From: Hwanghaeella grinnelliae
Lineage (GTDB): Bacteria > Pseudomonadota > Alphaproteobacteria > UBA8366 > Aestuariispiraceae
DNA: 64,000 nt
Reading direction: 5' to 3'
NCBI RefSeq assembly: GCF_004005845.1
Contig: NZ_SADE01000001.1
Location: 1,488,001-1,552,000, forward strand
Shown here: in pieces, positions 1-64,000 of the stretch
Layout: the number at the start of each line of letters is the position of its first letter
Numbering within the stretch: position 1 is the first letter of the stretch
The notes under the pieces: generated by a model
Seen by the model: only the letters and a program-made list of their open reading frames with translations
Database searches by the model: none
Told to the model about the DNA's origin: nothing
Translations under genes and position numbers: made by a program

Positions 1-922
1 AAACCTCGGCACGGGCCTTCTTCGCCATGCCGGCGATTTCCGCGTCGGTCAGCGCGATGACCTTGGTGCCCAATTCATCGACCAGCTTTTGTTCGTTGCG
101 TGCCTGGTCGGCTTCCGCGACGCCCCACCGGGTGGTTTCGAACTCGACGGCCTTTTCCATCATGGCCGCCCGGTCGTCGTCGGAAAGGTTCGACAAGCTT
201 TCGTTGGACGCGATCATGAACCAAACCTCGAAATGGGTGTTGGCCGGGATATAGGTCTTGGTGACGTCACGGAACGAGGCGTAATAGCCTTCCGCGCCCG
301 ACCCGATGACACCGTCGACCACACCGGTCTGAACGGCGGTGAAGGCTTCCGCGAAGGGGATCGGCGCGGGGATGTAGCCCAGGGCCTCGCCGGTCAGCTG
401 AAAGCTCTTGATGCCGGGAACGCGGACCTTGATGCCATTCGGTTCGGTGCTGCCGGCCTGTGGGTTGTCGACGTTCAGCGAAATGCCGCCGAAATAGACC
501 GGGTATGCGGCCAGGACGGTGATGTCCTGTTTGGCGAACAACTCGACCATGGTTTCGCGAACCGCGCCGCCTGGTCCGTAGATCGATTTCGCTTCTTCCC
601 AATTACCGGCCAGATAGGGGAAGGATGCGATCTGCATGCGGCGGTCGACGGCGGCGGCGGCCGGTTGGGTCGCCATATCGACGGCGCCGACGCTGACGCG
701 TTCCTGCACGGTCGTGTAATCACCGAGTGCCGAGGCGGGGAAGATTTCGATCTTCACATTGCCGTTGGTGGCGGCGTCGACGGCGGCGGCATAGGCACGG
801 AGTTCTACGTCGATGGTCGCGCCCTGCGGACGGACGTGACTCATCTTGAAGGTTTCGGCGGCGGACGCGGGTCCAGCCAGAACCAGGGCGGCAAGCGCCG
901 TTGCGAGCAGTTTAGTTTTCAT
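1..922 (-). CDS. dctP: TRAP transporter solute-binding protein DctP, C-terminus cut by window edge
   Basis: Periplasmic extracytoplasmic receptor of a TRAP transporter, which captures a substrate (typically an organic acid) and passes it to the DctQM membrane partners. The frame is open from the ATG at 922 to the window start. The start follows an AGGAGA ribosome site and opens a clear signal peptide (MKTKLLATALAALVLAG..ASA) cleaved before AETFKMSHV. The body has DctP hallmarks: an FKMSHVRPQG-like first strand, a GDYTTVQERVSVGAVDM segment and a GVIGSGAEGYYA helix in the ligand-domain region. It is the last gene of the minus-strand dctQ-dctM-dctP operon, 50 bp after dctM. The substrate cannot be read from sequence. 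Residues beyond about 307 are outside the window. Confidence 0.93.
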   Translation of the reverse strand, partial: MKTKLLATALAALVLAGPASAAETFKMSHVRPQGATIDVELRAYAAAVDAATNGNVKIEIFPASALGDYTTVQERVSVGAVDMATQPAAAAVDRRMQIASFPYLAGNWEEAKSIYGPGGAVRETMVELFAKQDITVLAAYPVYFGGISLNVDNPQAGSTEPNGIKVRVPGIKSFQLTGEALGYIPAPIPFAEAFTAVQTGVVDGVIGSGAEGYYASFRDVTKTYIPANTHFEVWFMIASNESLSNLSDDDRAAMMEKAVEFETTRWGVAEADQARNEQKLVDELGTKVIALTDAEIAGMAKKARAEV

Positions 923-972
923 AGACTTCTCCTGTTGATTGGTTGTGTTCTCGTTACGAAAAGGTTGGAAAA

Positions 973-2271
973 TCAGTACCCGAAAAGCCTGGGCAGGAAT
1001 AAGGACAGGTCAGGCCAGAAGGACGTCAGAAAGACGACCGGCACATAGCCTGTCAGGATCAGGAACATCGCGGGCGGGATCACTTTCGTGACCTTCACGT
1101 TGCCGACCCGCGCGCCCAGGTAAAGGATGGAGGCATAGGGCGGTGTGACACCCCCCATCGCCGTGTTGACGCCCATGATGGCGGCGAATTGCACCGGGCT
1201 GATGTCGATCGCGGTCATCAACGGCAGCAGCAGCGGGGCGATCAAAATAATCGCGGTAGCGTCGTTGACCACCATGCCCACCAGGAACAGCAGGATGTTG
1301 ATGAAGATCAGCAGCAGAATCTTGTTTTCCGTGACCGAGAATATGGCCGAGACCATTTTCTGCGGGATGCTCTCATAAACGAACATCTGGCTCAGGATCA
1401 TCGAAAACAGGATCATTACCATGATCGTGCCGACCGCAGTTGCCGCTTCTTTACCAGCGGCCAGGAAATTCGGCAGTTTCAGACCCTTGTAGACCAGGAA
1501 GCCTACCGGGATGGAATAGATCACGGCGATGGCCGCCGCTTCGGTCGGCGTCACGATGCCGCCGTAGATGCCGCCCAGAATGATGACCGGCAGCAGCAGG
1601 GCGGGGATCGCGACCAGACCACGCCGGCTCACTTCGCCGGCCAGTTCCCGGGGACTGGGTTTCTCGTCAAGGATCAGCGGGAACTTGCGGCTCATCCATA
1701 GATTGACCACGGAGAAGGAAAGCATGATCAACAGACCCGGACCGAGCGTCGCCAGGAAACAGGCGGCGATTGAAGTATCGGTGACCCAACCGTAGAGAAT
1801 CATGGTGACCGAGGGCGGTATAAGCAGCCCAAGGATGGATGAGTTCGCGATCAGGGCGGTGGCGTATTCGCGGGGATAGCCGCGCTCCACCATTTCGGGG
1901 ATCAGCAGCGGGCCGATTGCCGCGATGCCGGTCAGGCCGGAGCCGGAGATTGCGCCGATGATCGCGCAGCTAACCGCCGCAACGACACCGAGGCCGCCGC
2001 GCACATGGCCGATGAAGGCATTCACGAAGCGTAGCAATGACGCGGCTATGCCGCTTTCCGACATGATCGTTCCGGCCAACACGAAGAGCGGAATCGCCAG
2101 CAGAATTGGATTGGACAATTGCTGGACGCCCCAAAGCATCATGCCCTTCATGGTCACGTCGCCGATGAAATACATCACGGCCAGCGCAGCGCCGAAACAA
2201 TAGGGCAGGGGCACGCCCAGGGTCAGCGCCACGACCAGGACGCCAATGGCGAGCATTGCAACTTCGATCAT
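973..2271 (-). CDS. dctM: TRAP transporter large permease DctM
   Basis: Large membrane subunit (432 aa) of the TRAP transporter, which performs the sodium- or proton-driven transport step. The length and about 12 hydrophobic segments are normal for DctM. Family signatures include an SGSGLTGIAAIGPLLIPEM stretch near residues 108-126, the GLLIPPS loop, and the C-terminal GVNTAMGGVTPPYA motif. The start ATG overlaps the dctQ stop by 4 bp (ATGA), so translation is probably coupled. Its partners are dctQ upstream and dctP downstream. Confidence 0.95.
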   Translation of the reverse strand: MIEVAMLAIGVLVVALTLGVPLPYCFGAALAVMYFIGDVTMKGMMLWGVQQLSNPILLAIPLFVLAGTIMSESGIAASLLRFVNAFIGHVRGGLGVVAAVSCAIIGAISGSGLTGIAAIGPLLIPEMVERGYPREYATALIANSSILGLLIPPSVTMILYGWVTDTSIAACFLATLGPGLLIMLSFSVVNLWMSRKFPLILDEKPSPRELAGEVSRRGLVAIPALLLPVIILGGIYGGIVTPTEAAAIAVIYSIPVGFLVYKGLKLPNFLAAGKEAATAVGTIMVMILFSMILSQMFVYESIPQKMVSAIFSVTENKILLLIFINILLFLVGMVVNDATAIILIAPLLLPLMTAIDISPVQFAAIMGVNTAMGGVTPPYASILYLGARVGNVKVTKVIPPAMFLILTGYVPVVFLTSFWPDLSLFLPRLFGY

Positions 2272-2738
2272 CGGGCGACTCCGGTGCGCAGGGTACGAAT
2301 GTGAGCGACGAGGTGGCCTGCGGTGAAGACCATCATCAATGCCAGGCCGATCACCAGGGCCACGTCGAAATAGAAAGTCGGGAAGTAGAGCGTCGGGCTT
2401 TCACGCCAGACACGCCACGCATAGCGCGTGAAATCCCACGCCCATGTCAGCAGCCAGATCCCGACAGCGAGGCTGATCACCTCACCCACAATAGCAAGGA
2501 GGGTATGGCCTTTTTCCGTCTTGATGAAGATCTCAAGGACGTTCGCACGGATATGCGAATTCTCGCGGGACGCGTTCGCCGAACCGAGTATATAGAGCCA
2601 GACGGTCGGATAGATCATCGTCTCTTCCAAGCCCATCACCGGCAGTTCCAGAACATAGCGGGTGATGACCTGGACGAATTGCCCGGCGGCAACGACGCAG
2701 ATCAGTCCCGTCAGCAAAATCGATACAAAGCGGTTCAT
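2268..2738 (-). CDS. dctQ: TRAP transporter small permease DctQ
   Basis: Small membrane subunit (156 aa) of the TRAP transporter, which scaffolds DctM and docks the binding protein. Four hydrophobic segments are visible (starting MNRFVSILLTGLICVVAAGQ), with the ENSHIRANVLEIF motif typical of DctQ around residues 65-77. A longer reading to 2867 is open, but I chose the ATG at 2738. It is preceded by GGGGGAAG, gives the normal DctQ length, and the upstream extension is polar and overlaps the divergent lysR start. It is the first gene of the operon and lies 90 bp from the divergent LysR gene. Confidence 0.92.
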   Translation of the reverse strand: MNRFVSILLTGLICVVAAGQFVQVITRYVLELPVMGLEETMIYPTVWLYILGSANASRENSHIRANVLEIFIKTEKGHTLLAIVGEVISLAVGIWLLTWAWDFTRYAWRVWRESPTLYFPTFYFDVALVIGLALMMVFTAGHLVAHIRTLRTGVAR

Positions 2739-2828
2739 GGATGCTTCCCCCAAACGAGCTGTTGAAATAAGTCTGAAGCCATGCACAAGTTCAAATTGGA
2801 AATTTCGCTGAATCCATAGATTGAACTT

Positions 2829-3752
2829 ATGACTATGCTGCCGAACCTCACGATCCGACAGTTGCAAACCTTTCGCGAGGTGATGCGCACAGGCTCCATT
2901 TCAGAAGCGGGCCGGGCGCTGGGACGGACGCAGCCGGCGATCTCCAGCATGATTTCGGTGATTGAGACGGAATTGGGTTTTCCGCTTTTCGTCCGCGACC
3001 GGGGCCGGCTGATTCCCCGCCCCGAGGCGCAGTATTTCCTGGAAGAGGCGGAAGAGGTCCTGGGGCGTCTCGAACGGGCGCAACAGGCCATGATGGAATT
3101 GTCCAGTCATCAACGCGGCGGATTACGCATCGCGTGCTATCCGGCGGGATCCGGGGTTTTCCTGCCGAAGTTGCTGGTATCCTTCCTGCGCGATCGACCC
3201 GAAGTGAAGGCGGATCTGATGATGCGGTCCTCGCTGATGGTGGAAGATTTGGTGGCGTCTCAGGAATACGATATCGGTTTGGCTGAAACCCCCAAACCCC
3301 GGCCGTCGATCCAAATCGAAACATATCGGATGAGCGGCGTCGTCGCGCTGGCCGCGGACGACCCGTTGGCGGCCCTTTCCGTCGTTACGCCCAAGGATCT
3401 GAGTGGCAAGCCGCTGGCCATATTGTTCGAAGAGCATACCTCTACGATTGCCCTGCGTGAGGTTTTTCGTGAGGCAGGCGCGATCATCAATCCGCGCTTC
3501 ACCCTCAGAACCTTCCAGCCGACACTCGAACTGGTGTCGGGCGGGCTCTGCGCGGCGGTGATCGATCCCATGACGGTCGCGTCTTATTCCGGGAACGGCG
3601 TCGTGTTTCGTCAGTTCATGCCGCGCACGACAACCGGGATCTCTATCCTGATGCCGGCCCACCGGCCGCCCTCGCAACTGTCGCTCGCCTTCCACGAAAC
3701 ACTCGCCGCGGAAATGCAGCGCCTGGAAAACCTTACCGGCATGCCGGAGTGA
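2829..3752 (+). CDS. LysR-family transcriptional regulator
   Basis: DNA-binding regulator of 307 aa. The N-terminal winged helix-turn-helix is clear (LTIRQLQTFREVMRTGSISE, then AGRALGRTQPAISSMISVIE, about residues 7-46). It is followed by a LysR substrate-binding domain with an LRIACYPAGSG first strand near residue 98. It is transcribed away from dctQ with a 90 bp shared intergenic region, the classical arrangement in which a LysR protein controls the neighbouring operon. It probably regulates the TRAP genes in response to their substrate (inference). A second ATG two codons in is equally possible. Confidence 0.93.
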   Translation: MTMLPNLTIRQLQTFREVMRTGSISEAGRALGRTQPAISSMISVIETELGFPLFVRDRGRLIPRPEAQYFLEEAEEVLGRLERAQQAMMELSSHQRGGLRIACYPAGSGVFLPKLLVSFLRDRPEVKADLMMRSSLMVEDLVASQEYDIGLAETPKPRPSIQIETYRMSGVVALAADDPLAALSVVTPKDLSGKPLAILFEEHTSTIALREVFREAGAIINPRFTLRTFQPTLELVSGGLCAAVIDPMTVASYSGNGVVFRQFMPRTTTGISILMPAHRPPSQLSLAFHETLAAEMQRLENLTGMPE

Positions 3753-3951
3753 CGGGGCGGCCACCCCGCAATCAGTCTGGTACGGAAGGTAGGCAGATAT
3801 GGAAGGCGCGCGCAGCAATCGCACCTGCGTTGAGGACAATGCCAACGATTTCCACAATAACGTTTATGTTTGACGGTGCATGGTCATGAAAGTACTGGCA
3901 AGGGACGCTTGAGACGACGACCGGACACTGAAGAAAACGCTTAAACCATCC

Positions 3952-4854
3952 ATGTTTGATTACTTTTCACGCGCGACGGGGAGCGCCAAGGAGTGGCTGG
4001 TTCTGCTGCGACCGCTCGACTGGTCCAAGAATCTGGTGGTCATCGCGCCGGTGTTCATGACGCCTATTTCAAACTGGGCTGCCGCCTCCGCGTCAATTTT
4101 CGCTGCGTTTCTCGCGTTCTGCCTGGTGTCTTCTGCCGGGTATATCGTGAATGACCTGGTGGATGCTGAAGCGGATCGATTTCATCCGGTCAAACGCTAC
4201 CGTCCGCTGGCATCACGGGCGATACCGGCGACGAACGCCTCTATTGTCGCGGTCGTTCTGATTGTCCTTGGCGTCGGGGTGTCCAGCCTGACCACGGATC
4301 GGGCGGTGATTTTTTTCGTTCTCGCATACACGGCAACGTCACTCAGTTACTCATTGCTGCTGAAAACGGTTCCCGTGCTTGAATTGGCGGCCGTTTCCGC
4401 TGGGTTTCCGCTGCGCCTCGGCGCTGGGGCCGTTGCGTTGACCGTGCTGCCGTCCGCCTGGGCCCTGGCCTGCGTTTCGTCCGCGGCGTTGTTGGTCGTG
4501 GTGACGAAACGGCGCATGGAACGATTGAGGTTGGGTGAGGAAAGCCACGCGACGCGGGCGGTCATGAGCTTTTATTCGTCCGCCCTGTTACGGTGGTTCC
4601 AACTGTTTTTCTTGATGTGCACAGTGGCCGTGTTCCTGATTTTTCTATCAAGCGATACCGCCGGCCATCGATATCGGACCGAAATATTGGCCTTCGCCGT
4701 GATCCCCATTTTCCTGGCAATGGTGCGATTCATCACGCTCGCCGATAGAGCCCAGACGGATGTCAGCACCACCAAACTGCTCACCGGGGATTGGTTCGTC
4801 GTTGCAAGTTCCATCATCACGGCGGGTATTTTCTACAAAGCGCTGACCGCATGA
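3952..4854 (+). CDS. UbiA-family prenyltransferase, DPPR-synthase-like
   Basis: Integral membrane protein (300 aa, about nine hydrophobic segments). It resembles the decaprenyl-phosphate phosphoribosyltransferase branch of the UbiA superfamily: RPLDWSKNLVVIAPVF near the N-terminus, then NDLVDAEADRFHPVKRYRP from residue 67. The first Asp-rich motif and the HPxKRxRP sequence are characteristic of enzymes that put phosphoribose on a polyprenyl phosphate, rather than of ubiquinone or heme enzymes. The stop overlaps the ATG of the next gene, a huge membrane protein, by 4 bp. That suggests a lipid-linked sugar donor feeding an envelope glycosylation step (inference). No dprE1/dprE2 epimerase genes are visible nearby. 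Confidence 0.82.
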   Translation: MFDYFSRATGSAKEWLVLLRPLDWSKNLVVIAPVFMTPISNWAAASASIFAAFLAFCLVSSAGYIVNDLVDAEADRFHPVKRYRPLASRAIPATNASIVAVVLIVLGVGVSSLTTDRAVIFFVLAYTATSLSYSLLLKTVPVLELAAVSAGFPLRLGAGAVALTVLPSAWALACVSSAALLVVVTKRRMERLRLGEESHATRAVMSFYSSALLRWFQLFFLMCTVAVFLIFLSSDTAGHRYRTEILAFAVIPIFLAMVRFITLADRAQTDVSTTKLLTGDWFVVASSIITAGIFYKALTA

Positions 4855-7634
4855 CCGATCCCGGATCCGCAAACCTTGATAAGATGACGGGGGCGGAAGC
4901 CCGGGGGTTGGACAAGGGGTTAAATAAAGGGATGGACGCGGGGTTGGATACGGGGTCGGACACGGGGTGGGACACGGGGACTGTGCTCCAGCGTCTAGCG
5001 GCGCTCACGCTCGTTGCAGCCGCGTTACAGCCGCCATGGGAGTCGTTGTGGCAGGTCGGCGCAATCGCGGTCGCCGCCGTTTTGATTTTCGGCGGCCGCG
5101 TACAAGCCGACGGCAAGCGATGGTTGGTCGCCATGGGACTTGTCGCCCTTGCCATTTTCGGACGGCTTTTTTTGCCCGGGCCGCAAATACTAGAGGGGCA
5201 TAATGTTCTTTCGGTTTGGCAACGGCCCGCGGCGGTGGAAAAGGTTTTGCCGCAGGCCCTTGTGGATCGGTTCGATGCCATCATGCGCGCCGACTATCCG
5301 GCCATCGCCGATTGCGACACGTCAGAACCGGTTTGTCGGGATGCGCGGACCTCCCCCACAGAGCCATATGCCTGGTCCAACGCAAGTGTTTGGGATGCGC
5401 CGGAAGCGCCTTACTCGCGCATCGTGTCGGCGATTGATTTCGACTCCGTCCTGGCATTGCGGGCCGGCTTTACCGATACGACGCTGTTCAACTGGTACAA
5501 GGACCATCGGTATATCCGCCGCGAAGCGATGCCGTACTTCGTCGTCTTTCAATGGCCGGAAGATGTCGAGGGCTGGGAATTGTGTTGGCGCGGTCGGCTT
5601 TACTGGGAAACGGAAATCGATTCATTCACTGATGTTTCCAGTGAAGCCGGGACCTGCCGAACGATTACAGCGGACGATGTTGGGCGGCGGATTGCGGCGC
5701 TCGATACCGGCAGGTCGATTGGATTGGAAATCACGCTGGTACCGAATGTCCTTGGCACGGTTAAGCAGGTTGTTAAGGCGGTTTTGGCGTTTCTCTGTGC
5801 CTTGATCATCCTGGTTATTCTCGTCCGCCCCGATTTGCGGCGTGTTTTCCCCGCACTTGGGCTTCTCGGTCTTTCCACGCTCGTTGTCTGTGTTGTGGCG
5901 CCGGACTTTCTGACGGCGACAATTCTGCATTTTGGGGGCGGCGACGGACTCACCCATGAATCCTACGGGCAGACAATTCTGCGGTTGGCGCAGGAAGGGG
6001 CTTTGATCGAGGCGTTGAAGGGCGTTGAAGCGGTTTATTACTTCATGCCGGGCTTGCGGTACTTCAGGGCCATGGAAAACCTGTTCTTTGGTGAGACGGA
6101 TTTCGGAATGCTGCTGGCCCTTCTGGCCTTGCCCTTTGTCGTCTTCTGGATTTGCAGGCTTTTCCTTCCCCTTTATGCCGCCGTTGCGGCGACGATTGCG
6201 TTTACGGCGACGACCGTCGGGAAGTATTTGGGGTTCTCGTTCTCTAAGTATATAGAGGAAGCGGCGCTGGGGCATGCCGAACCGCTCGGGTACACGGCGT
6301 TTTTCGCGGCCATCGTGCTGGCTGTGGCGCGTTATGATCGACTGAAGGCTGTTCACCGGCAACCGTACTGGCCCTGGTTGCTTTCAGGCCTTGCCTTCGC
6401 GTTTGCGGTTTTCATGCGGCCCAATCTGGCGCCGGGCGTCGCCGTCTTTTGCCTTGTATTGGGGCTGGCGATGCTGAAGGGCGGGCATCTTCGCCTCGTT
6501 CTGGCCTGGGCTGTTGGCATCGGCGCGGTCTTGTGGCTTCCGTTCCACAACTGGTTCTACGGTGATGCTTTCGTGCTTTTGACCGCCGCGGCGGATATCG
6601 ATGCGAACATGCTGGCGCCGCCGCAACGCTATATCGACGCCTTGGCAGCGGTCTTCCAGGGGGAATTCAACAACGCCGCTGTCGCGCAAATCACGGCGCA
6701 TGTTTCGAAATGGCTCAGCCCATTCAGATTCGCGGTATTGCTCGCCTGTATCTATGCGGTGTTTATCCGACGCGGTGTTCCCTGGCAGTTACGTGCCCTT
6801 GGTGCCGCCGCCCTGGCGCAACAATGCGTGCTTATGTTCTATCACCCGAACGGGCGGTACGAATTCCTGGCCTGGTTCCTGACAACCTTGACCGTCTTGG
6901 GCGTATTTTGGCCGGCCTTCGAACGGCGTTGGCTGGATCGTCTGTCGGGCAGCCGCGCGATGGAGCGTCTTGCCGGCTGGCTGGGCTTGGCCAACCGGCC
7001 ATCGCGCGCGCATCTGGCCCGCCTCTTGGAAGGGCCGATCGATGGGATGACGGCGGTCGATGCGTTCAAGACCTGGTGCCGGCCCTTCGTGAGCCCTCTG
7101 CCGACCATCTTGGCGCGTCTGCCTCGGAATGCCCGAATTTTCGACATTGGTACCGGCAATGGCGCCTTGCTGTATCTCGCCTCTGAAACACGCTCTCCCG
7201 CGGAACTCAGGGGATCCGACTGCGCGGACCGCAGCGCCGTATTGGCGTCACTCAAGGAATGGCGGAACCCACCGCAATTCATCCTGACCGGGAAGAACAT
7301 GGTGCCGGATCTTGCGGGGGCCGAAGTCGTGACCCTGATCGATGTGCTTCATCATGTGGACGCGGGGGCGCAACAGGCATTCCTGGAGGGCCTTTTCAAA
7401 GGCATGGACCCGGGCGCTACTCTTTTGGTCGCGGATATCGACGCCGGCCGGCCGTTTCGGCGTTTCATGAATCAGATCCACGACCTGATTCTCGCGAGAC
7501 AATGGGTAAACCCGCTGCCTGTCGAAAAGACGCTGTCGATGCTGCGCCAAGCGGGCTTCGAAACGAGTGGGGCGGAGAAGGAAGTGGCGCTTTGGTACGC
7601 CCATTATGTGCTTTCCGCCCGGGTTCCCGATTGA
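4851..7634 (+). CDS. Large polytopic membrane protein fused to C-terminal SAM methyltransferase
   Basis: A 927-aa protein starting at the ATG that overlaps the preceding UbiA gene. Residues 10-45 are a low-complexity (G-x-D-x/K) run from 12-bp DNA repeats. Two hydrophobic helices follow (about 50-115), then a soluble, probably periplasmic region (about 120-320) containing a WELCWRGRLYW segment. Next come many transmembrane helices (about 330-700) resembling multispanning glycosyltransferase or mannosyltransferase-like proteins (FMRPNLAPGVAVF, FYHPNGRYEFLAWF). The C-terminus is a class I methyltransferase: motif I IFDIGTGNG at residue 763 and LIDVLHHV at about 830. Coupling to the prenyltransferase suggests use of a polyprenyl-phosphate sugar donor with methyl capping (inference). 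No catalytic glycosyltransferase residue was identified with confidence. Confidence 0.75.
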   Translation: MTDPGSANLDKMTGAEARGLDKGLNKGMDAGLDTGSDTGWDTGTVLQRLAALTLVAAALQPPWESLWQVGAIAVAAVLIFGGRVQADGKRWLVAMGLVALAIFGRLFLPGPQILEGHNVLSVWQRPAAVEKVLPQALVDRFDAIMRADYPAIADCDTSEPVCRDARTSPTEPYAWSNASVWDAPEAPYSRIVSAIDFDSVLALRAGFTDTTLFNWYKDHRYIRREAMPYFVVFQWPEDVEGWELCWRGRLYWETEIDSFTDVSSEAGTCRTITADDVGRRIAALDTGRSIGLEITLVPNVLGTVKQVVKAVLAFLCALIILVILVRPDLRRVFPALGLLGLSTLVVCVVAPDFLTATILHFGGGDGLTHESYGQTILRLAQEGALIEALKGVEAVYYFMPGLRYFRAMENLFFGETDFGMLLALLALPFVVFWICRLFLPLYAAVAATIAFTATTVGKYLGFSFSKYIEEAALGHAEPLGYTAFFAAIVLAVARYDRLKAVHRQPYWPWLLSGLAFAFAVFMRPNLAPGVAVFCLVLGLAMLKGGHLRLVLAWAVGIGAVLWLPFHNWFYGDAFVLLTAAADIDANMLAPPQRYIDALAAVFQGEFNNAAVAQITAHVSKWLSPFRFAVLLACIYAVFIRRGVPWQLRALGAAALAQQCVLMFYHPNGRYEFLAWFLTTLTVLGVFWPAFERRWLDRLSGSRAMERLAGWLGLANRPSRAHLARLLEGPIDGMTAVDAFKTWCRPFVSPLPTILARLPRNARIFDIGTGNGALLYLASETRSPAELRGSDCADRSAVLASLKEWRNPPQFILTGKNMVPDLAGAEVVTLIDVLHHVDAGAQQAFLEGLFKGMDPGATLLVADIDAGRPFRRFMNQIHDLILARQWVNPLPVEKTLSMLRQAGFETSGAEKEVALWYAHYVLSARVPD

Positions 7635-7738
7635 TCGATCCGAAGCGGGGGGCTGCCTGTTCGGACACCGATAGCGCCAAAAGGCATCGGTCACCGGGGT
7701 CGTGCCGGGAATAGCGCCTGAAATAGTGTTGGGAGATT

Positions 7739-7812
7739 TGGAGGCGCGAGCCGGAATCGAACCGGCGTGCAAGGATTTGCAGTCCTCTGCGTAACCACTC
7801 CGCCATCGCGCC
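7739..7812 (-). tRNA. tRNA-Cys (GCA)
   Basis: Read on the minus strand this is a 74-nt cloverleaf. The acceptor stem GGCGCGA pairs with TCGCGCC, there is a T discriminator, and CCA is encoded. The D arm contains GGTTA, the anticodon loop CTGCAAA gives anticodon GCA, and the T arm contains GGTTCGATTCC. The gene stands alone between the methyltransferase fusion and the pcm-like gene. Confidence 0.96.
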
Positions 7813-8086
7813 ATGCGAGGCAGGCCAAGGACCTGCCGCGAAGGGCGCTACTGATAACGATCTTCGCAGGGCATTTCAATCACCCAAATCACCCGATTCA
7901 TATTATGTTCAGATAGGGGTGAGACAGTTGCCGCGTCGACATTGGGCCGATTGCCGATCGAATGCGTTTGGATTGCCTTTCGTGGGGGCGGTTTCTATAA
8001 CAGTCGGCGTTATCGGCCCGTATCCTAACGGCAGCTTTACGGCAGCCGAACGGGCCGTCCGAGATACCGGAAAAAGGTGAGAAGGC

Positions 8087-8743
8087 ATGGACTACGCGCT
8101 TGCACGCCAAAACATGATCGAGAGCCAGCTGCGGACGAACAAGATCACGCAGGATGAATTGCTGGATGCGGTACGGAAAGTGCCGCGGGAACAGTTCCTT
8201 CCCCTCAATAAACAGAAATTCGCCTATCTGGACGAAGACATTCCCTTGGGGGCCGGCCGTTACGAGACGGAGCCCATGGTCCTCGCCACCCTTATACAGG
8301 CTCTGAAACTCGGCCCGGATGACGACGTCCTGGTGGTCGGTGCGGCAGCCGGGTATTCCGCCGCTGTGACCGGGCAGATCGCCAGGTCGGTCTTCGCGCT
8401 TGAAAGCGAGCACGATCTGGCTGCGCGGGCCTCCGAACAACTGACCCAATTCGCCTTCGACAATGTGGTCGTGGTTGAAGGGCCGTTGACCGAGGGCAAG
8501 GCCGACCAAGGACCTTTTGACGCGATTCTGGTCAATGGTGCGGTCGCGGAAATCCCCACGGCGCTTACCGCGCAGTTGAAAAACGGCGGACGTCTGGCAA
8601 CGGTCGTGCGTCCCGCCGAGGACAAGGTTGGCACGATTCAGGTAGCCGAGAATGTCGGCGGGGTCATTTCGGAACGAATCTTGGCAAATGCCAGCGTGCC
8701 GTTTCTGAAAGGGTTCGAGCCGAAGCCTGCTTTCACGTTTTAG
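8087..8743 (+). CDS. pcm: Protein-L-isoaspartate O-methyltransferase-like protein
   Basis: Cytosolic class I methyltransferase (218 aa) of the PCMT family, which repairs isoaspartyl residues. The N-terminus (MDYALARQNMIESQLRTNKI, VPREQFLP) is typical of the alphaproteobacterial branch encoded just before tolC. The SAM motif I reads VLVVGAAAGYSAA where most PCMTs have VLEIGTGSGY, so the glycine-rich loop is degenerate. SAM binding or catalysis may therefore be weakened. It lies about 210 bp upstream of tolC in the same direction, a gene order common in this class (established knowledge). Confidence 0.85.
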   Translation: MDYALARQNMIESQLRTNKITQDELLDAVRKVPREQFLPLNKQKFAYLDEDIPLGAGRYETEPMVLATLIQALKLGPDDDVLVVGAAAGYSAAVTGQIARSVFALESEHDLAARASEQLTQFAFDNVVVVEGPLTEGKADQGPFDAILVNGAVAEIPTALTAQLKNGGRLATVVRPAEDKVGTIQVAENVGGVISERILANASVPFLKGFEPKPAFTF

Positions 8744-8952
8744 GCGCGCTGATGCGGAAAGGGCGGATTTATCGCCTTCCGTGGCCTTGTGTGCGTTGCA
8801 ATAGAACTTACTTTCCTATCGTTAGGGTAGACCCGACTCCTTGTCGGGATTAGGGTCACCACGAACATATTTTTGGGCGGTTCGATTGGGCGGAAGCCTC
8901 ACCGCGTTTTTTTGAAGGGCCCGGATCGGGCTTCTTGGGTACGGAGCAGAGA

Positions 8953-10407
8953 ATGAGTTCAGCGTATGGTGCTTTCGGAAGTCTTCCGTTCAGCAATCTG
9001 AAAAAGGCCGTTATTCGGCCACGCCGGTTTCTGTTGGGGGCCTACCTATTGGGCGGATCGCTCCTGCTGGCGGGCGGTGCTCATGCCCAAACGTTGGATC
9101 AGGCCCTGACCGCGGCGTATGAAAACAATCCAACGCTGCAAGCCGAGCGGGCACAGGTGCGGTCGACGGATGAAGGCGTGCCGCAAAGCCTGGGCCGGTG
9201 GCGCCCGACCGTGGAATTGGTCGGTTCGCTTGGTTATGACAGCACGACAACGGATCCCGGGAACATCCGCGATAGCCGCAGCTTTTACAGCGGCACCGCG
9301 CAGGTAACGCAGAACCTGTACGAAGGCGGCGGCACGACCGCCCGCGTGGCCCAGTCCGAAGCGCTTGTGAAAGCGGCGCGCGCCCGGTTGCTCGATACCG
9401 AACAGACCATTTTGCTGCAAACCGTCTCTGCCTTCATGGATGTCGTGCGCGACCGTGCCGTGCTGGACCTGAATCAGCAGAACGAAGAACGCTTGAAGCG
9501 TCAGTTGGAAGCGACCGGTGACCGTTTCGAGGTTGGCGAAGTCACCCGCACGGATGTCGCCCAGGCCGAATCGCGTGTCTCCGGTGCCCAGGCGGACCGG
9601 ATCGCCGCGAAGGGGAACCTGGAAGTCAGCCGCGCCGCCTATCAGCAGGTCGTCGGCGAATTGCCGGGCAATCTGACCTCACCAAGCAATTTCCCGGCGA
9701 TCCCGAGTGGACGGGATGAAGCGATTTCGCTGGCGCAGGAACGCAACCCGCGTGTCATCGCCGCTATCTTCGACTTGGAATCGGCAAAACATTTCGTCCG
9801 GGTCGAAGCCGCGGACCTGTTGCCGACGGTCGATCTTGTCGGGTCGGCCCAGGCGAATCGTGACGTCGCCCGCAAAGGTACCGATACGGATGGGTTCCGG
9901 GTTACGGCCACGGTTACTGTGCCGATCTATCAGCAAGGGATCGCCACCAGTGAAATCCGCGAAGCCCGTCAGGATGAAGCCCGTGCCCAGCGCCTGATCG
10001 ACGAAGCCCAGCGTCTGGCGACCGAAGACGCCACCGCGGCGTGGGAAACGTATAAGTCAGCCCTGGCGCAGATCCGCGCCCGCGAGGACGAAGTCAGGGC
10101 GACCTCGATCGCGCTTGAAGGGGTTGAGCAGGAAGCCGCTGTCGGGTCCCGCACCGTGCTGGACGTTTTGGATGCGGAACAGGAACTGCTCGATGCGCGG
10201 GTCAGCCTTGTGCAGGCGCAGCGGGATGAAATTGTCGCGCGCTATGATCTGATCGCCGCAGTCGGCGGGATGAATGCCGTTGAACTGCAATTGCCGGTGC
10301 GCGGCTATGATGTGGAGTTCTACTACAACGCCGTCCGCAACAGCGTTTACGATCTGGGAACCTGGAACGAGATCTTTCCGGGTATCGTCGAGCGCGAAGG
10401 CGACTAA
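8953..10407 (+). CDS. tolC: TolC-family outer membrane channel
   Basis: Outer-membrane efflux and type I secretion channel of 484 aa. A basic N-region and hydrophobic core end at GGAHAQ, a signal-peptide cleavage site near residue 45. TLDQALTAAYENNPTLQAER is the first coiled-coil helix, and the tandem OEP repeats are visible (a second one starts at ISLAQERNPRVIAA). The length is typical. I chose the ATG at 8953 over the upstream TTG at 8935 because a GGAG ribosome site sits 6 bases before it. The flanking pcm-like gene and popZ match the usual alphaproteobacterial neighbourhood. Confidence 0.93.
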   Translation: MSSAYGAFGSLPFSNLKKAVIRPRRFLLGAYLLGGSLLLAGGAHAQTLDQALTAAYENNPTLQAERAQVRSTDEGVPQSLGRWRPTVELVGSLGYDSTTTDPGNIRDSRSFYSGTAQVTQNLYEGGGTTARVAQSEALVKAARARLLDTEQTILLQTVSAFMDVVRDRAVLDLNQQNEERLKRQLEATGDRFEVGEVTRTDVAQAESRVSGAQADRIAAKGNLEVSRAAYQQVVGELPGNLTSPSNFPAIPSGRDEAISLAQERNPRVIAAIFDLESAKHFVRVEAADLLPTVDLVGSAQANRDVARKGTDTDGFRVTATVTVPIYQQGIATSEIREARQDEARAQRLIDEAQRLATEDATAAWETYKSALAQIRAREDEVRATSIALEGVEQEAAVGSRTVLDVLDAEQELLDARVSLVQAQRDEIVARYDLIAAVGGMNAVELQLPVRGYDVEFYYNAVRNSVYDLGTWNEIFPGIVEREGD

Positions 10408-10780
10408 CCGGTTTCAAGGCCTCTTCGGGGCGGTTCCGCCCGTTAGCGGCACCCGATTGTGGGGCGCCGCCGAACGTACCCGATTTCCCTTGTCCGTCGC
10501 CGAATCGCGATATCTTATCGCGGTTTAGGTGACCTTTGCGCGGATCGGCGTAAAGCAACGGTAGTCGGGATTAGAGGTATTCGTTGCGCTGGGGAAACCA
10601 ATGGTGAACCCAAAACGGGGGTTACGGTCGATTACCGGAACAGGCTGCGCGCGGCCGTCCGGTGGAAAAGCCGGACCTAGGATTGCATTGGCGGCAAACG
10701 ACTTGCAGGATGACTTCATTCTCGGTCGGGCGCTGTCCAAGTCCCGCCGGGCGGGACATTAAAGGGGCTAAGGTCGAGGC
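10408..10780. other. Intergenic region, no supported gene
   Basis: 373 bp between tolC and popZ. Short open frames exist on both strands (10459-10680 plus, 10525-10740 minus), but none has a convincing ribosome site or protein-like composition. A GGGGCGG-TT-CCGCCC hairpin just after tolC lacks a T-run. The region presumably carries the popZ promoter, which I could not pinpoint. Confidence 0.5.
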
Positions 10781-11491
10781 ATGAGCGACGCGCAACAAGA
10801 ACCCTCAATGGAGGAAATCCTTGCGTCGATCCGGAAGATTATTTCGGAAGACGGTGAGGAAGAGGGTCAGGACGCCGCCGGTGAAGACGCGGACGAGGAC
10901 GCGTTTGAGCTTGATGAAGAGGACCTGCCCGAGCCGGAACCCGAGCCCGAGCCCGAGCCCGAACCGGAGCCCGAACCGGAATTAGAAGCCGAGGCCGAAG
11001 AAGAACTTCTGGATCTCTCCGAAGAGGTTGAAGACGAGCCGCTCGAACTTGAGGACGAGCTCGAGGAAGAGCCCCTCGAGCTTGACGAAGAAGTCGAGGA
11101 CATTCCGGAAATCGAATTTGCGGAGCCGGAACCCGAGTTTGAGCCCGAGCCGGAGCCTGAACCCGAGCCGGCCCCCATGCCACCGCCACCGCCGCCACCT
11201 GTACCGGCGCCTGAGCCGCCGCCCCAACAGATGGCCGCGAGCGACCGTATCGTATCCGACCCGACGGCAGCGGCCGGGTCCGCGGCCTTCCTGGCCCTGG
11301 AACAGTCCATTCGGATGGGACAGGCCGGCGAGACCTTGGAAGACGTCGTGAAGGGGCTTTTGCGGCCCATGTTGCGCTCCTGGCTTGACGAAAACCTGCC
11401 GGATATGGTGGAACGCCTCGTCCGCGCCGAGATCGAAAAGATGGCGGGCGGCGCGCGGCGGCGCGGCGACGACGGAGACATGTTCGACTAG
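10781..11491 (+). CDS. popZ: Cell-pole-organising protein PopZ (DUF2497)
   Basis: Polar scaffold protein of 236 aa that forms pole-localised condensates and anchors the chromosome through ParB in alphaproteobacteria. It has the three PopZ parts: a short N-terminal binding helix (EPSMEEILASIRKIISED, residues 7-24), a long acidic and proline-rich linker (about 25-150), and a C-terminal helical oligomerisation region (LEDVVKGLLRPMLRSWLDEN then LPDMVERLVRAEIEKMA). The linker is unusually repetitive, with two runs of Glu-Pro dipeptides encoded by near-perfect 6-bp repeats and a polyproline stretch. It lies between tolC and valS, the usual location. A hairpin terminator follows. Confidence 0.92.
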   Translation: MSDAQQEPSMEEILASIRKIISEDGEEEGQDAAGEDADEDAFELDEEDLPEPEPEPEPEPEPEPEPELEAEAEEELLDLSEEVEDEPLELEDELEEEPLELDEEVEDIPEIEFAEPEPEFEPEPEPEPEPAPMPPPPPPPVPAPEPPPQQMAASDRIVSDPTAAAGSAAFLALEQSIRMGQAGETLEDVVKGLLRPMLRSWLDENLPDMVERLVRAEIEKMAGGARRRGDDGDMFD

Positions 11492-11513
11492 GCCTTTTTC
11501 GACGGCTTAATTT

Positions 11514-11548
11514 ACCGGCCCCTTCTACCGGGCCGGTTTCGCTTCCTT
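11514..11548 (+). terminator. Probable Rho-independent terminator after popZ
   Basis: An 8-bp perfect stem ACCGGCCC/GGGCCGGT (11514-11521 with 11530-11537) with an 8-nt loop, followed by a T-rich but interrupted tail. It is located 23 bp after the popZ stop. Confidence 0.6.
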
Positions 11549-11711
11549 TCCCGGTTCACCAGCCCCGTACTTGCCTTTTTCAGGCGGAACACTCATGAAG
11601 TTGTCGCCATCGCGCCACGGCCCCCCGCCGTAGCGGCGCGGAGGTTCGTATACCGTTGAAAGGATTGCCGCTGCCGGCTCGCAGAACTGGCCGGCGGCTG
11701 TGGAGGAACTG

Positions 11712-14414
11712 ATGCTGGAAAAAACCTATACGCCGGAAACGGTGGAAGACCGCCGCTATCGCGAATGGGAAGAGGGCGGCTTTTTCAAATGCGGCCAGAA
11801 CGCTGAACGGAATTCCAGTGACGAGACCTTCACCATCGTCATTCCGCCGCCGAACGTTACCGGCAGCCTGCATATGGGCCACGCGCTGAACAACACGCTG
11901 CAGGACATCATGATCCGCTATCAGCGCATGCGTGGCCTGGACGTGCTGTGGCAGCCGGGCACGGACCATGCGGGCATCGCGACTCAAATGGTGGTCGAAC
12001 GGCAACTTGCTCAGAACGGTGAGCCCAACCGGCGCGATATGGGCCGCGAGGCGTTCCTGGAACGGGTCTGGAAATGGAAGGAAGAATCCGGCGGGACGAT
12101 CACGGGGCAGCTGCGCCGGCTTGGCGCATCCTGCGATTGGAGCCGCGAGCGCTTCACCATGGACGAAGGTCTTTCGCGCGCCGTTTTGAAAGTGTTTGTA
12201 CAGCTTTACAAAGAAAACCTCATCTATCGCGACAAGCGTTTGGTGAACTGGGACCCGGCCCTTGAAACCGCGATCTCCGATCTGGAAGTGCAACAGCAGG
12301 AGATCCAGAGTAATTTGTGGTATTTCCGCTATCCGGTGGAAGGTGAGGACGGCACGTATCTGACCGTCGCCACGACCCGGCCGGAAACCATGCTGGGCGA
12401 CAGCGGTGTCGCGGTTCATCCCGATGACGAACGCTACAAGCATCTTATCGGCAAACATTGCATCCTGCCCCTGGTCGGGCGCCGCATTCCCATCGTGGCC
12501 GATGCTTATGCGGACCCGGAACAAGGGTCGGGCGCGGTGAAGATGACCCCGGCCCACGACTTCAACGATTTCGAGGTCGGCGTGCGGCATAACCTGGAGA
12601 TGATCAACATCTTCACGACGACCGCCCATATCAACGAAAACGCGCCCGAAAAATATCGTGGCATGGACCGCTTCGAAGCGCGCAAGGCAATCGTCGAGGA
12701 TATCGAGGCATTGGGCCTGTTGGAGAAGATCGACGACCATACGCATATGGTGCCCTATGGCGACCGGGGCGGGGTGCCGATCGAACCCTATCTGACCGAC
12801 CAGTGGTTCGCCGATGCCAAGACGCTGGCGAAGCCCGCCATCGAATCCGTGGAACAGGGCCGCACCAAATTCGTGCCGGAAAACTGGACCAAGACCTATT
12901 ACGAATGGATGCGGAATATTCAGCCCTGGTGCATTTCGCGCCAGCTGTGGTGGGGCCATCAGATACCGGCCTGGTACGGGCCGGACGGGGAAGTCTTCGT
13001 CGAGGAAACGGAAGAACTCGCCTATGCCGAGGCACTCGCCCATTACAAGGATAAGGGCGACGTCCAGTCCGTCGAGATGCTGGAGGAAGGCCGCGGCTTG
13101 GAACGCGACCCCGATGTGCTCGATACTTGGTTCTCCTCCGCGCTTTGGCCGTTTTCCACGCTCGGTTGGCCGGATGAGACGCCGGAAGTGGCCAGGTATT
13201 ATCCGACTTCCGTCCTGGTGACCGGCTTCGACATCATTTTCTTCTGGGTCGCCCGGATGATGATGATGGGCCTGCATTTCATGAAGGAAGAACCGTTCCA
13301 CACGGTCTATGTCCACGCGCTTGTCCGGGATGAGAAGGGCGCGAAAATGTCCAAGTCCAAGGGCAACGTGATCGACCCGCTGGACCTGATCGACCAATAC
13401 GGCGCGGACAGCCTGCGTTTCACCTTGACCGCCCAAGCGGCGCAGGGCCGTGACGTGAAGCTGGCGACCAGCCGTGTTGAGGGTTACCGCAACTTCATGA
13501 CCAAATTGTGGAACGCCGCGCGGTTCTGCGAAATGAACGAATGCCTGCCGGTCGACGGGTTCGACCCGGCGGCCGTCGGGCAGACCGTGAACAAGTGGAT
13601 CGTGGGCGAGACGGTGAAGGCCGAACGCGCGGTGCGCGCGGGCATCGAAAGCTATCGCTTCAACGATGCCGCCAGTTCCGCCTATCAGTTCGTCTGGAAC
13701 GTGTTCTGCGACTGGTACCTGGAATTCGCCAAGCCATTGCTGACCGGTGACGACGCCGCCGCACAGGTGGAAACCCGCGCCACGGCGGCCTGGGTGCTGG
13801 AGCAGATTCTGAAGCTGATGCATCCGATGACACCGTTCATCACCGAAGAACTCTACGATCACTTGAAGGGCGAAAACCGTAGTAAGCCGCTGATCGTCAG
13901 CGACTGGCCGGTTTACGACGATGGGCTGATCGATGCGGCGGCGGATGCCGACATGAACTGGGTGATCAAGCTGATCTCCGAAATCCGTTCGGCCCGGTCC
14001 GAGGCGAATGTTCCGCCGGCGGCCAAGATGGACGCAATCCTTGTCGAAGGCGGCGACGCCGTGCTGAGCCGGGCCAAGGCCTATATGGACCTTCTGGGCA
14101 GAATGGCGCGGATCGACGGCATCTCGATCGGCGAAGCCCCGAAAGGCGCTTTGCAGGTGGTCGTCGACGAAGCGGTTGTGGCGCTGCCCCTGGCCGGTGT
14201 GATCGACCTGGATGCGGAAAAGGCGCGCTTGGAAAAGGCAATTGCCAAGGCGGATGGGGAAATCACCAAGATCGACAAGAAGCTGTCGAACCAGGGTTTC
14301 CTCGCTAAGGCGCCGGACGAAGTCGTACAGGAAAACCGTGACCGTCTGGCCGAGGAAAAGGCCGCTCGGGACAAGCTGGCCAATGCTTTGGAACGGATTT
14401 CCGCCGCCCTTTAG
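11712..14414 (+). CDS. valS: Valyl-tRNA synthetase
   Basis: Charges tRNA-Val in the cytosol. It is 900 aa from the ATG at 11712, which has GGAGG five bases upstream. An in-frame GTG at 11700 precedes the ribosome site and was rejected. Class I signatures are present: HMGH at residues 54-57 and KMSKS at 545-549. The CP1 editing domain lies between them, with TTRPETMLGD and a GADSLRFTL segment after KMSKS. The C-terminus has the ValRS-specific coiled-coil arm (DLDAEKARLEKAIAKADGEI and onward). It is complete with no anomalies. A 954-aa open frame on the opposite strand is a codon-usage shadow. Confidence 0.98.
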   Translation: MLEKTYTPETVEDRRYREWEEGGFFKCGQNAERNSSDETFTIVIPPPNVTGSLHMGHALNNTLQDIMIRYQRMRGLDVLWQPGTDHAGIATQMVVERQLAQNGEPNRRDMGREAFLERVWKWKEESGGTITGQLRRLGASCDWSRERFTMDEGLSRAVLKVFVQLYKENLIYRDKRLVNWDPALETAISDLEVQQQEIQSNLWYFRYPVEGEDGTYLTVATTRPETMLGDSGVAVHPDDERYKHLIGKHCILPLVGRRIPIVADAYADPEQGSGAVKMTPAHDFNDFEVGVRHNLEMINIFTTTAHINENAPEKYRGMDRFEARKAIVEDIEALGLLEKIDDHTHMVPYGDRGGVPIEPYLTDQWFADAKTLAKPAIESVEQGRTKFVPENWTKTYYEWMRNIQPWCISRQLWWGHQIPAWYGPDGEVFVEETEELAYAEALAHYKDKGDVQSVEMLEEGRGLERDPDVLDTWFSSALWPFSTLGWPDETPEVARYYPTSVLVTGFDIIFFWVARMMMMGLHFMKEEPFHTVYVHALVRDEKGAKMSKSKGNVIDPLDLIDQYGADSLRFTLTAQAAQGRDVKLATSRVEGYRNFMTKLWNAARFCEMNECLPVDGFDPAAVGQTVNKWIVGETVKAERAVRAGIESYRFNDAASSAYQFVWNVFCDWYLEFAKPLLTGDDAAAQVETRATAAWVLEQILKLMHPMTPFITEELYDHLKGENRSKPLIVSDWPVYDDGLIDAAADADMNWVIKLISEIRSARSEANVPPAAKMDAILVEGGDAVLSRAKAYMDLLGRMARIDGISIGEAPKGALQVVVDEAVVALPLAGVIDLDAEKARLEKAIAKADGEITKIDKKLSNQGFLAKAPDEVVQENRDRLAEEKAARDKLANALERISAAL

Positions 14415-14546
14415 GACGACGGTTCCGCCGGTCACCTCCTCCATTGGGGCTAGTCAACCTATCATTCTACTGTAGGATGTTTTTCCGGTCTGGTCTGCGT
14501 CATTGCAGGCGACCGAGCGGGAGATGGCGTCGAGACGGAGGGGCGG

Positions 14547-15284
14547 ATGTACCGGCCCAGTGTTGCCCTGATGTTTGTGGTGGGCGTTGCCATCGCATTG
14601 CCGGGTCTTGCATTTGCGTCGGCGAGTGATTGCCTGGTCTTTGGCCGTGCCTTCGACGAACAGGATGTGTCCGGCCGGATTCTTTCCGGCAACATTATGC
14701 TCGCTCTCAACGCCGTTGGGATTTGCGTTACGGCCAGTCCGTTGCCCGGAAAACGCATTGAACAAGCGCTCCTCCATGGTGAAATCGACGGGGAATTCGT
14801 TCGGGTTCCATCCTATTTGAAACGTGTCGGCGATGTGGCGGTAACAGTCGATGAGCCGGTTGTTGAGGCCGTCGGGCTGTTTGTATCCCTCGATCCTTCG
14901 ATTGGATCGGTGCGCGACCTGGGAACAGGCATGTTGGGCATCTTGCGGGGGTATGTTTGGCAAGAGGAGCTTGCCAGCGCCCATTCCCGGGTCGCCGTCG
15001 CGAATAATTCTTCGCAATTGGCAGAGATGTTGCTGAACCGGAGAGTGAAAGCGATCCTTATTGACGAGTACAATTTGGAGAGGTTCCCAAAGTTGGAGCA
15101 CGCGCACCGGTCAACAGTCGCTGAACTCACAGCCTATGTCGTTCTGCACAAACGAAAGGCGGCCCTGCGGGGGGCGATTGCGGAAGCCGTAAGGTTCTAC
15201 AAGTCCGCCGGATGCGTTTTTGAAAAATTCCGTGGCGGGCCCGCTTGCGGGTTGCGGAATCCGCCGGCTGCCGGGAACCGTTGA
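14547..15284 (+). CDS. Orphan periplasmic solute-binding protein (family-3-like), copy 1 of 3
   Basis: Exported protein of 245 aa. It has a signal peptide (MYRPSVALMFVVGVAIALPG, ending LAFASA) and a body resembling bacterial extracellular solute-binding family 3. Features shared with the next two genes are a DCL start to the mature protein, an ALL(H/R)GEIDGEFVRV-like motif, an EEP/DEPxxEAxG segment, a GILRGYxW strand, and four conserved cysteines that could form two disulphides. The start ATG follows GGAGGGG. It is the first of three tandem paralogues downstream of valS. No permease or ATPase gene is near, so a sensory role or service to a distant transporter is possible. The ligand is unknown. 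Confidence 0.75.
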   Translation: MYRPSVALMFVVGVAIALPGLAFASASDCLVFGRAFDEQDVSGRILSGNIMLALNAVGICVTASPLPGKRIEQALLHGEIDGEFVRVPSYLKRVGDVAVTVDEPVVEAVGLFVSLDPSIGSVRDLGTGMLGILRGYVWQEELASAHSRVAVANNSSQLAEMLLNRRVKAILIDEYNLERFPKLEHAHRSTVAELTAYVVLHKRKAALRGAIAEAVRFYKSAGCVFEKFRGGPACGLRNPPAAGNR

Positions 15285-15372
15285 AGACGGACATGCCCTG
15301 ATATCGAACCCAGCCAAAATACATTTTCAAATTCCAGTTTTCGGCTATGGTTATGCGGCGGGGCAGATATTC

Positions 15373-16236
15373 ATGAACTCAGTAGAGGTTTCACGCATGA
15401 TGCGTGCATTTCGGGCTGTGTCGGTGATGCTGCTGCTGGCGGCGATCACGGCGGAAGCCGCCTTCGCACAGCAGGCGCCCTGCCTGCGCATCGGCTCGTC
15501 TTTCGGCGAAAAGCATTCCGCTGATGATAGGGTGGAAGCGAACATACGGACCGTCCTCACTTCCTTGAATCTTTGCGTCGAGACCGTAACCGGACCGCCG
15601 AAGCGGCTGACCGAAGCGCTTCTGCGGGGAGAGATCGACGGCGAGTTGATCCGTGTCAGGGAATATGGACGCGCGGTGGCGGATGCGGCCGTCCTGGTGG
15701 AGGAGCCTTTGGCCGAGGCGAACGGGTACCTGGTGGCGCGCGCCGGTATCGATCTTCCCGAAACGGCCGAGGGCGACCTGACAATCGGCATGCTGCGCGG
15801 CGTCAGATGGCACCGGGCGGCTTTGGAAAATGCCGGCCAGACGTTCGTCGCCAACGACATGGAACAGCTTATGGAAATGCTGCGGAACGGCCGTGTCGAC
15901 GCCATTCTGGTCGGCGGGTTCCTGCGGGACGATTACCCCGAACTCGCCGCGCTTTCGTCCAAGGTGGTACACAAGACCACGCTGCATTTCGTCCTTCACC
16001 GCTCCCATGCGGATCTGGCGGAAAAGATCGGTGGCGCTATTCGGGCCTTCAAAAGCCGCGGGTGTTCGTTTCAGAAGGAAAAAGGTGGGCCGACCTGCTC
16101 CGACGTGGGCGAAACAGAGGGGCGCGCCCCCCCGGACTCCTTGGCCTTGCTGTGTTCACAGATTGAATGCGGAAGCGAGGCCTTCCCGGCCACGGAATTG
16201 AAAAGAGAACCATATTCCGGCCGTCCCGCCTCATGA
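15373..16236 (+). CDS. Orphan periplasmic solute-binding protein (family-3-like), copy 2 of 3
   Basis: Paralogue of the preceding gene (287 aa from the ATG at 15373; an ATG at 15397 is an alternative). The signal peptide contains VSVMLLLAAITAEAAFAQ and is followed by CLRIG. Conserved landmarks are ALLRGEIDGELIRV, VEEPLAEANGYLV, IGMLRGVRWHRA and GCSFQKEKGGPTC. It has a longer C-terminal tail after the last conserved cysteine than its relatives. The stop overlaps the third copy's ATG by 4 bp, so those two are probably co-translated. Sequence divergence from copy 1 is large, so the duplication is old. Confidence 0.75.
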   Translation: MNSVEVSRMMRAFRAVSVMLLLAAITAEAAFAQQAPCLRIGSSFGEKHSADDRVEANIRTVLTSLNLCVETVTGPPKRLTEALLRGEIDGELIRVREYGRAVADAAVLVEEPLAEANGYLVARAGIDLPETAEGDLTIGMLRGVRWHRAALENAGQTFVANDMEQLMEMLRNGRVDAILVGGFLRDDYPELAALSSKVVHKTTLHFVLHRSHADLAEKIGGAIRAFKSRGCSFQKEKGGPTCSDVGETEGRAPPDSLALLCSQIECGSEAFPATELKREPYSGRPAS

Positions 16237-16979
16237 CATTCCGCGACAGGTTGGTTGATTTTCAGACTGTGGTGTCGCGGCTTTTTCTTGCCGCCTTGAT
16301 TGCCGCCTTGGCGATACAGGTGAGCTTTTTCGCCTACGCCGATGACTGCCTGCGGTTGGGCTCGACCGATGCGGTGGGACTGACGCTGGCGGGAAGACTT
16401 CACGAGAATCTGGGACGTGCCCTGAACCGGGTTGGTATTTGCCATCACTTCGTCTTATTACCCGCGAATAGGACGACGGAGCTCCTTAAACAGGGAACGC
16501 TGGACGGAGAAATCGACCGTGTAACGTCCTATCTGGAAACGGTGTCGGAATTCGCCTTCATGCTGGAGGAGCCGACAGTGAGGGGGGAAGGGTTCATCGT
16601 CGTGAATGACCCGGCCTTCAACACGCTGAGCGACGCGGACGCTGTCACGATCGGCATTGTGCGTGGGTTCAATTGGCATTCGAAGCTAGCGCCGCGTTTC
16701 GCGAAAACGGTTGTTGCCAATGAATATGCACATTTGGTCGGATTGTTCTTAAAGGGCCGGGTGGGCGTGATTCCCATCGACAATTATACGCTTCGCCGAT
16801 TTCCCAGTTTGGAAACCTACCGCAAAATTAAAATCTCCGAGTCGGCGCTGCATATTTTCCTGCGCAAGGAACTTGCGGATACGGGCCGACGCATCAACGC
16901 CGCGTTGAAAGAGTATAAATCGCTCGGTTGCCGCTTTGACCTGGCGGATGGCGGGCCGGATTGCCGCGTCGCGGATTAG
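16233..16979 (+). CDS. Orphan periplasmic solute-binding protein (family-3-like), copy 3 of 3
   Basis: Third paralogue (248 aa), starting at the ATG that overlaps the stop of copy 2. The signal peptide (FLAALIAALAIQVSFFAYA) precedes DDCLRLG. Conserved features are LLKQGTLDGEIDRV, MLEEPTVRGEGFIV, IGIVRGFNWHSK, and the C-terminal GCRFDLADGGPDC cysteine pair. In position 4 of the DGE motif it has Asp-Arg where the others have Ile/Val-Arg. It is the last gene before hutH, which begins 80 bp later and may be a separate unit. Confidence 0.75.
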   Translation: MTFRDRLVDFQTVVSRLFLAALIAALAIQVSFFAYADDCLRLGSTDAVGLTLAGRLHENLGRALNRVGICHHFVLLPANRTTELLKQGTLDGEIDRVTSYLETVSEFAFMLEEPTVRGEGFIVVNDPAFNTLSDADAVTIGIVRGFNWHSKLAPRFAKTVVANEYAHLVGLFLKGRVGVIPIDNYTLRRFPSLETYRKIKISESALHIFLRKELADTGRRINAALKEYKSLGCRFDLADGGPDCRVAD

Positions 16980-17059
16980 CAATTTCACTCCTCATTCGGG
17001 CCTTGCACACTGATCTTTCAGCGATCATCGTGCTCGGCATAAATGGGTAGGGGTGTTTG

Positions 17060-18610
17060 ATGTCTGATCCGATTGTGCTGGACCCGGGTGCCGGCAGTCT
17101 GGAAGTTTTCCATAAGGTTTTGAACGAAGGGGCGCCGGTCGTCCTGGCCGATGGCGCGCAAGAAAATGTCGATCGCGCCTCGGACCTCGTGGCCCGCGCC
17201 GCCGCGGGAAAGGCCCCCTATTACGGGGTGAATACCGGTTTCGGGAAACTGGCCCAGACCCGGATTTCTCCGGAAGACACGGAAACCCTGCAGCGCAATT
17301 TGATCCTGTCCCATTCCGCCGGCATCGGACCGATCCTGCCGGAAGCGGAAACCCGACTGCTGATCGCGTTGAAGATCAATTCCCTCGGGCGCGGGGCATC
17401 CGGTGTGCGATGGCCGGTCCTGGCCTTGATGCAGGATCTTTTGGCGCGCGGCGTCACCCCGTTGATCCCGATGCAGGGATCGGTCGGCGCTTCCGGCGAT
17501 CTGGCGCCGCTGGCCCATTTGGCCGCGGTGCTGATCGGGGAGGGGGAAGCCTTCTACGACGGGCAACGCATGCCGGGCGGCGCGGCGCTGAAAAAGGCCG
17601 GACTCACGCCGGTGGTGTTGGCCGCGAAGGAAGGACTGGGGCTTATCAACGGCACTCAGTTTTCGACCGCCGTGGCGCTCGCCGCCTTCTATCGCGCGGC
17701 CGATCTGTTTAATGCGGGTTTGATCACCGGCGCCCTGGCGACGGACGCAGCGATGGGATCGGCGGCGCCCTTCCGGCCGGAAATCCACGCCCTGCGCAGT
17801 CAGCCGGGACAGATCGCCGCCGCCATGACGTTGCGCGCCCTGCTGGAGGATAGCGAAATCCGCGAGTCGCATCGTGAAGACGATGAGAGGGTTCAGGACC
17901 CGTATTGCATCCGTTGCCAGCCGCAGGTCATGGGGGCCTGCCTGGACTTGTTGACCCATATATCCGGGACGCTGGAGCGGGAAGCCAATGCGGTCACCGA
18001 CAACCCGCTCGTCTTCCCCGACACCGGGGAGATCCTGTCGGGCGGGAACTTCCATGCGGAACCGGTGGCCTTCGCCGCCGACCAGATGGCGCTCGCCATC
18101 GCGGAGATCGGATCTATCGCCCAGCGGCGTGTCGCCATGCTGGTGGACCCTGCTTTGAGCTATGGCCTGCCGCCTTTCCTGACGCCCAAGCCCGGCGTCA
18201 ATTCGGGCTTCATGATCGCAGAGGTGACATCGGCGGCGCTGCAGTCGGAGAACAAGCAGAAGGCCGCGCCGGCCTCTATCGATTCAACGCCGACCAGCGC
18301 GAACCAGGAAGATCATGTCTCCATGGCCGCGCACGGGGCCTGCCGTCTGCTGCCGATGCTGGACAATTTGGCCGGCATTATCGGGATCGAACTGTTGATC
18401 GCGGGGCAGGGGGTGGATCTGCGGGGGCCGTTGAAGACCAGTCCCGCTTTGCAGAAGGTATTGGCCCATCTGCGCGCCCGCATCCCGATGTTGCAGGAAG
18501 ACCGGTATATGGCGCCAGATCTGGAAGCGGCGCGGGCCATCGTCGCCAGCGGCGACCTGCCCGGCATTTCAGGGGTGGAAGGCTTTCCCAAATTCGGAGG
18601 AGTGATGTGA
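17060..18610 (+). CDS. hutH: Histidine ammonia-lyase
   Basis: First enzyme of histidine degradation, converting L-histidine to urocanate and ammonia in the cytosol (516 aa). The residues that cyclise to the MIO electrophile are present as Ala144-Ser145-Gly146 within [14 protein letters not shown]. Family motifs [10 protein letters not shown] (near 55) and the late QxDH-like [10 protein letters not shown] are also present. The start is the ATG at 17060; an adjoining TTG at 17057 also reads open. The stop overlaps the hutU start by one base, so the two enzymes are coupled. No hutI, hutG or hutC lies in the window, so later steps must be encoded elsewhere. Confidence 0.97.
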
Positions 18611-20292
18611 TGAGCACCGACGCGACCGCAGACCGCAAGAATACCCGCACCGTGCGCGCGCCGACGGGAACGGAGCTGAATTGCAAATCCTGGCTGACCG
18701 AAGCGCCGTACCGGATGCTGATGAACAATCTGGACCCGGACGTTGCGGAAAACCCGCATGAACTGGTGGTCTATGGCGGCATCGGCCGGGCGGCGCGGAC
18801 CTGGACCGATTTCGACCGCATCGCCGCCAGCCTGGAAGGGCTGGAGGAAGACGAGACCCTTCTGGTCCAGTCCGGCAAGCCGGTCGGTGTGTTCAAGACG
18901 CATGAGAACGCGCCGCGGGTGTTGATCGCCAATTCCAATCTGGTGCCCCATTGGGCGACTTGGGACCATTTCCACAAGTTGGATAAGGTCGGCCTGATGA
19001 TGTACGGCCAGATGACGGCGGGATCTTGGATCTATATCGGGTCGCAGGGCATCGTGCAGGGCACCTACGAGACCTTCGTGGAAGCCGGCCGCCAGCATTA
19101 CCAGGGCGACCTGACCGGCAAGTGGATTCTGACCGGCGGTCTTGGCGGTATGGGCGGCGCGCAGCCGCTTGCCGCCACCATGGCCGGCGCCAGTTGTCTG
19201 GCCGTCGAATGCGACGAGACCCGCATCGATTTCCGCCTGCGTACGCGGTATGTGGACGAAAAGGCGACGACGCTGGACGATGCGCTGGCCATCATAAACA
19301 AGGCGACGTCCGAAAGGCGTGCGGTTTCGGTCGGGTTGCTGGGCAATACGGCGGATGTTTTCCCGGAATTGGTGAAGCGCGGGGTGCATCCGGATATCGT
19401 CACCGATCAGACCTCGGCCCATGACCCGATCAACGGCTATCTGCCGCAGGGCTGGTCCCTGGCGCAGTGGCGGGAAAAGCGGGAGAGCGACCCCAAATCT
19501 GTGGAAAAGGCCGCCCGTGCCTCCATGAAGGTGCATGTGCAGGCGATGCTGGATTTCTGGAAAGCGGGCGTGCCGACGCTCGACTACGGCAACAACATCC
19601 GCCAGGTGGCGTTCGAGGAAGGGCTGGAAAACGCCTTCGATTTTCCGGGTTTCGTGCCCGCCTATATCCGCCCGCTGTTCTGCCGGGGCGTCGGGCCGTT
19701 CCGGTGGTGCGCGCTCAGCGGCGACCCGGAAGACATCTACAAGACCGACGCCAAGGTGAAGGAACTGCTGCCCGACAACGAACACCTGCACAATTGGCTC
19801 GACATGGCGCGGGAGCGGATCTCTTTCCAGGGCCTGCCGGCGCGGATTTGCTGGGTCGGGCTGGGTGATCGGCATCGGTTGGGCCTGGCGTTCAATGAGA
19901 TGGTGGCGTCCGGCGAATTGAAGGCCCCCATCGTCATCGGCCGCGACCATCTGGATTCAGGATCGGTGGCCAGCCCGAACCGCGAGACGGAAGGCATGAA
20001 AGACGGCTCCGACGCCGTTTCCGACTGGCCGCTGCTCAACGCGTTGCTCAACACTGCCAGTGGCGCGACCTGGGTGTCGCTGCATCATGGCGGCGGCGTC
20101 GGCATGGGCTTCAGCCAGCATGCCGGCATGGTCGTCGTCTGTGACGGGACGGAAGACGCGGCCAAGCGCGTCGGCCGCGTGCTGTGGAACGACCCCGCCA
20201 CCGGCGTCATGCGCCATGCGGATGCCGGCTACGACATCGCCATCGATTGCGCCAAGGAAAAGGGACTGAACCTGCCGGGGATACTGGGGTAG
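18610..20292 (+). CDS. hutU: Urocanate hydratase
   Basis: Second histidine-degradation enzyme, hydrating urocanate to imidazolonepropionate with NAD as a tightly bound catalytic cofactor (560 aa, full length). The open frame extends far upstream through hutH, but the true start is the ATG at 18610 overlapping the hutH stop ([13 protein letters not shown]). Motifs include [20 protein letters not shown] near residues 135-155, the Rossmann-type [11 protein letters not shown] segment, and the catalytic-region [10 protein letters not shown]. The C-terminal [15 protein letters not shown] is also typical. Confidence 0.97.
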
Positions 20293-20440
20293 GCATTACA
20301 GGCAATTGTATTTGGAACATGTTTCCCGATGCCTGGGCAGTTACCCGTAGTTGATAAAAATAGTATGAATCCGATTGAAAGGAGTGGGGCCTTGTGGCGT
20401 GTTTGCTCCATTGTCATACAGCCGAGTGCGTGGAGGTAGT

Positions 20441-20995
20441 GTGAAGCGCAAACATAATTTGCTTGTTCTCCTGGTGTGTGCCGCGCTGGCAGGATGTGCC
20501 ACAGCAAAGACTCCAAAGGATAATTCGATTGCGCGGGGCGTCAGTCTGGTGGAACTGCGCGAACAAGTGGAGGGTGCACCGGTAGTCCGGTTCGACCCGA
20601 TTGACGGTGAAACCCTCTTTGAGGCCATGGCGCCTATTCTTCGCGAGAAGGGATTCAGTCCGTTCAAGAACAATACCGATCCGCTTATCGTTTCGGCGTA
20701 TTTCCGGAAGGATTTCTCCTTTGGAGAGAAGCTGGCAAAAAGCCTAATCGCTGGATTGTTCACCGGCAGTGCATTCTCGAGCGAGGAAAGAGTGCAATCC
20801 TACATGTCGATCGTTGCGACGCGTGGTGAAGACGAACGCGGCGCGTATATGGAGATGGACGGCCGATTGACGAAGTTCGCGACGACATCCGGCGGTGTTG
20901 GCGTGCGCGGTAGCAATGCCGCCTTGAAGAAAGAGTTCCTGGTTGAACTTGTAACGGCTGCCGGCGCGAAGGTGAGAGAGACCGATGCCGAATAG
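20441..20995 (+). CDS. Predicted lipoprotein of unknown function
   Basis: 184-aa protein beginning at a GTG that follows GGAGGTA. It has a lipoprotein signal peptide with basic start KRKHN and lipobox LAGC (cysteine at about residue 18), so the mature protein is membrane-anchored in the periplasm. The rest is soluble with no family I recognise (segments VRFDPIDGETLFEAMAPILR and VRGSNAALKKEFLVELV). The 3' end overlaps the next exported protein by 11 bp, so the pair probably acts together. Confidence 0.7.
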   Translation: MKRKHNLLVLLVCAALAGCATAKTPKDNSIARGVSLVELREQVEGAPVVRFDPIDGETLFEAMAPILREKGFSPFKNNTDPLIVSAYFRKDFSFGEKLAKSLIAGLFTGSAFSSEERVQSYMSIVATRGEDERGAYMEMDGRLTKFATTSGGVGVRGSNAALKKEFLVELVTAAGAKVRETDAE

Positions 20996-21515
20996 CCATA
21001 TTGGGGCTGTAATACTCGCAATTCTGATCGCTTGCCCCTTGCAAGCTGTCCGTGCCGAACCGTTAGACTACTGGTTGAGTAACGTCTGTTCGTTCACCAA
21101 GCCTGACGATCTCAGCATAACTCTTGTTGCTGATGTCGGGGAGAACTACCGGGCAACCAACGTGACTCTACAGCAAGTGAACAGCGCCATAGCGCGAACG
21201 ATGCATGATTTCGGTTTTGTCATCCGCATGTTCTATTCGGTCGAGGGCGAAACTGTTGCGATGGGGGAACAGGACGCGAACGGGCTTTTCTCCGTTGGGA
21301 ACCCATACATAAAACAAGAATCCGCCGTATACAGATTCCTGATCGAGTTTGAAGCCAGCGAGAATAAGGCTCCGAATAGAGGCAATGTTGTAAACCTTAA
21401 TCTGAAAGCATCCAAATACGACAATCCGCTTCGGGACCCGTGTCTATACAGCACGTTCATCGCGCGGTTTGCTAAAAATCTCCCGGTCGCGGCGGAATTG
21501 TCGAGTGCAAACTAG
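20985..21515 (+). CDS. Secreted protein of unknown function
   Basis: 176 aa with a signal peptide (GAVILAILIACPLQAVRA, cleavage before EPLDYW). It overlaps the lipoprotein gene by 11 bp and is probably translationally coupled to it. No known domain was recognised. Two cysteines (near 32 and 158) may form a disulphide in the periplasm. Base composition is somewhat more AT-rich than the flanking hut and amidohydrolase genes, which could mean recent acquisition. Confidence 0.65.
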   Translation: MPNSHIGAVILAILIACPLQAVRAEPLDYWLSNVCSFTKPDDLSITLVADVGENYRATNVTLQQVNSAIARTMHDFGFVIRMFYSVEGETVAMGEQDANGLFSVGNPYIKQESAVYRFLIEFEASENKAPNRGNVVNLNLKASKYDNPLRDPCLYSTFIARFAKNLPVAAELSSAN

Positions 21516-21611
21516 ATGTACAGGCTGCCAAGATATCTAAGGTATCGACATTGAATGCGCCTGGAACGAGGATCTGAAGCTGCCGGGAAGTTTGCGTTAA
21601 AGGTTTCCAAC

Positions 21612-22967
21612 ATGGATACGATCATCACCAACGCGACGGTCATTACCGTCGATGGCAGTGGCACCATTTACCAGCCGGGCGCAGTCGTGGTGCGTGGGGA
21701 TCGGATCGCGGATATCGGGCCGTCGGCTGAGGTCGAGGCGCGGAACCCCGATGTGGCCAAGCGCATCGACGGGCGCGGGCGCGTCGTGCTGCCGGGCTTC
21801 GTCAGTGTGCACAATCACCTCGGCTATTCCGTGTTTCGCGGGCGGGCCGAAGATATCGGGCATGACGCGGTGATGGGCCTCTACGTGCCCATGAGCACGA
21901 TCCTGGCGCGCGAGGAACGCGCCCTGCTGGCGGCGCTGTCGACCGCCGAGCTGCTGCGGGGCGGGGTCACTACCGTCCTGCAGATGGAAGAGGATGCGGA
22001 TGTTTCCGCCGCTTTCGTAGAGGAAATCGGTATGCGCGCGGCGCTTGGCATCATGGCGAGCGATATCGACGTCGCGGCGCTGAAGCAAGGCCGTATCGTG
22101 TTCGATGAGGCGATCCGCGCCGCGCAAATCGCGCAATCTACGCGGTTGGCTGAAGAGGTGCACGGACGGGCCAATGGTCGACTGACCGCGGTGATGGCCG
22201 CCAACACTGCGTCCACGTCGTCGCCCGAATTGCTGCGGGCCTTGCGCGACGTCGCGGATCGCTTGGGCGTGCCGGTTTCCATGCATATTGGGATCGGTGA
22301 AGCGCCGGACGTGAAGGCGGTGCATTCCGGTGCGGGCGTATTCGATTTTTGCCGCGATAACGGCTTCCTGGATGAACGCGCCATTGCGGTTCATTGCTAT
22401 CAATTGGAAGACGGAGATGTTGAAAGGCTGGCGCTATCAGGCGCGGCGCTTGCCCATTGCCCGCTGATGAACCAGTTCCGGGGCGCCATCGCGCCGGCTG
22501 AGACCCTGCGGGAGCATGGGGTCCGCGTGGGCCTGGGCATCGATAACTATTTCTCCGACCATTTCGAGGTGATCCGCTCACGCATCGCGGTTGCCCGCAT
22601 TCGCGCCAACGATCCCTCGGTGGTTCAGTCTATGGATGCCCTGGCGGATGCCACGATACGGTCGGCAGAGGTTATGGGCATGGCCGACCAGATCGGGTCG
22701 CTGGAAATCGGCAAGAAGGCGGATTTGCAGATCGTGGATGCCCGGCGCTATGGCCTTGCGCCGCTGAACGATCCGGTCCGGACATTGGTTTATCACGGTC
22801 ACGGCAAGGATATCGAAACGGTCATGGTCGATGGCCGGATCGTCGTCGAGGACGGTCGCGTGACGGGCGTGGACGAGACAGCCCTGATCGATGAAGCTGC
22901 GCGCGCCGGCGAAGCGGCTTGGGCTCGTTTCAAGGATGCGCATGGGTCCTATGTGGCACCGCATTGA
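21612..22967 (+). CDS. Amidohydrolase-superfamily enzyme (deaminase or chlorohydrolase-like)
   Basis: Cytosolic metal-dependent hydrolase of 451 aa in the AtzA/TrzA/SAH-deaminase branch. The start MDTIITNATVITVDG is the usual beta-strand opening; an upstream in-frame extension to 21555 lacks family character. Metal ligands visible are H67-N-H69, a later His in SMHIGIGE, His in VHCYQLED, and Asp in GLGIDN. The C-terminal composite domain ends with IGKKADLQIVDARR. The usual HxxE deaminase motif is altered (HIGIGE), so the exact reaction is uncertain. Its position after hutHU does not by itself make it a histidine-pathway enzyme, and it lacks the HutF HSHAFQR sequence. Confidence 0.83.
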   Translation: MDTIITNATVITVDGSGTIYQPGAVVVRGDRIADIGPSAEVEARNPDVAKRIDGRGRVVLPGFVSVHNHLGYSVFRGRAEDIGHDAVMGLYVPMSTILAREERALLAALSTAELLRGGVTTVLQMEEDADVSAAFVEEIGMRAALGIMASDIDVAALKQGRIVFDEAIRAAQIAQSTRLAEEVHGRANGRLTAVMAANTASTSSPELLRALRDVADRLGVPVSMHIGIGEAPDVKAVHSGAGVFDFCRDNGFLDERAIAVHCYQLEDGDVERLALSGAALAHCPLMNQFRGAIAPAETLREHGVRVGLGIDNYFSDHFEVIRSRIAVARIRANDPSVVQSMDALADATIRSAEVMGMADQIGSLEIGKKADLQIVDARRYGLAPLNDPVRTLVYHGHGKDIETVMVDGRIVVEDGRVTGVDETALIDEAARAGEAAWARFKDAHGSYVAPH

Positions 22968-23101
22968 GCGGGATGTCCGAGGCGCTCAGAATAATATTGT
23001 TAATCACTGATTTACGGTTTTCTACTATAGTGGATCCAACCGGCCCTCGCGTCATTGCGGAAGAACGTGGCTGGGTAAGGATAACCGCGTGGGAGGAACC
23101 C

Positions 23102-23320
23102 GTGTTCAATAAGAATATGCATATATTGGATAGTGCGCTCAGGCTCGTGTTGGGCGGTATTTTAGTATGGGCCGGGTTCTTCGACAGCAGCTTCATCGCG
23201 AATACCTGGGTCAGCGTCGCTGTCGGCCTGTTCGGCGTCTTGAACGTGGTCTCGGCCGTCATCGGGTTTTGCCCCGTGTATCACTTGGCCGGGTTGAGTT
23301 CGAGGCGGAGCGAAGGCTGA
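23102..23320 (+). CDS. DUF2892 (YgaP-like) small inner-membrane protein
   Basis: 72-aa membrane protein starting at a GTG five bases after GGGAGGA. It has two hydrophobic helices separated by a short loop, with the DUF2892 pattern NMHILDSALRLVLGGILV, then FGVLNVVSAVIGFCPVYHL with its conserved GxCPxY. In the family this module is often fused or adjacent to rhodanese domains; here it stands alone. A sensor kinase starts one base after its stop, suggesting an operon. Confidence 0.85.
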   Translation: MFNKNMHILDSALRLVLGGILVWAGFFDSSFIANTWVSVAVGLFGVLNVVSAVIGFCPVYHLAGLSSRRSEG

Positions 23321-23321
23321 C

Positions 23322-24668
23322 GTGCGCAAGGATAAGCTGACGGTTGTCGCCGTCGCCGTTGTCAGTTTTTTCGTTTTCGTTTTTCTCGGCGCCGTTTCTC
23401 TCGAATCCGCGACATCGCTCAGCATCATCAATCAGCAACGCATCCTCCGCGCCCTTTTGGCGGTGCCAGGGTCTGCGGAAATGACGCCGGAGGATATATT
23501 GGCGTCCTTGAGCGACCGGGCGTTCATGGAATCCGGCACTTTCTTCGCGTTCGGCTTGGACGGTGAGGGGAAGGCGACGATTTTGGGGCCCGATCGCGCG
23601 ACGCCCGGAAGGGCGGCGTTGGTCGCCCATATCCAAAACAACAGAAATCTTGAGCCGCAGCAGATGTTCTTTGATGCGGATGGGTCGATCTTCGTCTGGA
23701 TCGACGCTTCGATGCCAGGGCATGGAGGCGAACTGTTTTTGGCTTTTCAGCGTCCGGACGACACCTGGCTGACCCGGGCGCGACTGTATTTCGTTCCGTC
23801 GGTCATCGCCATTCTTGTCGTGTTATGGATCAGTGTCTGGTCGGGACTGATCGCAAGGCGGTCGACACGCGCCCACAACCGGCAGCAGGAATTGGAATTG
23901 GAACTCCGCCATCAGGAGGAGGCCAGCCGCGTAAAATCCGCCTTCCTGGCGAATATGAACCATGAATTGAGGACGCCGCTTAACGCCATTCTTGGTTTTT
24001 CGCAGATGATGCAGATGCAGATCTTCGGACCGATCGGGCACGAAAAGTACAAGGAATATGTCGAGAACATCATCTTCGCGAGCACGCATCTTAGGAAGTT
24101 GATCGGCAATATCCTGGATATCTCCAAAATCGAAGCCGGCGAGGATTCGCTCGATGAGGAGATCGTCTGTTTCAAGGATGTCGTGGCCGAGTGCTACGCC
24201 ATGACGCAGAAGGATTTCGAAAGCAAGAAGCAGCGGGTTGTTCTGAACCAGGAAGAGAACGCGTGCTGTATCCTGGCCGACCGGCTCAAGATTCGCCAGA
24301 TTCTGCTCAACCTGCTGACAAACGCGAATAAGTTCACCCCGGACGGTGGAACCGTCACCGTTTCGGTCGGGGCAGGACGCAAGGGGGCGGGCGGCCTCTA
24401 TGTGACGGTTGCCGATACAGGCAAGGGGATCGCGGCGGAAGAATTGGAAACCATCCTGAAGCCGTTCAAGCGGTCGCAGGACCAGGCCGACACGGCCAAG
24501 GACGGGTTCGGCCTCGGTTTGCCGCTAAGTTGCGCTCTGGCAAAAATGCACGGGGCGACTTTCGACATGGAAAGCGAGGTCGGGGCCGGTACAACGGTGC
24601 GGATCGTGTTCCCCGAAGAACGCGTTATCCCGCACAACGATATGCAGGATACGGAATCCGCAGCCTGA
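23322..24668 (+). CDS. Membrane-bound sensor histidine kinase
   Basis: 448-aa two-component sensor starting at GTG. There is one transmembrane helix near residues 5-28, an extracytoplasmic sensory segment of about 115 residues, a second helix near 145-168, and a short coiled coil. The HisKA domain has the phospho-acceptor His214 in NHELRTPLNAILGFSQMM. The HATPase_c domain has N box LLNLLTNANKF, G1 VADTGKGIA, and G2 GFGLGLPLS. The FLANMNHELRTPLNA style is typical of PleC/DivJ-like alphaproteobacterial kinases. No response regulator is adjacent, so it is an orphan kinase whose partner and signal are unknown. Confidence 0.92.
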   Translation: MRKDKLTVVAVAVVSFFVFVFLGAVSLESATSLSIINQQRILRALLAVPGSAEMTPEDILASLSDRAFMESGTFFAFGLDGEGKATILGPDRATPGRAALVAHIQNNRNLEPQQMFFDADGSIFVWIDASMPGHGGELFLAFQRPDDTWLTRARLYFVPSVIAILVVLWISVWSGLIARRSTRAHNRQQELELELRHQEEASRVKSAFLANMNHELRTPLNAILGFSQMMQMQIFGPIGHEKYKEYVENIIFASTHLRKLIGNILDISKIEAGEDSLDEEIVCFKDVVAECYAMTQKDFESKKQRVVLNQEENACCILADRLKIRQILLNLLTNANKFTPDGGTVTVSVGAGRKGAGGLYVTVADTGKGIAAEELETILKPFKRSQDQADTAKDGFGLGLPLSCALAKMHGATFDMESEVGAGTTVRIVFPEERVIPHNDMQDTESAA

Positions 24669-24705
24669 TGGGTCCGGTCGTTTGATCGGTCAAAATCAAG
24701 GCCGG

Positions 24706-24757
24706 CAAAAAAGAACGAACCCGCCCAGCCGGTGAGGGAGACCGGCCTGACGGGTTC
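24706..24757 (-). terminator. Rho-independent terminator for the 24790-25026 gene
   Basis: Long hairpin GAACCCG...CGGGTTC with an inner stem GCCGGT/ACCGGC. In the minus-strand direction it is followed by a run of T (A-run 24707-24713 on the plus strand). It sits 33 bp beyond the stop of the minus-strand lipoprotein gene. The converging kinase gene may share it. Confidence 0.75.
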
Positions 24758-24789
24758 GGCATAAGGGGAGGATCAATTGATGGAGACGT

Positions 24790-25026
24790 TTACTCGGCCT
24801 CTTCCATTTTTTCTTTCACATAACCGGCCGCGGCGCCTACGCCCGCGCCGATGGCCGCACCGCAGCTGACGCAGCCGCCCGTCATCAGCGTGCCGGCCGC
24901 GCCGACACCCGCACCGATGGCTCCGCCGCTCAGCGTGCTCTGTTGCGTGTCGTTCAAGTTCGTGCAGCCGGTTGCCAGCCCCAAGGTCAAGATGGAGGCG
25001 GCGATGAGGGATTTGCTATGGGTCAT
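24790..25026 (-). CDS. Glycine-zipper lipoprotein (SlyB/Rick_17kDa-like)
   Basis: 78-aa lipoprotein with a signal peptide and lipobox-like ATGC (cysteine at residue 21). It is followed by two glycine-zipper helices (GGAIGAGVGAAGTLMTGGC and GAAIGAGVGAAAGY) and an acidic tail (KEKMEEAE). Glycine-zipper lipoproteins sit in the outer membrane and are commonly induced by envelope stress (family knowledge). It opens a group of small envelope and stress genes and is followed by a strong terminator. Confidence 0.82.
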   Translation of the reverse strand: MTHSKSLIAASILTLGLATGCTNLNDTQQSTLSGGAIGAGVGAAGTLMTGGCVSCGAAIGAGVGAAAGYVKEKMEEAE

Positions 25027-25273
25027 CTTAAATCTCCTTGGTCACGTTCAAAACGGTCTTAAACACGTTTGTTACGTCCGGTTTCGGTCAAATTCTGATT
25101 TGTCCACCGGGACCGTATGGGGAAGTAACGCTCGGCAATGTACCGAGGTTGCCTGGAAAATGAGGCGATTTTGTGATGCAGGCGGGAAGGGAGCGCAGCA
25201 AAGGGTTTCGGCCAGTCCGGCGCTGCCGAAACTGTCCGGCGCCGCCGAACCTGTCTCGCAGGCTCCGTTCCGC

Positions 25274-25453
25274 CTAATCCAGGTTGAAATGCGCGGAAGA
25301 CGGTCCGGGCGCTTGCGCCGCGTCGTCTTCTACGGCCTTTAAGATCTCGACGCTTTTTTCAACCAGGGCTCCGACGGATCCGTCGGCCATGCGTGCCGAC
25401 ATCAACAGGGACGCCACGCAAAGTATAAGTCCTAAAAGTGCGATCTGCCTCAT
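25274..25453 (-). CDS. Small exported or membrane protein, 59 aa
   Basis: Short gene found by reading the minus strand. The start ATG at 25453 opens MRQIALLGLILCVASLLMSA, a hydrophobic signal or anchor. A helical segment (GALVEKSVEILKAVEDD) and a polar tail ending HFNLD then stop follow. A GAGA-type purine stretch upstream is a weak ribosome site. No family was recognised. It lies between a glycine-zipper lipoprotein and a coiled-coil exported protein on the same strand, so an envelope role is plausible but unproven. Confidence 0.6.
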   Translation of the reverse strand: MRQIALLGLILCVASLLMSARMADGSVGALVEKSVEILKAVEDDAAQAPGPSSAHFNLD

Positions 25454-25598
25454 AGCTGTTTCTCTAGAGGTAATGGATCTGTACGCATTCGATTATATAG
25501 TTCCCAACCGGCACGCGGGAACCGCATCGGCAGCGTCGTTGTCCGAGGCTGCCGACGCGGCACCGTGTTATCCGGTTGGATTGACTTCAAGGGGAGGG

Positions 25599-26024
25599 TT
25601 AACCGCCCTGAAGTTCGTTCCAGGCGGCCTCAAGGCGTTTGATCGATTCATCGAACTTCGCTTTGGCCTCTTCCCAGTTTTCCTCACTGGCTTCCTGGAC
25701 CTCGTCCCAAGAACTTTGGACATCGGCCCATGCTTCATCCAGCGCTTCGCCGGCATCTTCGGCGACATTCTCGGCGTTATCATCCGCCGCTTCCAAATGT
25801 TTGGCGATCTGGTCCGTCCAACTGTCGAACGTTTCTTCGATGGCCTTCTTTTGCTCTTCGAAGGTCGTTTCCTGATCGTTCGATGCCGCCGCGATCTGAA
25901 CCGAGGCGGTGTCGTGGCTATCGGCTGCGTTCGCGATTCCGGCGGTGGCGATTCCAGCGGCAGCGACTCCGGTGGTCAGGGCGACCGTAGAAGCGAGGGC
26001 GGTGGTTTTCAAAAGTTTCAACAT
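25599..26024 (-). CDS. Exported acidic helical protein, unknown function
   Basis: 141 aa. It starts after a strong AGGAGG ribosome site, has a signal peptide (MLKLLKTTALASTVALTTGV, ending near ANAADS), and then an almost entirely helical, acidic region (FEEQKKAIEETFDSWTDQIA, through EENWEEAKAKFDESI). Repeating Trp and Glu/Ala heptad-like patterns suggest a coiled coil or apolipoprotein-like amphipathic helices. It is divergent from the csbD gene, with 242 bp between them, and is probably part of the same stress island. Confidence 0.75.
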   Translation of the reverse strand: MLKLLKTTALASTVALTTGVAAAGIATAGIANAADSHDTASVQIAAASNDQETTFEEQKKAIEETFDSWTDQIAKHLEAADDNAENVAEDAGEALDEAWADVQSSWDEVQEASEENWEEAKAKFDESIKRLEAAWNELQGG

Positions 26025-26152
26025 TATTGCCTCCTTTCACTGTGGCATCTGACCCAACAACGCGCCGGCCGTACGGGCGGTTGCAACGTGGTTTGAATTT
26101 TTCCGCCCCAATCCGGTTCGGCTCGGGATTCCGCGAATTTCCCGCGAATTTC

Positions 26153-26178
26153 GCAACCAAGCCGGTGTATCGAGCGTT
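26153..26178 (+). promoter_or_regulatory. Possible EcfG-type promoter upstream of csbD
   Basis: GCAAC (26153-26157), a 17-bp spacer, then CGTT (26175-26178). This is one mismatch from the alphaproteobacterial general-stress consensus GGAAC-N16/17-cGTT. It is located 89 bp before the csbD start, and the surrounding genes are stress-type. Inferred by eye. Confidence 0.4.
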
Positions 26179-26266
26179 GTCTCAATACAAGTCGGCGGGC
26201 GACGCCAGTTACACCGTCGAAATCCCAAGCCGACATTTTGAGAGTAACGGTGGAAAGGAGATCGTG

Positions 26267-26464
26267 ATGAACGAGCAAATTTTGAAAGGCCGCTGGACGG
26301 AACTAAAAGGCCAGGCCAAGGAAAAATGGGGCCGTTTGACCAACGATGAAATCGATCAGGTCGACGGCAATGTCGACCAATTGATCGGCAAACTGCAGCA
26401 ACGCTACGGCTTGGTCGAGGAAGAGGCGCGCAAGGAAGTCAACGCTTGGCTTGAGGCGCGTTGA
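26267..26464 (+). CDS. CsbD-family stress protein
   Basis: 65-aa soluble protein with the CsbD pattern: NEQILKGRWTELKGQAKEKWG, then LTNDEIDQVDGNVDQLIGKL, then GLVEEEARKEVNAW. The ATG at 26267 follows AAAGGAG; the open frame continues upstream without coding character. CsbD proteins are widespread general-stress proteins of unknown biochemical role. A possible EcfG-type promoter lies upstream and a DUF1328 gene follows 56 bp downstream. Confidence 0.93.
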   Translation: MNEQILKGRWTELKGQAKEKWGRLTNDEIDQVDGNVDQLIGKLQQRYGLVEEEARKEVNAWLEAR

Positions 26465-26520
26465 TCGCGAAGCCTCTGTTGTTGCATGGGTCAGAAATTT
26501 AGAGGAAAATTAAGGAGTTA

Positions 26521-26700
26521 ATGATGATTAGGTGGGCAATTCTGTGTTTGATTCTGGCGCTTGTCGCGGCTGTATTCGGCTTCGGCGGCATCGCGGCGGC
26601 CTTTGTCGACGTAGCCCAGATTCTATTCTTCGTCTTCATCGTGCTATTCATTCTGGCAGCTGTTGTCGGGGTGGTGCAGGGGCGCAGACCTCCGCAGTGA
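26521..26700 (+). CDS. DUF1328 small membrane protein
   Basis: 59-aa two-helix membrane protein (IRWAILCLILALVAAVFGFGG, then QILFFVFIVLFILAAVVGV), the compact pattern of DUF1328/YtjA. AAGGAG lies three bases before the first ATG and six before a second ATG at 26524. The latter spacing is better and gives 58 aa. It is commonly co-located with CsbD in stress loci. Confidence 0.88.
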   Translation: MMIRWAILCLILALVAAVFGFGGIAAAFVDVAQILFFVFIVLFILAAVVGVVQGRRPPQ

Positions 26701-26793
26701 CGCACGATTGAACACCGCAGCCGGAGCCGCCCTTCCCGGGCGCGCTTCGGACCGGCGGTGTTTTTACGGCGAAGTGTTACTAGCAAATAGGGG

Positions 26794-28185
26794 ATGGGCA
26801 TGACTTCGCCGTCGAATTCGCCACTTAGTTTTCCAATAAATCTGGGTCGTCAGACCCTGGCGCGCCTGTTCAATTCCCTGATGGCCCTGCAAGCGAATTT
26901 GTGGCTGGTGCCGGCGCTGTACTGCATTGGTTTCTTTATAGTAACGGCGGGTTTGTATACCGCGGAAATAGCGTATCCTGAGATATTCCATAAACCGATA
27001 ACGTTGTTCCAGGGCGAAGCTGCAGACGCAAAGACCGTCGTCGCCACGCTTTTATCGGCCATGATCACCATGGCCACCCTGTCGATTTCCATCACCATTG
27101 TCGTCCTGTCGCTTGCGGCCTCTCAGCTAGGACCGCGATTGATCAAATCCGTCATGTCGGACCGGCGGACGAAAGACTTCATTGGGATGTTCTTCGGCGC
27201 CATTGTCGCTTGTTTCGTCCTGACGGTGATCCTGCATTCCCGGCAACCAGACCAGCCGGTTCCCCAGACGACGATCGCTTTCGTATTTCTAGTGGTTTTC
27301 GTAAACCTGTTCGTATTGCTGGGTTTCGTTCATCACATCGCACAGTCCTGCATGGCCGACAGTGTGATTTACCGTGTCTCGCGTGAGTTGAATCATACCA
27401 TCGACCGCTTGGCGGAAGACGAAGGCACGGAGGATGAATCTGAAGAATTGGCCGACCTGCCGTCTGATTTTGAGAAATCCGGCGTGCCGTTGGAATTGCG
27501 GCAATCGGGTTACATCCAGCATATTGGGTACAAGACCGTCGTCGAAAGGGCCGCCGCAGCCGACGCGTTGGTTCGGATAGATGTTTCCGCGGGCTATTAC
27601 GGCATCGCGGGCGAACGCGTCGGATGGATCCATGGCGTCAAAGACGGTACGGATGAGGCACGGACGCTTTTGGATGCGATCGGCGGTGCGATCACCATCG
27701 ACACAACGCGGACCCCGACGCAGGATCTGGAGTATTCGGTGCGCCATCTGGTGGAAATTGCGGTCAGGGCCCTGTCGCCGGGTATCAACGACAACTATAC
27801 CGCCATCCAGGTTGTCGACCAGTTCTCCGCCTCTCTGGCGGCCATGTTCAGCAAAACAGTCCCCAACGGACGGTATTGCGACGAAGATGGCGTTGCGCGC
27901 CTTTGGGCCGTAACCACAGGGCCGGAGGATATCGTGTTCAATGCCTTCGATCGGATCCGCCTCGCCGCAGCAGGCAAGCCCGACGTGACGGCGCATATGC
28001 TGGCCAAGATAAAGGTCTTATCTTCTTTCGCGCGTCGGGACGCTGTGCGGTCTGTCCTTCGCGATCAGGTCAAGGCGATCATGCAGGACATGGAGTGCTG
28101 CAGCGCCACGATCGTGGACGAGGCTGAGATCAAGTCCCTGGCCGATGAAGCGATGAAATCCCTGCACGGGAAAGGGACCGAATAA
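26794..28185 (+). CDS. DUF2254 integral membrane protein
   Basis: 463-aa protein with four transmembrane helices in the first 190 residues (AEIAYPEIFHKP between the first two, then LSISITIVVLSLAASQLGPR). A large cytosolic domain follows with conserved RALSPGINDNYTAIQVVDQF. The ALSPGINDPxTA motif and overall length define DUF2254. Its function is unknown; members often occur next to stress genes, as here. It is 93 bp after DUF1328 and may be co-expressed. Confidence 0.9.
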   Translation: MGMTSPSNSPLSFPINLGRQTLARLFNSLMALQANLWLVPALYCIGFFIVTAGLYTAEIAYPEIFHKPITLFQGEAADAKTVVATLLSAMITMATLSISITIVVLSLAASQLGPRLIKSVMSDRRTKDFIGMFFGAIVACFVLTVILHSRQPDQPVPQTTIAFVFLVVFVNLFVLLGFVHHIAQSCMADSVIYRVSRELNHTIDRLAEDEGTEDESEELADLPSDFEKSGVPLELRQSGYIQHIGYKTVVERAAAADALVRIDVSAGYYGIAGERVGWIHGVKDGTDEARTLLDAIGGAITIDTTRTPTQDLEYSVRHLVEIAVRALSPGINDNYTAIQVVDQFSASLAAMFSKTVPNGRYCDEDGVARLWAVTTGPEDIVFNAFDRIRLAAAGKPDVTAHMLAKIKVLSSFARRDAVRSVLRDQVKAIMQDMECCSATIVDEAEIKSLADEAMKSLHGKGTE

Positions 28186-28424
28186 GCCTTCCTTACCCGG
28201 CCAGGGGCGTATTTTTACAGGCGCGTTTATATACGTCGATATAACGTTGAAAACAGAATAATATATATAAAACAAAAACTTATCGTATTTTTGCCGTGGC
28301 GGGCCTGTTTTTTCTTTATGAAATCTTTATGCCCAGGCCGTGAATCACACATCGAACCTTCACGGGGATCCGCTCCATATTCAAGGCGTCGCACAAACGC
28401 AGACGCAAATAAGGAGCTTTCAAG

Positions 28425-28943
28425 ATGTGTATCGTTCGCGAACAGATTTCCGATCAAATTCCGCATCTGGAACGATTTGCCATGTCCCTGGTCGGTCACT
28501 CGCGCCGCGCCGATGCGGATGATCTGGTTCAGGATTGTGTCGAACGTGCCCTTGTGAAGGCCGAGCAATTCGAACCGGGCACTAACCTTCGGGCTTGGTT
28601 GTTTACGATGATGCGCAACCTGTTCCTGTCGGGGAAGCGCCACGACAAGGTCCGGAGCGCCCATGTAGAGCTTGTGTCTAAGCAGGAAATGAATTCGCGC
28701 CCCGCCGATCAGGCCGTCTCTCTGTTGCTGAAGCAGACCGATCGCGCGATCAAGACGCTACCCAAGAAAGACCAGGCGCTTATTCGCGATGTGGCGGTTT
28801 ACGATATGCCGTATCAGCAGATTGCCGAGGCCCGCAACGAACGGGTAGGGACGTTGAAATCCCGCCTCAGCCGCGCCCGCATCAAGCTCCGGGATCAAAT
28901 CGGTTTCGCCGTTAATGACAGCGACTTCAGTATGGCAGCCTAA
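28425..28943 (+). CDS. ECF sigma factor, EcfG-like
   Basis: 172-aa RNA polymerase sigma factor with region 2 (HLERFAMSLVGHSRRADADD, LVQDCVERAL, NLRAWLFTMMRNLFLS) and region 4 (IKTLPKKDQALIRDVAVYDM, then QIAEARNERVGTLKSRLSRA). AAGGAG is eight bases before the ATG. The FxPGTNLRAWLF signature is that of EcfG general-stress sigma factors, but the usual phyR-nepR neighbours are absent. It may be a secondary EcfG paralogue. The nearby CsbD/DUF1328/DUF2254 genes are plausible targets (inference). Confidence 0.88.
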   Translation: MCIVREQISDQIPHLERFAMSLVGHSRRADADDLVQDCVERALVKAEQFEPGTNLRAWLFTMMRNLFLSGKRHDKVRSAHVELVSKQEMNSRPADQAVSLLLKQTDRAIKTLPKKDQALIRDVAVYDMPYQQIAEARNERVGTLKSRLSRARIKLRDQIGFAVNDSDFSMAA

Positions 28944-29011
28944 TTCGTTTTGAAGTTTTAACCGGTGAGGACCGGCCCGAACCTGCCAGTAAGGTCCTCC
29001 CCCCTTGCCGG

Positions 29012-29707
29012 TTAAATAAGCCCGGCGTCGGGTACGATCCTGTAACCGACGCCGGGTTCCGTTACGATTATGCGCGGATCGTCGGAATCGTCTTTCAGCT
29101 TGGCGCGCAAATTCTTGATATAGACGCGCAAGTAGTGGGTTTGATCCCGATAGGCCGCGCCCCAGCACTCTTCCAAAATTTGTGAATGCTGCAGCACCTT
29201 GCCCGGGTGGCGCACCATGAAGGCCAGAATGTCGAATTCCTTCTTGGTCAGGCGAATAGGCTGGCCGGCCAATTCTACCGACCGTTGGGCCATGTTGATG
29301 CTCAAGGTTCCCACCTTCAGCGACCCATCCTCGCCGGCACTTTCAGCCTCCGAGAAGTCCCGGAACAGCCGGCGCAACCTGGCCAGCAATTCCCCCATGC
29401 CAAAAGGCTTGGTTACATAATCGTTCGCCCCGACATCCAGCGCGGAAATCTTCTGGGACTCGTGGTGGCGGGCGGAAAGAACAATAACCGGTGTCTCGGA
29501 AAATTCGCGTATGGTGCGCAGCACGTCCAAACCGTCCTGGTCCGGCAGTCCCAGGTCGAGGATCATGGCATCCGGATTCCAAGTGGTGAATTCCCGGATC
29601 GCGGAATTCCCATCTTCAGCCTGGCGGACTTCGTTCCCATGCGCGGTCAAGCTGGCGGTGAGGAAACGGCGGATTGGTGCTTCGTCGTCGACAACTAATA
29701 CCTTCAT
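29012..29707 (-). CDS. OmpR/KdpE-family response regulator
   Basis: 231-aa regulator. The receiver domain has Asp7/Asp8 and phospho-acceptor Asp51 (MILDLGLPDQDG) and the VTKPF lysine. The C-terminal winged helix carries LTKKEFDILAFMVRHPGKVL and HYLRVYIKNLRAKLKDDSDD. The closest resemblance is KdpE. It lies 9 bp downstream of the KdpD-like kinase on the same strand. No kdpFABC genes lie in the window, so its target may not be potassium uptake. Confidence 0.92.
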   Translation of the reverse strand: MKVLVVDDEAPIRRFLTASLTAHGNEVRQAEDGNSAIREFTTWNPDAMILDLGLPDQDGLDVLRTIREFSETPVIVLSARHHESQKISALDVGANDYVTKPFGMGELLARLRRLFRDFSEAESAGEDGSLKVGTLSINMAQRSVELAGQPIRLTKKEFDILAFMVRHPGKVLQHSQILEECWGAAYRDQTHYLRVYIKNLRAKLKDDSDDPRIIVTEPGVGYRIVPDAGLI

Positions 29708-29716
29708 GGGGATACC

Positions 29717-31726
29717 CTAACCGGTCATCTCCGAATTTTCCAATACGATGACATTATCGACGGGCAGTTCCAGGTTGAAACGGGACCCTTTGCCCTGTCC
29801 GTCGCTTTCCGCCCAAACGCGCCCACCGTGAAGCCGAGCGATTTCCTTGCAAATACTCAATCCGAGCCCTGGGCTGCTTTCCGTGTGCGAGGCGTGACGA
29901 ACCTTGAATAAGCGCTCAAAAATCCTTTCTAGATTCTCAGGCGCTATGCCAACGCCCGAATCCGCGACAGTGAAGACAACTGTTGAGCCGTTGCTTTTCA
30001 GGATTGCGGTAATGTTGCTGCCGGCGCCGGAATATTTGGTGGCGTTTTCCAGGAAATTCTGGACGATCTTTTCAAGCAGCAACGCTTCGCCGCTAACGAA
30101 GGGGATGGGGTGATCGAAGTCGCGCTCGAAATTGAAATTGGCCAAGTGGGACGAAATCGACTCCGCGACCGTATCGACGATGTCGACAAGGTCGACCGGT
30201 TCCAGGCGCGACTCCAGGTCGTCATGTTCCAGTTTCGTTAGGTCCAGCACTTCCGCGACGAACCGATCCAGCCGTGAGGCTTCGTTGTAGATATCGTCCA
30301 GCAGGCTATTGATTGTTTCTTCGTCGTATTTGTCTCTGAAGGCCTGCAGGCTGGTCGCGCTGCCGATAATGGTGGACAGCGGCGTTCTGAAATCGTGCGA
30401 CACCGCTGACAAAACCGTGTTGTGCAGGTTCTCGGTCGTTTCCTTTGCCCTGACCTGTTCGACTTCTTCTTCCGCGATGATCCGTTCGACGGCTATGCCG
30501 GACAAGTCGGCGACCACCTCGATCAACACGCGGATCCGCGGGTCGGCCAGTTTCTGCTCTTCGATCTTGTCGATCACGATCAACCCAGACGGATTGTTGC
30601 CGCCCGAAATCGGCTGGAAGTGTAGAATCGTGTCGTTCGCGACGCTGGTCCCGTAACCGGTAGGTTCGCCCGTTTCCAGGGCGATCTGGGCGGCTAAGAG
30701 ATCGGCGGGCAGGATATCGTATCCCGTCTGCTTGGCCAGTTCGGCGGCGAAGACTTTCTCTCCATAGCGATAGTCGACAATGAAGACACGGGCGTTCAGC
30801 GGCTTTTCGAGTTCGCCGGCCACAAGTTCATAAGCTTTCTCAAGCGTGACGGTTTCCGTCAGCTTCCGAGAAATTTTCAGGACGATTTCGTTGAAGGCCT
30901 GTTTCTCCCGCGCCGAACTGAGCAAATCGGCCGCGCGGCCAACGAGAACACTGGTGAGGGAGCCGACGACAAGGAAAATGACCAAAGTCATGATGTCTTC
31001 GACGCTGTCGATCTTGATCGACCTGATCGGGATGACGAACAGGAAGTTCAGCATCAACATGCCCGCGGCGGCGGCAACAAGGCCGCCCCACCGTCCGAAC
31101 AGAACCGCCGACAGGACGACTGAAGTAATCATGACCATGTAGGGAAAGACGATGGGGGTAGAGGCGCGAAACTCCCAGCAGACATAGGCGCTGAGCCCCA
31201 CCAGCCCTAAAACACCGGCAAGGTTCCACAGGGTCTTTCGGCCTGATTTTGGGTTTTCGGCGGAATGGACGATTGAATAACCGGAGGTCAGGGCATCGCA
31301 TTCCATGCGGTGCAGCTCCGCCGATTTCAGTATCGACCGCAAATTGCGGTAGAGGCGATAGCCGAGGTATTTGCCGATAATCCCTTTCGGCTGGAAGATC
31401 AGAACGTTGTCCAGGCCGGCGCCGATCTTGCCCATAAGATCGAACAGTTCATCGCGGGTGCCCAGCACCGTCTTCGCACCGGACCGTTCGGCCAGGAAGC
31501 CTATATCCCCGGTCCATGCGTCGGACAAATCGCCCAAGGCGTCGGGCGTCCGGGTGATGACGAAGACCAGCCAGTTTTCCGGGGATGTTCTGAATTGCTG
31601 CGAGGCTATCCTGCGCACGGAACGCCAATCTGTGGCGGTTTTCAAGATGACGACGTGGCGGATGCCGTCATGAGGGGCGCTTTCAGAATGTTGAATAGAC
31701 TGGTCGTCACTGGCTGTCGTGTTCAA
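29717..31726 (-). CDS. KdpD-like sensor histidine kinase lacking the N-terminal KdpD domain
   Basis: About 669 aa if translation starts at the TTG at 31726 (an open frame reaches 31846, but its extra residues look non-coding). The N-terminus resembles only the universal-stress-protein-like part of KdpD (HVVILKTATDWRSVRRIASQ). Then come four DUF4118 transmembrane helices (about 170-280), a GAF-like region, HisKA with His444 in SHDFRTPLSTIIGSATSLQA, and HATPase_c (NFLENATKYS, VADSGVGIAP, GLGLSI). The roughly 200-residue KdpD P-loop domain (normally GRLKI..GAAPGVGKT) is missing. It pairs with the adjacent response regulator. Confidence 0.85.
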   Translation of the reverse strand: MNTTASDDQSIQHSESAPHDGIRHVVILKTATDWRSVRRIASQQFRTSPENWLVFVITRTPDALGDLSDAWTGDIGFLAERSGAKTVLGTRDELFDLMGKIGAGLDNVLIFQPKGIIGKYLGYRLYRNLRSILKSAELHRMECDALTSGYSIVHSAENPKSGRKTLWNLAGVLGLVGLSAYVCWEFRASTPIVFPYMVMITSVVLSAVLFGRWGGLVAAAAGMLMLNFLFVIPIRSIKIDSVEDIMTLVIFLVVGSLTSVLVGRAADLLSSAREKQAFNEIVLKISRKLTETVTLEKAYELVAGELEKPLNARVFIVDYRYGEKVFAAELAKQTGYDILPADLLAAQIALETGEPTGYGTSVANDTILHFQPISGGNNPSGLIVIDKIEEQKLADPRIRVLIEVVADLSGIAVERIIAEEEVEQVRAKETTENLHNTVLSAVSHDFRTPLSTIIGSATSLQAFRDKYDEETINSLLDDIYNEASRLDRFVAEVLDLTKLEHDDLESRLEPVDLVDIVDTVAESISSHLANFNFERDFDHPIPFVSGEALLLEKIVQNFLENATKYSGAGSNITAILKSNGSTVVFTVADSGVGIAPENLERIFERLFKVRHASHTESSPGLGLSICKEIARLHGGRVWAESDGQGKGSRFNLELPVDNVIVLENSEMTG

Positions 31727-32106
31727 TTTAATGCATTCCCATCGGTCCCGCCGACCTGGCGGAAATGTTACACTATACCCCCCAATGCATTGTAGGGCGC
31801 CGGCACGTTGGTATTGCTGATGTCGTGAACGTTGGCCTGAAACCAAGCTCTGCCGTACGTCTTACCTATTCCTTCTGACATAGAAACCCCCATTTAGGGA
31901 GTCCTGGATGCTTTACCGTCCCGTAATATCGCCTTTGATCGTAGGGAACGGTTGCGGGGTAATGGTGATCGAAAAAAAAACGACATGCCGTCCTGATTTT
32001 CGCCACAATTGAATGCAACCTTCTTTTCATCCCCGGCGTTATTGAACCAGCACTATTGGGGTTCTCACCAGGCTGGTTGACGCCAGACAAGTTGATGGAG
32101 GCAACG

Positions 32107-32385
32107 ATGTTCCTGACCCAGGTAAATGACCGTGCCGGTTTTCCCGCGTCTTCCCGTGCCGCGATTGTCGCGCGCAGGATGGAAAGCCGACTGACCGGAA
32201 CCATGGTTGCCGCCGGCTTTGCGACGTTGATGCTGATCGGCGTTGCGCTGACGGCCAACGACATCCATGCCTCAGGCGATGCGCTGAAGGCGCGGGTCTG
32301 GCAATCGGTGTCCAATGTCCTGTGCAGCAGCCATTTGGATGCAATTACGCCGATCGGGTCGTCCTGCGGGGCGGTAGGGCGCTAG
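32107..32385 (+). CDS. Small membrane protein, unknown function
   Basis: 92 aa from the ATG at 32107, which follows GGAGGC. It has one hydrophobic segment (TMVAAGFATLMLIGVALTAN, about residues 31-50) after a polar start, then a periplasmic tail with two cysteines (NVLCSSHLD and GSSCGAVG). No family was recognised. A strong terminator follows, supporting a real single-gene unit. Confidence 0.6.
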   Translation: MFLTQVNDRAGFPASSRAAIVARRMESRLTGTMVAAGFATLMLIGVALTANDIHASGDALKARVWQSVSNVLCSSHLDAITPIGSSCGAVGR

Positions 32386-32729
32386 ATCTACTCTTTTAAT
32401 GCCCTGGCCGATTCCGGCGCTATCTGAATGGTCGCCGCACTGATCGACCGTTCTGTTTTCTAGCCGGCCTATTTACAGGCCGGCTTCTTTCCGGGCTGGA
32501 AGTCGCCTTCCGGCCCGTTTCCTTCTCTAACCACCGCTGTTTCCTCAAAAAAAACGAGATGCTGAATGCAACGCCCGCAAGGCTGGGCCGTTAATAGGTC
32601 AAGGAAGGCAGCCGGTCGATACATACCGACGGCGCGCGTTTCAAAACCATAGTTTCAAATCGCGCCAATCGGACGCGACCACAATCCACCAGCGCCGTAA
32701 AGGCGTCAAACCACATCAAGGAGATCTAA
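32386..32729. other. Intergenic region upstream of the OmpA-domain gene
   Basis: 344 bp without a supported gene. It contains the terminator at 32463-32490. The remainder presumably holds the promoter and 5' leader of the OmpA-domain gene. No recognisable riboswitch or small RNA was seen. Confidence 0.5.
32463..32490 (+). terminator. Rho-independent terminator
   Basis: Perfect 8-bp stem GCCGGCCT/AGGCCGGC with a 6-nt loop, then TTCTTT. It lies 78 bp after the small membrane protein gene. Confidence 0.75.
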
Positions 32730-33686
32730 ATGAGCTTCAAGATCAAGATGACGACTGCGACCATGGCCGCCTGTATCGCTTTTGCGGCGGCCCCGGCCAG
32801 TGCCGCCAATATTCTCTTCCCGGACTATGAAGAGTTCAAAAGCCATACTGTGACGGGCTCCGATTTCAATGCGGAACTGGCGCGTCAGTATCAGACTCTA
32901 AGTGCCTATGAATACGAAGAAATGTACGACTACATCGATGCCGAAACCTATGCGGAACGCGGTATGATGGCTGAGAAGGATATCTCACCGTCGCCGTTCA
33001 AGCCGGAAGAGTGGAGCATCGACGATCCTTCTGCCATGAAGGAATTGCAGGCCGCCCGTGTCGAACTGATCGGCGCGCTGCAAAAGGGCGCCGGCAATAT
33101 CGCGCCGGGCCGTGCGGCCAATGCGCAGGCCAAGTTCGATTGCTGGGTCGAGCAGCAGGAAGAAGGTTGGCAGACCGATCATATCGCGCAGTGCCGCGAA
33201 GGATTCCGCGCCGCGATGCTGGACCTGCACGAAGCGATGATGCCGAAGAAGGCCGAAGCGGAACCGGCCGCCCCGGTCGCCAAGACCGAGCCGCTGGCCT
33301 TGCCGCCGCGCGTGGAGTTGAGCCGTGAGGTAATTTACTTCGACTTTGATGACGCGACGCTGACGCAGAGCGCTGAACGCAAGATCCGCTTGCTGACCGA
33401 GAGCATCGCCGATCTGGATGACATCAACGTCCATGTGGAAGGTCATGCCGACCGTGCTGGTCCGTCGGACTACAACAAGGCGCTTTCAGAGAAACGGGCG
33501 GAGAACGTTCGTAACGCCCTGATCGCCAATGGCTTGCCGACCTCTAAGCTGAAGCGGATGCTGACCGACTCGGAAGGCGAGACCGATCCGGCTGTTGCCA
33601 CCGCGGATGGTGTTCGGGAAGCGCGGAATCGTCGGGTTGAGATCTCCGTCACCGGTTTCGAACAAAAGACGGCTTCCACCCAGTAA
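32730..33686 (+). CDS. OmpA-domain outer-membrane/periplasmic protein
   Basis: 318 aa beginning after AAGGAG. It has a signal peptide (MAACIAFAAAPASAANI), then a helical N-terminal region of about 190 residues with two cysteines (FDCWVEQQ and IAQCREGF). The C-terminal OmpA-like peptidoglycan-binding domain has YFDFDDATLT, then VHVEGHADRAGPSDYNKALS and KRAENVRNALIANG. There is no beta-barrel, so it is probably a periplasmic linker to peptidoglycan. Its N-terminal domain resembles other alphaproteobacterial OmpA-family proteins encoded near stress loci. A terminator follows. Confidence 0.88.
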   Translation: MSFKIKMTTATMAACIAFAAAPASAANILFPDYEEFKSHTVTGSDFNAELARQYQTLSAYEYEEMYDYIDAETYAERGMMAEKDISPSPFKPEEWSIDDPSAMKELQAARVELIGALQKGAGNIAPGRAANAQAKFDCWVEQQEEGWQTDHIAQCREGFRAAMLDLHEAMMPKKAEAEPAAPVAKTEPLALPPRVELSREVIYFDFDDATLTQSAERKIRLLTESIADLDDINVHVEGHADRAGPSDYNKALSEKRAENVRNALIANGLPTSKLKRMLTDSEGETDPAVATADGVREARNRRVEISVTGFEQKTASTQ

Positions 33687-33745
33687 CCGTTGCCGTAGAG
33701 TGGAGGAAAGTGGGCGTTAGCCGCCCGCTCTAATCAAAGCACATG

Positions 33746-33785
33746 CTCCCCCGTCCCTTGGTTTGGGCGGGGGAGTTTGCTTTTT
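33746..33785 (+). terminator. Rho-independent terminator after OmpA-domain gene
   Basis: Stem CTCCCCCG/CGGGGGAG (33746-33753 with 33768-33775), extended by inner CCC/GGG pairing, followed by TTTGCTTTTT. Confidence 0.85.
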
Positions 33786-33941
33786 GATGGTATTTGGATG
33801 CCGCGGCGAAGAAATGTGACTGGTGATTGAAAACGTGCATGTTGGTTTGCCTTGTTACTGACCGCAGAAACATCGGAACCATAATTGTGTGTTAGACGAA
33901 GAGGGGAATATCCATATTACTAATATAGGGAGAGAGCAGGG

Positions 33942-34742
33942 ATGAAGAATTGTAGGGGAGTAATTGCCGCGGCCGTGATGGGGGCGTCGATCGTTTTGGC
34001 CGGCCAGGCAGGGGCCGTAACGCTGACAGAGCAGACCTTCGACACGGATCCCGTTTTAGGGGCAAGCCAGGCACCGGGTGTTTGGTATACTGACCGTTTC
34101 GCGCCCGCGGGCTTCGAGTCTGAATTCTTTGACGGCGACAACCGTCTTGCCCATACGATTTCGTCCGCCGACGGCGCGACAGGCCGCCCGAGCGGTTTCG
34201 CCAGTTCCTTCTATAATACGCAGGGTCGCAAGTTCGACACGGTCGGTGCGACATCCATTTCCGTCGACTTCTATGTCGACTCGGCTTTCCAGAACGACAC
34301 GGGCCGGATCGCGGGAATTTGGGGAACCGGTTTCGAGGGCGATGGTTCGACAATTTCACATTTTCCGATCATCGAATTCGCGGATAGTGACTTCCAAGTC
34401 TGGGACGGGACGCAATTCGTTGACCCGTCAACGGCGCCGGTCTTTTCTTTCGACACCTTCGTCAACTTGGCCATCGACTTGGACACGGTTAACGACGTGT
34501 TCAACTTCTCCATCGCCGGACAACAAGTTCTGACGACCGGTGCGTTTGGCACCCAGTCGATCGACAACATCATCCTGCAGAACATCAATACCGACGCGGG
34601 CGTGGATCGCACGGTCTATTGGGACAATCTTACGGCGAAATCCGTCGCGGCTGTTCCGGTACCGGCCGCCTTGCCGCTTTTGGCAGCCGCCATCGCGGGC
34701 CTTGGGTTCGCCGGGTGGCGTAAGCGCCGCGTAAGCGCTTGA
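33942..34742 (+). CDS. VPxxP-CTERM (PEP-CTERM-like) sorted secreted protein
   Basis: 266-aa exported protein. The signal peptide (VIAAAVMGASIVLAGQAGA) is followed by a beta-rich body of unknown family. The C-terminal sorting tail has AVPVPAALPLLAAAIAGLGF and then GWRKRR: the VP-x-P motif, a hydrophobic helix and a basic end. Such tails are recognised by exosortase-type enzymes and usually mark surface or exopolysaccharide-associated proteins (family knowledge). No exosortase gene is in the window. It is a single-gene unit with its own terminator. Confidence 0.85.
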   Translation: MKNCRGVIAAAVMGASIVLAGQAGAVTLTEQTFDTDPVLGASQAPGVWYTDRFAPAGFESEFFDGDNRLAHTISSADGATGRPSGFASSFYNTQGRKFDTVGATSISVDFYVDSAFQNDTGRIAGIWGTGFEGDGSTISHFPIIEFADSDFQVWDGTQFVDPSTAPVFSFDTFVNLAIDLDTVNDVFNFSIAGQQVLTTGAFGTQSIDNIILQNINTDAGVDRTVYWDNLTAKSVAAVPVPAALPLLAAAIAGLGFAGWRKRRVSA

Positions 34743-34765
34743 TTACAGGTGCCATGAGGTTTCGG

Positions 34766-34792
34766 AAAAGGGCGCTTCGGCGCCCTTTTTTC
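34766..34792 (+). terminator. Rho-independent terminator after CTERM gene
   Basis: Stem GGGCGC/GCGCCC with a TTCG tetraloop, extended by A-T pairs, then a T-run. It could also serve the converging minus-strand GST gene, because the flanking A and T runs are symmetrical. Confidence 0.88.
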
Positions 34793-34808
34793 CGTCCTAA
34801 TGCACGAC

Positions 34809-35573
34809 CTATTTACCTTTTTGTCCGAACAGGACCTTTCGTTCCTCATCGCTTGGCGGGGCGCTTCGGCGGGACTCCTTGCCAAGGTCGACGCCACGTT
34901 GCACGGGGGGGCGTTCCTTGATCTCAGACCGCCAGCGGCTGAGGTTCGGATAGGCCGATAGATCCATCGAGGGGGTATCGGCCAACGGCGATTTGGACAG
35001 CATCGGCTTGGCGATCAGCACCCAGGGCCAATTGATCATATCCGCGATGGTATAGTCGTCGCCCAGGATAAAGCGGCGTCCCTCAAGGCGGCGGTCCAGC
35101 ACGCCCAGGCAGCGGTCGTATTCATTGGCGTAGCGTTCCGCCGAATAGGCGTTGTCGCCCTGATCCCGGCCCGGGGCGTAATTCACGAAATGGCTCAACT
35201 GACCGCCCATCGGCCCCTGGTTGCCGGTCTGCCAGAACAGCCATTCCAGGCATTCCTTCCGGCCGCGCGGATCCTTCGGGATGAACGAGCCGAATTTGTC
35301 GGCAAGGTAAATCATGATGGCGCCGGATTCGAAAACAGACACCGGTTCGGTTCCGTATTCGGCGGGCGGGGCGTGATCGACGATGGCGGGCATGCGGTTG
35401 TTCGGGCTGATCTTCAGGAAGTCCGGTTTGAACTGATCGCCCTTGCCGATATTCACCGGGATCATCGTGTAGTCGATGCCCAGCGCATCGACCAATTCCT
35501 CCAACAGGATGGAGACCTTCCAGCCATTGGGGGTCGGCCAGTAATAGAAATCGATCACTGTCTGCGTCGTCAT
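34809..35573 (-). CDS. Glutathione S-transferase, YfcG/YghU-like
   Basis: 254-aa GST of the Ure2p-like/Nu class, which acts mostly as a glutathione-dependent disulphide reductase. The thioredoxin domain starts IDFYYWPTPNGWKVSILLEE and contains LKISPNNRMPAIVDH and the glutathione-binding VFESGAIMIYLADKFG. The helical domain has LEWLFWQTGNQGPMGGQLSH. The start is the ATG at 35573; the longer open frame to 35681 runs into the preceding CoA-transferase gene. It is 4 bp downstream of that gene, so the two form an operon. Its tail is about 30 residues longer than YfcG and highly charged. Confidence 0.92.
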   Translation of the reverse strand: MTTQTVIDFYYWPTPNGWKVSILLEELVDALGIDYTMIPVNIGKGDQFKPDFLKISPNNRMPAIVDHAPPAEYGTEPVSVFESGAIMIYLADKFGSFIPKDPRGRKECLEWLFWQTGNQGPMGGQLSHFVNYAPGRDQGDNAYSAERYANEYDRCLGVLDRRLEGRRFILGDDYTIADMINWPWVLIAKPMLSKSPLADTPSMDLSAYPNLSRWRSEIKERPPVQRGVDLGKESRRSAPPSDEERKVLFGQKGK

Positions 35574-35577
35574 GCTC

Positions 35578-36777
35578 TTACCCCTTACCGTCCGCTTTTG
35601 CCGCGCCGCTGGTGAGCAGCGCCTCGATTTCGGCTTGATCGTAGCCGGCTTCGCGCAGGATTTCCTCGGTGTGTTCCCCAAGCAATGGCGCGCCGTGGTC
35701 CAGGTCCGGCACCGTCTTGGAGAATTGCGCGGCGGGACGCGCCTGGCGCAGCCGCCCGGCGACCGGATGGTCCAGTTCCACCAGCATGCCGTTTTCGACG
35801 ATTTGGGGATGATCGATCATTTCCTTACGCTTCAAAACCTGGGCGCAGGGAATGTCATGGTCGTCCAGGTGCTTCAGCCAATAGTCCGCGCTGTTGGTGC
35901 GCAGCGCTTCCTGCGTCAGTTCAAGCCGGGCGTCGATATTCTCATGCCGTTTCTCGGGCGTGTTGAAACGCGGATCGTCCCGCCATTCCGGGTGGCCGAC
36001 CGCTTCGGTCAGGGCGAACCATTGCTTGTCCGTGTTCACCGCGACCGTGATGAAATCTGTCGTCGTCTCATAGATCAGGTCGATGAAACTGTGCGCCTTT
36101 TCGCTCTCGATCTCGTCGCCGACAAAAGTGTGCCCACCCATGTCGGAATGCCACAGGAACGAGACGACGCTGTCGAGCATGGAAACCTTCACATGCTGGC
36201 CTTCGCCGGTGCGTTCGCGGTGGAGCAGGGCGGCGGTGACGGCCTGGGCCATGGTGAAGCCGGTCAGCTTGTCCGGCACGATGGTGCGGACCAGCCGCGG
36301 CCGCGCCTCGTCCGACCCGCCCTGGATCGTCGTCAGGCCCGACAGCGCCTGGACCAGCGGGTCATAGACCGGCTTGTTGGCGAAGGGGCCGTTTTCCCCG
36401 AAACCGCTGATCGAGGCATAGACGATATCCGGGCGGATCTTTCGCACGTCTTCTTCACCCAGGCCCAGCCGCGCGACCACGCCCGGGCGGAAATTGTGGA
36501 TGAAGACATCCGCTGTCTTCAAAAGCCTTTGAACCACCGCCAGCGCCTTGGCGTCCTTCAGGTTCAGTGAAATCGAGCGCTTGTTGCGGTTGTTGTTCAG
36601 GAAGGACGCGGTCATCCCGCCACGCCGTGTGGAAACCTCCCGCGTTACATCGCCCGCGCCGGTATTCTCCACCTTGATGACATCCGCCCCCTGGTCCGCC
36701 AACAGCATGGTAGACAAGGGGCCGGAAACGACCTGCGTCAGATCGACAATGCGAATTCCCTGCAACGGTCCGGACAT
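35578..36777 (-). CDS. CaiB/BaiF-family CoA-transferase
   Basis: 399-aa class III CoA-transferase, which moves CoA between carboxylic acids through an enzyme-bound anhydride. It opens with the family pattern GIRIVDLTQVVSGPLSTMLL then ADQGADVIKVEN. NKRSISLNLKDAKAL and VFIHNFRPGVVARLGLG precede a catalytic Asp expected near residue 165-175. The substrate cannot be inferred. It forms a minus-strand pair with the GST gene and is divergent from the oxidoreductase gene. Confidence 0.92.
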   Translation of the reverse strand: MSGPLQGIRIVDLTQVVSGPLSTMLLADQGADVIKVENTGAGDVTREVSTRRGGMTASFLNNNRNKRSISLNLKDAKALAVVQRLLKTADVFIHNFRPGVVARLGLGEEDVRKIRPDIVYASISGFGENGPFANKPVYDPLVQALSGLTTIQGGSDEARPRLVRTIVPDKLTGFTMAQAVTAALLHRERTGEGQHVKVSMLDSVVSFLWHSDMGGHTFVGDEIESEKAHSFIDLIYETTTDFITVAVNTDKQWFALTEAVGHPEWRDDPRFNTPEKRHENIDARLELTQEALRTNSADYWLKHLDDHDIPCAQVLKRKEMIDHPQIVENGMLVELDHPVAGRLRQARPAAQFSKTVPDLDHGAPLLGEHTEEILREAGYDQAEIEALLTSGAAKADGKG

Positions 36778-36946
36778 TGATGCTTCCCCAATAACGATGA
36801 ACCAAGCCGCATTGCGGCGCCGCGGCTAGAACCTAAACCCGCATTCCAAAACTATTAGCGCCGGGAGGGGAAAGGCAATCTTGCCGTATCCGGCGAACGA
36901 GTCGACCCTATGGTCGAATGTCCTGTTTTTTCTGGGGGTGGAAGTC

Positions 36947-37948
36947 ATGGCTGCAATGAAACTTGGGATCATCGGCGTCGGGATCATGGGGGAACGGGTG
37001 ATGAATGCCGTGCTGCGGCACGACCCGTCGGTCGTCGAATTGGGCGGCATCTGGGATCCGTCCGGCGACACCATGGCGCGGATCGCGGCGGAACATCCCA
37101 CGGTTCCGGTCAAGGATGGTCCGGACGCTGTCATCGCATCCTCGGACTGTCTGTATATCGCCTCGCCGCCGGTCACCCATCTGGACTATGCGCGCAGGGC
37201 GATGGAAAAGGGCTTGTCCGTGCTGACCGAAAAGCCGCTTGCCGTCGATCTTGGCGATGCTGTTGCCTTCGTCGATGAGGTGGAGGAGCGCAAGGCGCGG
37301 GCGGCGGTGAATTTCATTTTCGCCTCGTCCCCCGGTGTCGAGCATCTACGGCGCTGGATCGCAGAAGGAGCGGTTGGCCAGGTGGAAAGCCTGACCATTG
37401 ACCTCGCCTATGCAGCCTGGCCGCGGCCCTGGCAGATGGACGCGCTGGGCTGGTTGGACAAGCGCGAGCAGGGCGGTTTCACACGGGAAATCGCGAGCCA
37501 CTTCCTATTCCTGACCCGCCGGCTTGTCGGCCCGATAGTGCTGAAATCGGCCTCTGCCACCTATCCCGATGGTCCGGACGGTGACAGCAGCGAAACGGCG
37601 ATTTCGGCCGAGATCGAAGCCGGCGGCATTCCCGTCACGCTGAAAGGGTCGGTAGCCACGACCGACAAGCCCGACCATTGCGAATGGACCCTGAAGGGCC
37701 GCGACGGGTCGGTCCGATTGGCCGATTGGACGCGCGGTCTGAAGCTTGGCGCGGATGGGGAATGGGAAGAACATCCCGACTGCCTGCCGCTGGCCGAAAC
37801 CCGGCCGATCCTGCTGAAAGGGCAATTGGATAAACTGGCGGCGCTGACCGCGGGTACGCCGCTGCCGGAAGGGGCGTTCCCGCTGGCCACCGTTCAGGAA
37901 GCCCTGGAGGTTCAGCGCATGGTGGAGACGATCTTGGCGAGCGGATGA
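36947..37948 (+). CDS. Gfo/Idh/MocA-family oxidoreductase
   Basis: 333-aa NAD(P)-dependent sugar or inositol-type dehydrogenase. The Rossmann motif IGVGIMGERV is at residues 8-17, followed by SDCLYIASPPVTHLDYARRA and the conserved TEKPLAVD (catalytic Lys in EKP) near residue 95. The start ATG at 36947 follows GGGGGTGGAAG. The open frame to 36881 is not supported. The substrate is unknown. It is transcribed away from the CoA-transferase/GST pair. Confidence 0.9.
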   Translation: MAAMKLGIIGVGIMGERVMNAVLRHDPSVVELGGIWDPSGDTMARIAAEHPTVPVKDGPDAVIASSDCLYIASPPVTHLDYARRAMEKGLSVLTEKPLAVDLGDAVAFVDEVEERKARAAVNFIFASSPGVEHLRRWIAEGAVGQVESLTIDLAYAAWPRPWQMDALGWLDKREQGGFTREIASHFLFLTRRLVGPIVLKSASATYPDGPDGDSSETAISAEIEAGGIPVTLKGSVATTDKPDHCEWTLKGRDGSVRLADWTRGLKLGADGEWEEHPDCLPLAETRPILLKGQLDKLAALTAGTPLPEGAFPLATVQEALEVQRMVETILASG

Positions 37949-37955
37949 CGGCGCG

Positions 37956-38414
37956 TCAGGCTTTCCTGTCGCGCAGCGCTGCAACTTCGGCGATTTTCTG
38001 ATTGATGAAGGCTTCTGCTGAGGGGCGATCTTCGACCTGCAGGAGCTCATTCTTTATACCAACAGTGTACAGGTTTTCTTCCGCCAGCTTGATGATATTG
38101 GGGTAACCCTGGTCTTTGCTGATGATGGCGCCGTAGTAAAACTCGATACCGCCTTCGAGCAGGATATTGTCGAGTAATCTGATGTCCTCGAAAGTCACCG
38201 TGTTCTCGTGGCCTGCCGAGTTGTCGATGATGCAGAAATAGTGTGGTGGCAGGGAATGGCGCAGTGTTTCGTGATAAAGCGGAATGCGGACCCTCAGGTC
38301 GATCGGTCCGACGACCTTGATTTCGTGCAGGTGAAAGCCTTTCACGCGGAAGGTCGTGAACGTGTAGCTTTCCACGGCGCCATTGAAGACGACGTTTGCC
38401 CCGCTTCCGATCAT
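37956..38414 (-). CDS. Conserved-looking protein of unknown function, paralogue 1
   Basis: 152-aa soluble protein, converging on the oxidoreductase gene with a 7-bp gap. It is clearly homologous to the next minus-strand gene. The shared pattern is H/NxxKVVGPIDLRxRxxLYxxTL, then IIDNSAGHENTVTFEDIRLL, then IKLAEENLYTVGIKNEL. The alternation of strands and helices with an Asp-Asn-Ser/Thr-Ala-Gly core recalls STAS-like (SpoIIAA-type) folds, but this is only a guess. No clear ribosome site precedes the ATG, so the start is uncertain. Confidence 0.65.
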   Translation of the reverse strand: MIGSGANVVFNGAVESYTFTTFRVKGFHLHEIKVVGPIDLRVRIPLYHETLRHSLPPHYFCIIDNSAGHENTVTFEDIRLLDNILLEGGIEFYYGAIISKDQGYPNIIKLAEENLYTVGIKNELLQVEDRPSAEAFINQKIAEVAALRDRKA

Positions 38415-38638
38415 GGGGGCAAACGCCTGAAACCCGTGCCAGGGTCCTGACGCAACTGGTGTTGGATTCTGTGGGTCACGATGGCTCTAACATCCTAATA
38501 CAGCGCTTCGTTGAACCGAAAATCACATGGCTGTCACATCGGATAGTTGATCATCTTCTTATCAAAGAATCCAGTGTAGCGCGTTCAAAGATGTCCTGAT
38601 GATGCCAACAAGGCCCGGTGTCGGGCGGGGTTGGCAGT

Positions 38639-39127
38639 CTAGTGAGGGTTGTGCAAGGGTTGCGCGTCCCGTGCGGTCGCAGCCGCGGCAATTTTTTCAA
38701 GAACGAACGCTTTGGCATCCTCATAGTTCGGCACCCTGATAAGCGCGCCATTGAGGCCGATGGTTTCCATATAGGTCTGCGCCAATTTGATCAGCTTGGA
38801 ATAGCCGACGTCATTCGTGATCGTGGCGCCGCAATAATGCGTGACGCCTTGATCGAGCAAAAGGTGATCTACCTGTTTGATCGCGTCGAAAGAAAAGTCG
38901 TTCTCAAACCCGGCCGTATTGTCCAGGATGCCGAAATATTGGCCCGAAACCATATGCGGCAGCGTCCTGCTATAGAGTTGAAGGCGCGTTTCTAGATTGA
39001 TGGGTCCGATGACTTTCGTGTCGTTGTACCGGAACCCGGATAATTCGATGATTTTGTACTCATAGCTTGTAACAGTGCCCTGTTCGATCAGGGTCCCACC
39101 TTGGGCCGCCCAATACGCCGCGTCCAT
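38639..39127 (-). CDS. Conserved-looking protein of unknown function, paralogue 2
   Basis: 162 aa from the ATG at 39127 (open to 39205). It is a paralogue of the gene at 37956-38414: TKVIGPINLETRLQLYSRTL, GILDNTAGFENDFSFDAI, and IKLAQTYMETIGLNGALIRV. The two are separated by 224 bp and face the same way, so they arose by tandem duplication and then diverged. No membrane segment or signal peptide is present. The function is unknown. Confidence 0.65.
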   Translation of the reverse strand: MDAAYWAAQGGTLIEQGTVTSYEYKIIELSGFRYNDTKVIGPINLETRLQLYSRTLPHMVSGQYFGILDNTAGFENDFSFDAIKQVDHLLLDQGVTHYCGATITNDVGYSKLIKLAQTYMETIGLNGALIRVPNYEDAKAFVLEKIAAAATARDAQPLHNPH

Positions 39128-39397
39128 ATAAAGAAAATCCGTGAATTCTGCGCGGCCAGCCGTTCTTCGGCTGTGTCGCGTACCCATCCTACCCAAACGC
39201 CGCACCGTTCTATGCGTGCTTGCCCCACCGAACAGCTACCGCACCCGGGCCGGTCTTTCCAGTCTTGGTTCGGCAAAAAAATGCCATCAGGCCGATCGCG
39301 GGACTGGGCAAGAAGACCCGGAATCCTATTTAGACTCGGTGCATGCTGCTGGCCCCCTGGTGTAGGGCCGAATGGCGGCGGTCAAACGGAAGGCAGC

Positions 39398-40495
39398 ATG
39401 GATTCAGTAACGCAATTTGCCCTGGGATCGGTCATCGGCGTGGCGACGCTCGGCCGTCGGATCGGTCCGCGCAAGGCCGCGATAACCGGTGGACTCGTGG
39501 CGACACTGCCGGATATGGATGTCTTCCTGCCGTCGCAGGATGCGATCACCGATTTCGTCAGCCACCGGGGCTTCAGCCATTCCCTGATCGTGCATACGAT
39601 CGTCGCCCCGGTGCTCGGCTTGGGCATCGGCAAACTGTTCGAGGGGTTGAGGACCGCGCCGCGCTGGCAAACCATTGGGGCGGTCTGGCTGATGCTGACG
39701 ACCCATGCGTTGCTCGACGCTTTCACGGTCTATGGCACCAAGTTGCTTTGGCCGCTGACGGACTATCCCTTCGGTCTGGGATCCGTCTTCATCATCGATC
39801 CGCTTTACACCATTCCGCTGGCGGTGGTGACGCTCTGGGCCCTTTTCCAAGGGGAATGGGGCAAGCGGATCGGACGGGCGGCTTCCGTCGGTCTGGTCCT
39901 CAGCAGCATGTATCTGGGATGGACTGTGCTGGCGCAGCAGCTGATGAAGGAGAAGATCGCCGGCATACTGGAAAAACAGGCCATCGCGGCGGAGAAACTG
40001 CTGGTGACGCCGATGCCCTTCAACACCGTGCTGTGGAAGGGGATCGCCATCGACGGTGACCGCTATGTCAATGTCTACAGCTCGCTTCTCGACGGGCCGG
40101 AGGCGCGCGATATTCACCCCCATGCGCGGCAATTGTCGCTTGGCGATAGCTTGCCCGATCCCGCGCCGGCGGAAGCGGTCGCGCGGTTCAGCAAGGGGTT
40201 TTATGCGTATGGCTTCGGTAAAGTTGGCAATCGCGAAGGGGATGGAGATATCTTGGTTCGCGACCTGCGCATGGGCGCGACGCCAAATTATGTCTTCACC
40301 TTCAAATTGGCGGAATCCAAGGGTGGCGCCGTGCGGCAAGCCGTCCCGGTGAAACTCAAACGGATCGTCGAGGACGGCGCGCTTGAATGGCTTTGGGTCC
40401 GCGTTTTCGACGAAGGTGCGACGCGCTCGGAAACGAGCCTGCATCACGCCTATACGGCCCAGACCGGTGCGGAAGAAAACAACGCCGGGCAATAG
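39398..40495 (+). CDS. DUF457/YdjM-family membrane-bound metal-dependent hydrolase
   Basis: 365 aa. The start MDSVTQFALGSVIGVATLGR is well matched to the family, so the 99-codon upstream extension was dropped. The conserved metal-site region is LPDMDVF (about residue 44) and SHRGFSHSLIVH (about 57-68). Several transmembrane helices follow in the first 190 residues, with TTHALLDAFTVYGT carrying a further His/Asp pair. A soluble C-terminal domain of about 160 residues is attached. The family is a membrane-embedded hydrolase of unknown natural substrate. Confidence 0.87.
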   Translation: MDSVTQFALGSVIGVATLGRRIGPRKAAITGGLVATLPDMDVFLPSQDAITDFVSHRGFSHSLIVHTIVAPVLGLGIGKLFEGLRTAPRWQTIGAVWLMLTTHALLDAFTVYGTKLLWPLTDYPFGLGSVFIIDPLYTIPLAVVTLWALFQGEWGKRIGRAASVGLVLSSMYLGWTVLAQQLMKEKIAGILEKQAIAAEKLLVTPMPFNTVLWKGIAIDGDRYVNVYSSLLDGPEARDIHPHARQLSLGDSLPDPAPAEAVARFSKGFYAYGFGKVGNREGDGDILVRDLRMGATPNYVFTFKLAESKGGAVRQAVPVKLKRIVEDGALEWLWVRVFDEGATRSETSLHHAYTAQTGAEENNAGQ

Positions 40496-40580
40496 ACGTG
40501 CTTAAAGCCCTTGAACATGGCGGGGTTACGGCGTTACCCCATCGGGGGTAATCTGCAGGAAAAACCGGGGACCGGCTTTC

Positions 40581-41096
40581 ATGGCGCCACGCGTTCAATT
40601 CAAGCTTTCCTATTCCGATGTCGAAGACCGCATCCTGTTCAGCGGGACGTTCGCCGATGGTCAGGAAATGAATTTGTGGTTTACGCGGCGGCTGACCTTG
40701 GGGTTCCTGGATCTGGCCGGAAGGATCTCCGCAGCGACCAGTGGGACCGCGTCCGCCGACCCGGTGGCGAAGAAGGAAATCGCGGCGTTCCAGAAGGATG
40801 CGGCAGTGCAAGCGGCTGACCGATCGACACCCTATGACGCGGGGACCCCGCATCCGGACCTGGGTGCGGCGCCGCAATTGATCAACCGTGTCAGCGTCAA
40901 GCCGCAGGGGGAGGACCGGGTCTCCCTGGTCTTCGGACTGACCGATCAACGGCAGATATCATTTCCCATTGCCCGCGACGCCTTCCTGACGATTTGGGAC
41001 ATGATTGACGAATTGGTGCGCAACAAGACGGGGTGGCTGTCCTTGCCCGAAAAAAGGACCGGGCAGGGCCGGCCGCCGCAAAGCGTGCTTCACTGA
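40581..41096 (+). CDS. Hypothetical protein, 171 aa
   Basis: Soluble protein starting MAPRVQFKLSYSDVEDRILF, with an ATG after a purine-rich AGGAAAAACCGGGGA leader. No known domain was recognised. A beta-rich start (DVEDRILFSGTFADGQEMNL then WFTRRLTLGFLDL) is followed by an alpha-helical middle and a second beta part. Coding character (GC-rich third positions) supports a real gene. Its 3' end overlaps the converging next gene by 7 bp. Confidence 0.7.
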   Translation: MAPRVQFKLSYSDVEDRILFSGTFADGQEMNLWFTRRLTLGFLDLAGRISAATSGTASADPVAKKEIAAFQKDAAVQAADRSTPYDAGTPHPDLGAAPQLINRVSVKPQGEDRVSLVFGLTDQRQISFPIARDAFLTIWDMIDELVRNKTGWLSLPEKRTGQGRPPQSVLH

Positions 41097-41368
41097 CGGT
41101 GGGCCTTTCCGACCGTGACTTCATAAGCCGCTTCCTCATCCAACACTGCCCCGCGGTTTTCCAGTTCCGCTTCTAAACAGCGGATCAACCAATCCTCCCT
41201 GGCTATCAGCGTGCGTTTCGTTTGGCTGTCGGGCGTGGGAAGCAGCATGCCGCGCCGATCCCGTGCCTGACGCAAGGCGGTGGCCAGTTTCGCGTCGGCT
41301 GCGTCTGCCAATAGGCGCGCAGTCCAGGGCCGTATGGAATTTCCGGAATTTCTCACCCCAAGCCGCAT
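41090..41368 (-). CDS. Hypothetical protein, 92 aa
   Basis: Minus-strand gene converging on the previous one. I chose the ATG at 41368 (MRLGVRNSG) because GGAGG lies five bases upstream; an ATG at 41380 is in frame. It is mostly helical and basic (ALRQARDRRGMLLPTPDSQT, ARDWLIRCLEAELE-like). No family was recognised. It is probably the last host gene before the prophage-like region. Confidence 0.5.
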   Translation of the reverse strand: MRLGVRNSGNSIRPWTARLLADAADAKLATALRQARDRRGMLLPTPDSQTKRTLIAREDWLIRCLEAELENRGAVLDEEAAYEVTVGKAHRQ

Positions 41369-41761
41369 TCCGGCCTCCATCCGACGAACGATAGTGGTTT
41401 GTCATTTTTCAGCATTATAATTCCAGAAAATGGAAATAACAAGGCCATTCACAATGGAAAGAAACCCCGTGCTTCACGATGCCCGGCTGGAAAATTGGAG
41501 AATTGATCCGTTTTAGAGGAGAGGGCGGGGAATCGGCGGGGCCAGGTCCCGGTCATTTCTGGCGGTAGGCGGGGGAGGCGGGCATAGCGCAGAGAGCGGC
41601 CGGCGGCATTCACCGATCCGCGGTGTGGCGAGGCCGGCGCCCAAGAAGTATCGACTGGGCAGGGGGCGGGATCCGGGGATTGGCCGTCACCAAAGGCAGT
41701 CGGCGACGCAAAGCCGATGCCGGTCGCTGCGCTTTGTCCGGTTCGTTCCCTCTGGAGGTTT
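41369..41761. other. Intergenic region at left edge of prophage module
   Basis: 393 bp with no supported gene. It includes an inverted repeat TTCCA-N5-TGGAA at 41421-41435 in an AT-rich patch, which could be an operator or promoter for the minus-strand gene. The rest is a GC-rich stretch. The left attachment site, if any, should lie here, but no direct repeat with the right end was found. Confidence 0.45.
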
Positions 41762-42481
41762 TTAGAATCCTAGCAATTCGTGCAGTGGCATGACTTTATG
41801 CACGCTGGAGACCTGATCCCGGGGAAAGCTCATTTCCCGGGGCGGATCGAATTGGGTGCAGATGATTTCGTCGGCGGTCTGGCGCAGGAAGCGCCTCAGG
41901 TAGGACTTCTGCGGTTTGTCCTCGGTCCCGGCGAGGCGGATGACGACATCGTCGCCCGGGCGGGGCGGGCGGTGCGGATGCACCAGGCACAGCTCGCCGC
42001 TCGGAAAACGCGGCGCCATTGTATCGTCAAGGACATAGAAACCATAGGCATCCGGCACGCTCTGCAGGCCAGGCGGCCGGCGCACGAATTCCACCGGGGC
42101 CTCGGTCACCGACATCGCGCCGTTTTCGCCCGCGGGGTTTGTGCCGGAAACCGGAAGGTCCTTGGGCCAGCTGTCGATCGACGGGGCCGGGGTGTCGGGC
42201 TTGCGCATCGCCGCGCCGGAGGATGACTTGAGATAGCGCAGCGTGCTGTCTTCCGGTGCGCCTTCCGGTTCCATCGGGTCTTCGCCATAGCGCAGCCAAG
42301 CCAGCCGCACGCCTAATTCCCGCGCCATATCCGCCATCAGGGTGCCGCGCGGTTGGGCGACTTTGCCCTGAGCGCATTTGATGACCCGTTCATAGGATGC
42401 GCCCGTCCGGCGCGCCAATTCGGCGATGGAAATGCCCCGCATTCCCGCGACCATATTCAGTCGGTCAGCCCAGTCTTCCAT
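41762..42481 (-). CDS. Phage repressor, XRE helix-turn-helix plus S24-like domain
   Basis: 239-aa CI-type repressor. N-terminal helix-turn-helix: MRGISIAELARRTGASYERV. C-terminal S24/LexA-like domain: YGFYVLDDTMAPRFPSGELC. The catalytic Ser of the usual GDSM motif is Thr here (DDTM), and the Lys usually found as VKRL reads YLRRF. RecA-stimulated self-cleavage is therefore probably lost (inference). The start is the ATG at 42481 preceded by GGGGGGCAG; the open frame continues to 42619 without domain support. It is divergent from the structural operon, with operator-like repeats between. Confidence 0.85.
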   Translation of the reverse strand: MEDWADRLNMVAGMRGISIAELARRTGASYERVIKCAQGKVAQPRGTLMADMARELGVRLAWLRYGEDPMEPEGAPEDSTLRYLKSSSGAAMRKPDTPAPSIDSWPKDLPVSGTNPAGENGAMSVTEAPVEFVRRPPGLQSVPDAYGFYVLDDTMAPRFPSGELCLVHPHRPPRPGDDVVIRLAGTEDKPQKSYLRRFLRQTADEIICTQFDPPREMSFPRDQVSSVHKVMPLHELLGF

Positions 42482-42664
42482 AATGTTCACTGCCCCCCGG
42501 TACAAAATGATACGCCCGCCCGCGCACCTTGTTGTGCCCTGCCGTCGGTGCGACGGCCTCTGTCGGCCGTCCAGCCGGTTCGCAGAAGAGCGATGGTTTG
42601 AGCCTCCCAGAACAGACACATCGCCTTAAAAACGCATTGCCAAGTGCGTATGCGGGAACTCCAG

Positions 42665-42739
42665 GGAATTTGCACAAGATATTGGAATTTGGGTATGGAA
42701 AAAAATTCTTGACGATTGGAGGAAAAGTATATAAATTCC
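42665..42739 (+). promoter_or_regulatory. Probable early promoter and repressor operators
   Basis: Two direct copies of GGAATTTG (42665-42672 and 42684-42691, 19 bp apart) plus an inverted AAATTCC (42733-42739) lie in the AT-rich gap between the repressor and the first rightward gene. A TTGACG -35-like box (42709-42714) and TATAAA (42730-42735) are flanked by these repeats, though the spacing is short (15 bp). The arrangement suits repressor-controlled rightward transcription. Confidence 0.5.
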
Positions 42740-42766
42740 ACTCACGCTAAAGAACGGTGGATTTAA

Positions 42767-43147
42767 ATGACATTTCTTCCAAGGAAATCGCAGCGGGTAC
42801 CGATCGGTGACGGGTTGTCATGCGCCGCCGTCGCTTTGCCGGTGGATCCCGCCCGTCATGCTCGGGGTGCCCAATCGCCGGTTGGAAAATCGCCGGTTGG
42901 AAAATCGCCGGTGGGTAATTCGCTGGGGTGCCAGTGGATCGACGGGCCGGTCAGCGGCGACGACGATTGCAAATGCGGCAAACCGGTCCTTGCCGATCTG
43001 CCTGGGCGGGCGCCCTATTGCGCGGAACACGCCCCGCGCTGCTTCGAAAGCGCGGCTGCCTGGAAAAGGCGGAACGCCTGGCTCGGTGAATTGGATGCCA
43101 GCTTTTCAACCGTCTCCCTCAAGGACTGGATGGGTGACCTGGAATGA
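42767..43147 (+). CDS. Phage protein with GcrA-C-terminus-like zinc-ribbon motif
   Basis: 126 aa, the first gene of the rightward operon. Residues 54-88 (GCQWIDGPVSGDD, CGKPV, YCAEH) carry C55, C70, C85 and H88 in the spacing seen at the C-terminus of the alphaproteobacterial cell-cycle regulator GcrA, which there contacts RNA polymerase sigma. The GcrA DNA-binding N-terminus is missing and is replaced by a short basic region and three SPVGK/N repeats from 15-bp DNA repeats. It sits where a small terminase normally lies and overlaps terL by 4 bp. It might be a transcription modulator or an unusual packaging protein. Confidence 0.6.
   Translation: MTFLPRKSQRVPIGDGLSCAAVALPVDPARHARGAQSPVGKSPVGKSPVGNSLGCQWIDGPVSGDDDCKCGKPVLADLPGRAPYCAEHAPRCFESAAAWKRRNAWLGELDASFSTVSLKDWMGDLE
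42875..42919 (+). repeat. Three 15-bp tandem repeats inside the GcrA-like gene
   Basis: Unit TCGCCGGTTGGAAAA at 42875-42889 and 42890-42904, with a diverged third copy at 42905-42919. The repeats are in frame and encode SPVGK-type pentapeptides. Two copies are identical, implying recent expansion. Confidence 0.85.
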
Positions 43148-44661
43148 CGGTGGGTCAGGCCAGCATAGCTGGTGGCGAACGGCCCCATACGCCCCAAACG
43201 CCAAAAACGCAGGCGGCGCCCGCAGCGCTTGCCGCCTTCGCGCAGGACCCGCTGGGTTTTGTCGAGACGGCCTTTCCTTGGGGCGAAGGGGAACTGCGGT
43301 CGCATACCGGCCCGGACGATTGGCAGCGCGACGTGTTGGGCGATATCACCGATGCGATGCGGGTCAGAAAGCCGAATGGCCGCGATCCCATCCGCTATGC
43401 CATTGCCAGCGGCCACGGCGTCGGCAAGTCGGCCCTGGTGTCCTGGTTGATTCTGTGGGCCGTTTCGACGAGCGCCGATGCCAAGGGCGTGGTGACCGCG
43501 AATACGGAACGGCAATTGCGCACCAAGACCTGGGTGGAGGTCGGCAAATGGCACCGTCTGATGACCGGACGAGCCGTGATGAAACTGGGGGCGACGGCCC
43601 TGACTGCCGCCGACAAGGACCTACAAAACACCTGGCGTGTGGATATGGTGCCTTGGAACGAACGCGCCACCGAAGCCTTCGCCGGCCTGCACAACCACGG
43701 CAAGCGCATCGCGCTGTTCTTCGACGAGGCGAGCGCGATCGACGACCGTATCTGGGAAACGGCCGAAGGCGCGCTGACGGATGAGGATACGGAAATCCTG
43801 TGGTTCGTGTGCGGCAACCCGACCCGGAACAAGGGCCGGTTCAAGGAATGCTTCCATCGCCTGCGCCATCGCTGGATCTGCAAGCAGGTGGACAGCCGCG
43901 CGGCCCGGCTGACCAACAAGGATCAGATCGCCGGCTGGATCGCGGATTATGGCGAGGATTCCGATTTCGTGCGGGTGCGCGTGCGCGGTGTCTTTCCCCA
44001 GAAAGGGCCGAACCAGTTCATCGCGACGGCGCTGGTCGAGGCCGCCGTGCAGCGCCAACCTCTCCCCGACGGATCGGCCGACAGGCTGGCCCCCACGGTG
44101 ATCGGTGTGGATGTCGCGCGCTATGGGGACGATCAGTCGGTGATCCTGGTGCGCAAGGGACGGGCGGTTTTGGAAATCTCCCGGTTCCGCAACAAGGATA
44201 CGTGGGAGGTCGCCCAACATACCGCGGAAAAGATGGCGCAATGGCGACCCGATGCGGTCTTTGTCGACGGCGGCGGTGTCGGCGGCGGCGTGGTCGACAG
44301 CTTGCGGCGGATGCATTGTCCCGCGATCGAGGTGTTGTTCGGGTCGAAGGCGTTACGCGATACGGAATACGCCAACCGCCGCGCGGAAATGTGGGGCGAA
44401 ATGCGGAAATGGCTGCAAACCGGAAGCCTGCCGGACGACCGCGAGTTGGCGGACGATCTGACCGGGCCGGAATACTCCTTCGTGCGGGAGAACGTGATCC
44501 AGCTGGAACGCAAGGCGGATATGAAAGCACGCGGTCTGGCTTCCCCCGATACCGGTGATGCCCTTGCCCTGACCTTCGCCCAACCGGTTCGAAGCCGGGC
44601 GTCCAACGAGCGGGACGGCATTCTTGCCGCCAACACGGAATTCGAGGTTTGGAATGACTGA
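43144..44661 (+). CDS. terL: Phage terminase large subunit
   Basis: 505-aa packaging motor. The ATPase has Walker A GHGVGKS at residues 90-96 and Walker B LFFDEA at 191-196. The C-terminal RNase-H-like nuclease starts IGVDVARYGDDQS at residue 320, with a further acidic cluster in DAVFVDGGGVGGGV. The full length is preserved and no disruption is visible. The ATG overlaps the preceding gene's stop. The 3' end overlaps the next small gene by 8 bp. Confidence 0.96.
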   Translation: MTVGQASIAGGERPHTPQTPKTQAAPAALAAFAQDPLGFVETAFPWGEGELRSHTGPDDWQRDVLGDITDAMRVRKPNGRDPIRYAIASGHGVGKSALVSWLILWAVSTSADAKGVVTANTERQLRTKTWVEVGKWHRLMTGRAVMKLGATALTAADKDLQNTWRVDMVPWNERATEAFAGLHNHGKRIALFFDEASAIDDRIWETAEGALTDEDTEILWFVCGNPTRNKGRFKECFHRLRHRWICKQVDSRAARLTNKDQIAGWIADYGEDSDFVRVRVRGVFPQKGPNQFIATALVEAAVQRQPLPDGSADRLAPTVIGVDVARYGDDQSVILVRKGRAVLEISRFRNKDTWEVAQHTAEKMAQWRPDAVFVDGGGVGGGVVDSLRRMHCPAIEVLFGSKALRDTEYANRRAEMWGEMRKWLQTGSLPDDRELADDLTGPEYSFVRENVIQLERKADMKARGLASPDTGDALALTFAQPVRSRASNERDGILAANTEFEVWND

Positions 44662-45142
44662 CGTCTTGGAAGCTGATTGCACCGATACTGTGGCTGGCCA
44701 TTCCTGGCGCGTGGTGTTTTGCGACCCCGAACCTTTGGACCCGGCTTGTGCCAGCTGGCGTGAGAGAGCGTTCAACGCGGTTCTGAAAATCCTGGCACCC
44801 GGTTTCCGGCATTGTTTTCTGATGCGGGCCTTGAGGACTGGCAGAGGGGACACGGCCGGCTGGCTGATCGTCAACCCGAATGCCGCCAGGCTCGATATCT
44901 TCGAAGTCTCGGATGGTGATGGCGGGGATAGGGGCTATGGAACTTACATAGACCGGCTGGCCCGGTCGGGCGCGGTGCATGTTCTGGACCTGCCGCAGCG
45001 ATATCCCGCAGCCGTCACCCTGCGCCCCTGGTTCAGTTGCGTGGAAGTGGTGAAGCACACCACCGGCGTGAAGCCGCCCTTCTGGGTCGTGACGCCGCGG
45101 CAGCTCTATCGATGGATCCGGGCAAACGGGCCGGACGTCTAA
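44654..45142 (+). CDS. Phage protein of unknown function between terminase and portal
   Basis: 162-aa soluble protein overlapping the terL stop. It starts MTDVLEADCTDTVAGHSWRV, followed by a beta-rich core (WLIVNPNAARLDIFEVSD) and VLDLPQRYPAAVTLRPWF. No catalytic motif was recognised. Genes of similar size and position occur in related temperate podoviruses of alphaproteobacteria (general knowledge), where their function is also unclear. Confidence 0.7.
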   Translation: MTDVLEADCTDTVAGHSWRVVFCDPEPLDPACASWRERAFNAVLKILAPGFRHCFLMRALRTGRGDTAGWLIVNPNAARLDIFEVSDGDGGDRGYGTYIDRLARSGAVHVLDLPQRYPAAVTLRPWFSCVEVVKHTTGVKPPFWVVTPRQLYRWIRANGPDV

Positions 45143-45251
45143 GCCGGACCATATCGAAAGCAGATTGATTGGAATGCGCCGCGCGGCGCCACGGGACCGG
45201 CATGCCGGAACGCACCCGGCACCGTCGGAACACCGGATGAAAGGAAAGACT

Positions 45252-45473
45252 ATGGGTGGATTGTTCAGTGCACCGAAACCGGCGCCGCCCGCGCCGGAGG
45301 ACGATGCCCTCAAGGCGCAACTGGATCTGCAAAAGCAGGAACGCGCGCGGGCCAAGGAGGCGAGCGATGCGAGGTTGCGGAACCTGCGCCGCCGGGGACA
45401 ACGCCGCCCCTTGCTGTTTTCCGGTTATGCCGGTGTCGAAGACGGCGACCGGAAGTCCGACACGCTCGGCTGA
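45252..45473 (+). CDS. Small phage protein upstream of portal
   Basis: 73 aa from the ATG at 45252, preceded by AAGGAAAG; an ATG at 45237 is in frame. It starts MGGLFSAPKPAPPAPEDD, has a charged coiled-coil-like middle (LQKQERARAKEASDARLRNL), and ends LLFSGYAGVEDGDRK. The MGG-pro-rich start and FSG tail are typical of small phage proteins found next to head genes. The function is unknown. Confidence 0.7.
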   Translation: MGGLFSAPKPAPPAPEDDALKAQLDLQKQERARAKEASDARLRNLRRRGQRRPLLFSGYAGVEDGDRKSDTLG

Positions 45474-45509
45474 CGCTGCAGACCCCCGATACTTTGAACG
45501 AGGCTTTTC

Positions 45510-47147
45510 ATGAACATGACCCATTCCGTGCAGGGGACCGGTGCGCAATCCGCCGAGGATACCGTGCTGGCGCGATACCGGCTTGCCGACCAGCGCCGCC
45601 GGCGTTGGGACGCGATCTTACAGGATGCCTACCGCTATACATTGCCAGAATTCGAAGCCGGGGATGGGGCGGATGAGGCATCGCGCGGTTCAGACCGACG
45701 CACGGCCTTGTTCGACAGCACAGGCGCAGACGCTTTGGATGAAAAGGCGGCCCGCACCCATGGCCAGTTGTTTCCACCGTTTCAGCATTGGATGTCGATC
45801 CAGGACCCCAAAGGGGACGATAGCCTTGGTGGCGGGCCGGAAGGCGCGCAAATGGAAGCGATGGTGGAACAAGCCCGTGCGGCGGCCGTGGAGCGGTTTC
45901 ACGATGCGTTGGATATTTCCAACTTCCACACGGAAATCGCCCCGGCCTTGCGGGAGGCCTATGTCTCGCTCGGTTGCATCAACATCAATTTCGGATCGCC
46001 CGAAAACCCGTTGAGTTTTGAGGCTGTGCCGGTTTCCCGTGTCGTCCCGGAAGAAGCGCCTGACGGCATTCCCCGCACAGTCTTCATCAAGCAACAAGTC
46101 CGTTTGCGCGACATTGCCCTGCGCTATCCAACCGCCCGCCTGCCGGAACGGTTGGAGCGGGAGAAGCAGCGCGACCCGGATCAAAACGTGGATGTGTTGG
46201 AAGCCAGTCTCTGGGTGCCGGGCGATGCCGCAACCGGGCAGGGCGCCCATGTCGACTGGTCGGTCTGGCTGCTGCAGGACGGGGAGGCCATCCTGCGTGA
46301 CCGATTGGAGAGTGAACGCACCATCGCCTTCCGCGTCGACAAGGCCCCGGGCGAAGTGATGGGGCGCGGACCTGTCTTGAAGGCATTGCCGGAAATCAAG
46401 ACGGCGAACAAGATCGTCGAACTTGTGCTGAAGAACGCCTCCATCGCCGTCAGCGGGATCTGGCAGGCGGAAGACGACGGCGTGCTCAACCCCGCCAATA
46501 TCCGCCTGGCGCCGGGGACGATCATTCCCAAGGCCGTGGGGTCGGCGGGGCTGACACCGTTGGAAGCGCCGGGCCGGTTTGATGTCTCGGAACTGATCCT
46601 GGGTGATTTGCAGCAGCGGATCCGCACCGCGATCAAAGGACCGGACCTGCCGCCGGCATCGGACGGCGTACGCACTGCCTTCGAGTTGGGTGAACGGCGC
46701 GCGGACCAGACGGCGGTGGAGATACCGCAAACCCTGCGCCTGCTGAACGAATGCTACGACCGGCTGGTGCGGCGCTGCCTGCATATTCTGTCGCATCATT
46801 CGATGGCCGGCAGCCGGTATTACATCGAACCCGTCCAGGTCGACGACCGCCGCATTCGGCTTGTACCGACATCGCCTATGGTGCGCGTCCAGGACGAAAT
46901 AGCGGCGCGGAACAGCTTCAATGGGGTGACGGCCGTCGCGCAATTCGCCGGGCCGGAACAGGTCGCCCGTTCGGTCAAGATGGACGATTTCGCCCGCTGG
47001 TGGCTGACGCAGTCGGGCTTTCCGCCCGACCTTATTAGAACACCGGATGAAGTCGCTGCGCTGGACCTCGAACAGCAGGCGGGGGTCGCGGCCCTCACCG
47101 ATGCGGCGGGCGCGGTCATTGGCGATGGGACGGCCCCCTATGAATGA
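45510..47147 (+). CDS. Phage portal (head-tail connector) protein, podovirus type
   Basis: 545-aa protein of the T7-like head-to-tail connecting family, which forms the dodecameric ring through which DNA is packaged. Typical features are YRYTLPEF near the start, the DSTGADALDEKAARTHGQLF segment (about 70-90), SFEAVPVSRV, and the VKMDDFARWWLTQSGFP region near the C-terminus. It is intact. It overlaps the following gene by 8 bp. Confidence 0.92.
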   Translation: MNMTHSVQGTGAQSAEDTVLARYRLADQRRRRWDAILQDAYRYTLPEFEAGDGADEASRGSDRRTALFDSTGADALDEKAARTHGQLFPPFQHWMSIQDPKGDDSLGGGPEGAQMEAMVEQARAAAVERFHDALDISNFHTEIAPALREAYVSLGCININFGSPENPLSFEAVPVSRVVPEEAPDGIPRTVFIKQQVRLRDIALRYPTARLPERLEREKQRDPDQNVDVLEASLWVPGDAATGQGAHVDWSVWLLQDGEAILRDRLESERTIAFRVDKAPGEVMGRGPVLKALPEIKTANKIVELVLKNASIAVSGIWQAEDDGVLNPANIRLAPGTIIPKAVGSAGLTPLEAPGRFDVSELILGDLQQRIRTAIKGPDLPPASDGVRTAFELGERRADQTAVEIPQTLRLLNECYDRLVRRCLHILSHHSMAGSRYYIEPVQVDDRRIRLVPTSPMVRVQDEIAARNSFNGVTAVAQFAGPEQVARSVKMDDFARWWLTQSGFPPDLIRTPDEVAALDLEQQAGVAALTDAAGAVIGDGTAPYE

Positions 47148-47376
47148 TCCGACCCCCGCGGCGCCGCCCGGCGACCCGGATGCGATTTCCCGCGTTTTTG
47201 CCCGCTGTTTTCGCGGCCGGGATGGGGAAAGGGCCTTGGCTTTCCTGCGCCGCTTGACCGTCGAGCGATGCCTGCCGGCGACGGCAAAGGCGGAAGAACT
47301 GCGTGACGCCGAAGGGCAGCGCCGGTTGGTGAAATTGATCGAAACCCTAGTCCAACGAGGTAACGAGGATGAATAG
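47140..47376 (+). CDS. Small phage protein of unknown function
   Basis: 78 aa starting MNDPTPAAPPGDPDAISRVF, overlapping both the portal stop and the next start, so it is embedded in the head operon. It is basic and helical (GERALAFLRRLTVERCLPAT). Position and size recall small accessory head proteins, but no motif identifies it. Confidence 0.7.
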   Translation: MNDPTPAAPPGDPDAISRVFARCFRGRDGERALAFLRRLTVERCLPATAKAEELRDAEGQRRLVKLIETLVQRGNEDE

Positions 47377-48022
47377 AGATAAGCACGTGCCGACCCCGCC
47401 CCTTGACCCGAATGCGGGAATGAGCCTCGCCGAACCCAGCGTGCCGTTGGTGGAGCGCAACCCGGAATCCGAACCCGGGCTGGGTGCTGAAATGGCGGAC
47501 TATACCCTGACGGTGCCGGAAGACCTGGCCGATATCGGCATAGAACCGGATACGGAACACCCGCTCTACAAGTCCGCCGCTGCTTGGGCGCGGGAGCGTC
47601 AATTGTCCCAGCACGACTTCGACGAATTGGCGGCCGGATTCTATCGAAACTTGGCAGAAGATGCGAAGCGCGATCAGGAATCCGAGCAGGCGGAACGCAA
47701 GTCTTTCATCGATGCTTTCGCGCCGGTGGCCATGCAGGGGCGGGACGATGATGCCGCCTTGGAGGCCGCGCGCCGCAACGCACGGCCGGTTGTTGACTGG
47801 GCGGCGGGTCTTCTTGCCCCGGCCATTCGTCAGAACCCGGACCTGGGTCAGATGCTTGAGGAAGTCTTCTCCTTCGCCGATGGGGTTGCGCTGATGCGGG
47901 CCGTAAAATCCGCGATCGGGGAAAAGACGCCGGGCCCGCAGCCGACGCCGTCGGGCATGCCCAAACCGCGTTCCGCCGAGGAAGTGCTCTACGGCGCCAC
48001 CACGCCCGCCCGAGGCCTATGA
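47369..48022 (+). CDS. Probable capsid scaffolding protein
   Basis: 217-aa acidic, helix-rich protein located between portal and major capsid, the standard place for scaffold genes. It has the sequence VPEDLADIGIEPDTEHPLYK, a charged coiled-coil middle (NLAEDAKRDQESEQAERKSF), and a proline-rich, basic C-terminus (SGMPKPRSAEEVLYG), which in podovirus scaffolds contacts the coat. Identification rests on position and composition. Confidence 0.7.
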   Translation: MNRDKHVPTPPLDPNAGMSLAEPSVPLVERNPESEPGLGAEMADYTLTVPEDLADIGIEPDTEHPLYKSAAAWARERQLSQHDFDELAAGFYRNLAEDAKRDQESEQAERKSFIDAFAPVAMQGRDDDAALEAARRNARPVVDWAAGLLAPAIRQNPDLGQMLEEVFSFADGVALMRAVKSAIGEKTPGPQPTPSGMPKPRSAEEVLYGATTPARGL

Positions 48023-48099
48023 CGTACATGGCGTCTGTGACGCAAAGGGTCCTCTGATGGGCGCTCTTTCGGATACTGATTTCAACCAAGGAGTAAAAG

Positions 48100-49104
48100 A
48101 TGCCGCAAATCGGTGACACCTATCTGAACCTGGCCGACGGCTTCAAGCGGTCGGCATCCGGGGATTCCCGCGAGGCGATCGTCGCCGAGCTTCTGTCCCA
48201 GACCAACGAGATCATGCTGGACGCGCACGCCATGCCCGCCAATGACGGGGCCAGCCATATTTCCACGGTCCGGACGGGCCTGCCTTCCACCACATGGCGC
48301 AAGTTGTACAAGGGCGTGCCGGTCTCCAAATCCACGACCCAGCAAGTGCGCGATACCTGCGGCATGCTGGAAAGTTTCTCTAGCCACGACCGCGACCTTG
48401 TCGACAAACAGGTCCTGCCGCAGCGCTTCCGCATCATCGAAAGCCGGGCGCATCTGGAAGCGATGGGTCAGGAAATGGCCGCGACCTTCATCTATGGCGA
48501 TACGGCCGTCGCGCCGGAAAAGTTCATGGGCCTGGCCCCGCGTTACAACGCCTATCAGGACAGCGACGATGGCAAGTCCAGTTTTAACGTGATCGACGCG
48601 GGCGGCGAGGTCGCGGATGCCAATACGTCTATCTGGTTCGTCAAATGGGGCGATAGCACGGCCCATTTCATCTATCCGAAAGGATCGAAGGCGGGCTTGC
48701 GCCATGACGATTTGGGCCTGGATACGGTCGAGGATGGGGAGGGGAACCCGTACCGCGCCTATCGCGACCATTACAAGCACGATATCGGCCTGGTGGTGAA
48801 GGACTGGCGCGCCATTGCCCGGGTCGCGAATGTCGATGTCGCGGCGATGCGCGCTGGCAATACCGCGATCGAGGACTTCATGCTGGAAGCCTTTTACCGC
48901 ACCGACGACACCAGCGGCACCATGGCGATCTATTGCAACCGCGAGGTTCAGGTGGCGCTGCATAAACGCGCCAAGTCGCAGCAGAACGTGAACCTGACCC
49001 TGGAGACCTTTGAGGGCCGCAAGGTGGTCAGTTTCCTGGGCGCGCCGATCCGCCGCGTCCGTGCCATCCGGAACACAGAGGCCCTGGTGCCGGCCGACGT
49101 CTAG
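48100..49104 (+). CDS. Major capsid protein
   Basis: 334-aa coat protein, presumably HK97-fold. AAGGAG precedes the ATG. Supporting stretches are NEIMLDAHAMPANDGASHIS, AATFIYGDTAVAPEKFMGLA and the C-terminal LGAPIRRVRAIRNTEALVP, a common ending in BPP-1/N4-like-type coats. It directly follows the scaffold gene and precedes the cement gene. It is intact. Confidence 0.88.
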   Translation: MPQIGDTYLNLADGFKRSASGDSREAIVAELLSQTNEIMLDAHAMPANDGASHISTVRTGLPSTTWRKLYKGVPVSKSTTQQVRDTCGMLESFSSHDRDLVDKQVLPQRFRIIESRAHLEAMGQEMAATFIYGDTAVAPEKFMGLAPRYNAYQDSDDGKSSFNVIDAGGEVADANTSIWFVKWGDSTAHFIYPKGSKAGLRHDDLGLDTVEDGEGNPYRAYRDHYKHDIGLVVKDWRAIARVANVDVAAMRAGNTAIEDFMLEAFYRTDDTSGTMAIYCNREVQVALHKRAKSQQNVNLTLETFEGRKVVSFLGAPIRRVRAIRNTEALVPADV

Positions 49105-49151
49105 GTGTCGCCTTCCAATACCCTCGATCCCTTTTTCCAAGGAGTGAATGC

Positions 49152-49550
49152 ATGATCCTCGATAGCGAATTGCTGCTGTCCGACGGCCAGGAAATCACCG
49201 CGACGGCCGCATCGGACGACTTCATCGACTTCGGCTCTAACCGCGATGTGGGGCCCGGCACGCCGGTGCCGCTGCTGATCCAGGTCGCTTCCGATTTCAG
49301 CGACATGGACGACCTGACGGTCGATATCCAGACCAGTGGCGACCCGACCTTCAGTGCTGGTGTGAAGACCCTGGCCAGCATGACTGTGCCCGTCGCCGAC
49401 CTGGTGCAGGGCTATCAGTTCCCCGTCGGCCATCTGCCGAACCATTGCCGGCGGTATTTGCGGCTGAACTATACGGTCGGCACGCCGGGCGCCTCGCCGG
49501 GCGGCGCGATTACGGCGGGTATCGTCTGGGGCGTTCAGACCAACCGTTGA
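49152..49550 (+). CDS. Bbp16-like capsid cement protein
   Basis: 132-aa beta-rich protein resembling the cement protein of Bordetella phage BPP-1. It opens MILDSELLLSDGQEITATAA and SDDFIDFGSNRDVGPGTPVP, and ends with RYLRLNYTVGTPGASPGGAI then TAGIVWGVQ. Cement proteins clamp coat subunits from outside after expansion (family knowledge). An ATG four bases upstream, out of frame, was ignored. Confidence 0.87.
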   Translation: MILDSELLLSDGQEITATAASDDFIDFGSNRDVGPGTPVPLLIQVASDFSDMDDLTVDIQTSGDPTFSAGVKTLASMTVPVADLVQGYQFPVGHLPNHCRRYLRLNYTVGTPGASPGGAITAGIVWGVQTNR

Positions 49551-49657
49551 CGGTTTGGACGCTTCCGGGGCCGCCGGAGGGGGAAGCGATCCTCCGCCCC
49601 CTCCGGCACCCGAGCACCGCTTTCCATCCGTAAATCTCATCACCCTGGGAGGGCCTG

Positions 49658-50245
49658 ATGGCCGTATCCGATATTGCGCTTTGCGGCGCCGCCCTTATCC
49701 GTTTGGGCGCGGAACCGATCACCGCTTTCGAGGAAGGCACCGCCGAAGCGGATATCGCCGGCGCGCTCTATCCCATCGTACGGGACGGGTTGCTCAGCGC
49801 CTATCCGTGGAGCTTCGCCACCGCGCAACGCGCTTTGGCCCAGTTGTCCGGCGTGCCGGTCGCCGACTTCGCCTTCGCCTATCCATTGCCGCCGGATTTC
49901 CTGCGCGCGCTTTCCCTGGGCCACGGGGCGCGGGGACAAACCGTGCCCGCCGGGCGCGGCGCGGAATACCGGATCCATGAGCGGCGCATTCACACGAATG
50001 TGGAAATGCCGGTGCTGACCTATGTTTTCCGCCCGGCCGAAAGCGGGTTCCCGCCTTATTTCGACAAGGCGCTGACCGACAAGCTGTCGGCTGAATTCTG
50101 CCTGCCGATCACCGAGAACACCGCCCGCGCCGACCTGCTGCAGAAACTGGCCGGGCAAAGCTTCCAACAAGCCAAGACCGCCGACGCCCAGGGACAATCG
50201 CCGGGGCGGATCGAGGACTTCGCCCTGATCGACGCGCGGGGTTGA
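49658..50245 (+). CDS. T7 gp11-like tail tubular protein A / head-tail adaptor
   Basis: 195 aa after a GGGAGG ribosome site. The N-terminus VSDIALCGAALIRLGAEPIT and the YPIVRDGLLSAYPWSFATAQ segment are typical of the tail tubular A family that joins portal to nozzle. It ends two bases before the nozzle gene start. It is intact. Confidence 0.85.
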   Translation: MAVSDIALCGAALIRLGAEPITAFEEGTAEADIAGALYPIVRDGLLSAYPWSFATAQRALAQLSGVPVADFAFAYPLPPDFLRALSLGHGARGQTVPAGRGAEYRIHERRIHTNVEMPVLTYVFRPAESGFPPYFDKALTDKLSAEFCLPITENTARADLLQKLAGQSFQQAKTADAQGQSPGRIEDFALIDARG

Positions 50246-50247
50246 TC

Positions 50248-52215
50248 ATGGTGGCGCGCACACATGTCACACAGTTCAGCTTCGACAAGGGCATCATCGA
50301 CGAGGACCTGCTGGGCCGCCGCGACATCAAGGCCTATCCGGGCGGTCTGCGGCAGGCGAAGAATATGATCGGCGTCATCGGTGGACCGATATCGCGCCGG
50401 GGCGGGCTGGCCTTTGTCGCTGAGCTACCCTCGTCGGCGGGGGACGGCGCGCGGCTGGCGGCCTTTCACTTCCGGCTGGAGCAAATCTATCTGCTGGCCT
50501 TCCTGGACGAAACAGCGCGGATCTATAAGGACGACGCGCTGCAGGCGGAACTGGCCATGCCCTATGGCGGGGCGCAGCTGGCGGCACTGGATTTCGACCA
50601 GTCGCTCGACACCATGCTGCTGACACATGAGGAGGTCGAGCCCAAGCAGTTGCAGCGCCAGGGATCCCACAGCGACTGGGCGCTCAACCCCATCGCCTTC
50701 CGGAACCTGCCGACGCATCCGTTTAGCGGCCCGACCGCGGGCCAGGCCACGCCGAGCGGTACGACCGGCGCGGTGACGGTGACGAGCACGGCCGAGGATT
50801 TCACCGTCGCGGCGGTGGGCGATGTGGTGCGCCTCAATGGCGGGCGCATCACGATCACAAGCATTACAGGCGATACCGAGGTTGCTGGGACAACGCAGGA
50901 GGATTTGGACGATACGAAGGTCGCGGAGGCCGGGGCCTGGAGTGTCGAGCAACAGGCCTGGTCCGACGCAAAGGGTTATCCCCGGTCTGTCCATCTGGAC
51001 GGCAACCGGTCCTTCTGGGGCGGGTCCAAGGACTTGCTGCAAAGGGTCTGGGGGTCGGCCTCCGGCGGGGTGGACCTGTTCGACTTTTTCGAAACCAAGG
51101 ACCGCCTGGACGATGAATTCGTCGAGGACGATCTGGTAGGCAGTCAGGTGAACGCGGTGTCCCATATCCATGCGCTGGGCGATCAGTTCTTTTTCACCTC
51201 CGGCGGGGTCTTCGTGAACCGGGTGACAGATGACAGTCCGGTGACGGTCGAAAACTTTCACCCGCGCAAGCATTTCCCGACCCCCATCGCGCCCGTCAAA
51301 CCGGTGGCCAGCGATGGCGCTGTGGTCTGCGTCACCGCCGACGGGGCGGGCCGCGCCGTGGGTTGCGCGGAAGTCGTCTTCGACGTCGGCAGCGATGGCT
51401 ATATCGCGAGCGACCTGAATATCCTGTCGGCCAGCGTGATGCGGGAACCGGTGGATATGGCGGCCCGTGCGTCTGACGGTGTGCGGGGCGCGCATCACCG
51501 CTTCGTGGTGAACACGGATGGCACGGTCGCGGTGCATCATTCCCTGCGTCGGCAGGAGGTCAGCGGCTGGACCCTATGGGAAAGCGCCGGTCTATCGGCG
51601 GATGACGCGGTGCTGAAAGTCGCCGTCGTCGGGAATACGCCGTATTTCCTGGTCCGCCGGACGATCGACGGGGCGACGCGTTACTTCATCGAAAAACACG
51701 CGCTGGACCGCATGTTCGACAGTTCGGTGAAGGCACGTTTCCAGGAACCGAGCGATACGCTGGACGGATTGGACCATCTGGAAGGGTTGCAGGTGCAGGT
51801 CTTCGCCGATGGCGCTTTGCGCGACCCGGCCGTCGTCACCGATGGCACGGTCGCGGTGACCGATGGCGGCGCGGCCTTCCCGGCCATGGAGGTCGAGGCC
51901 GGCATGCCTTTCGATTGGGTCGTCGAACCATTGCCGGTGGAAGCCCAGATCGCGGAGGGCACCCTGGTCGGTCAGAAACACCGCCTGATCGCGGTCACCC
52001 TGGAACTGAAAGACGCCTATCCCTTCGAGGTGAACGGGCGACCGGTCAATTTCCGCCGCTTCGGGGAATTCCGGCTGGACGAGGCGCCGAAGCCGTTCAG
52101 CGGGCGTAAGCGTCGGCGTTTCCTGGGGTGGAACCGCGGGCAAGGGGCGAGTTTCACCGCGTCGGGAACCTTGCCTGCGACCTTCCTGTCGGCGGTCGCG
52201 GAAGTCGGCCAATAA
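50248..52215 (+). CDS. T7 gp12-like tail tubular protein B (nozzle)
   Basis: 655 aa from the ATG at 50248 (a TTG at 50242 is also open). The family opening is ARTHVTQFSFDKGIIDEDLL, with GRRDIKAYPGGLRQAKNMIG and GPISRRGGLAFVAE. The body has long beta-rich repeats, and the ending MPFDWVVEPLPVEA matches the usual gp12-like C-terminal fold. It forms the tail tip with the gp11-like adaptor. It is intact. Confidence 0.87.
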   Translation: MVARTHVTQFSFDKGIIDEDLLGRRDIKAYPGGLRQAKNMIGVIGGPISRRGGLAFVAELPSSAGDGARLAAFHFRLEQIYLLAFLDETARIYKDDALQAELAMPYGGAQLAALDFDQSLDTMLLTHEEVEPKQLQRQGSHSDWALNPIAFRNLPTHPFSGPTAGQATPSGTTGAVTVTSTAEDFTVAAVGDVVRLNGGRITITSITGDTEVAGTTQEDLDDTKVAEAGAWSVEQQAWSDAKGYPRSVHLDGNRSFWGGSKDLLQRVWGSASGGVDLFDFFETKDRLDDEFVEDDLVGSQVNAVSHIHALGDQFFFTSGGVFVNRVTDDSPVTVENFHPRKHFPTPIAPVKPVASDGAVVCVTADGAGRAVGCAEVVFDVGSDGYIASDLNILSASVMREPVDMAARASDGVRGAHHRFVVNTDGTVAVHHSLRRQEVSGWTLWESAGLSADDAVLKVAVVGNTPYFLVRRTIDGATRYFIEKHALDRMFDSSVKARFQEPSDTLDGLDHLEGLQVQVFADGALRDPAVVTDGTVAVTDGGAAFPAMEVEAGMPFDWVVEPLPVEAQIAEGTLVGQKHRLIAVTLELKDAYPFEVNGRPVNFRRFGEFRLDEAPKPFSGRKRRRFLGWNRGQGASFTASGTLPATFLSAVAEVGQ

Positions 52216-52237
52216 GTTTGGGAAAAAGGAGAGTGTG

Positions 52238-52768
52238 ATGGGATCGGGTGCTGGAAAGGTGATTTTGCCCTTGATGTCGCTGGCCGCCGCGCCGATGACC
52301 GGCGGCGCAAGTTTGGCGGGGCTGGGCGGTATAAGCGGTGTGGGGACGGCGGCGGGGCTCGCAAATGCGGGGATCGGCCTGCTGAGGGACCGCAGCCGGG
52401 CCCGGTCCGAGGAGGCTGCGACGGCGGCCGAGATTCAATCGACCCGCACCGACAAATTGCTGGGCGAATTAGGCTTGGCCGAACAACGGATTGAGGCGGA
52501 AAAGCGCCGCGCCCGGGACTTGGCCGCGATCGCCAATAGCGGCCGGTCGGGGGCAAGCGCCAAGGCCGGGCTGGCCGGCGCCGCGGACCGGGACAATCAG
52601 GCGGTCTTCGCTTCGCTCGCCGGGCGTCAGGTGGCGTTGGACAGCCGCGCCCGCAGCCGCATCGCGGCTTTGCGCCGACGGTCCCGTAGCGGCGCGACGG
52701 ATCGGGCCTTCGGCCTGCTCGACGATGTCCGGGACATCGGCGGAATACTGAACGGCGCGTCTTCCTAA
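52238..52768 (+). CDS. Probable internal virion or tail-associated protein
   Basis: 176 aa from an ATG after AAAAGGAGAG; a GTG one codon upstream is also open. It has a hydrophobic glycine-rich start (GGASLAGLGGISGVGTAAGL) and then long charged helices (ATAAEIQSTRTDKLLGELGL, AEQRIEAEKRRARDLAAIA). Its position after the nozzle and its composition fit short internal virion or ejection proteins of T7-like phages. Larger ejection proteins equivalent to gp15 and gp16 are missing. Confidence 0.65.
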   Translation: MGSGAGKVILPLMSLAAAPMTGGASLAGLGGISGVGTAAGLANAGIGLLRDRSRARSEEAATAAEIQSTRTDKLLGELGLAEQRIEAEKRRARDLAAIANSGRSGASAKAGLAGAADRDNQAVFASLAGRQVALDSRARSRIAALRRRSRSGATDRAFGLLDDVRDIGGILNGASS

Positions 52769-52803
52769 TACACACTCCCTTTACAAAACGAACGGGAAAT
52801 CTC

Positions 52804-54378
52804 ATGGCCAGCGAGCATATCAAAATCGGCGATGTCACGCCCAGGGTGCAATATGCCGGCGACGGCGTTCAGACCCAGTTCGGGTTTTCATTCCCGATTT
52901 TCGAAAATGATGATCTGGAAGTTTATCTGGGGGTATCCGAGACGCCGGAAATGACCGGGTATTCGACAGAAGGGGCAGGGGACAGCGCTGGCGGACTGGT
53001 GACCTTCGACACCCCGCCCGGCACCGGCGTCACGGTGACGCTGTTACGCAATGTCGCGATCAAGCGCACCACTGACTTCTCGGAATCCGGCGATTTCCGG
53101 GCCTCGGTCATCAACAACGAGCTGGACCGACTGACCGCCGTGGCGCAGCAATTGTCGACCTTGATCGGCCGTTCGGTCCGCCTCGCTGAAACCGACGCGG
53201 CGGGCGCGGTTCAACTGCCGCCCGCCAATCTGCGGGCCTCGAAACTGGCGGCTTTCGATGCATCGGGCGATCTGGTCGCGGCGTCGCCGGTGGCGAATGT
53301 GTCGTTGATTTCCACCTTCATGGAAGGCGTCGTGCTCGCCGCCAATGCGGATGCCGGGCGTTCGCTGCTGAATGCCCAGGCGCAAAGCGATGTGTTGGAC
53401 GATATCGCCGCGCTGACCCCGGCGGAAGGCGACGCGCTGACTTTCGACGGCACGCACTGGACCGCGGCCCGCACGGTGAAACGATCTGAAATCCGCCGCC
53501 TGGCCCTCGACGTTGCCGCGCTGAAAGGCGACCGGGAAAACATGGTGGACGGCATCGCCGATCCCTTCGCCGACGAAACCGACCTGGACAACGCGGCCTC
53601 CACCAACGAGGCCCACGACGTGGCCGGCGCCTTCTTTGCAGGGTCGCTGACCTATTCGGCGGACGAGACTGGATCAGGCACGATCTTGGCCAGTGAGGAG
53701 ACGGCAAAGGCAAACCTGTTTGACGACGACACCGGGACCCTATGGACATCGCTGACCTATGCGCAAGGCACGGACTTCGTTGGGTATGACTTCGGTGACG
53801 GCAACGATATCGAAATCCGCCGTGTGCGGCTGTTTCAGAAGACCGCCAACTACCTTGAAGCCGTTAAAGTTCAGTACTCCGACAATGGGGCCGATTGGAC
53901 CGATGCGCTGACCGCGACGGGACTAGGCGCCAACTCCTTCGACGATATTGACGTGCCCGCGACCGAGCCGCACCGCTACTGGCGGCTTCTGTCCAACGCG
54001 GCGGTGACGGGCGGGGCCAACTGGGCGGTGCATGACGTGGAAATGCTCAGCGCCATATCGGGCGACATGACCCTGGTGTCGGTTGCCTTTACCGCCGATG
54101 CCCAACCCGACACCGCGTTGCTTCACATCCAGGCGGTCGGGAACGACGCCTTCACCCTCAACACCGACCTGATCGGCAAGGTCAGCCGCGACAATGGCGC
54201 GACCTGGACCACGGCGGTCTTGGCCGCGGCGGGTGTGCTGGGGGACGGGACGACGATTTACGAGGCAACCGGCATCGACATTTCCGGCCAGCCGTCCGGC
54301 ACGGATATGCGCTACCGCATCGAAACCGACCACGCCAAGGATATCGAGATCCACGGCGTGGTTCTGAAATGGGGCTGA
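52804..54378 (+). CDS. Tail fibre protein with T7-type N-terminus and discoidin-like domain
   Basis: 524 aa. The N-terminal 150 residues resemble the T7 gp17 attachment domain (ITPRV-like VTPRVQYAGDGVQTQFGFSF, then GVTVTLLRNVAIKRTTDFSE). A coiled-coil shaft region (about 215-270) follows, then a discoidin/F5-8-C-like carbohydrate-binding domain (about 275-420: NLFDDDTGTLWTS, GYDFGDGNDIEIRRVRLF, HRYWRLLSN). A final beta-sandwich region closes it. The fibre probably binds host surface sugars. Confidence 0.82.
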   Translation: MASEHIKIGDVTPRVQYAGDGVQTQFGFSFPIFENDDLEVYLGVSETPEMTGYSTEGAGDSAGGLVTFDTPPGTGVTVTLLRNVAIKRTTDFSESGDFRASVINNELDRLTAVAQQLSTLIGRSVRLAETDAAGAVQLPPANLRASKLAAFDASGDLVAASPVANVSLISTFMEGVVLAANADAGRSLLNAQAQSDVLDDIAALTPAEGDALTFDGTHWTAARTVKRSEIRRLALDVAALKGDRENMVDGIADPFADETDLDNAASTNEAHDVAGAFFAGSLTYSADETGSGTILASEETAKANLFDDDTGTLWTSLTYAQGTDFVGYDFGDGNDIEIRRVRLFQKTANYLEAVKVQYSDNGADWTDALTATGLGANSFDDIDVPATEPHRYWRLLSNAAVTGGANWAVHDVEMLSAISGDMTLVSVAFTADAQPDTALLHIQAVGNDAFTLNTDLIGKVSRDNGATWTTAVLAAAGVLGDGTTIYEATGIDISGQPSGTDMRYRIETDHAKDIEIHGVVLKWG

Positions 54379-54382
54379 GAAG

Positions 54383-54646
54383 ATGAGCGCGACACGGATA
54401 AGGGAAAACCGCCCGAAAACCGACTTGGAAAAGGTCTATGAGAAACGCCGCCGTGCCTATAAGGGCGCAGTTCAGGCGGTCAAGGGCGTTGCCATGGATG
54501 AAACCGCCAATATCGGCTTCGTGTTGGATGCCGTCGTCGGTCAACTGGCCGCCGCGATCGCGGCCGGCGACATAACAGCGACCCCCGAAATGACCGATCT
54601 GATAACCCGGTTCCTGGCGGTCAAGACCGCTTTCCCGAAACCGTGA
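54383..54646 (+). CDS. Small phage protein, unknown function
   Basis: 87-aa basic-then-hydrophobic helical protein (TDLEKVYEKRRRAYKGAVQA, then FVLDAVVGQLAAAIAAGDIT). It sits 4 bp after the tail-fibre gene. It may be a tail-fibre accessory or chaperone by position only. Confidence 0.6.
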   Translation: MSATRIRENRPKTDLEKVYEKRRRAYKGAVQAVKGVAMDETANIGFVLDAVVGQLAAAIAAGDITATPEMTDLITRFLAVKTAFPKP

Positions 54647-54676
54647 GTTCCTCACCGATTAAAGAAGGATTGGACG

Positions 54677-54973
54677 ATGCCTGAAGACTTGAAATTCAAC
54701 GGCTGGCTGGCCGAGCGGGATAACGCCCATATGCTTTCCGCCCCGCCGGTGCGGCACCAAGCCGTCACGCTAGGCGGCGGCGATGTAAGCTTTGATGCGG
54801 CCGACCCGCCGCGCGTTCTGTTCATCGGCGGGACCGGCGATGTGACGGTGGAAGACATGAACGGCGATGCGGAAACCTATACGGTCGCCGCGGCGCCGTA
54901 CGAGTTGGCCGGCTTCTTCACCAAGATCGTCGCCGCCACGACCGACGCAACCAAAATCATCGCGCGGTGGTAG
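54677..54973 (+). CDS. Small phage protein, unknown function
   Basis: 98-aa beta-rich protein (QAVTLGGGDVSFDAADPPRV, LFIGGTGDVTVEDMNGDAET, TKIIARW ending). Proteins with this spd_gapC-like opening and IxARW ending are common near phage tail genes. The function is unknown. It ends 4 bp before the next tail gene. Confidence 0.62.
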   Translation: MPEDLKFNGWLAERDNAHMLSAPPVRHQAVTLGGGDVSFDAADPPRVLFIGGTGDVTVEDMNGDAETYTVAAAPYELAGFFTKIVAATTDATKIIARW

Positions 54974-54977
54974 TGAG

Positions 54978-56471
54978 ATGACGATATATGGTCCGAGTAT
55001 GAGCTTGATGCGTCGGCGTCCCTTTGTGGGCGCCGGTGGTGGCGGGGGCAACCTTACTGAAAACATCACAGTGTTGGCGGCAGCGGACAGCACCTTCGCC
55101 GGTGTCGGTGCGGGGGATGGGACGGGTATCAACCCGGAAATGACAGGCGCTCGCCCATTCAGCCCTCCCGTTCAGATGGGAAATCGCCTGCTGGCGCGTG
55201 GCATTGCGGCCCAAGCTGAAACGGTGTGCCAAGAGAATGGTAACGGCGCTGTGACTACGTGGAACGAATACCGCAGCGATATCGTATCGACCGGTGGATT
55301 CGCTTCATCCAGCCGCAACCCGACCATCGGCGGTTTTGTCCCGCGCATGACATCCAGTTCGCAGAGCATCACTTTTACGCCAGGGACAAACGTCGATACT
55401 TTGAGGTTTGGCAATATCCGGGCATCGGCTTTCGGAAAGTTGGGCGTGAAGGTCGATGGCGGTGTGGCCATTGAGTATGACCAGAATGCGGGTTCTAACG
55501 GTTACGAGATTGAGGTTATCGACGGCCTTTCTCTCGGCGCTCACGACTTTGAGTTTACACAAATATCGGGGAGCGCTCACGGTCCTGGGTTTATCCATGC
55601 TTACAACAGTACGGTTCCAGCCTTCCAGATTTTTAATGCTGGAGTCAGAAACACGACTATTCAGTACTGGCTAGGAACGACATACCCGTCGTCAACCTTA
55701 GCGGCGCTAGACGTATTGACCCCGCACGTCGTCATCCTGAAGCACTTCATAAACAACACCCGAAGCGGTGGTGCTGGGACAAGCTATGAGGATATGAAAA
55801 CCCACTACAAAACTATTTTCGAAAAGTGTGGGACCATCGGCGCTCGTGTTTTGTTAGTCATCCCACATGACATCTCGGGCTACGGAGCCGGATGGGACTC
55901 GGCAACCGCTGTAACATTCTTCGAAGACTTGTTGGCTAACGAAATCCCCACGTACACAGGCATCCCTGCTGCCGCGATTGTTAATGTTCCGCAACTGCTT
56001 TTTGAGGCGGGGCTTTCTGGAACTACTGAGCCTGCGACTTACACGGTGCTAGACACCAACGGATACATGCATGACGGCTTACACGCCAAAAGGGCCGTGC
56101 AAGCCGTAGAAGGTGCTGGCATGGGCGATGCGCTGATCACGATGTTTGGTCTCACTGCTGCAACTGCGGTTCCGACTTACTCCGTCACTGATCTTACATT
56201 CTCAGTCGCAGCCGCTACCGCAGCGGGCGCTACCCCCCAAGGTAATGGCGACCAAGACACAGGCACATTCTCCGCTGATGCTGACTTCGCGACGATTGAC
56301 GGCGGAACAGATGCAGATCACTGGCAAATCGTTGACGGGTACAAGCTGTCTCCTTCGGCTGCGGGTGATGCGGCGAACCTTTCCGGCGGGTCCGGCGGGA
56401 CCTACACACTGACAGTTACCTACGTGAAAGATTGCGTTCCGCAGCGAGTTACTGTCACGATCAACACATAA
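54978..56471 (+). CDS. Tail fibre/spike protein with SGNH (GDSL-like) hydrolase domain
   Basis: 497 aa. After a glycine-rich start, LAAADSTFAGVGAGDG places a candidate nucleophile at Ser38 (block I, normally GDS). HDGLHAKRA gives Asp366 and His369, matching the block V DxxH of SGNH esterases. A carbohydrate-binding-like insertion lies between (about 115-220) and an Ig-like repeat domain at the end (about 395-497). Such virion esterases deacetylate host surface polysaccharides (family knowledge). Composition is markedly more AT-rich than the rest of the module from about 55.2 kb, pointing to recent exchange. An open frame extends upstream to 54867 but lacks support. Confidence 0.72.
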   Translation: MTIYGPSMSLMRRRPFVGAGGGGGNLTENITVLAAADSTFAGVGAGDGTGINPEMTGARPFSPPVQMGNRLLARGIAAQAETVCQENGNGAVTTWNEYRSDIVSTGGFASSSRNPTIGGFVPRMTSSSQSITFTPGTNVDTLRFGNIRASAFGKLGVKVDGGVAIEYDQNAGSNGYEIEVIDGLSLGAHDFEFTQISGSAHGPGFIHAYNSTVPAFQIFNAGVRNTTIQYWLGTTYPSSTLAALDVLTPHVVILKHFINNTRSGGAGTSYEDMKTHYKTIFEKCGTIGARVLLVIPHDISGYGAGWDSATAVTFFEDLLANEIPTYTGIPAAAIVNVPQLLFEAGLSGTTEPATYTVLDTNGYMHDGLHAKRAVQAVEGAGMGDALITMFGLTAATAVPTYSVTDLTFSVAAATAAGATPQGNGDQDTGTFSADADFATIDGGTDADHWQIVDGYKLSPSAAGDAANLSGGSGGTYTLTVTYVKDCVPQRVTVTINT

Positions 56472-56762
56472 GAGTTGCGTGTATTGATGATAATGAATAA
56501 TACTTTTCATACATATGGAAAACGACACAAACAAACTTACGATACACGTATTGCTAAAGTTGCTTGGCGGCTTGTTGGCAGTGTTTGTCGTTTTATCACC
56601 ACTTCTTTTGTTGGACAGCTGAACTGGCCAAATGGCGAGGGCGGAATATGGCGTAACCCGCGCCATAGAAACTGCTTAACGTGCGCTCAATGCCGGCGCA
56701 GTGGCCTTTATGATCGCCGATACTCCGTAGTGGTCGCGGCGCTGGTATGGAGACTGTAACCC

Positions 56763-57113
56763 ATGCCGCAACCATCCCAACACGTCTTGATCGATCTTGA
56801 CGCCCGCGCCAGTGCGGCGGCGGCGCATTTGAAGATTGTGGAAACGGCGGGACAGATCGACACGTTGCGGGCCATGGCGGAAAAACATGACAAAGCCGAT
56901 GAAGAACGCACCATCCGTCTGGAACGCGAAATCGAGCAAGTCGGCAAAAAGATCGACAGCCTTTCCGAAAATGTAAGCGGTGCGGTAGGCCGAGTGCACG
57001 CGCGGATCGATGCCTTGGTAAGGGCCGCGTTAACCGGGGCGATGGCGACCGCGATCGCCCTGGCCGGCGCCATCCTTTACGAATTGTGGACGCTGGCCCA
57101 AGCGGGCGGTTGA
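56763..57113 (+). CDS. Coiled-coil single-helix membrane protein, possible holin accessory
   Basis: 116 aa. A long charged coiled coil (TLRAMAEKHDKADEERTIRL, EREIEQVGKKIDSLSENVSG) is followed by one C-terminal transmembrane helix (ALTGAMATAIALAGAILYEL). This layout resembles XhlA-type hemolysin/holin partners. It precedes the lysozyme and 3TM holin, which supports a role in lysis. Confidence 0.68.
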   Translation: MPQPSQHVLIDLDARASAAAAHLKIVETAGQIDTLRAMAEKHDKADEERTIRLEREIEQVGKKIDSLSENVSGAVGRVHARIDALVRAALTGAMATAIALAGAILYELWTLAQAGG

Positions 57114-57230
57114 GACGGATATTACAAAATCTGTCCGTCACGGTTCGTCTGCTGATCGTAGCCGCCTCAGGAGCGAGGGGAGGCGGATGTTGGGGGATTG
57201 CCGGCTTGGCACCACGATAGGGAAAAGACG

Positions 57231-57641
57231 GTGGATCGTGGATTGCTCAAGATCGACTTGGCGCGCGACGAGGGCATGAAGCTTTCGCCCTATACCGATA
57301 CGGTCGGCAAGGTGACGATCGGCGTTGGCCGGAACCTCGATGATGTGGGGATTTCGGAAACCGAAGCCCTGGTCATGCTGGACGCGGATATCGACCGCGC
57401 CATGGAAGACCTGCGCCGCAATGTGCCGTCGGTATTCGACCGCCCGGAACCGGTTCAGCGGGCCTTGGTGACTTTGTGTTTCAACATGGGGTGGCCGCGC
57501 CTGTCGGGATTCAGGCGGATGGGGGCGCATCTTGAATTGAACGAATACGGCCCTGCGGCCGATGAAGCCCTGAACAACAAATGGGCGCGGCAGGTGGGCA
57601 ATCGTGCCCGACGCCTCGCCGGCTTGATACGGGAAGGTTGA
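57231..57641 (+). CDS. Phage lysozyme (GH24, T4-type endolysin)
   Basis: 136 aa from a GTG at 57231. Peptidoglycan muramidase with the catalytic Glu14 (ARDEG), Asp23 (YTDTVG) and Thr29 (VTIGVGRN), the same spacing as T4 lysozyme Glu11-Asp20-Thr26. The C-terminal RALVTLCFNMG segment is also typical. There is no signal peptide, so it depends on a holin. It ends 3 bp before the holin gene. Confidence 0.93.
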   Translation: MDRGLLKIDLARDEGMKLSPYTDTVGKVTIGVGRNLDDVGISETEALVMLDADIDRAMEDLRRNVPSVFDRPEPVQRALVTLCFNMGWPRLSGFRRMGAHLELNEYGPAADEALNNKWARQVGNRARRLAGLIREG

Positions 57642-57644
57642 GCA

Positions 57645-58217
57645 ATGATTTTACCGGTTATCGCCGGATTGATTTCCGCGGCCCCGGCCTTGATCGGCCT
57701 TTTTGACAATGGGGATGACAGCACGGTTTCGAAGGTCGCCAAACTGGCGTCCGGCATTGCGCGGGGCGTGACCGGAACGGACGATGACGGCAACGCCCTG
57801 GCCGCGCTGCAGGCAGACCCGGAACTGTTGTTGGAATACCAGCGCCAGACGGCGCAGCGGGCGATATCGCTGTATCAGGAAGAAACCAAGCGCCTGCTGG
57901 CGGTGAACGAAACCATCCGCGCCGAAGCGGCCAGCGCGGACCCCTATGTCCGCCGCATGCGGCCCACCATGGGCTATGCACTGATTTTCAGTTGGACCAT
58001 GACCATGGCGGCGGTGGTTTATGTGATCGTCACCGATCCGGCGGCGGCCTCGACCGTTATCATCGCCTTGGCCGACCTGTCGATCATGTGGTCGGTCGCG
58101 CTCTCGGTATTGGGCCTCTACGTCTATAAACGCAGCGAGGATAAGAAACCGACCACGGACGCTGAGAATGGCTTGAGCGTGCTGGGGCGCATGGCCGGGA
58201 AACTCATGGCCCGGTGA
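57645..58217 (+). CDS. Three-helix holin of the gene-transfer-agent release type
   Basis: 190 aa. It has an N-terminal hydrophobic helix (LPVIAGLISAAPALIGLFDN), a cytosolic helical section, the conserved AEAASADPYVRRMRPTMGYA, and two further helices (FSWTMTMAAVVYVIV and LSIMWSVALSVLGLYVYKRS). This matches the GTA_holin_3TM family used for particle release. It is directly downstream of the lysozyme and is the last gene of the module. Confidence 0.85.
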   Translation: MILPVIAGLISAAPALIGLFDNGDDSTVSKVAKLASGIARGVTGTDDDGNALAALQADPELLLEYQRQTAQRAISLYQEETKRLLAVNETIRAEAASADPYVRRMRPTMGYALIFSWTMTMAAVVYVIVTDPAAASTVIIALADLSIMWSVALSVLGLYVYKRSEDKKPTTDAENGLSVLGRMAGKLMAR

Positions 58218-58244
58218 CGCGGACGGGGCTGTCGTTGCCGCCGT

Positions 58245-58334
58245 CCGGATCACCAAGGTTGCCCGGATCACCAAGGTTGCCCGGATCGCCAAGGTTGCCC
58301 GGATCGCCTTGCTTGCCCGGATCGCCAGGGTTGC
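58245..58334 (-). repeat. Five 18-bp tandem repeats encoding collagen-like Gly-X-Y on the minus strand
   Basis: Unit CCGGATCACCAAGGTTGC starts at 58245, 58263, 58281, 58299 and 58317. The first copies are nearly identical and the later ones diverged. On the minus strand, in frame with and just after the RidA stop, they read (G-N-L-G-D-P)n. Confidence 0.88.
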
Positions 58335-58347
58335 CCGTGTCTTCCCG

Positions 58348-58749
58348 TCACGCCGGAAGGGCGAGGACCGCTTCGACTTCGAACAACATGTCTTCCAATG
58401 CCAGGCGGTGAACCGGCACCAGGGTTTGGGCCGGCAGGTGATCGCCGAATGCGGCCATCAGAGTCCGCGTCATCGTGGCCAGTTTACTTTCGTCGTACCC
58501 GACCGGGTAGGTGGTCAGCTTGATGACGTCGCCCGGCGCGCCGCCCGCGGCCTCGATCACCGCGAGCAGGTTTCGATAGGCTTGTTTCACCTGGGCCTCG
58601 AAGCCTTCGGGCAGGCTTCCGTCCAACAATTCCCCGCCTTGGCCTGAGATAAAGACCAGCGTGGCCTGGCTGTCGACTTTCACGGCATGGCTATAGCCGT
58701 TTGGCGCGGGATCATAGAGGGCCGGCGGGTTGATAATGGCGGTATCCAT
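58348..58749 (-). CDS. RidA-family (YjgF/YER057c/UK114) protein
   Basis: 133-aa enamine/imine deaminase-like protein. Its start MDTAIINPPALYDPAPNGYS follows the pattern of the family, with VFISGQGGELLDGSLPEGFE, QVKQAYRNLLAVIEAAG, and the C-terminal VPVHRLALEDMLFEVEAVLA containing the usual ExxA. The Arg105-type catalytic residue of classic RidA appears replaced, as in several paralogous groups. The open frame extends upstream to 58947 without support. Directly after its TGA stop the same frame stays open for 47 sense codons encoding a collagen-like repeat. Confidence 0.88.
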   Translation of the reverse strand: MDTAIINPPALYDPAPNGYSHAVKVDSQATLVFISGQGGELLDGSLPEGFEAQVKQAYRNLLAVIEAAGGAPGDVIKLTTYPVGYDESKLATMTRTLMAAFGDHLPAQTLVPVHRLALEDMLFEVEAVLALPA

Positions 58750-59061
58750 GGATGTCGTCCTTTGTGTTTCAGGGGGTGGACCCGCGCGCGGACCGGTGCG
58801 CACAGCGCCCGGATACACGCGGTTTCCCATGAGTGACGTTTCGGCGGCGCTTCGTGTGACACGGTTCGGCGGGAAAAACGGTGCCGGGCCTGCAGGGGGA
58901 GAGGGGGCGAGTAGAGGCGGGCCGGAAGAAAAACGGCGCCGGCCCAAGCAATTGCGCCGCTGTTAAGGAGAAAGTAATACTCGTCGGCGATGTTGCATGG
59001 ATCGGCGGCATGGGGGCATGGGGATGCTGGACCGGACAAAAAATACGGTGGGGTTTCCCGC
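58750..59061. other. Divergent intergenic region
   Basis: 312 bp between the RidA start and the first binding-protein gene. It presumably contains both promoters. Overlapping open frames are read on both strands, but none has a convincing start. No repeat or RNA was recognised. Confidence 0.45.
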
Positions 59062-60186
59062 ATGCGGTTCCTTTGCGCGTTCTTTCTGTACTCATTGATT
59101 GCCTTTGCGACGATGACGGCGGCCTTTGGCGCTGAGTGCCGGACGCCGAAGGTATTGATGTCCTTGCCGGACAGAGCCGATGACCCGTTTTGGGGCCCCT
59201 ATGCTCGGTTCGCGGAAGCGGTGGCGGAAAGCTTGAATGTGGAGCTTACCGTCGACTATTCGATCGCCAACGACCGATCCAATTATAGGGATCGTTTGCA
59301 GGCTGCTCTCTCCGGTCGGTCCAAGCCCGACTATGTCGCGGTCTTCCCCTATTTCGGGGCTGTCGAGACCTTGATGGAGGAATCCGCAGCGCATGGTGTT
59401 TCCATCATCACCTTGAATTCGGATCTTGGGGCCGGGGACCGGAAAGCGGTCGGCTATCCCCGGGAGCGATACAAGAACTGGATATTGCAAAGCCTGGCCG
59501 ATGACGAAAACGCCGGGTTTAAATTGGCACAGGTGGTGGCAAGGGCCGGGCGTGAGCGTTTCAAACTGGCGGAAAGAGATACGGTGTCGATCACTGCCCT
59601 GGGCGGAAATCAGTTGGCCGGCGCCAGCTTGTACCGGCGCGACGGGCTTGAACGTTTTGTGCGCATGTCCGGCGGAGCGGCGGCGATAAACCAGTTCGTC
59701 TTCACGGATTGGAGCTATGAACGCGGCAAAGAAGTGGCGGTGGGACTGATCCGTCGCTACCCCAATACGCAAGGCGTATGGGCCGCAAACCTGCCCCTGG
59801 GGCTCGCGGTTGCCGATGCCTTAAATGCGCTGGCACCCAATCATCGGTTACCCGCCATCGGAATGGTCAGCGGGCCGTTTGACGACAGGGCCTTGGACGG
59901 TATCGACGAGGGGAAGTTCGCCGCTGTCGTCGGCGGGCATTTCCTGGAAGGCGGGATTGTCCTGGCCCTTTTGCTGGACCATTTCAACGGTTTGGATTTC
60001 GTCGACGATATGGGCACTGCGCTGCGTGTGCCGTTCAAGACCGCGGACCGAAAGAATGTAGCCGAACTGCGGGCCGTGATGGGCGACCGGAACTGGCTTG
60101 GCATGCCCTTCCGGCATTTATCGAAATGCTACAACGGCGGGCTCGATTATTACGACTTCAACCTGGACACCATTTTCCGTCACTAG
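59062..60186 (+). CDS. Orphan periplasmic binding protein (Peripla_BP_4-like), array copy 1
   Basis: 374-aa exported sugar/AI-2-type binding protein. The signal peptide MRFLCAFFLYSLIAFATMTA ends near AFGAEC. The mature part begins CRTPKVLMSLPDRADDPFWG. Fold landmarks are YVAVFPYFGAVETLMEES, the hinge ITALGGNQLAGASLYRRDGL, and AVVGGHFLEGGIVLALLLDH. The C-terminus reads GMPFRHLSKCYNGGLDYYDF. The N- and C-terminal cysteines are conserved in all complete copies and may form a disulphide. No transporter or sensor partner is adjacent. It is the first unit of a tandem array. Confidence 0.85.
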   Translation: MRFLCAFFLYSLIAFATMTAAFGAECRTPKVLMSLPDRADDPFWGPYARFAEAVAESLNVELTVDYSIANDRSNYRDRLQAALSGRSKPDYVAVFPYFGAVETLMEESAAHGVSIITLNSDLGAGDRKAVGYPRERYKNWILQSLADDENAGFKLAQVVARAGRERFKLAERDTVSITALGGNQLAGASLYRRDGLERFVRMSGGAAAINQFVFTDWSYERGKEVAVGLIRRYPNTQGVWAANLPLGLAVADALNALAPNHRLPAIGMVSGPFDDRALDGIDEGKFAAVVGGHFLEGGIVLALLLDHFNGLDFVDDMGTALRVPFKTADRKNVAELRAVMGDRNWLGMPFRHLSKCYNGGLDYYDFNLDTIFRH

Positions 60187-60333
60187 GACGCGGCCTGGAA
60201 GCCCTTCGCAGCGGGTTTGCCGATGACAATCACCGCAAGCTTATGTATGAATTAGTTAATTAAAAAGTGCGCATGGATTCCGGACGGTTGGAATGCATGT
60301 CGTATGGCCGGTCCGCCAAGCTTGGAGAAGTAA
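60187..60333 (+). repeat. Array spacer, copy A
   Basis: This interval is recognisably repeated at about 63350-63480. Shared stretches include GGTTTGCC-ATGACAATC, an AT-rich patch ending AAAGTGC, a CCGGTC/CCGGTTGGCC stretch, and TTGGAG before the next gene. The matching order shows that the duplicated unit included the intergenic DNA and the upstream region of copies 2 and 4. Confidence 0.75.
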
Positions 60334-60402
60334 ATCGTTTTTGACATCCGCCGTATAGCGATCCGCCCTTCCGCGGCCGTTCTTGTAACGGCGCTGTGTG
60401 CC

Positions 60403-61581
60403 GTGGGGGTGGGCGCGTCCGCTGCGCAAGCCTGTAAATCTCCATCGGTCGTGATGTCTCTTCCCTCGACCCTGAAGTCACCTTTCTGGGGGCCGTATGC
60501 GGAAATAGCCGAACGCGCCGCGCGCGAGATGGACATCCGCCTTCGAATAACCAGGTCCACCGTCAGTGACCGGTCGGGTTACATGTCGCAAGTGCGGGAA
60601 GTCTTGACCGGAAACGCTCCCACAGCGGAAGAACCGCCGGACTATCTACTCGTCTTTCCCTATTTGGGTGCCGTTCCCGAGGTGATGGATCTGACCGAGC
60701 GTTTGGGCGTGCGCGTAGTGACCTTGAATTCGGCGCTGGGAAGGGATGACCAGGAAATCGTCGGCCGGCCCAGGGGGCGATACAAGCATTGGATTTTGCA
60801 GAGTTCGGCTGATGACGAAAAGGCGAGCTATGACTTAGCCGCGGCGCTTGACCGGGCGGCGCGCGCACGGTTCGCCTTGGACGACGGCGTCGTCGTCAGA
60901 ATGAACGCGATCGGCGGGGATCAAATTGCAGGGTCAAGCCTGAGGCGGCGCGAGGGTCTGGAACGGTTCATCCGGGCCGCGGCCGGCCGTGTTGCGTTGA
61001 ACCAGTTCGTATTTACGGATTGGGGGTACAATCGCGGTCGGGAAGTCAACGAAGGCATGATTCTCCGCCATGCGCGGACCCACGCGGTTTGGACGGCCAA
61101 CCTACCTTTGGGGCGGGCGGCGGCGGATGGATGGGATGCGTGGGCCGATACGTCCGCTGAGGCATCCGCCGATACGTCCGCCAGTACGTCCGCTAATACA
61201 TCCGCCAATACATCCGCCAATACATCCTCTGGGGCTGGATCGCGGCCGGTTGTCGGCTTATTTAGTGGCGCCTTTGACAGGGATGCCCAGGAAGGCTTGG
61301 AAAAGGGGCGGTTTTCCGCCGTCGCGGCCGGGCATTTTATCGAAGGCGGAATTTTGTTGGCGCTGCTGCTGGATCATTTCAACGGGTTCGACTTTGCCGA
61401 CGAAATAGGAACCGAACTCAAGATTCCCTTCCTCGTGGCGGGGCCGGAGGATCTTGAGGAAATCCAAAGGTTCATGAATCAATGGTCGGGTTCTGACAGC
61501 AAGTACAGCGGGTTTTCCAAGTGTCTTACGCGCGACCGGGAAAAGGATCGTTTAGACATAGGGAAGACCCTGGGCCAATAG
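60403..61581 (+). CDS. Orphan periplasmic binding protein, array copy 2 (start codon abnormal)
   Basis: The mature protein begins CKSPSVVMSLPSTLKSPFWG. The family landmarks YLLVFPYLGAVPEVMDLTER, GGDQIAGSSLRRREGLERFI, and AAGHFIEGGILLALLLDHFN are intact. The only canonical in-frame start is the GTG at 60403, which cuts the signal peptide to about 12 residues. A full signal peptide (FDIRRIAIRPSAAVLVTALC) is encoded upstream in frame, but back to the TAA at 60331 there is only ATC at 60334. A loop near residues 250-275 contains (A-x-T-S)n from 12-bp repeats. The C-terminus keeps the SKC cysteine. It is functional only if translation starts atypically. Confidence 0.78.
   Translation: MGVGASAAQACKSPSVVMSLPSTLKSPFWGPYAEIAERAAREMDIRLRITRSTVSDRSGYMSQVREVLTGNAPTAEEPPDYLLVFPYLGAVPEVMDLTERLGVRVVTLNSALGRDDQEIVGRPRGRYKHWILQSSADDEKASYDLAAALDRAARARFALDDGVVVRMNAIGGDQIAGSSLRRREGLERFIRAAAGRVALNQFVFTDWGYNRGREVNEGMILRHARTHAVWTANLPLGRAAADGWDAWADTSAEASADTSASTSANTSANTSANTSSGAGSRPVVGLFSGAFDRDAQEGLEKGRFSAVAAGHFIEGGILLALLLDHFNGFDFADEIGTELKIPFLVAGPEDLEEIQRFMNQWSGSDSKYSGFSKCLTRDREKDRLDIGKTLGQ
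61146..61233 (+). repeat. 12-bp minisatellite inside array copy 2
   Basis: About seven diverged tandem copies of a 12-bp unit (GCCGATACGTCC / GCCAATACATCC). The last units are nearly identical. They are in frame and encode Ala-Asp/Asn/Ser-Thr-Ser repeats in a surface loop absent from the other copies. Confidence 0.85.
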
Positions 61582-61590
61582 GGCGGTTCC

Positions 61591-61762
61591 GCATGCCGCC
61601 CGCGACCGGGATGGGGTTGGTGGGGCCTTTGACGACAGCGACTTGGATGGCGCCGAGGATGGCAGATTTGCTTCCGTCGTCGGTGGGCATGCCCTTCCGG
61701 TATTTACCGAAATGCTACAACGGCGCGCTCGATTACTACGACTTCAGCCGGGACAGCGTGTT
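61591..61762 (+). pseudogene. C-terminal remnant of a copy-1-like binding-protein gene
   Basis: The DNA encodes, in shifting frames, PPATGMG (compare PAIGMVSG in copy 1), then PFDDSDLDGAEDGRFASVVG (compare PFDDRALDGIDEGKFAAVVG), then GMPFRYLPKCYNGALDYYDF (compare GMPFRHLSKCYNGGLDYYDF). Relative to copy 1 the 164 bp between the two GGCAT sequences (59936-59940 and 60100-60104) are missing, leaving one GGCAT at 61686-61690. This is a microhomology deletion. The fragment lies in the upstream extension of the copy 3 reading frame. Confidence 0.8.
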
Positions 61763-61931
61763 TCCCCGTAAAAACGACCCCTTGGAACAATTTGTCACCC
61801 TGCCGATTTGGTGTTCGGGTTTCTCGGCATTGGGTGCTAGAGTACCGCTTTGGGGGGATGGTTTGTTCGTTGGCATAGATATGAGCCCGGCCCGTTTCCT
61901 GTGTTTCGGGGGCTGTCTGCGTGGCTTCAGT

Positions 61932-63068
61932 ATGCAGGTCGCCCTTCTATCACGGATCTTCATTGCGTTTGGTGTGCTCGCCGCGTTCGGTGCAATCGAC
62001 GCCGGGGCGTTCGCGGGTGGCTGTACCTCGCCGACGGTTGTGATGATCGTGCCGGACCATGAGGAGAATACCTTCTGGGGCCCCTATACGCGATTTACCC
62101 GGGCCGCCGCCGCCGACCTCGGTATCGATCTTCGGCTGGTTTTCGCTGAGCCGAATGACCGTTTCGATTATCTTGAACGCTTTATCGAGGTTCAGGCCGC
62201 ATATCCGCCGGCCGACTATGTCGCCGTCTTCGCCTATTTCGCCGGCCTGCCACAGGTATTGGAACTGGCGCAACGGACAGGGAACAAGGTCGTCACCTTC
62301 AATTCCGGCATATCGGACACCGACCGGGTGATCGTCGGAACCCCTCGGACTCGCTTTTCGAACTGGATACTGCACAGCCAGGCGGCGGATCTGGAGGCCG
62401 GCCGTCTGCAGGCCAGCGCGATCGTCGGCCGGGCCCGGAAGATGTTCGGGTTGAGCAAGACCGAAACCGTCCGGGTTACGGCCTTGGGCGGCAATCTGAC
62501 GACCGGCGCAAGCCTTGAGCGGCGCGACGGGTTAGCGGCTTTCTTCAGTGCCGGCGACCTTCCGGAGACGGTGAACCAATTCGTTTTCGCCAATTGGGAT
62601 TATGAAAGAGGCTTCTATACCGCCAAGGGGCTGTTCCAGCGTTATCCGGAAACCCACGCGGTCTGGACGGCATCCTTCGATTTGGGACGCGCGGCGATCG
62701 ATGCCTGGCGGGCGGTCCGGCCCGGAAAACCCCTGCCCATCGTCGGCACGATCAGTGGCGGCTGGGACGCCAGGGCCTTCGAAATGATGGAGCGGAAAGA
62801 ACTGGATGTGGTTTTGGGCGGGCATTTCTCCGAAGGGGCCTGGCTGATGGCGCTGATCCAGGATTATGACAGCGGCCTGGATTTCATCGACGAGGTCGGC
62901 ACCGAGCTGTATTTCCCGCTGGAACTGGCGGGGCCGGGCAATTTTGAGCGGATTCGGGAGACCTTCCGGGTCCGGGATTGGGACCGGATCGACTTCAAGC
63001 GGCTATCGAAATGTCACCGCCCGTTGCTGGAGCGCTACGATTTCAGCCTGCGAAACTTGCTGCGTTGA
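61932..63068 (+). CDS. Orphan periplasmic binding protein, array copy 3
   Basis: 378 aa from the ATG at 61932. The signal peptide LSRIFIAFGVLAAFGAIDAG is followed by AFAGGC. The mature part starts CTSPTVVMIVPDHEENTFWG. Landmarks are YVAVFAYFAGLPQVLELAQR, ALGGNLTTGASLERRDGLAA and VLGGHFSEGAWLMALIQDYD, with the C-terminal FKRLSKCHRPLLERYDFSL. It is more diverged from copies 1, 2 and 4 than they are from each other. The open frame extends upstream to 61521 through the pseudogene remnant, so an automatic start call there would be wrong. An ATG at 61881 is an alternative start. Confidence 0.83.
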   Translation: MQVALLSRIFIAFGVLAAFGAIDAGAFAGGCTSPTVVMIVPDHEENTFWGPYTRFTRAAAADLGIDLRLVFAEPNDRFDYLERFIEVQAAYPPADYVAVFAYFAGLPQVLELAQRTGNKVVTFNSGISDTDRVIVGTPRTRFSNWILHSQAADLEAGRLQASAIVGRARKMFGLSKTETVRVTALGGNLTTGASLERRDGLAAFFSAGDLPETVNQFVFANWDYERGFYTAKGLFQRYPETHAVWTASFDLGRAAIDAWRAVRPGKPLPIVGTISGGWDARAFEMMERKELDVVLGGHFSEGAWLMALIQDYDSGLDFIDEVGTELYFPLELAGPGNFERIRETFRVRDWDRIDFKRLSKCHRPLLERYDFSLRNLLR

Positions 63069-63234
63069 GAAGGCGTCGCGGAAAGACACCCGAAAGCCAG
63101 ACGTATTGCGCTGTCCGCACGCAAGCCGTCCTGACGAGAGGCGCTCAGAGACAGTAGAGCCGCGCTCTATTCCCGGTTTGACCACCGTGTCGGGGCATAG
63201 CGCAGTCAGATCGCGCGCCTGTCTAGGGATCGGC
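63069..63234. other. Unassigned spacer between copy 3 and the second remnant
   Basis: 166 bp with no recognised gene or repeat. Together with the remnant at 63235-63467 it forms the roughly 400-bp gap between copies 3 and 4. Confidence 0.4.
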
Positions 63235-63467
63235 AGGATGCCTTTCCGGCATTTGTCGGAATGCCACAACGCGGCGGTGGATCATCACGACTTCGGTCCG
63301 GACATCATTTCTCCGCACCAGGGCATGGCCTTTCAGATCTTTACGGCAAGGTGGACCATGGTTTGCCCATGACAATCCCGGGCAGTTTAATTATATACCC
63401 CTCGCTAATATAAAGTGCATGATTTCCCGGCAGTCGGCATTTGATCTTTGCGGCCGGTTGGCCACGT
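63235..63467 (+). pseudogene. Second C-terminal remnant plus array spacer copy B
   Basis: 63238-63300 encodes RMPFRHLSECHNAAVDHHDF, a degraded match to the copy 1 C-terminus (GMPFRHLSKCYNGGLDYYDF) with the key Lys-Cys altered to Glu-Cys. It is followed by DNA matching the spacer after copy 1. The relic shows that another copy-1-type gene once lay here and was deleted except for its last 20 codons and the downstream spacer. Confidence 0.78.
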
Positions 63468-64000
63468 TTGGAGGAATGGATCTTTTTCGATATCCGCCCT
63501 ATCGCTGCCGTTCTTGTGACGGCCTTGTGCGCCGTGGGTCCGGCACCCGCTGCCGCCGTGCCGGCGTGTGAATCCCCATCGGTCGTCATGTCCTTTCCCA
63601 CGACCTTAAAATCACCTTTTTGGGGCCCCTATGCGGAAATCGCGGAAAGGGCCGCGCGCGACCTGAACATCCACCTTAAAATATCCGCTTCCACCGGCAA
63701 TAATCGGTCGGATTTCATGGCGCGTTTGAGGGATGACCTTACCGGTAAAACTCTACCGGGGAATGAACCGCCGGACTATCTGCTCGTCTTCCCATATTTT
63801 GGTGTCGTTCCTGAGGTGATGGAGTTGTCAGAGCGTCTAGGCGTTCGCGTGGTGACCTTGAATTCGGCAGTGGGAAGCCATGACCGGGAAACCGTCGGCC
63901 AGCCCAGAGGGCGGTACAAGAACTGGATTTTGCAGAGTTTCGCGGATGACGAACAGGCGGGCTATGAATTGGCCGCGGCGCTTGAGCGGGCGGCGCGTCA
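63468..64000 (+). CDS. Orphan periplasmic binding protein, array copy 4 (cut by window end)
   Basis: Close relative of copy 2: the mature part starts CESPSVVMSFPTTLKSPFWG and contains YLLVFPYFGVVPEVMELSER and GRYKNWILQSFADDEQAGYE. The signal peptide FDIRPIAAVLVTALCAVG is in frame with a TTG at 63468. The obvious ATG at 63476, which has GGAGG just upstream, is one base out of frame before a run of five T. The gene may therefore use TTG, slip at the T-run, or carry a start-proximal frameshift. The 3' part is outside the window. Confidence 0.75.
   Translation, partial: MEEWIFFDIRPIAAVLVTALCAVGPAPAAAVPACESPSVVMSFPTTLKSPFWGPYAEIAERAARDLNIHLKISASTGNNRSDFMARLRDDLTGKTLPGNEPPDYLLVFPYFGVVPEVMELSERLGVRVVTLNSAVGSHDRETVGQPRGRYKNWILQSFADDEQAGYELAAALERAAR

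Follow-up and report, generated by a model that had tools for sequence, protein, structure and literature searches.

The question raised by this locus is what a cell might do with four binding proteins that have no transporter beside them. At the downstream end of the window, the 64,000-nucleotide stretch of Hwanghaeella grinnelliae DNA analyzed here, four genes for type I periplasmic binding proteins (PBPs) lie head to tail in a tandem array, all on the + strand (copies 1 to 4; Table 1). LuxP-LuxQ and TorT-TorS are pairs of a type I PBP and a sensor kinase, and in such pairs the PBP can act without a transporter. For the array proteins a role in sensing is more likely than one in feeding, and the reading we prefer, at a probability of about 0.5, is that they present ligands, much as LuxP and TorT do, to a receptor encoded elsewhere. 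A sequence-only reading had proposed at least four such genes running on past the window; all four can indeed be read, but what lies past the window is only the rest of copy 4, and the array ends there with no further copy.

Table 1. Features of the array and its upstream flank, in window positions.
Feature	Position	Strand	Details
Prophage-like region	41762..58217		PHROGs: terminase, head-tail adaptor, major head, tail, endolysin, holin; upstream of array
RidA-like gene	58348..58947	-	PF01042, 64 bits; between prophage and array
Copy 1	59062..60186	+	374 aa; ATG at 59062
Copy 2	60334..61581	+	start uncertain; frame open from just past the TAA at 60331; carries in-frame 12-bp repeats (61135-61230)
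Copy-1 C-terminal relic	61599..61765	+	two pieces with internal deletion between; after copy 2, before copy 3
Copy 3	61932..63068	+	378 aa, putative start; basal within the array clade
tRNA-Pro relic	63153..63237	+	gene positions 1-47 with 38 nt of upstream flank
Relic of copy-1 tail and copy 1-copy 2 spacer	63238..63440	+	leads into copy 4
Copy 4	63441..64631	+	window part 63441..64000; remainder outside the window (L010:5441-6631)

Copies 1 and 3 match the Peripla_BP_4 profile (53.9 and 43.1 bits; curated cut-off 35.1), and copy 2 (in the frame from 60403) and the partial copy 4, neither of which matched separately at E 0.001, are tied to type I PBPs through 38-47% identity with copies 1 and 3. 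NCBIfam has no name for any of the four. The best solved relative is 3h75 (E 3e-32 for copy 1, E 1e-44 by profile), with which a predicted fold (mean pLDDT 64) aligned at a VIA-align Z of 23.6 and an rmsd of 4.8 over 313 residues; among the matches listed, 49 other structures, mostly sugar PBPs, had Z scores of 20.6-22.9, the best of them within 1 of 3h75. By this model the array protein has the two-lobed PBP fold. Many of the Foldseek and VIA hits carry sugar-PBP names, which is too little to settle the ligand.

The earlier claim that a transporter is missing held at both ends of the array, where none was seen. By eye, the ORF lists contain no ABC genes from the RidA-like gene (58.35 kb) to about 13 kb past copy 4, a span in which Pfam was run on a few genes; this extension past copy 4 showed no ABC operon, and the array PBPs have no permease and ATPase beside them of the kind that accompanies ABC solute-binding proteins. 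The array had accordingly been set apart from normal ABC systems, but here this describes an ordinary state of affairs. Beside relatives of these PBPs no ABC transporter was recognized in the loci examined (by Pfam and a motif scan), the only adjacent ABC ATPase flagged by the motif scan being an ABC-F protein, not a transporter, and a missing transporter is therefore normal for the family.

The relatives' neighbors often point instead to signalling, and the proposed link of the array to ligand sensing gains its support at this family level. GGDEF or histidine-kinase genes, labelled by Pfam and phmmer, adjoin or are fused to the family PBP in 17/47 loci from other genomes, and make up 15/90 immediate neighbors, 4/88 genes at distance two and 3/248 further away. 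Pfam, covering 78 of the 90 immediate neighbors, found 10 GGDEF, 5 HATPase_c and 3 EAL. Three of 50 PBPs are fused to GGDEF/HK modules, with a PBP-GGDEF protein at locus L092 and a PBP-dCache-HK-receiver protein at L093, the dCache match of which is under its curated cut-off. A chemoreceptor adjoins the PBP at L075, a histidine kinase with a TorS sensor domain accompanies it at L099, and CHASE5 and GGDEF-EAL neighbors were also found. In the remaining 30 loci no GGDEF/HK gene adjoins the PBP or is fused to it; 8 of them have a sulfite-reductase gene, a DUF2970 gene or both no more than two genes away, and 6 lie by rpoC. A fourfold expansion with no local receptor is unusual for the family, unlike the missing transporter.

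A receptor gene beside the PBP, as LuxP and TorT would lead one to expect, was not found at the array, where the only sensor is a histidine kinase encoded past an intact tRNA-Pro (64752-64828). This kinase was rejected as a dedicated receptor: its gene is convergent to the array, across the tRNA gene, and because homologues occur in three relatives (G001, G002 and G004) with no family PBP at E 1e-15, it is not a dedicated partner. A fifth paralog in the same genome (C3, L011:6766-7950) has a histidine kinase gene on either side; when receptors similar to the sensor region of these kinases were sought, only the two kinases themselves and one weak match (E 9e-5) came up.

Among the alternatives, most weight goes to uptake in trans, in which the copies would feed at least one ABC permease encoded elsewhere and broaden its range of solutes. 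The genome has 33 BPD_transp_2 permease matches, counted with or without a binding protein of their own, which makes a trans-acting partner possible, and a study on Bordetella describes expansions of orphan Bug binding proteins that resemble the array in having no adjacent membrane partners, permeases included (PMC5812351). Against this, the nearest match to BPD_transp_2, the one permease family searched, lies about 26 kb beyond the array, and the family's relatives are likewise without recognized adjacent ABC transporters, making uptake in trans unlikely.

Tandem duplication of a block that extends from copy 1 into tRNA-Pro, with subsequent deletions, generated the copies. The close pairing claimed for copies 2 and 4 is borne out (68% amino-acid identity), while copy 1 is 47% identical to copy 4 and 44% to copy 2, and copy 3 is 38-40% identical to the others. 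The stretch 60103-61594 aligns with 63238-64644 in two pieces that part at the copy 2 repeats, at nucleotide identities of 74.5% (60103-61141 with 63238-64275) and 78.3% (E 0 and 2e-79). In the relic before copy 3, the first piece (61599-61690) corresponds to 59851-59940 (E 4e-7) and the second (61686-61765) to 60100-60178 (E 2e-23). These alignments bear out the copy-1 remnants noted previously before copies 3 and 4, with spacer sequence before copy 4, and support repeated duplication and partial deletion of a unit of copy 1, spacer and copy 2. The tRNA-Pro relic is 84% identical to the intact gene and its flank over 85 nt (E 3e-19), with a 19-nt exact stretch spanning the gene start where none is expected by chance, and its position indicates that the duplicated block reached from inside copy 1 into tRNA-Pro. 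Neither this relic nor the repeats and missing standard start of copy 2 had figured in the sequence-only reading.

In copy 2, no ATG, GTG or TTG start would include the full signal peptide; an ATC at 60334 sits after a GGAG motif, and the same motif-ATC context is found in copy 4. Judged by eye, the signal peptide is clear in copy 1, and is present in copy 2 only if the ATC is the start. Consensus promoter and terminator scans gave matches within or below chance. The array could be a duplicated leftover in slow decay, with some copies already dead, as the two copy-1 relics, the tRNA relic and the unusual start and 12-bp repeat insert of copy 2 might suggest, but this seems improbable. All four frames are open over their full length, dN/dS is well under 1 for every pair of copies (0.26-0.44; 0.34 for copies 2 and 4), and because copies 2 and 4 share the motif-ATC context, a fresh loss of the start in copy 2 is disfavored. 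After duplication the copies would mostly have been retained under purifying selection. The array had also been called a diversifying set, which we do not support because of these dN/dS values and because segments resembling the pocket are less variable than the remainder: copies 2 and 4 differ at 5/26 approximate pocket positions, vs 102/321 elsewhere.

Several residues set the array apart from its family. The pocket Asp of the AND motif, D in 50/51 other members, is L, L, F and P in copies 1 to 4, so the Asp of RbsB-like sugar binding is absent from all four; the position probably corresponds to RbsB D215, judging from a motif alignment and the RbsB sequence, a basis that counts against arguing from it to lost binding. 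N96, G142, A222, A247, G249 and A300 (copy 1 numbering), at least 75% conserved in others, are changed in 4/4 copies. Each of the four has the terminal cysteines reported previously (C26 and C356 in copy 1), a pair gained in the array that probably forms a disulfide. That the proteins are repurposed, with the usual small-ligand binding gone, and act as periplasmic ligand buffers or protein partners would suit the changed Asp, the six further positions and the RbsB D215A variant, in which signalling is crippled and abundance unaffected (PMC5557919), but is hard to credit given that the array retains W44, W140, R192, W217, G292-H293-F294 and further conserved core positions.

Under ligand presentation, the four type I PBPs, of a family often working in signalling, would be exported, and each would close on a small ligand, probably not a classic sugar. 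The closed state would be presented to the periplasmic part of a membrane receptor encoded elsewhere, as LuxP is to LuxQ and TorT to TorS, instead of the ligand being delivered to an ABC permease. The four copies form one clade in the tree, and because its branch is long (0.79), function may have shifted in the array, which counts against this reading.

The family is scattered across genomes, and the array type is peculiar to one genome among those searched. A search with copy 1 found no array in 38 other genomes, 8 of which hold distant family members, and none was found in the one other genome of the genus, 13 others of the family or 42 others of the order (sets that share genomes). At E 1e-15 or better, family members occur in 11/385 genomes of the class and 30/398 of the phylum, own genome included; no aligned outsider exceeds 30% identity to an array copy. 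Two contig pattern scans confirmed no relative, and because they used short exact motifs they detect close relatives only. Plasmid matches are distant (23-28%, 18 records), 15 of them annotated 'ABC transporter substrate-binding protein'.

The array shares one segment with the prophage-like region, in which a repressor-like gene (41762-42619) was recognized by eye, and this segment is absent at the tRNA-Pro site of the congener. Phage cargo was considered as an origin; the PBP had no match in phage records, the viral-contig scan yielded no relative that was confirmed, and given the shared segment the array may still be cargo. Comparison of 28.0-57.6 kb with 57.6-70.0 kb gave no exact repeat above 16 bp, and no tRNA-Pro 3' fragment was found in the window. 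Because the tRNA relic is a 5' half with upstream flank, abutting copy-1 sequence, it looks more like the joint of a tandem duplication than like an att site. In a single lineage, one sensor-type PBP might have become a four-member set off sugar binding (Asp lost, Cys pair gained) whose members share receptors in trans, many binding proteins to one receptor, and report several ligands or states to them. The result would be a small sensory array that can be adjusted, beside a prophage at a tRNA site; we regard this as a long shot, the least probable of the readings given here.

The family apparently is often part of signalling circuits, and a transport label would mislead for the array. If its copies share one receptor, the locus would show sensing broadened by duplicating binding proteins, not receptors; if they do not, it is an ordinary tandem duplication.

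Compared with known systems, 3h75, a 'periplasmic sugar-binding' protein of Pseudomonas fluorescens known from its structure only, is the best match in sequence and fold and aligns to near the C-terminus, but it is about 23% identical to the array and retains the AND motif Asp. The C3 paralog belongs to the same family (21-28% identical to array copies) but to another clade, retains the Asp, is without the Cys pair and has a kinase on each side. The Bug/TctC expansions of Bordetella, of another PBP class, are genome-wide sets rather than a four-gene tandem array. LuxP-LuxQ and TorT-TorS resemble the array in their type I PBP, and in some array relatives a kinase is fused to the PBP or encoded beside it, in one case a kinase with a TorS sensor domain; they differ in that the array has no receptor gene within it.

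The four head-to-tail genes for type I periplasmic binding proteins (PBPs) at the end of the window (contig C1, 1488001-1552000), c1 to c4, lie in a host genome of 5.3 Mb (7 contigs) in the setting tabulated here, and no permease or ATPase genes were seen at the array ends on either side.

Features of the PBP array and its surroundings (L010 is the stretch overlapping the window end and running past it)
Feature	Position	Orientation or remark
18-bp minisatellite	58227-58355	immediately downstream of holin-like gene
RidA-like gene and prophage-like region (terminase, head, tail, lysis genes)	upstream of array	
PBP array c1-c4	59062 to c4 end at 64631 (L010:6631)	head to tail
In-frame 12-bp tandem repeats in c2	61135-61230	encode Thr/Ser/Ala-rich insert, presumed surface loop
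tRNA-Pro relic with upstream flank	63153-63237	upstream inverted repeat decayed (judged by eye)
Perfect 8-bp inverted repeat	64718-64740 (L010:6718-6740)	just 5' of tRNA-Pro (judged by eye)
tRNA-Pro (GGG), intact	begins at 64752, 120 bp past c4 end	
Histidine kinase, HAMP-HisKA-HATPase	beyond tRNA-Pro	convergent

In a maximum-likelihood tree built on 55 family members, c1-c4 form a single clade (support 100/99), branching c3,(c1,(c2,c4)) on a long stem (0.79), so the array is one lineage-specific expansion. In amino acid sequence c2 and c4 are 68% identical; c1 is 44-47% identical to either of them, and c3 38-40% to the other three copies. By the Nei-Gojobori method, dN/dS is 0.34 for c2/c4 (dS 0.59) and 0.26-0.44 for the remaining pairs, in which dS is nearly saturated (1.3-2.0). 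A 40-codon window of c2/c4 reached 1.31; as one among 12 windows checked, it was not accepted as positive selection.

The tract comprising the copy-1 tail, spacer and copy 2 (60103-61594) recurs at 63238-64644 as two aligned pieces with nucleotide identities of 74.5% and 78.3%, and the tRNA-Pro relic (84% over 85 nt) lies immediately before 63238. This is the trace expected of a tandem duplication that ran from within copy 1 into tRNA-Pro. A second copy-1 relic, internally deleted, lies between c2 and c3. In the simplest order of events, an ancestral c1-c2-relic-c3-tRNA-Pro stretch would have been duplicated, and the right-hand unit would then have lost its c3 part. In the only congener genome at hand (G001; 360 contigs, 7% contamination), the gene orthologous to the one at 40581-41096 in the window sits directly 5' of tRNA-Pro (L142:7945-8526 and 8643-8720). 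In the host a 23.6-kb stretch holding the prophage, RidA gene and array separates the two, so the array is part of a segment either inserted in the host or lost from G001.

The c2 frame begins past a TAA at 60331, and its earliest ATG, GTG or TTG would truncate the signal peptide. Behind a GGAG motif, c2 has an ATC at 60334 (shared region 60331-60340), and c4 carries the equivalent ATC behind GGAGG (63468-63482). Either c2 and c4 both use a rare start codon, for which this ATC is a possible candidate, or c2 would be unsecreted. In-frame TTG codons lie upstream in c4 (63441 and 63468), so c4 does not require the ATC.

Pfam placed c1 and c3 above the Peripla_BP_4 cut-off, and the closest solved relative is 3h75 from Pseudomonas fluorescens. 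The predicted structure, built with four sequences and of moderate confidence (mean pLDDT 64), has a type I PBP fold; 3h75 was its top match (Z 23.6), with several sugar PBPs tied within 1. The family is patchy across Pseudomonadota, a phylum name inferred from named plasmid matches, with members at E 1e-15 or better in 11 genomes of an even draw of 385 from the class and in 30 of a separate even draw of 398 from the phylum (host counted in each; the draws have some genomes in common). Literature searches around 3h75, and for PBPs with diguanylate cyclases or sensors, found nothing on this family.

Several residues set the array apart. The Asp of the family A-N-D motif, present in 50 of 51 other members, is replaced by L, L, F and P in c1-c4; we take it to be the RbsB D215 position, from a motif alignment to the allose-binding protein. 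According to PMC5557919, RbsB D215A weakened signalling while the protein was still abundant. Six further positions, kept in at least 75% of other members, are altered in all four copies; the core Trp, Arg and GHF positions are retained. Every array copy has Cys26 and Cys356 (c1 numbering), which the 51 other members all lack (9 gaps at the first column, 1 at the second); a disulfide is likely. Residues around pocket-like positions, a homology-based approximation, diverge less than the remaining ones in the five pairs computed: 5/26 versus 102/321 for c2/c4, 5/26 versus 183/322 for c1/c2, 7/26 versus 171/321 for c1/c4, 10/26 versus 195/322 for c1/c3 and 9/26 versus 192/320 for c3/c4.

Our best reading, at roughly even odds, is that c1-c4 would be periplasmic ligand presenters for at least one receptor encoded elsewhere. 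From other genomes 48 loci with family members were taken and 47 counted, the PBP of L075 having been missed by the gene caller. Of 90 immediate neighbours, 15 are GGDEF or histidine kinase genes; one gene further out the count is 4 of 88, and beyond that 3 of 248 (Fisher p 4e-7, immediate versus furthest, with related genomes not independent). Fusions to such modules, including PBP-GGDEF and PBP-HK-receiver, were found in 3 of 50 PBPs, and 17 of the 47 loci have a GGDEF or kinase gene adjacent or fused. For 78 of the 90 immediate neighbours, Pfam gave 10 GGDEF, 5 HATPase_c and 3 EAL among the 25 commonest of 111 families, a ranking in which a lone transporter match could have escaped notice. 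Neighbours also include a histidine kinase with a TorS sensor domain and CHASE5 and GGDEF-EAL proteins, and at L075 a chemoreceptor adjoins the PBP. The host's own fifth family member sits between two histidine kinases.

A signalling role for the whole family is disfavoured by two groups of loci. Eight carry sulfite-reductase and/or DUF2970 genes no more than two genes from the PBP; in seven from the host's own taxonomic family (L024-L030), distant PBP relatives lie beside rpoC on the opposite strand, with ribosomal protein genes (named by eye) on the other side. Three of these seven carry PBP tandem pairs, and L028 also has a histidine kinase beside its PBP.

Less probably, the copies may serve uptake in trans through a permease encoded elsewhere, which the 33 BPD_transp_2 permease matches in the host genome make possible. 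Among all called genes at the relatives' loci, a motif scan picked out two ABC ATPases: an ABC-F protein directly beside a PBP, and one at L099, five genes from the PBP. The convergent histidine kinase is a poor candidate for the array's receptor because its homologues (E 1e-60) turn up in 5 of the 13 other genomes searched, and three of these five (G001 and two other relatives, G002 and G004) are without a family PBP at E 1e-15.

Orphan, sensor-type PBPs are already known as a kind. What is new is a four-gene tandem PBP clade without a local receptor or transporter, so far in one genome, together with its altered pocket motif and cysteine pair.
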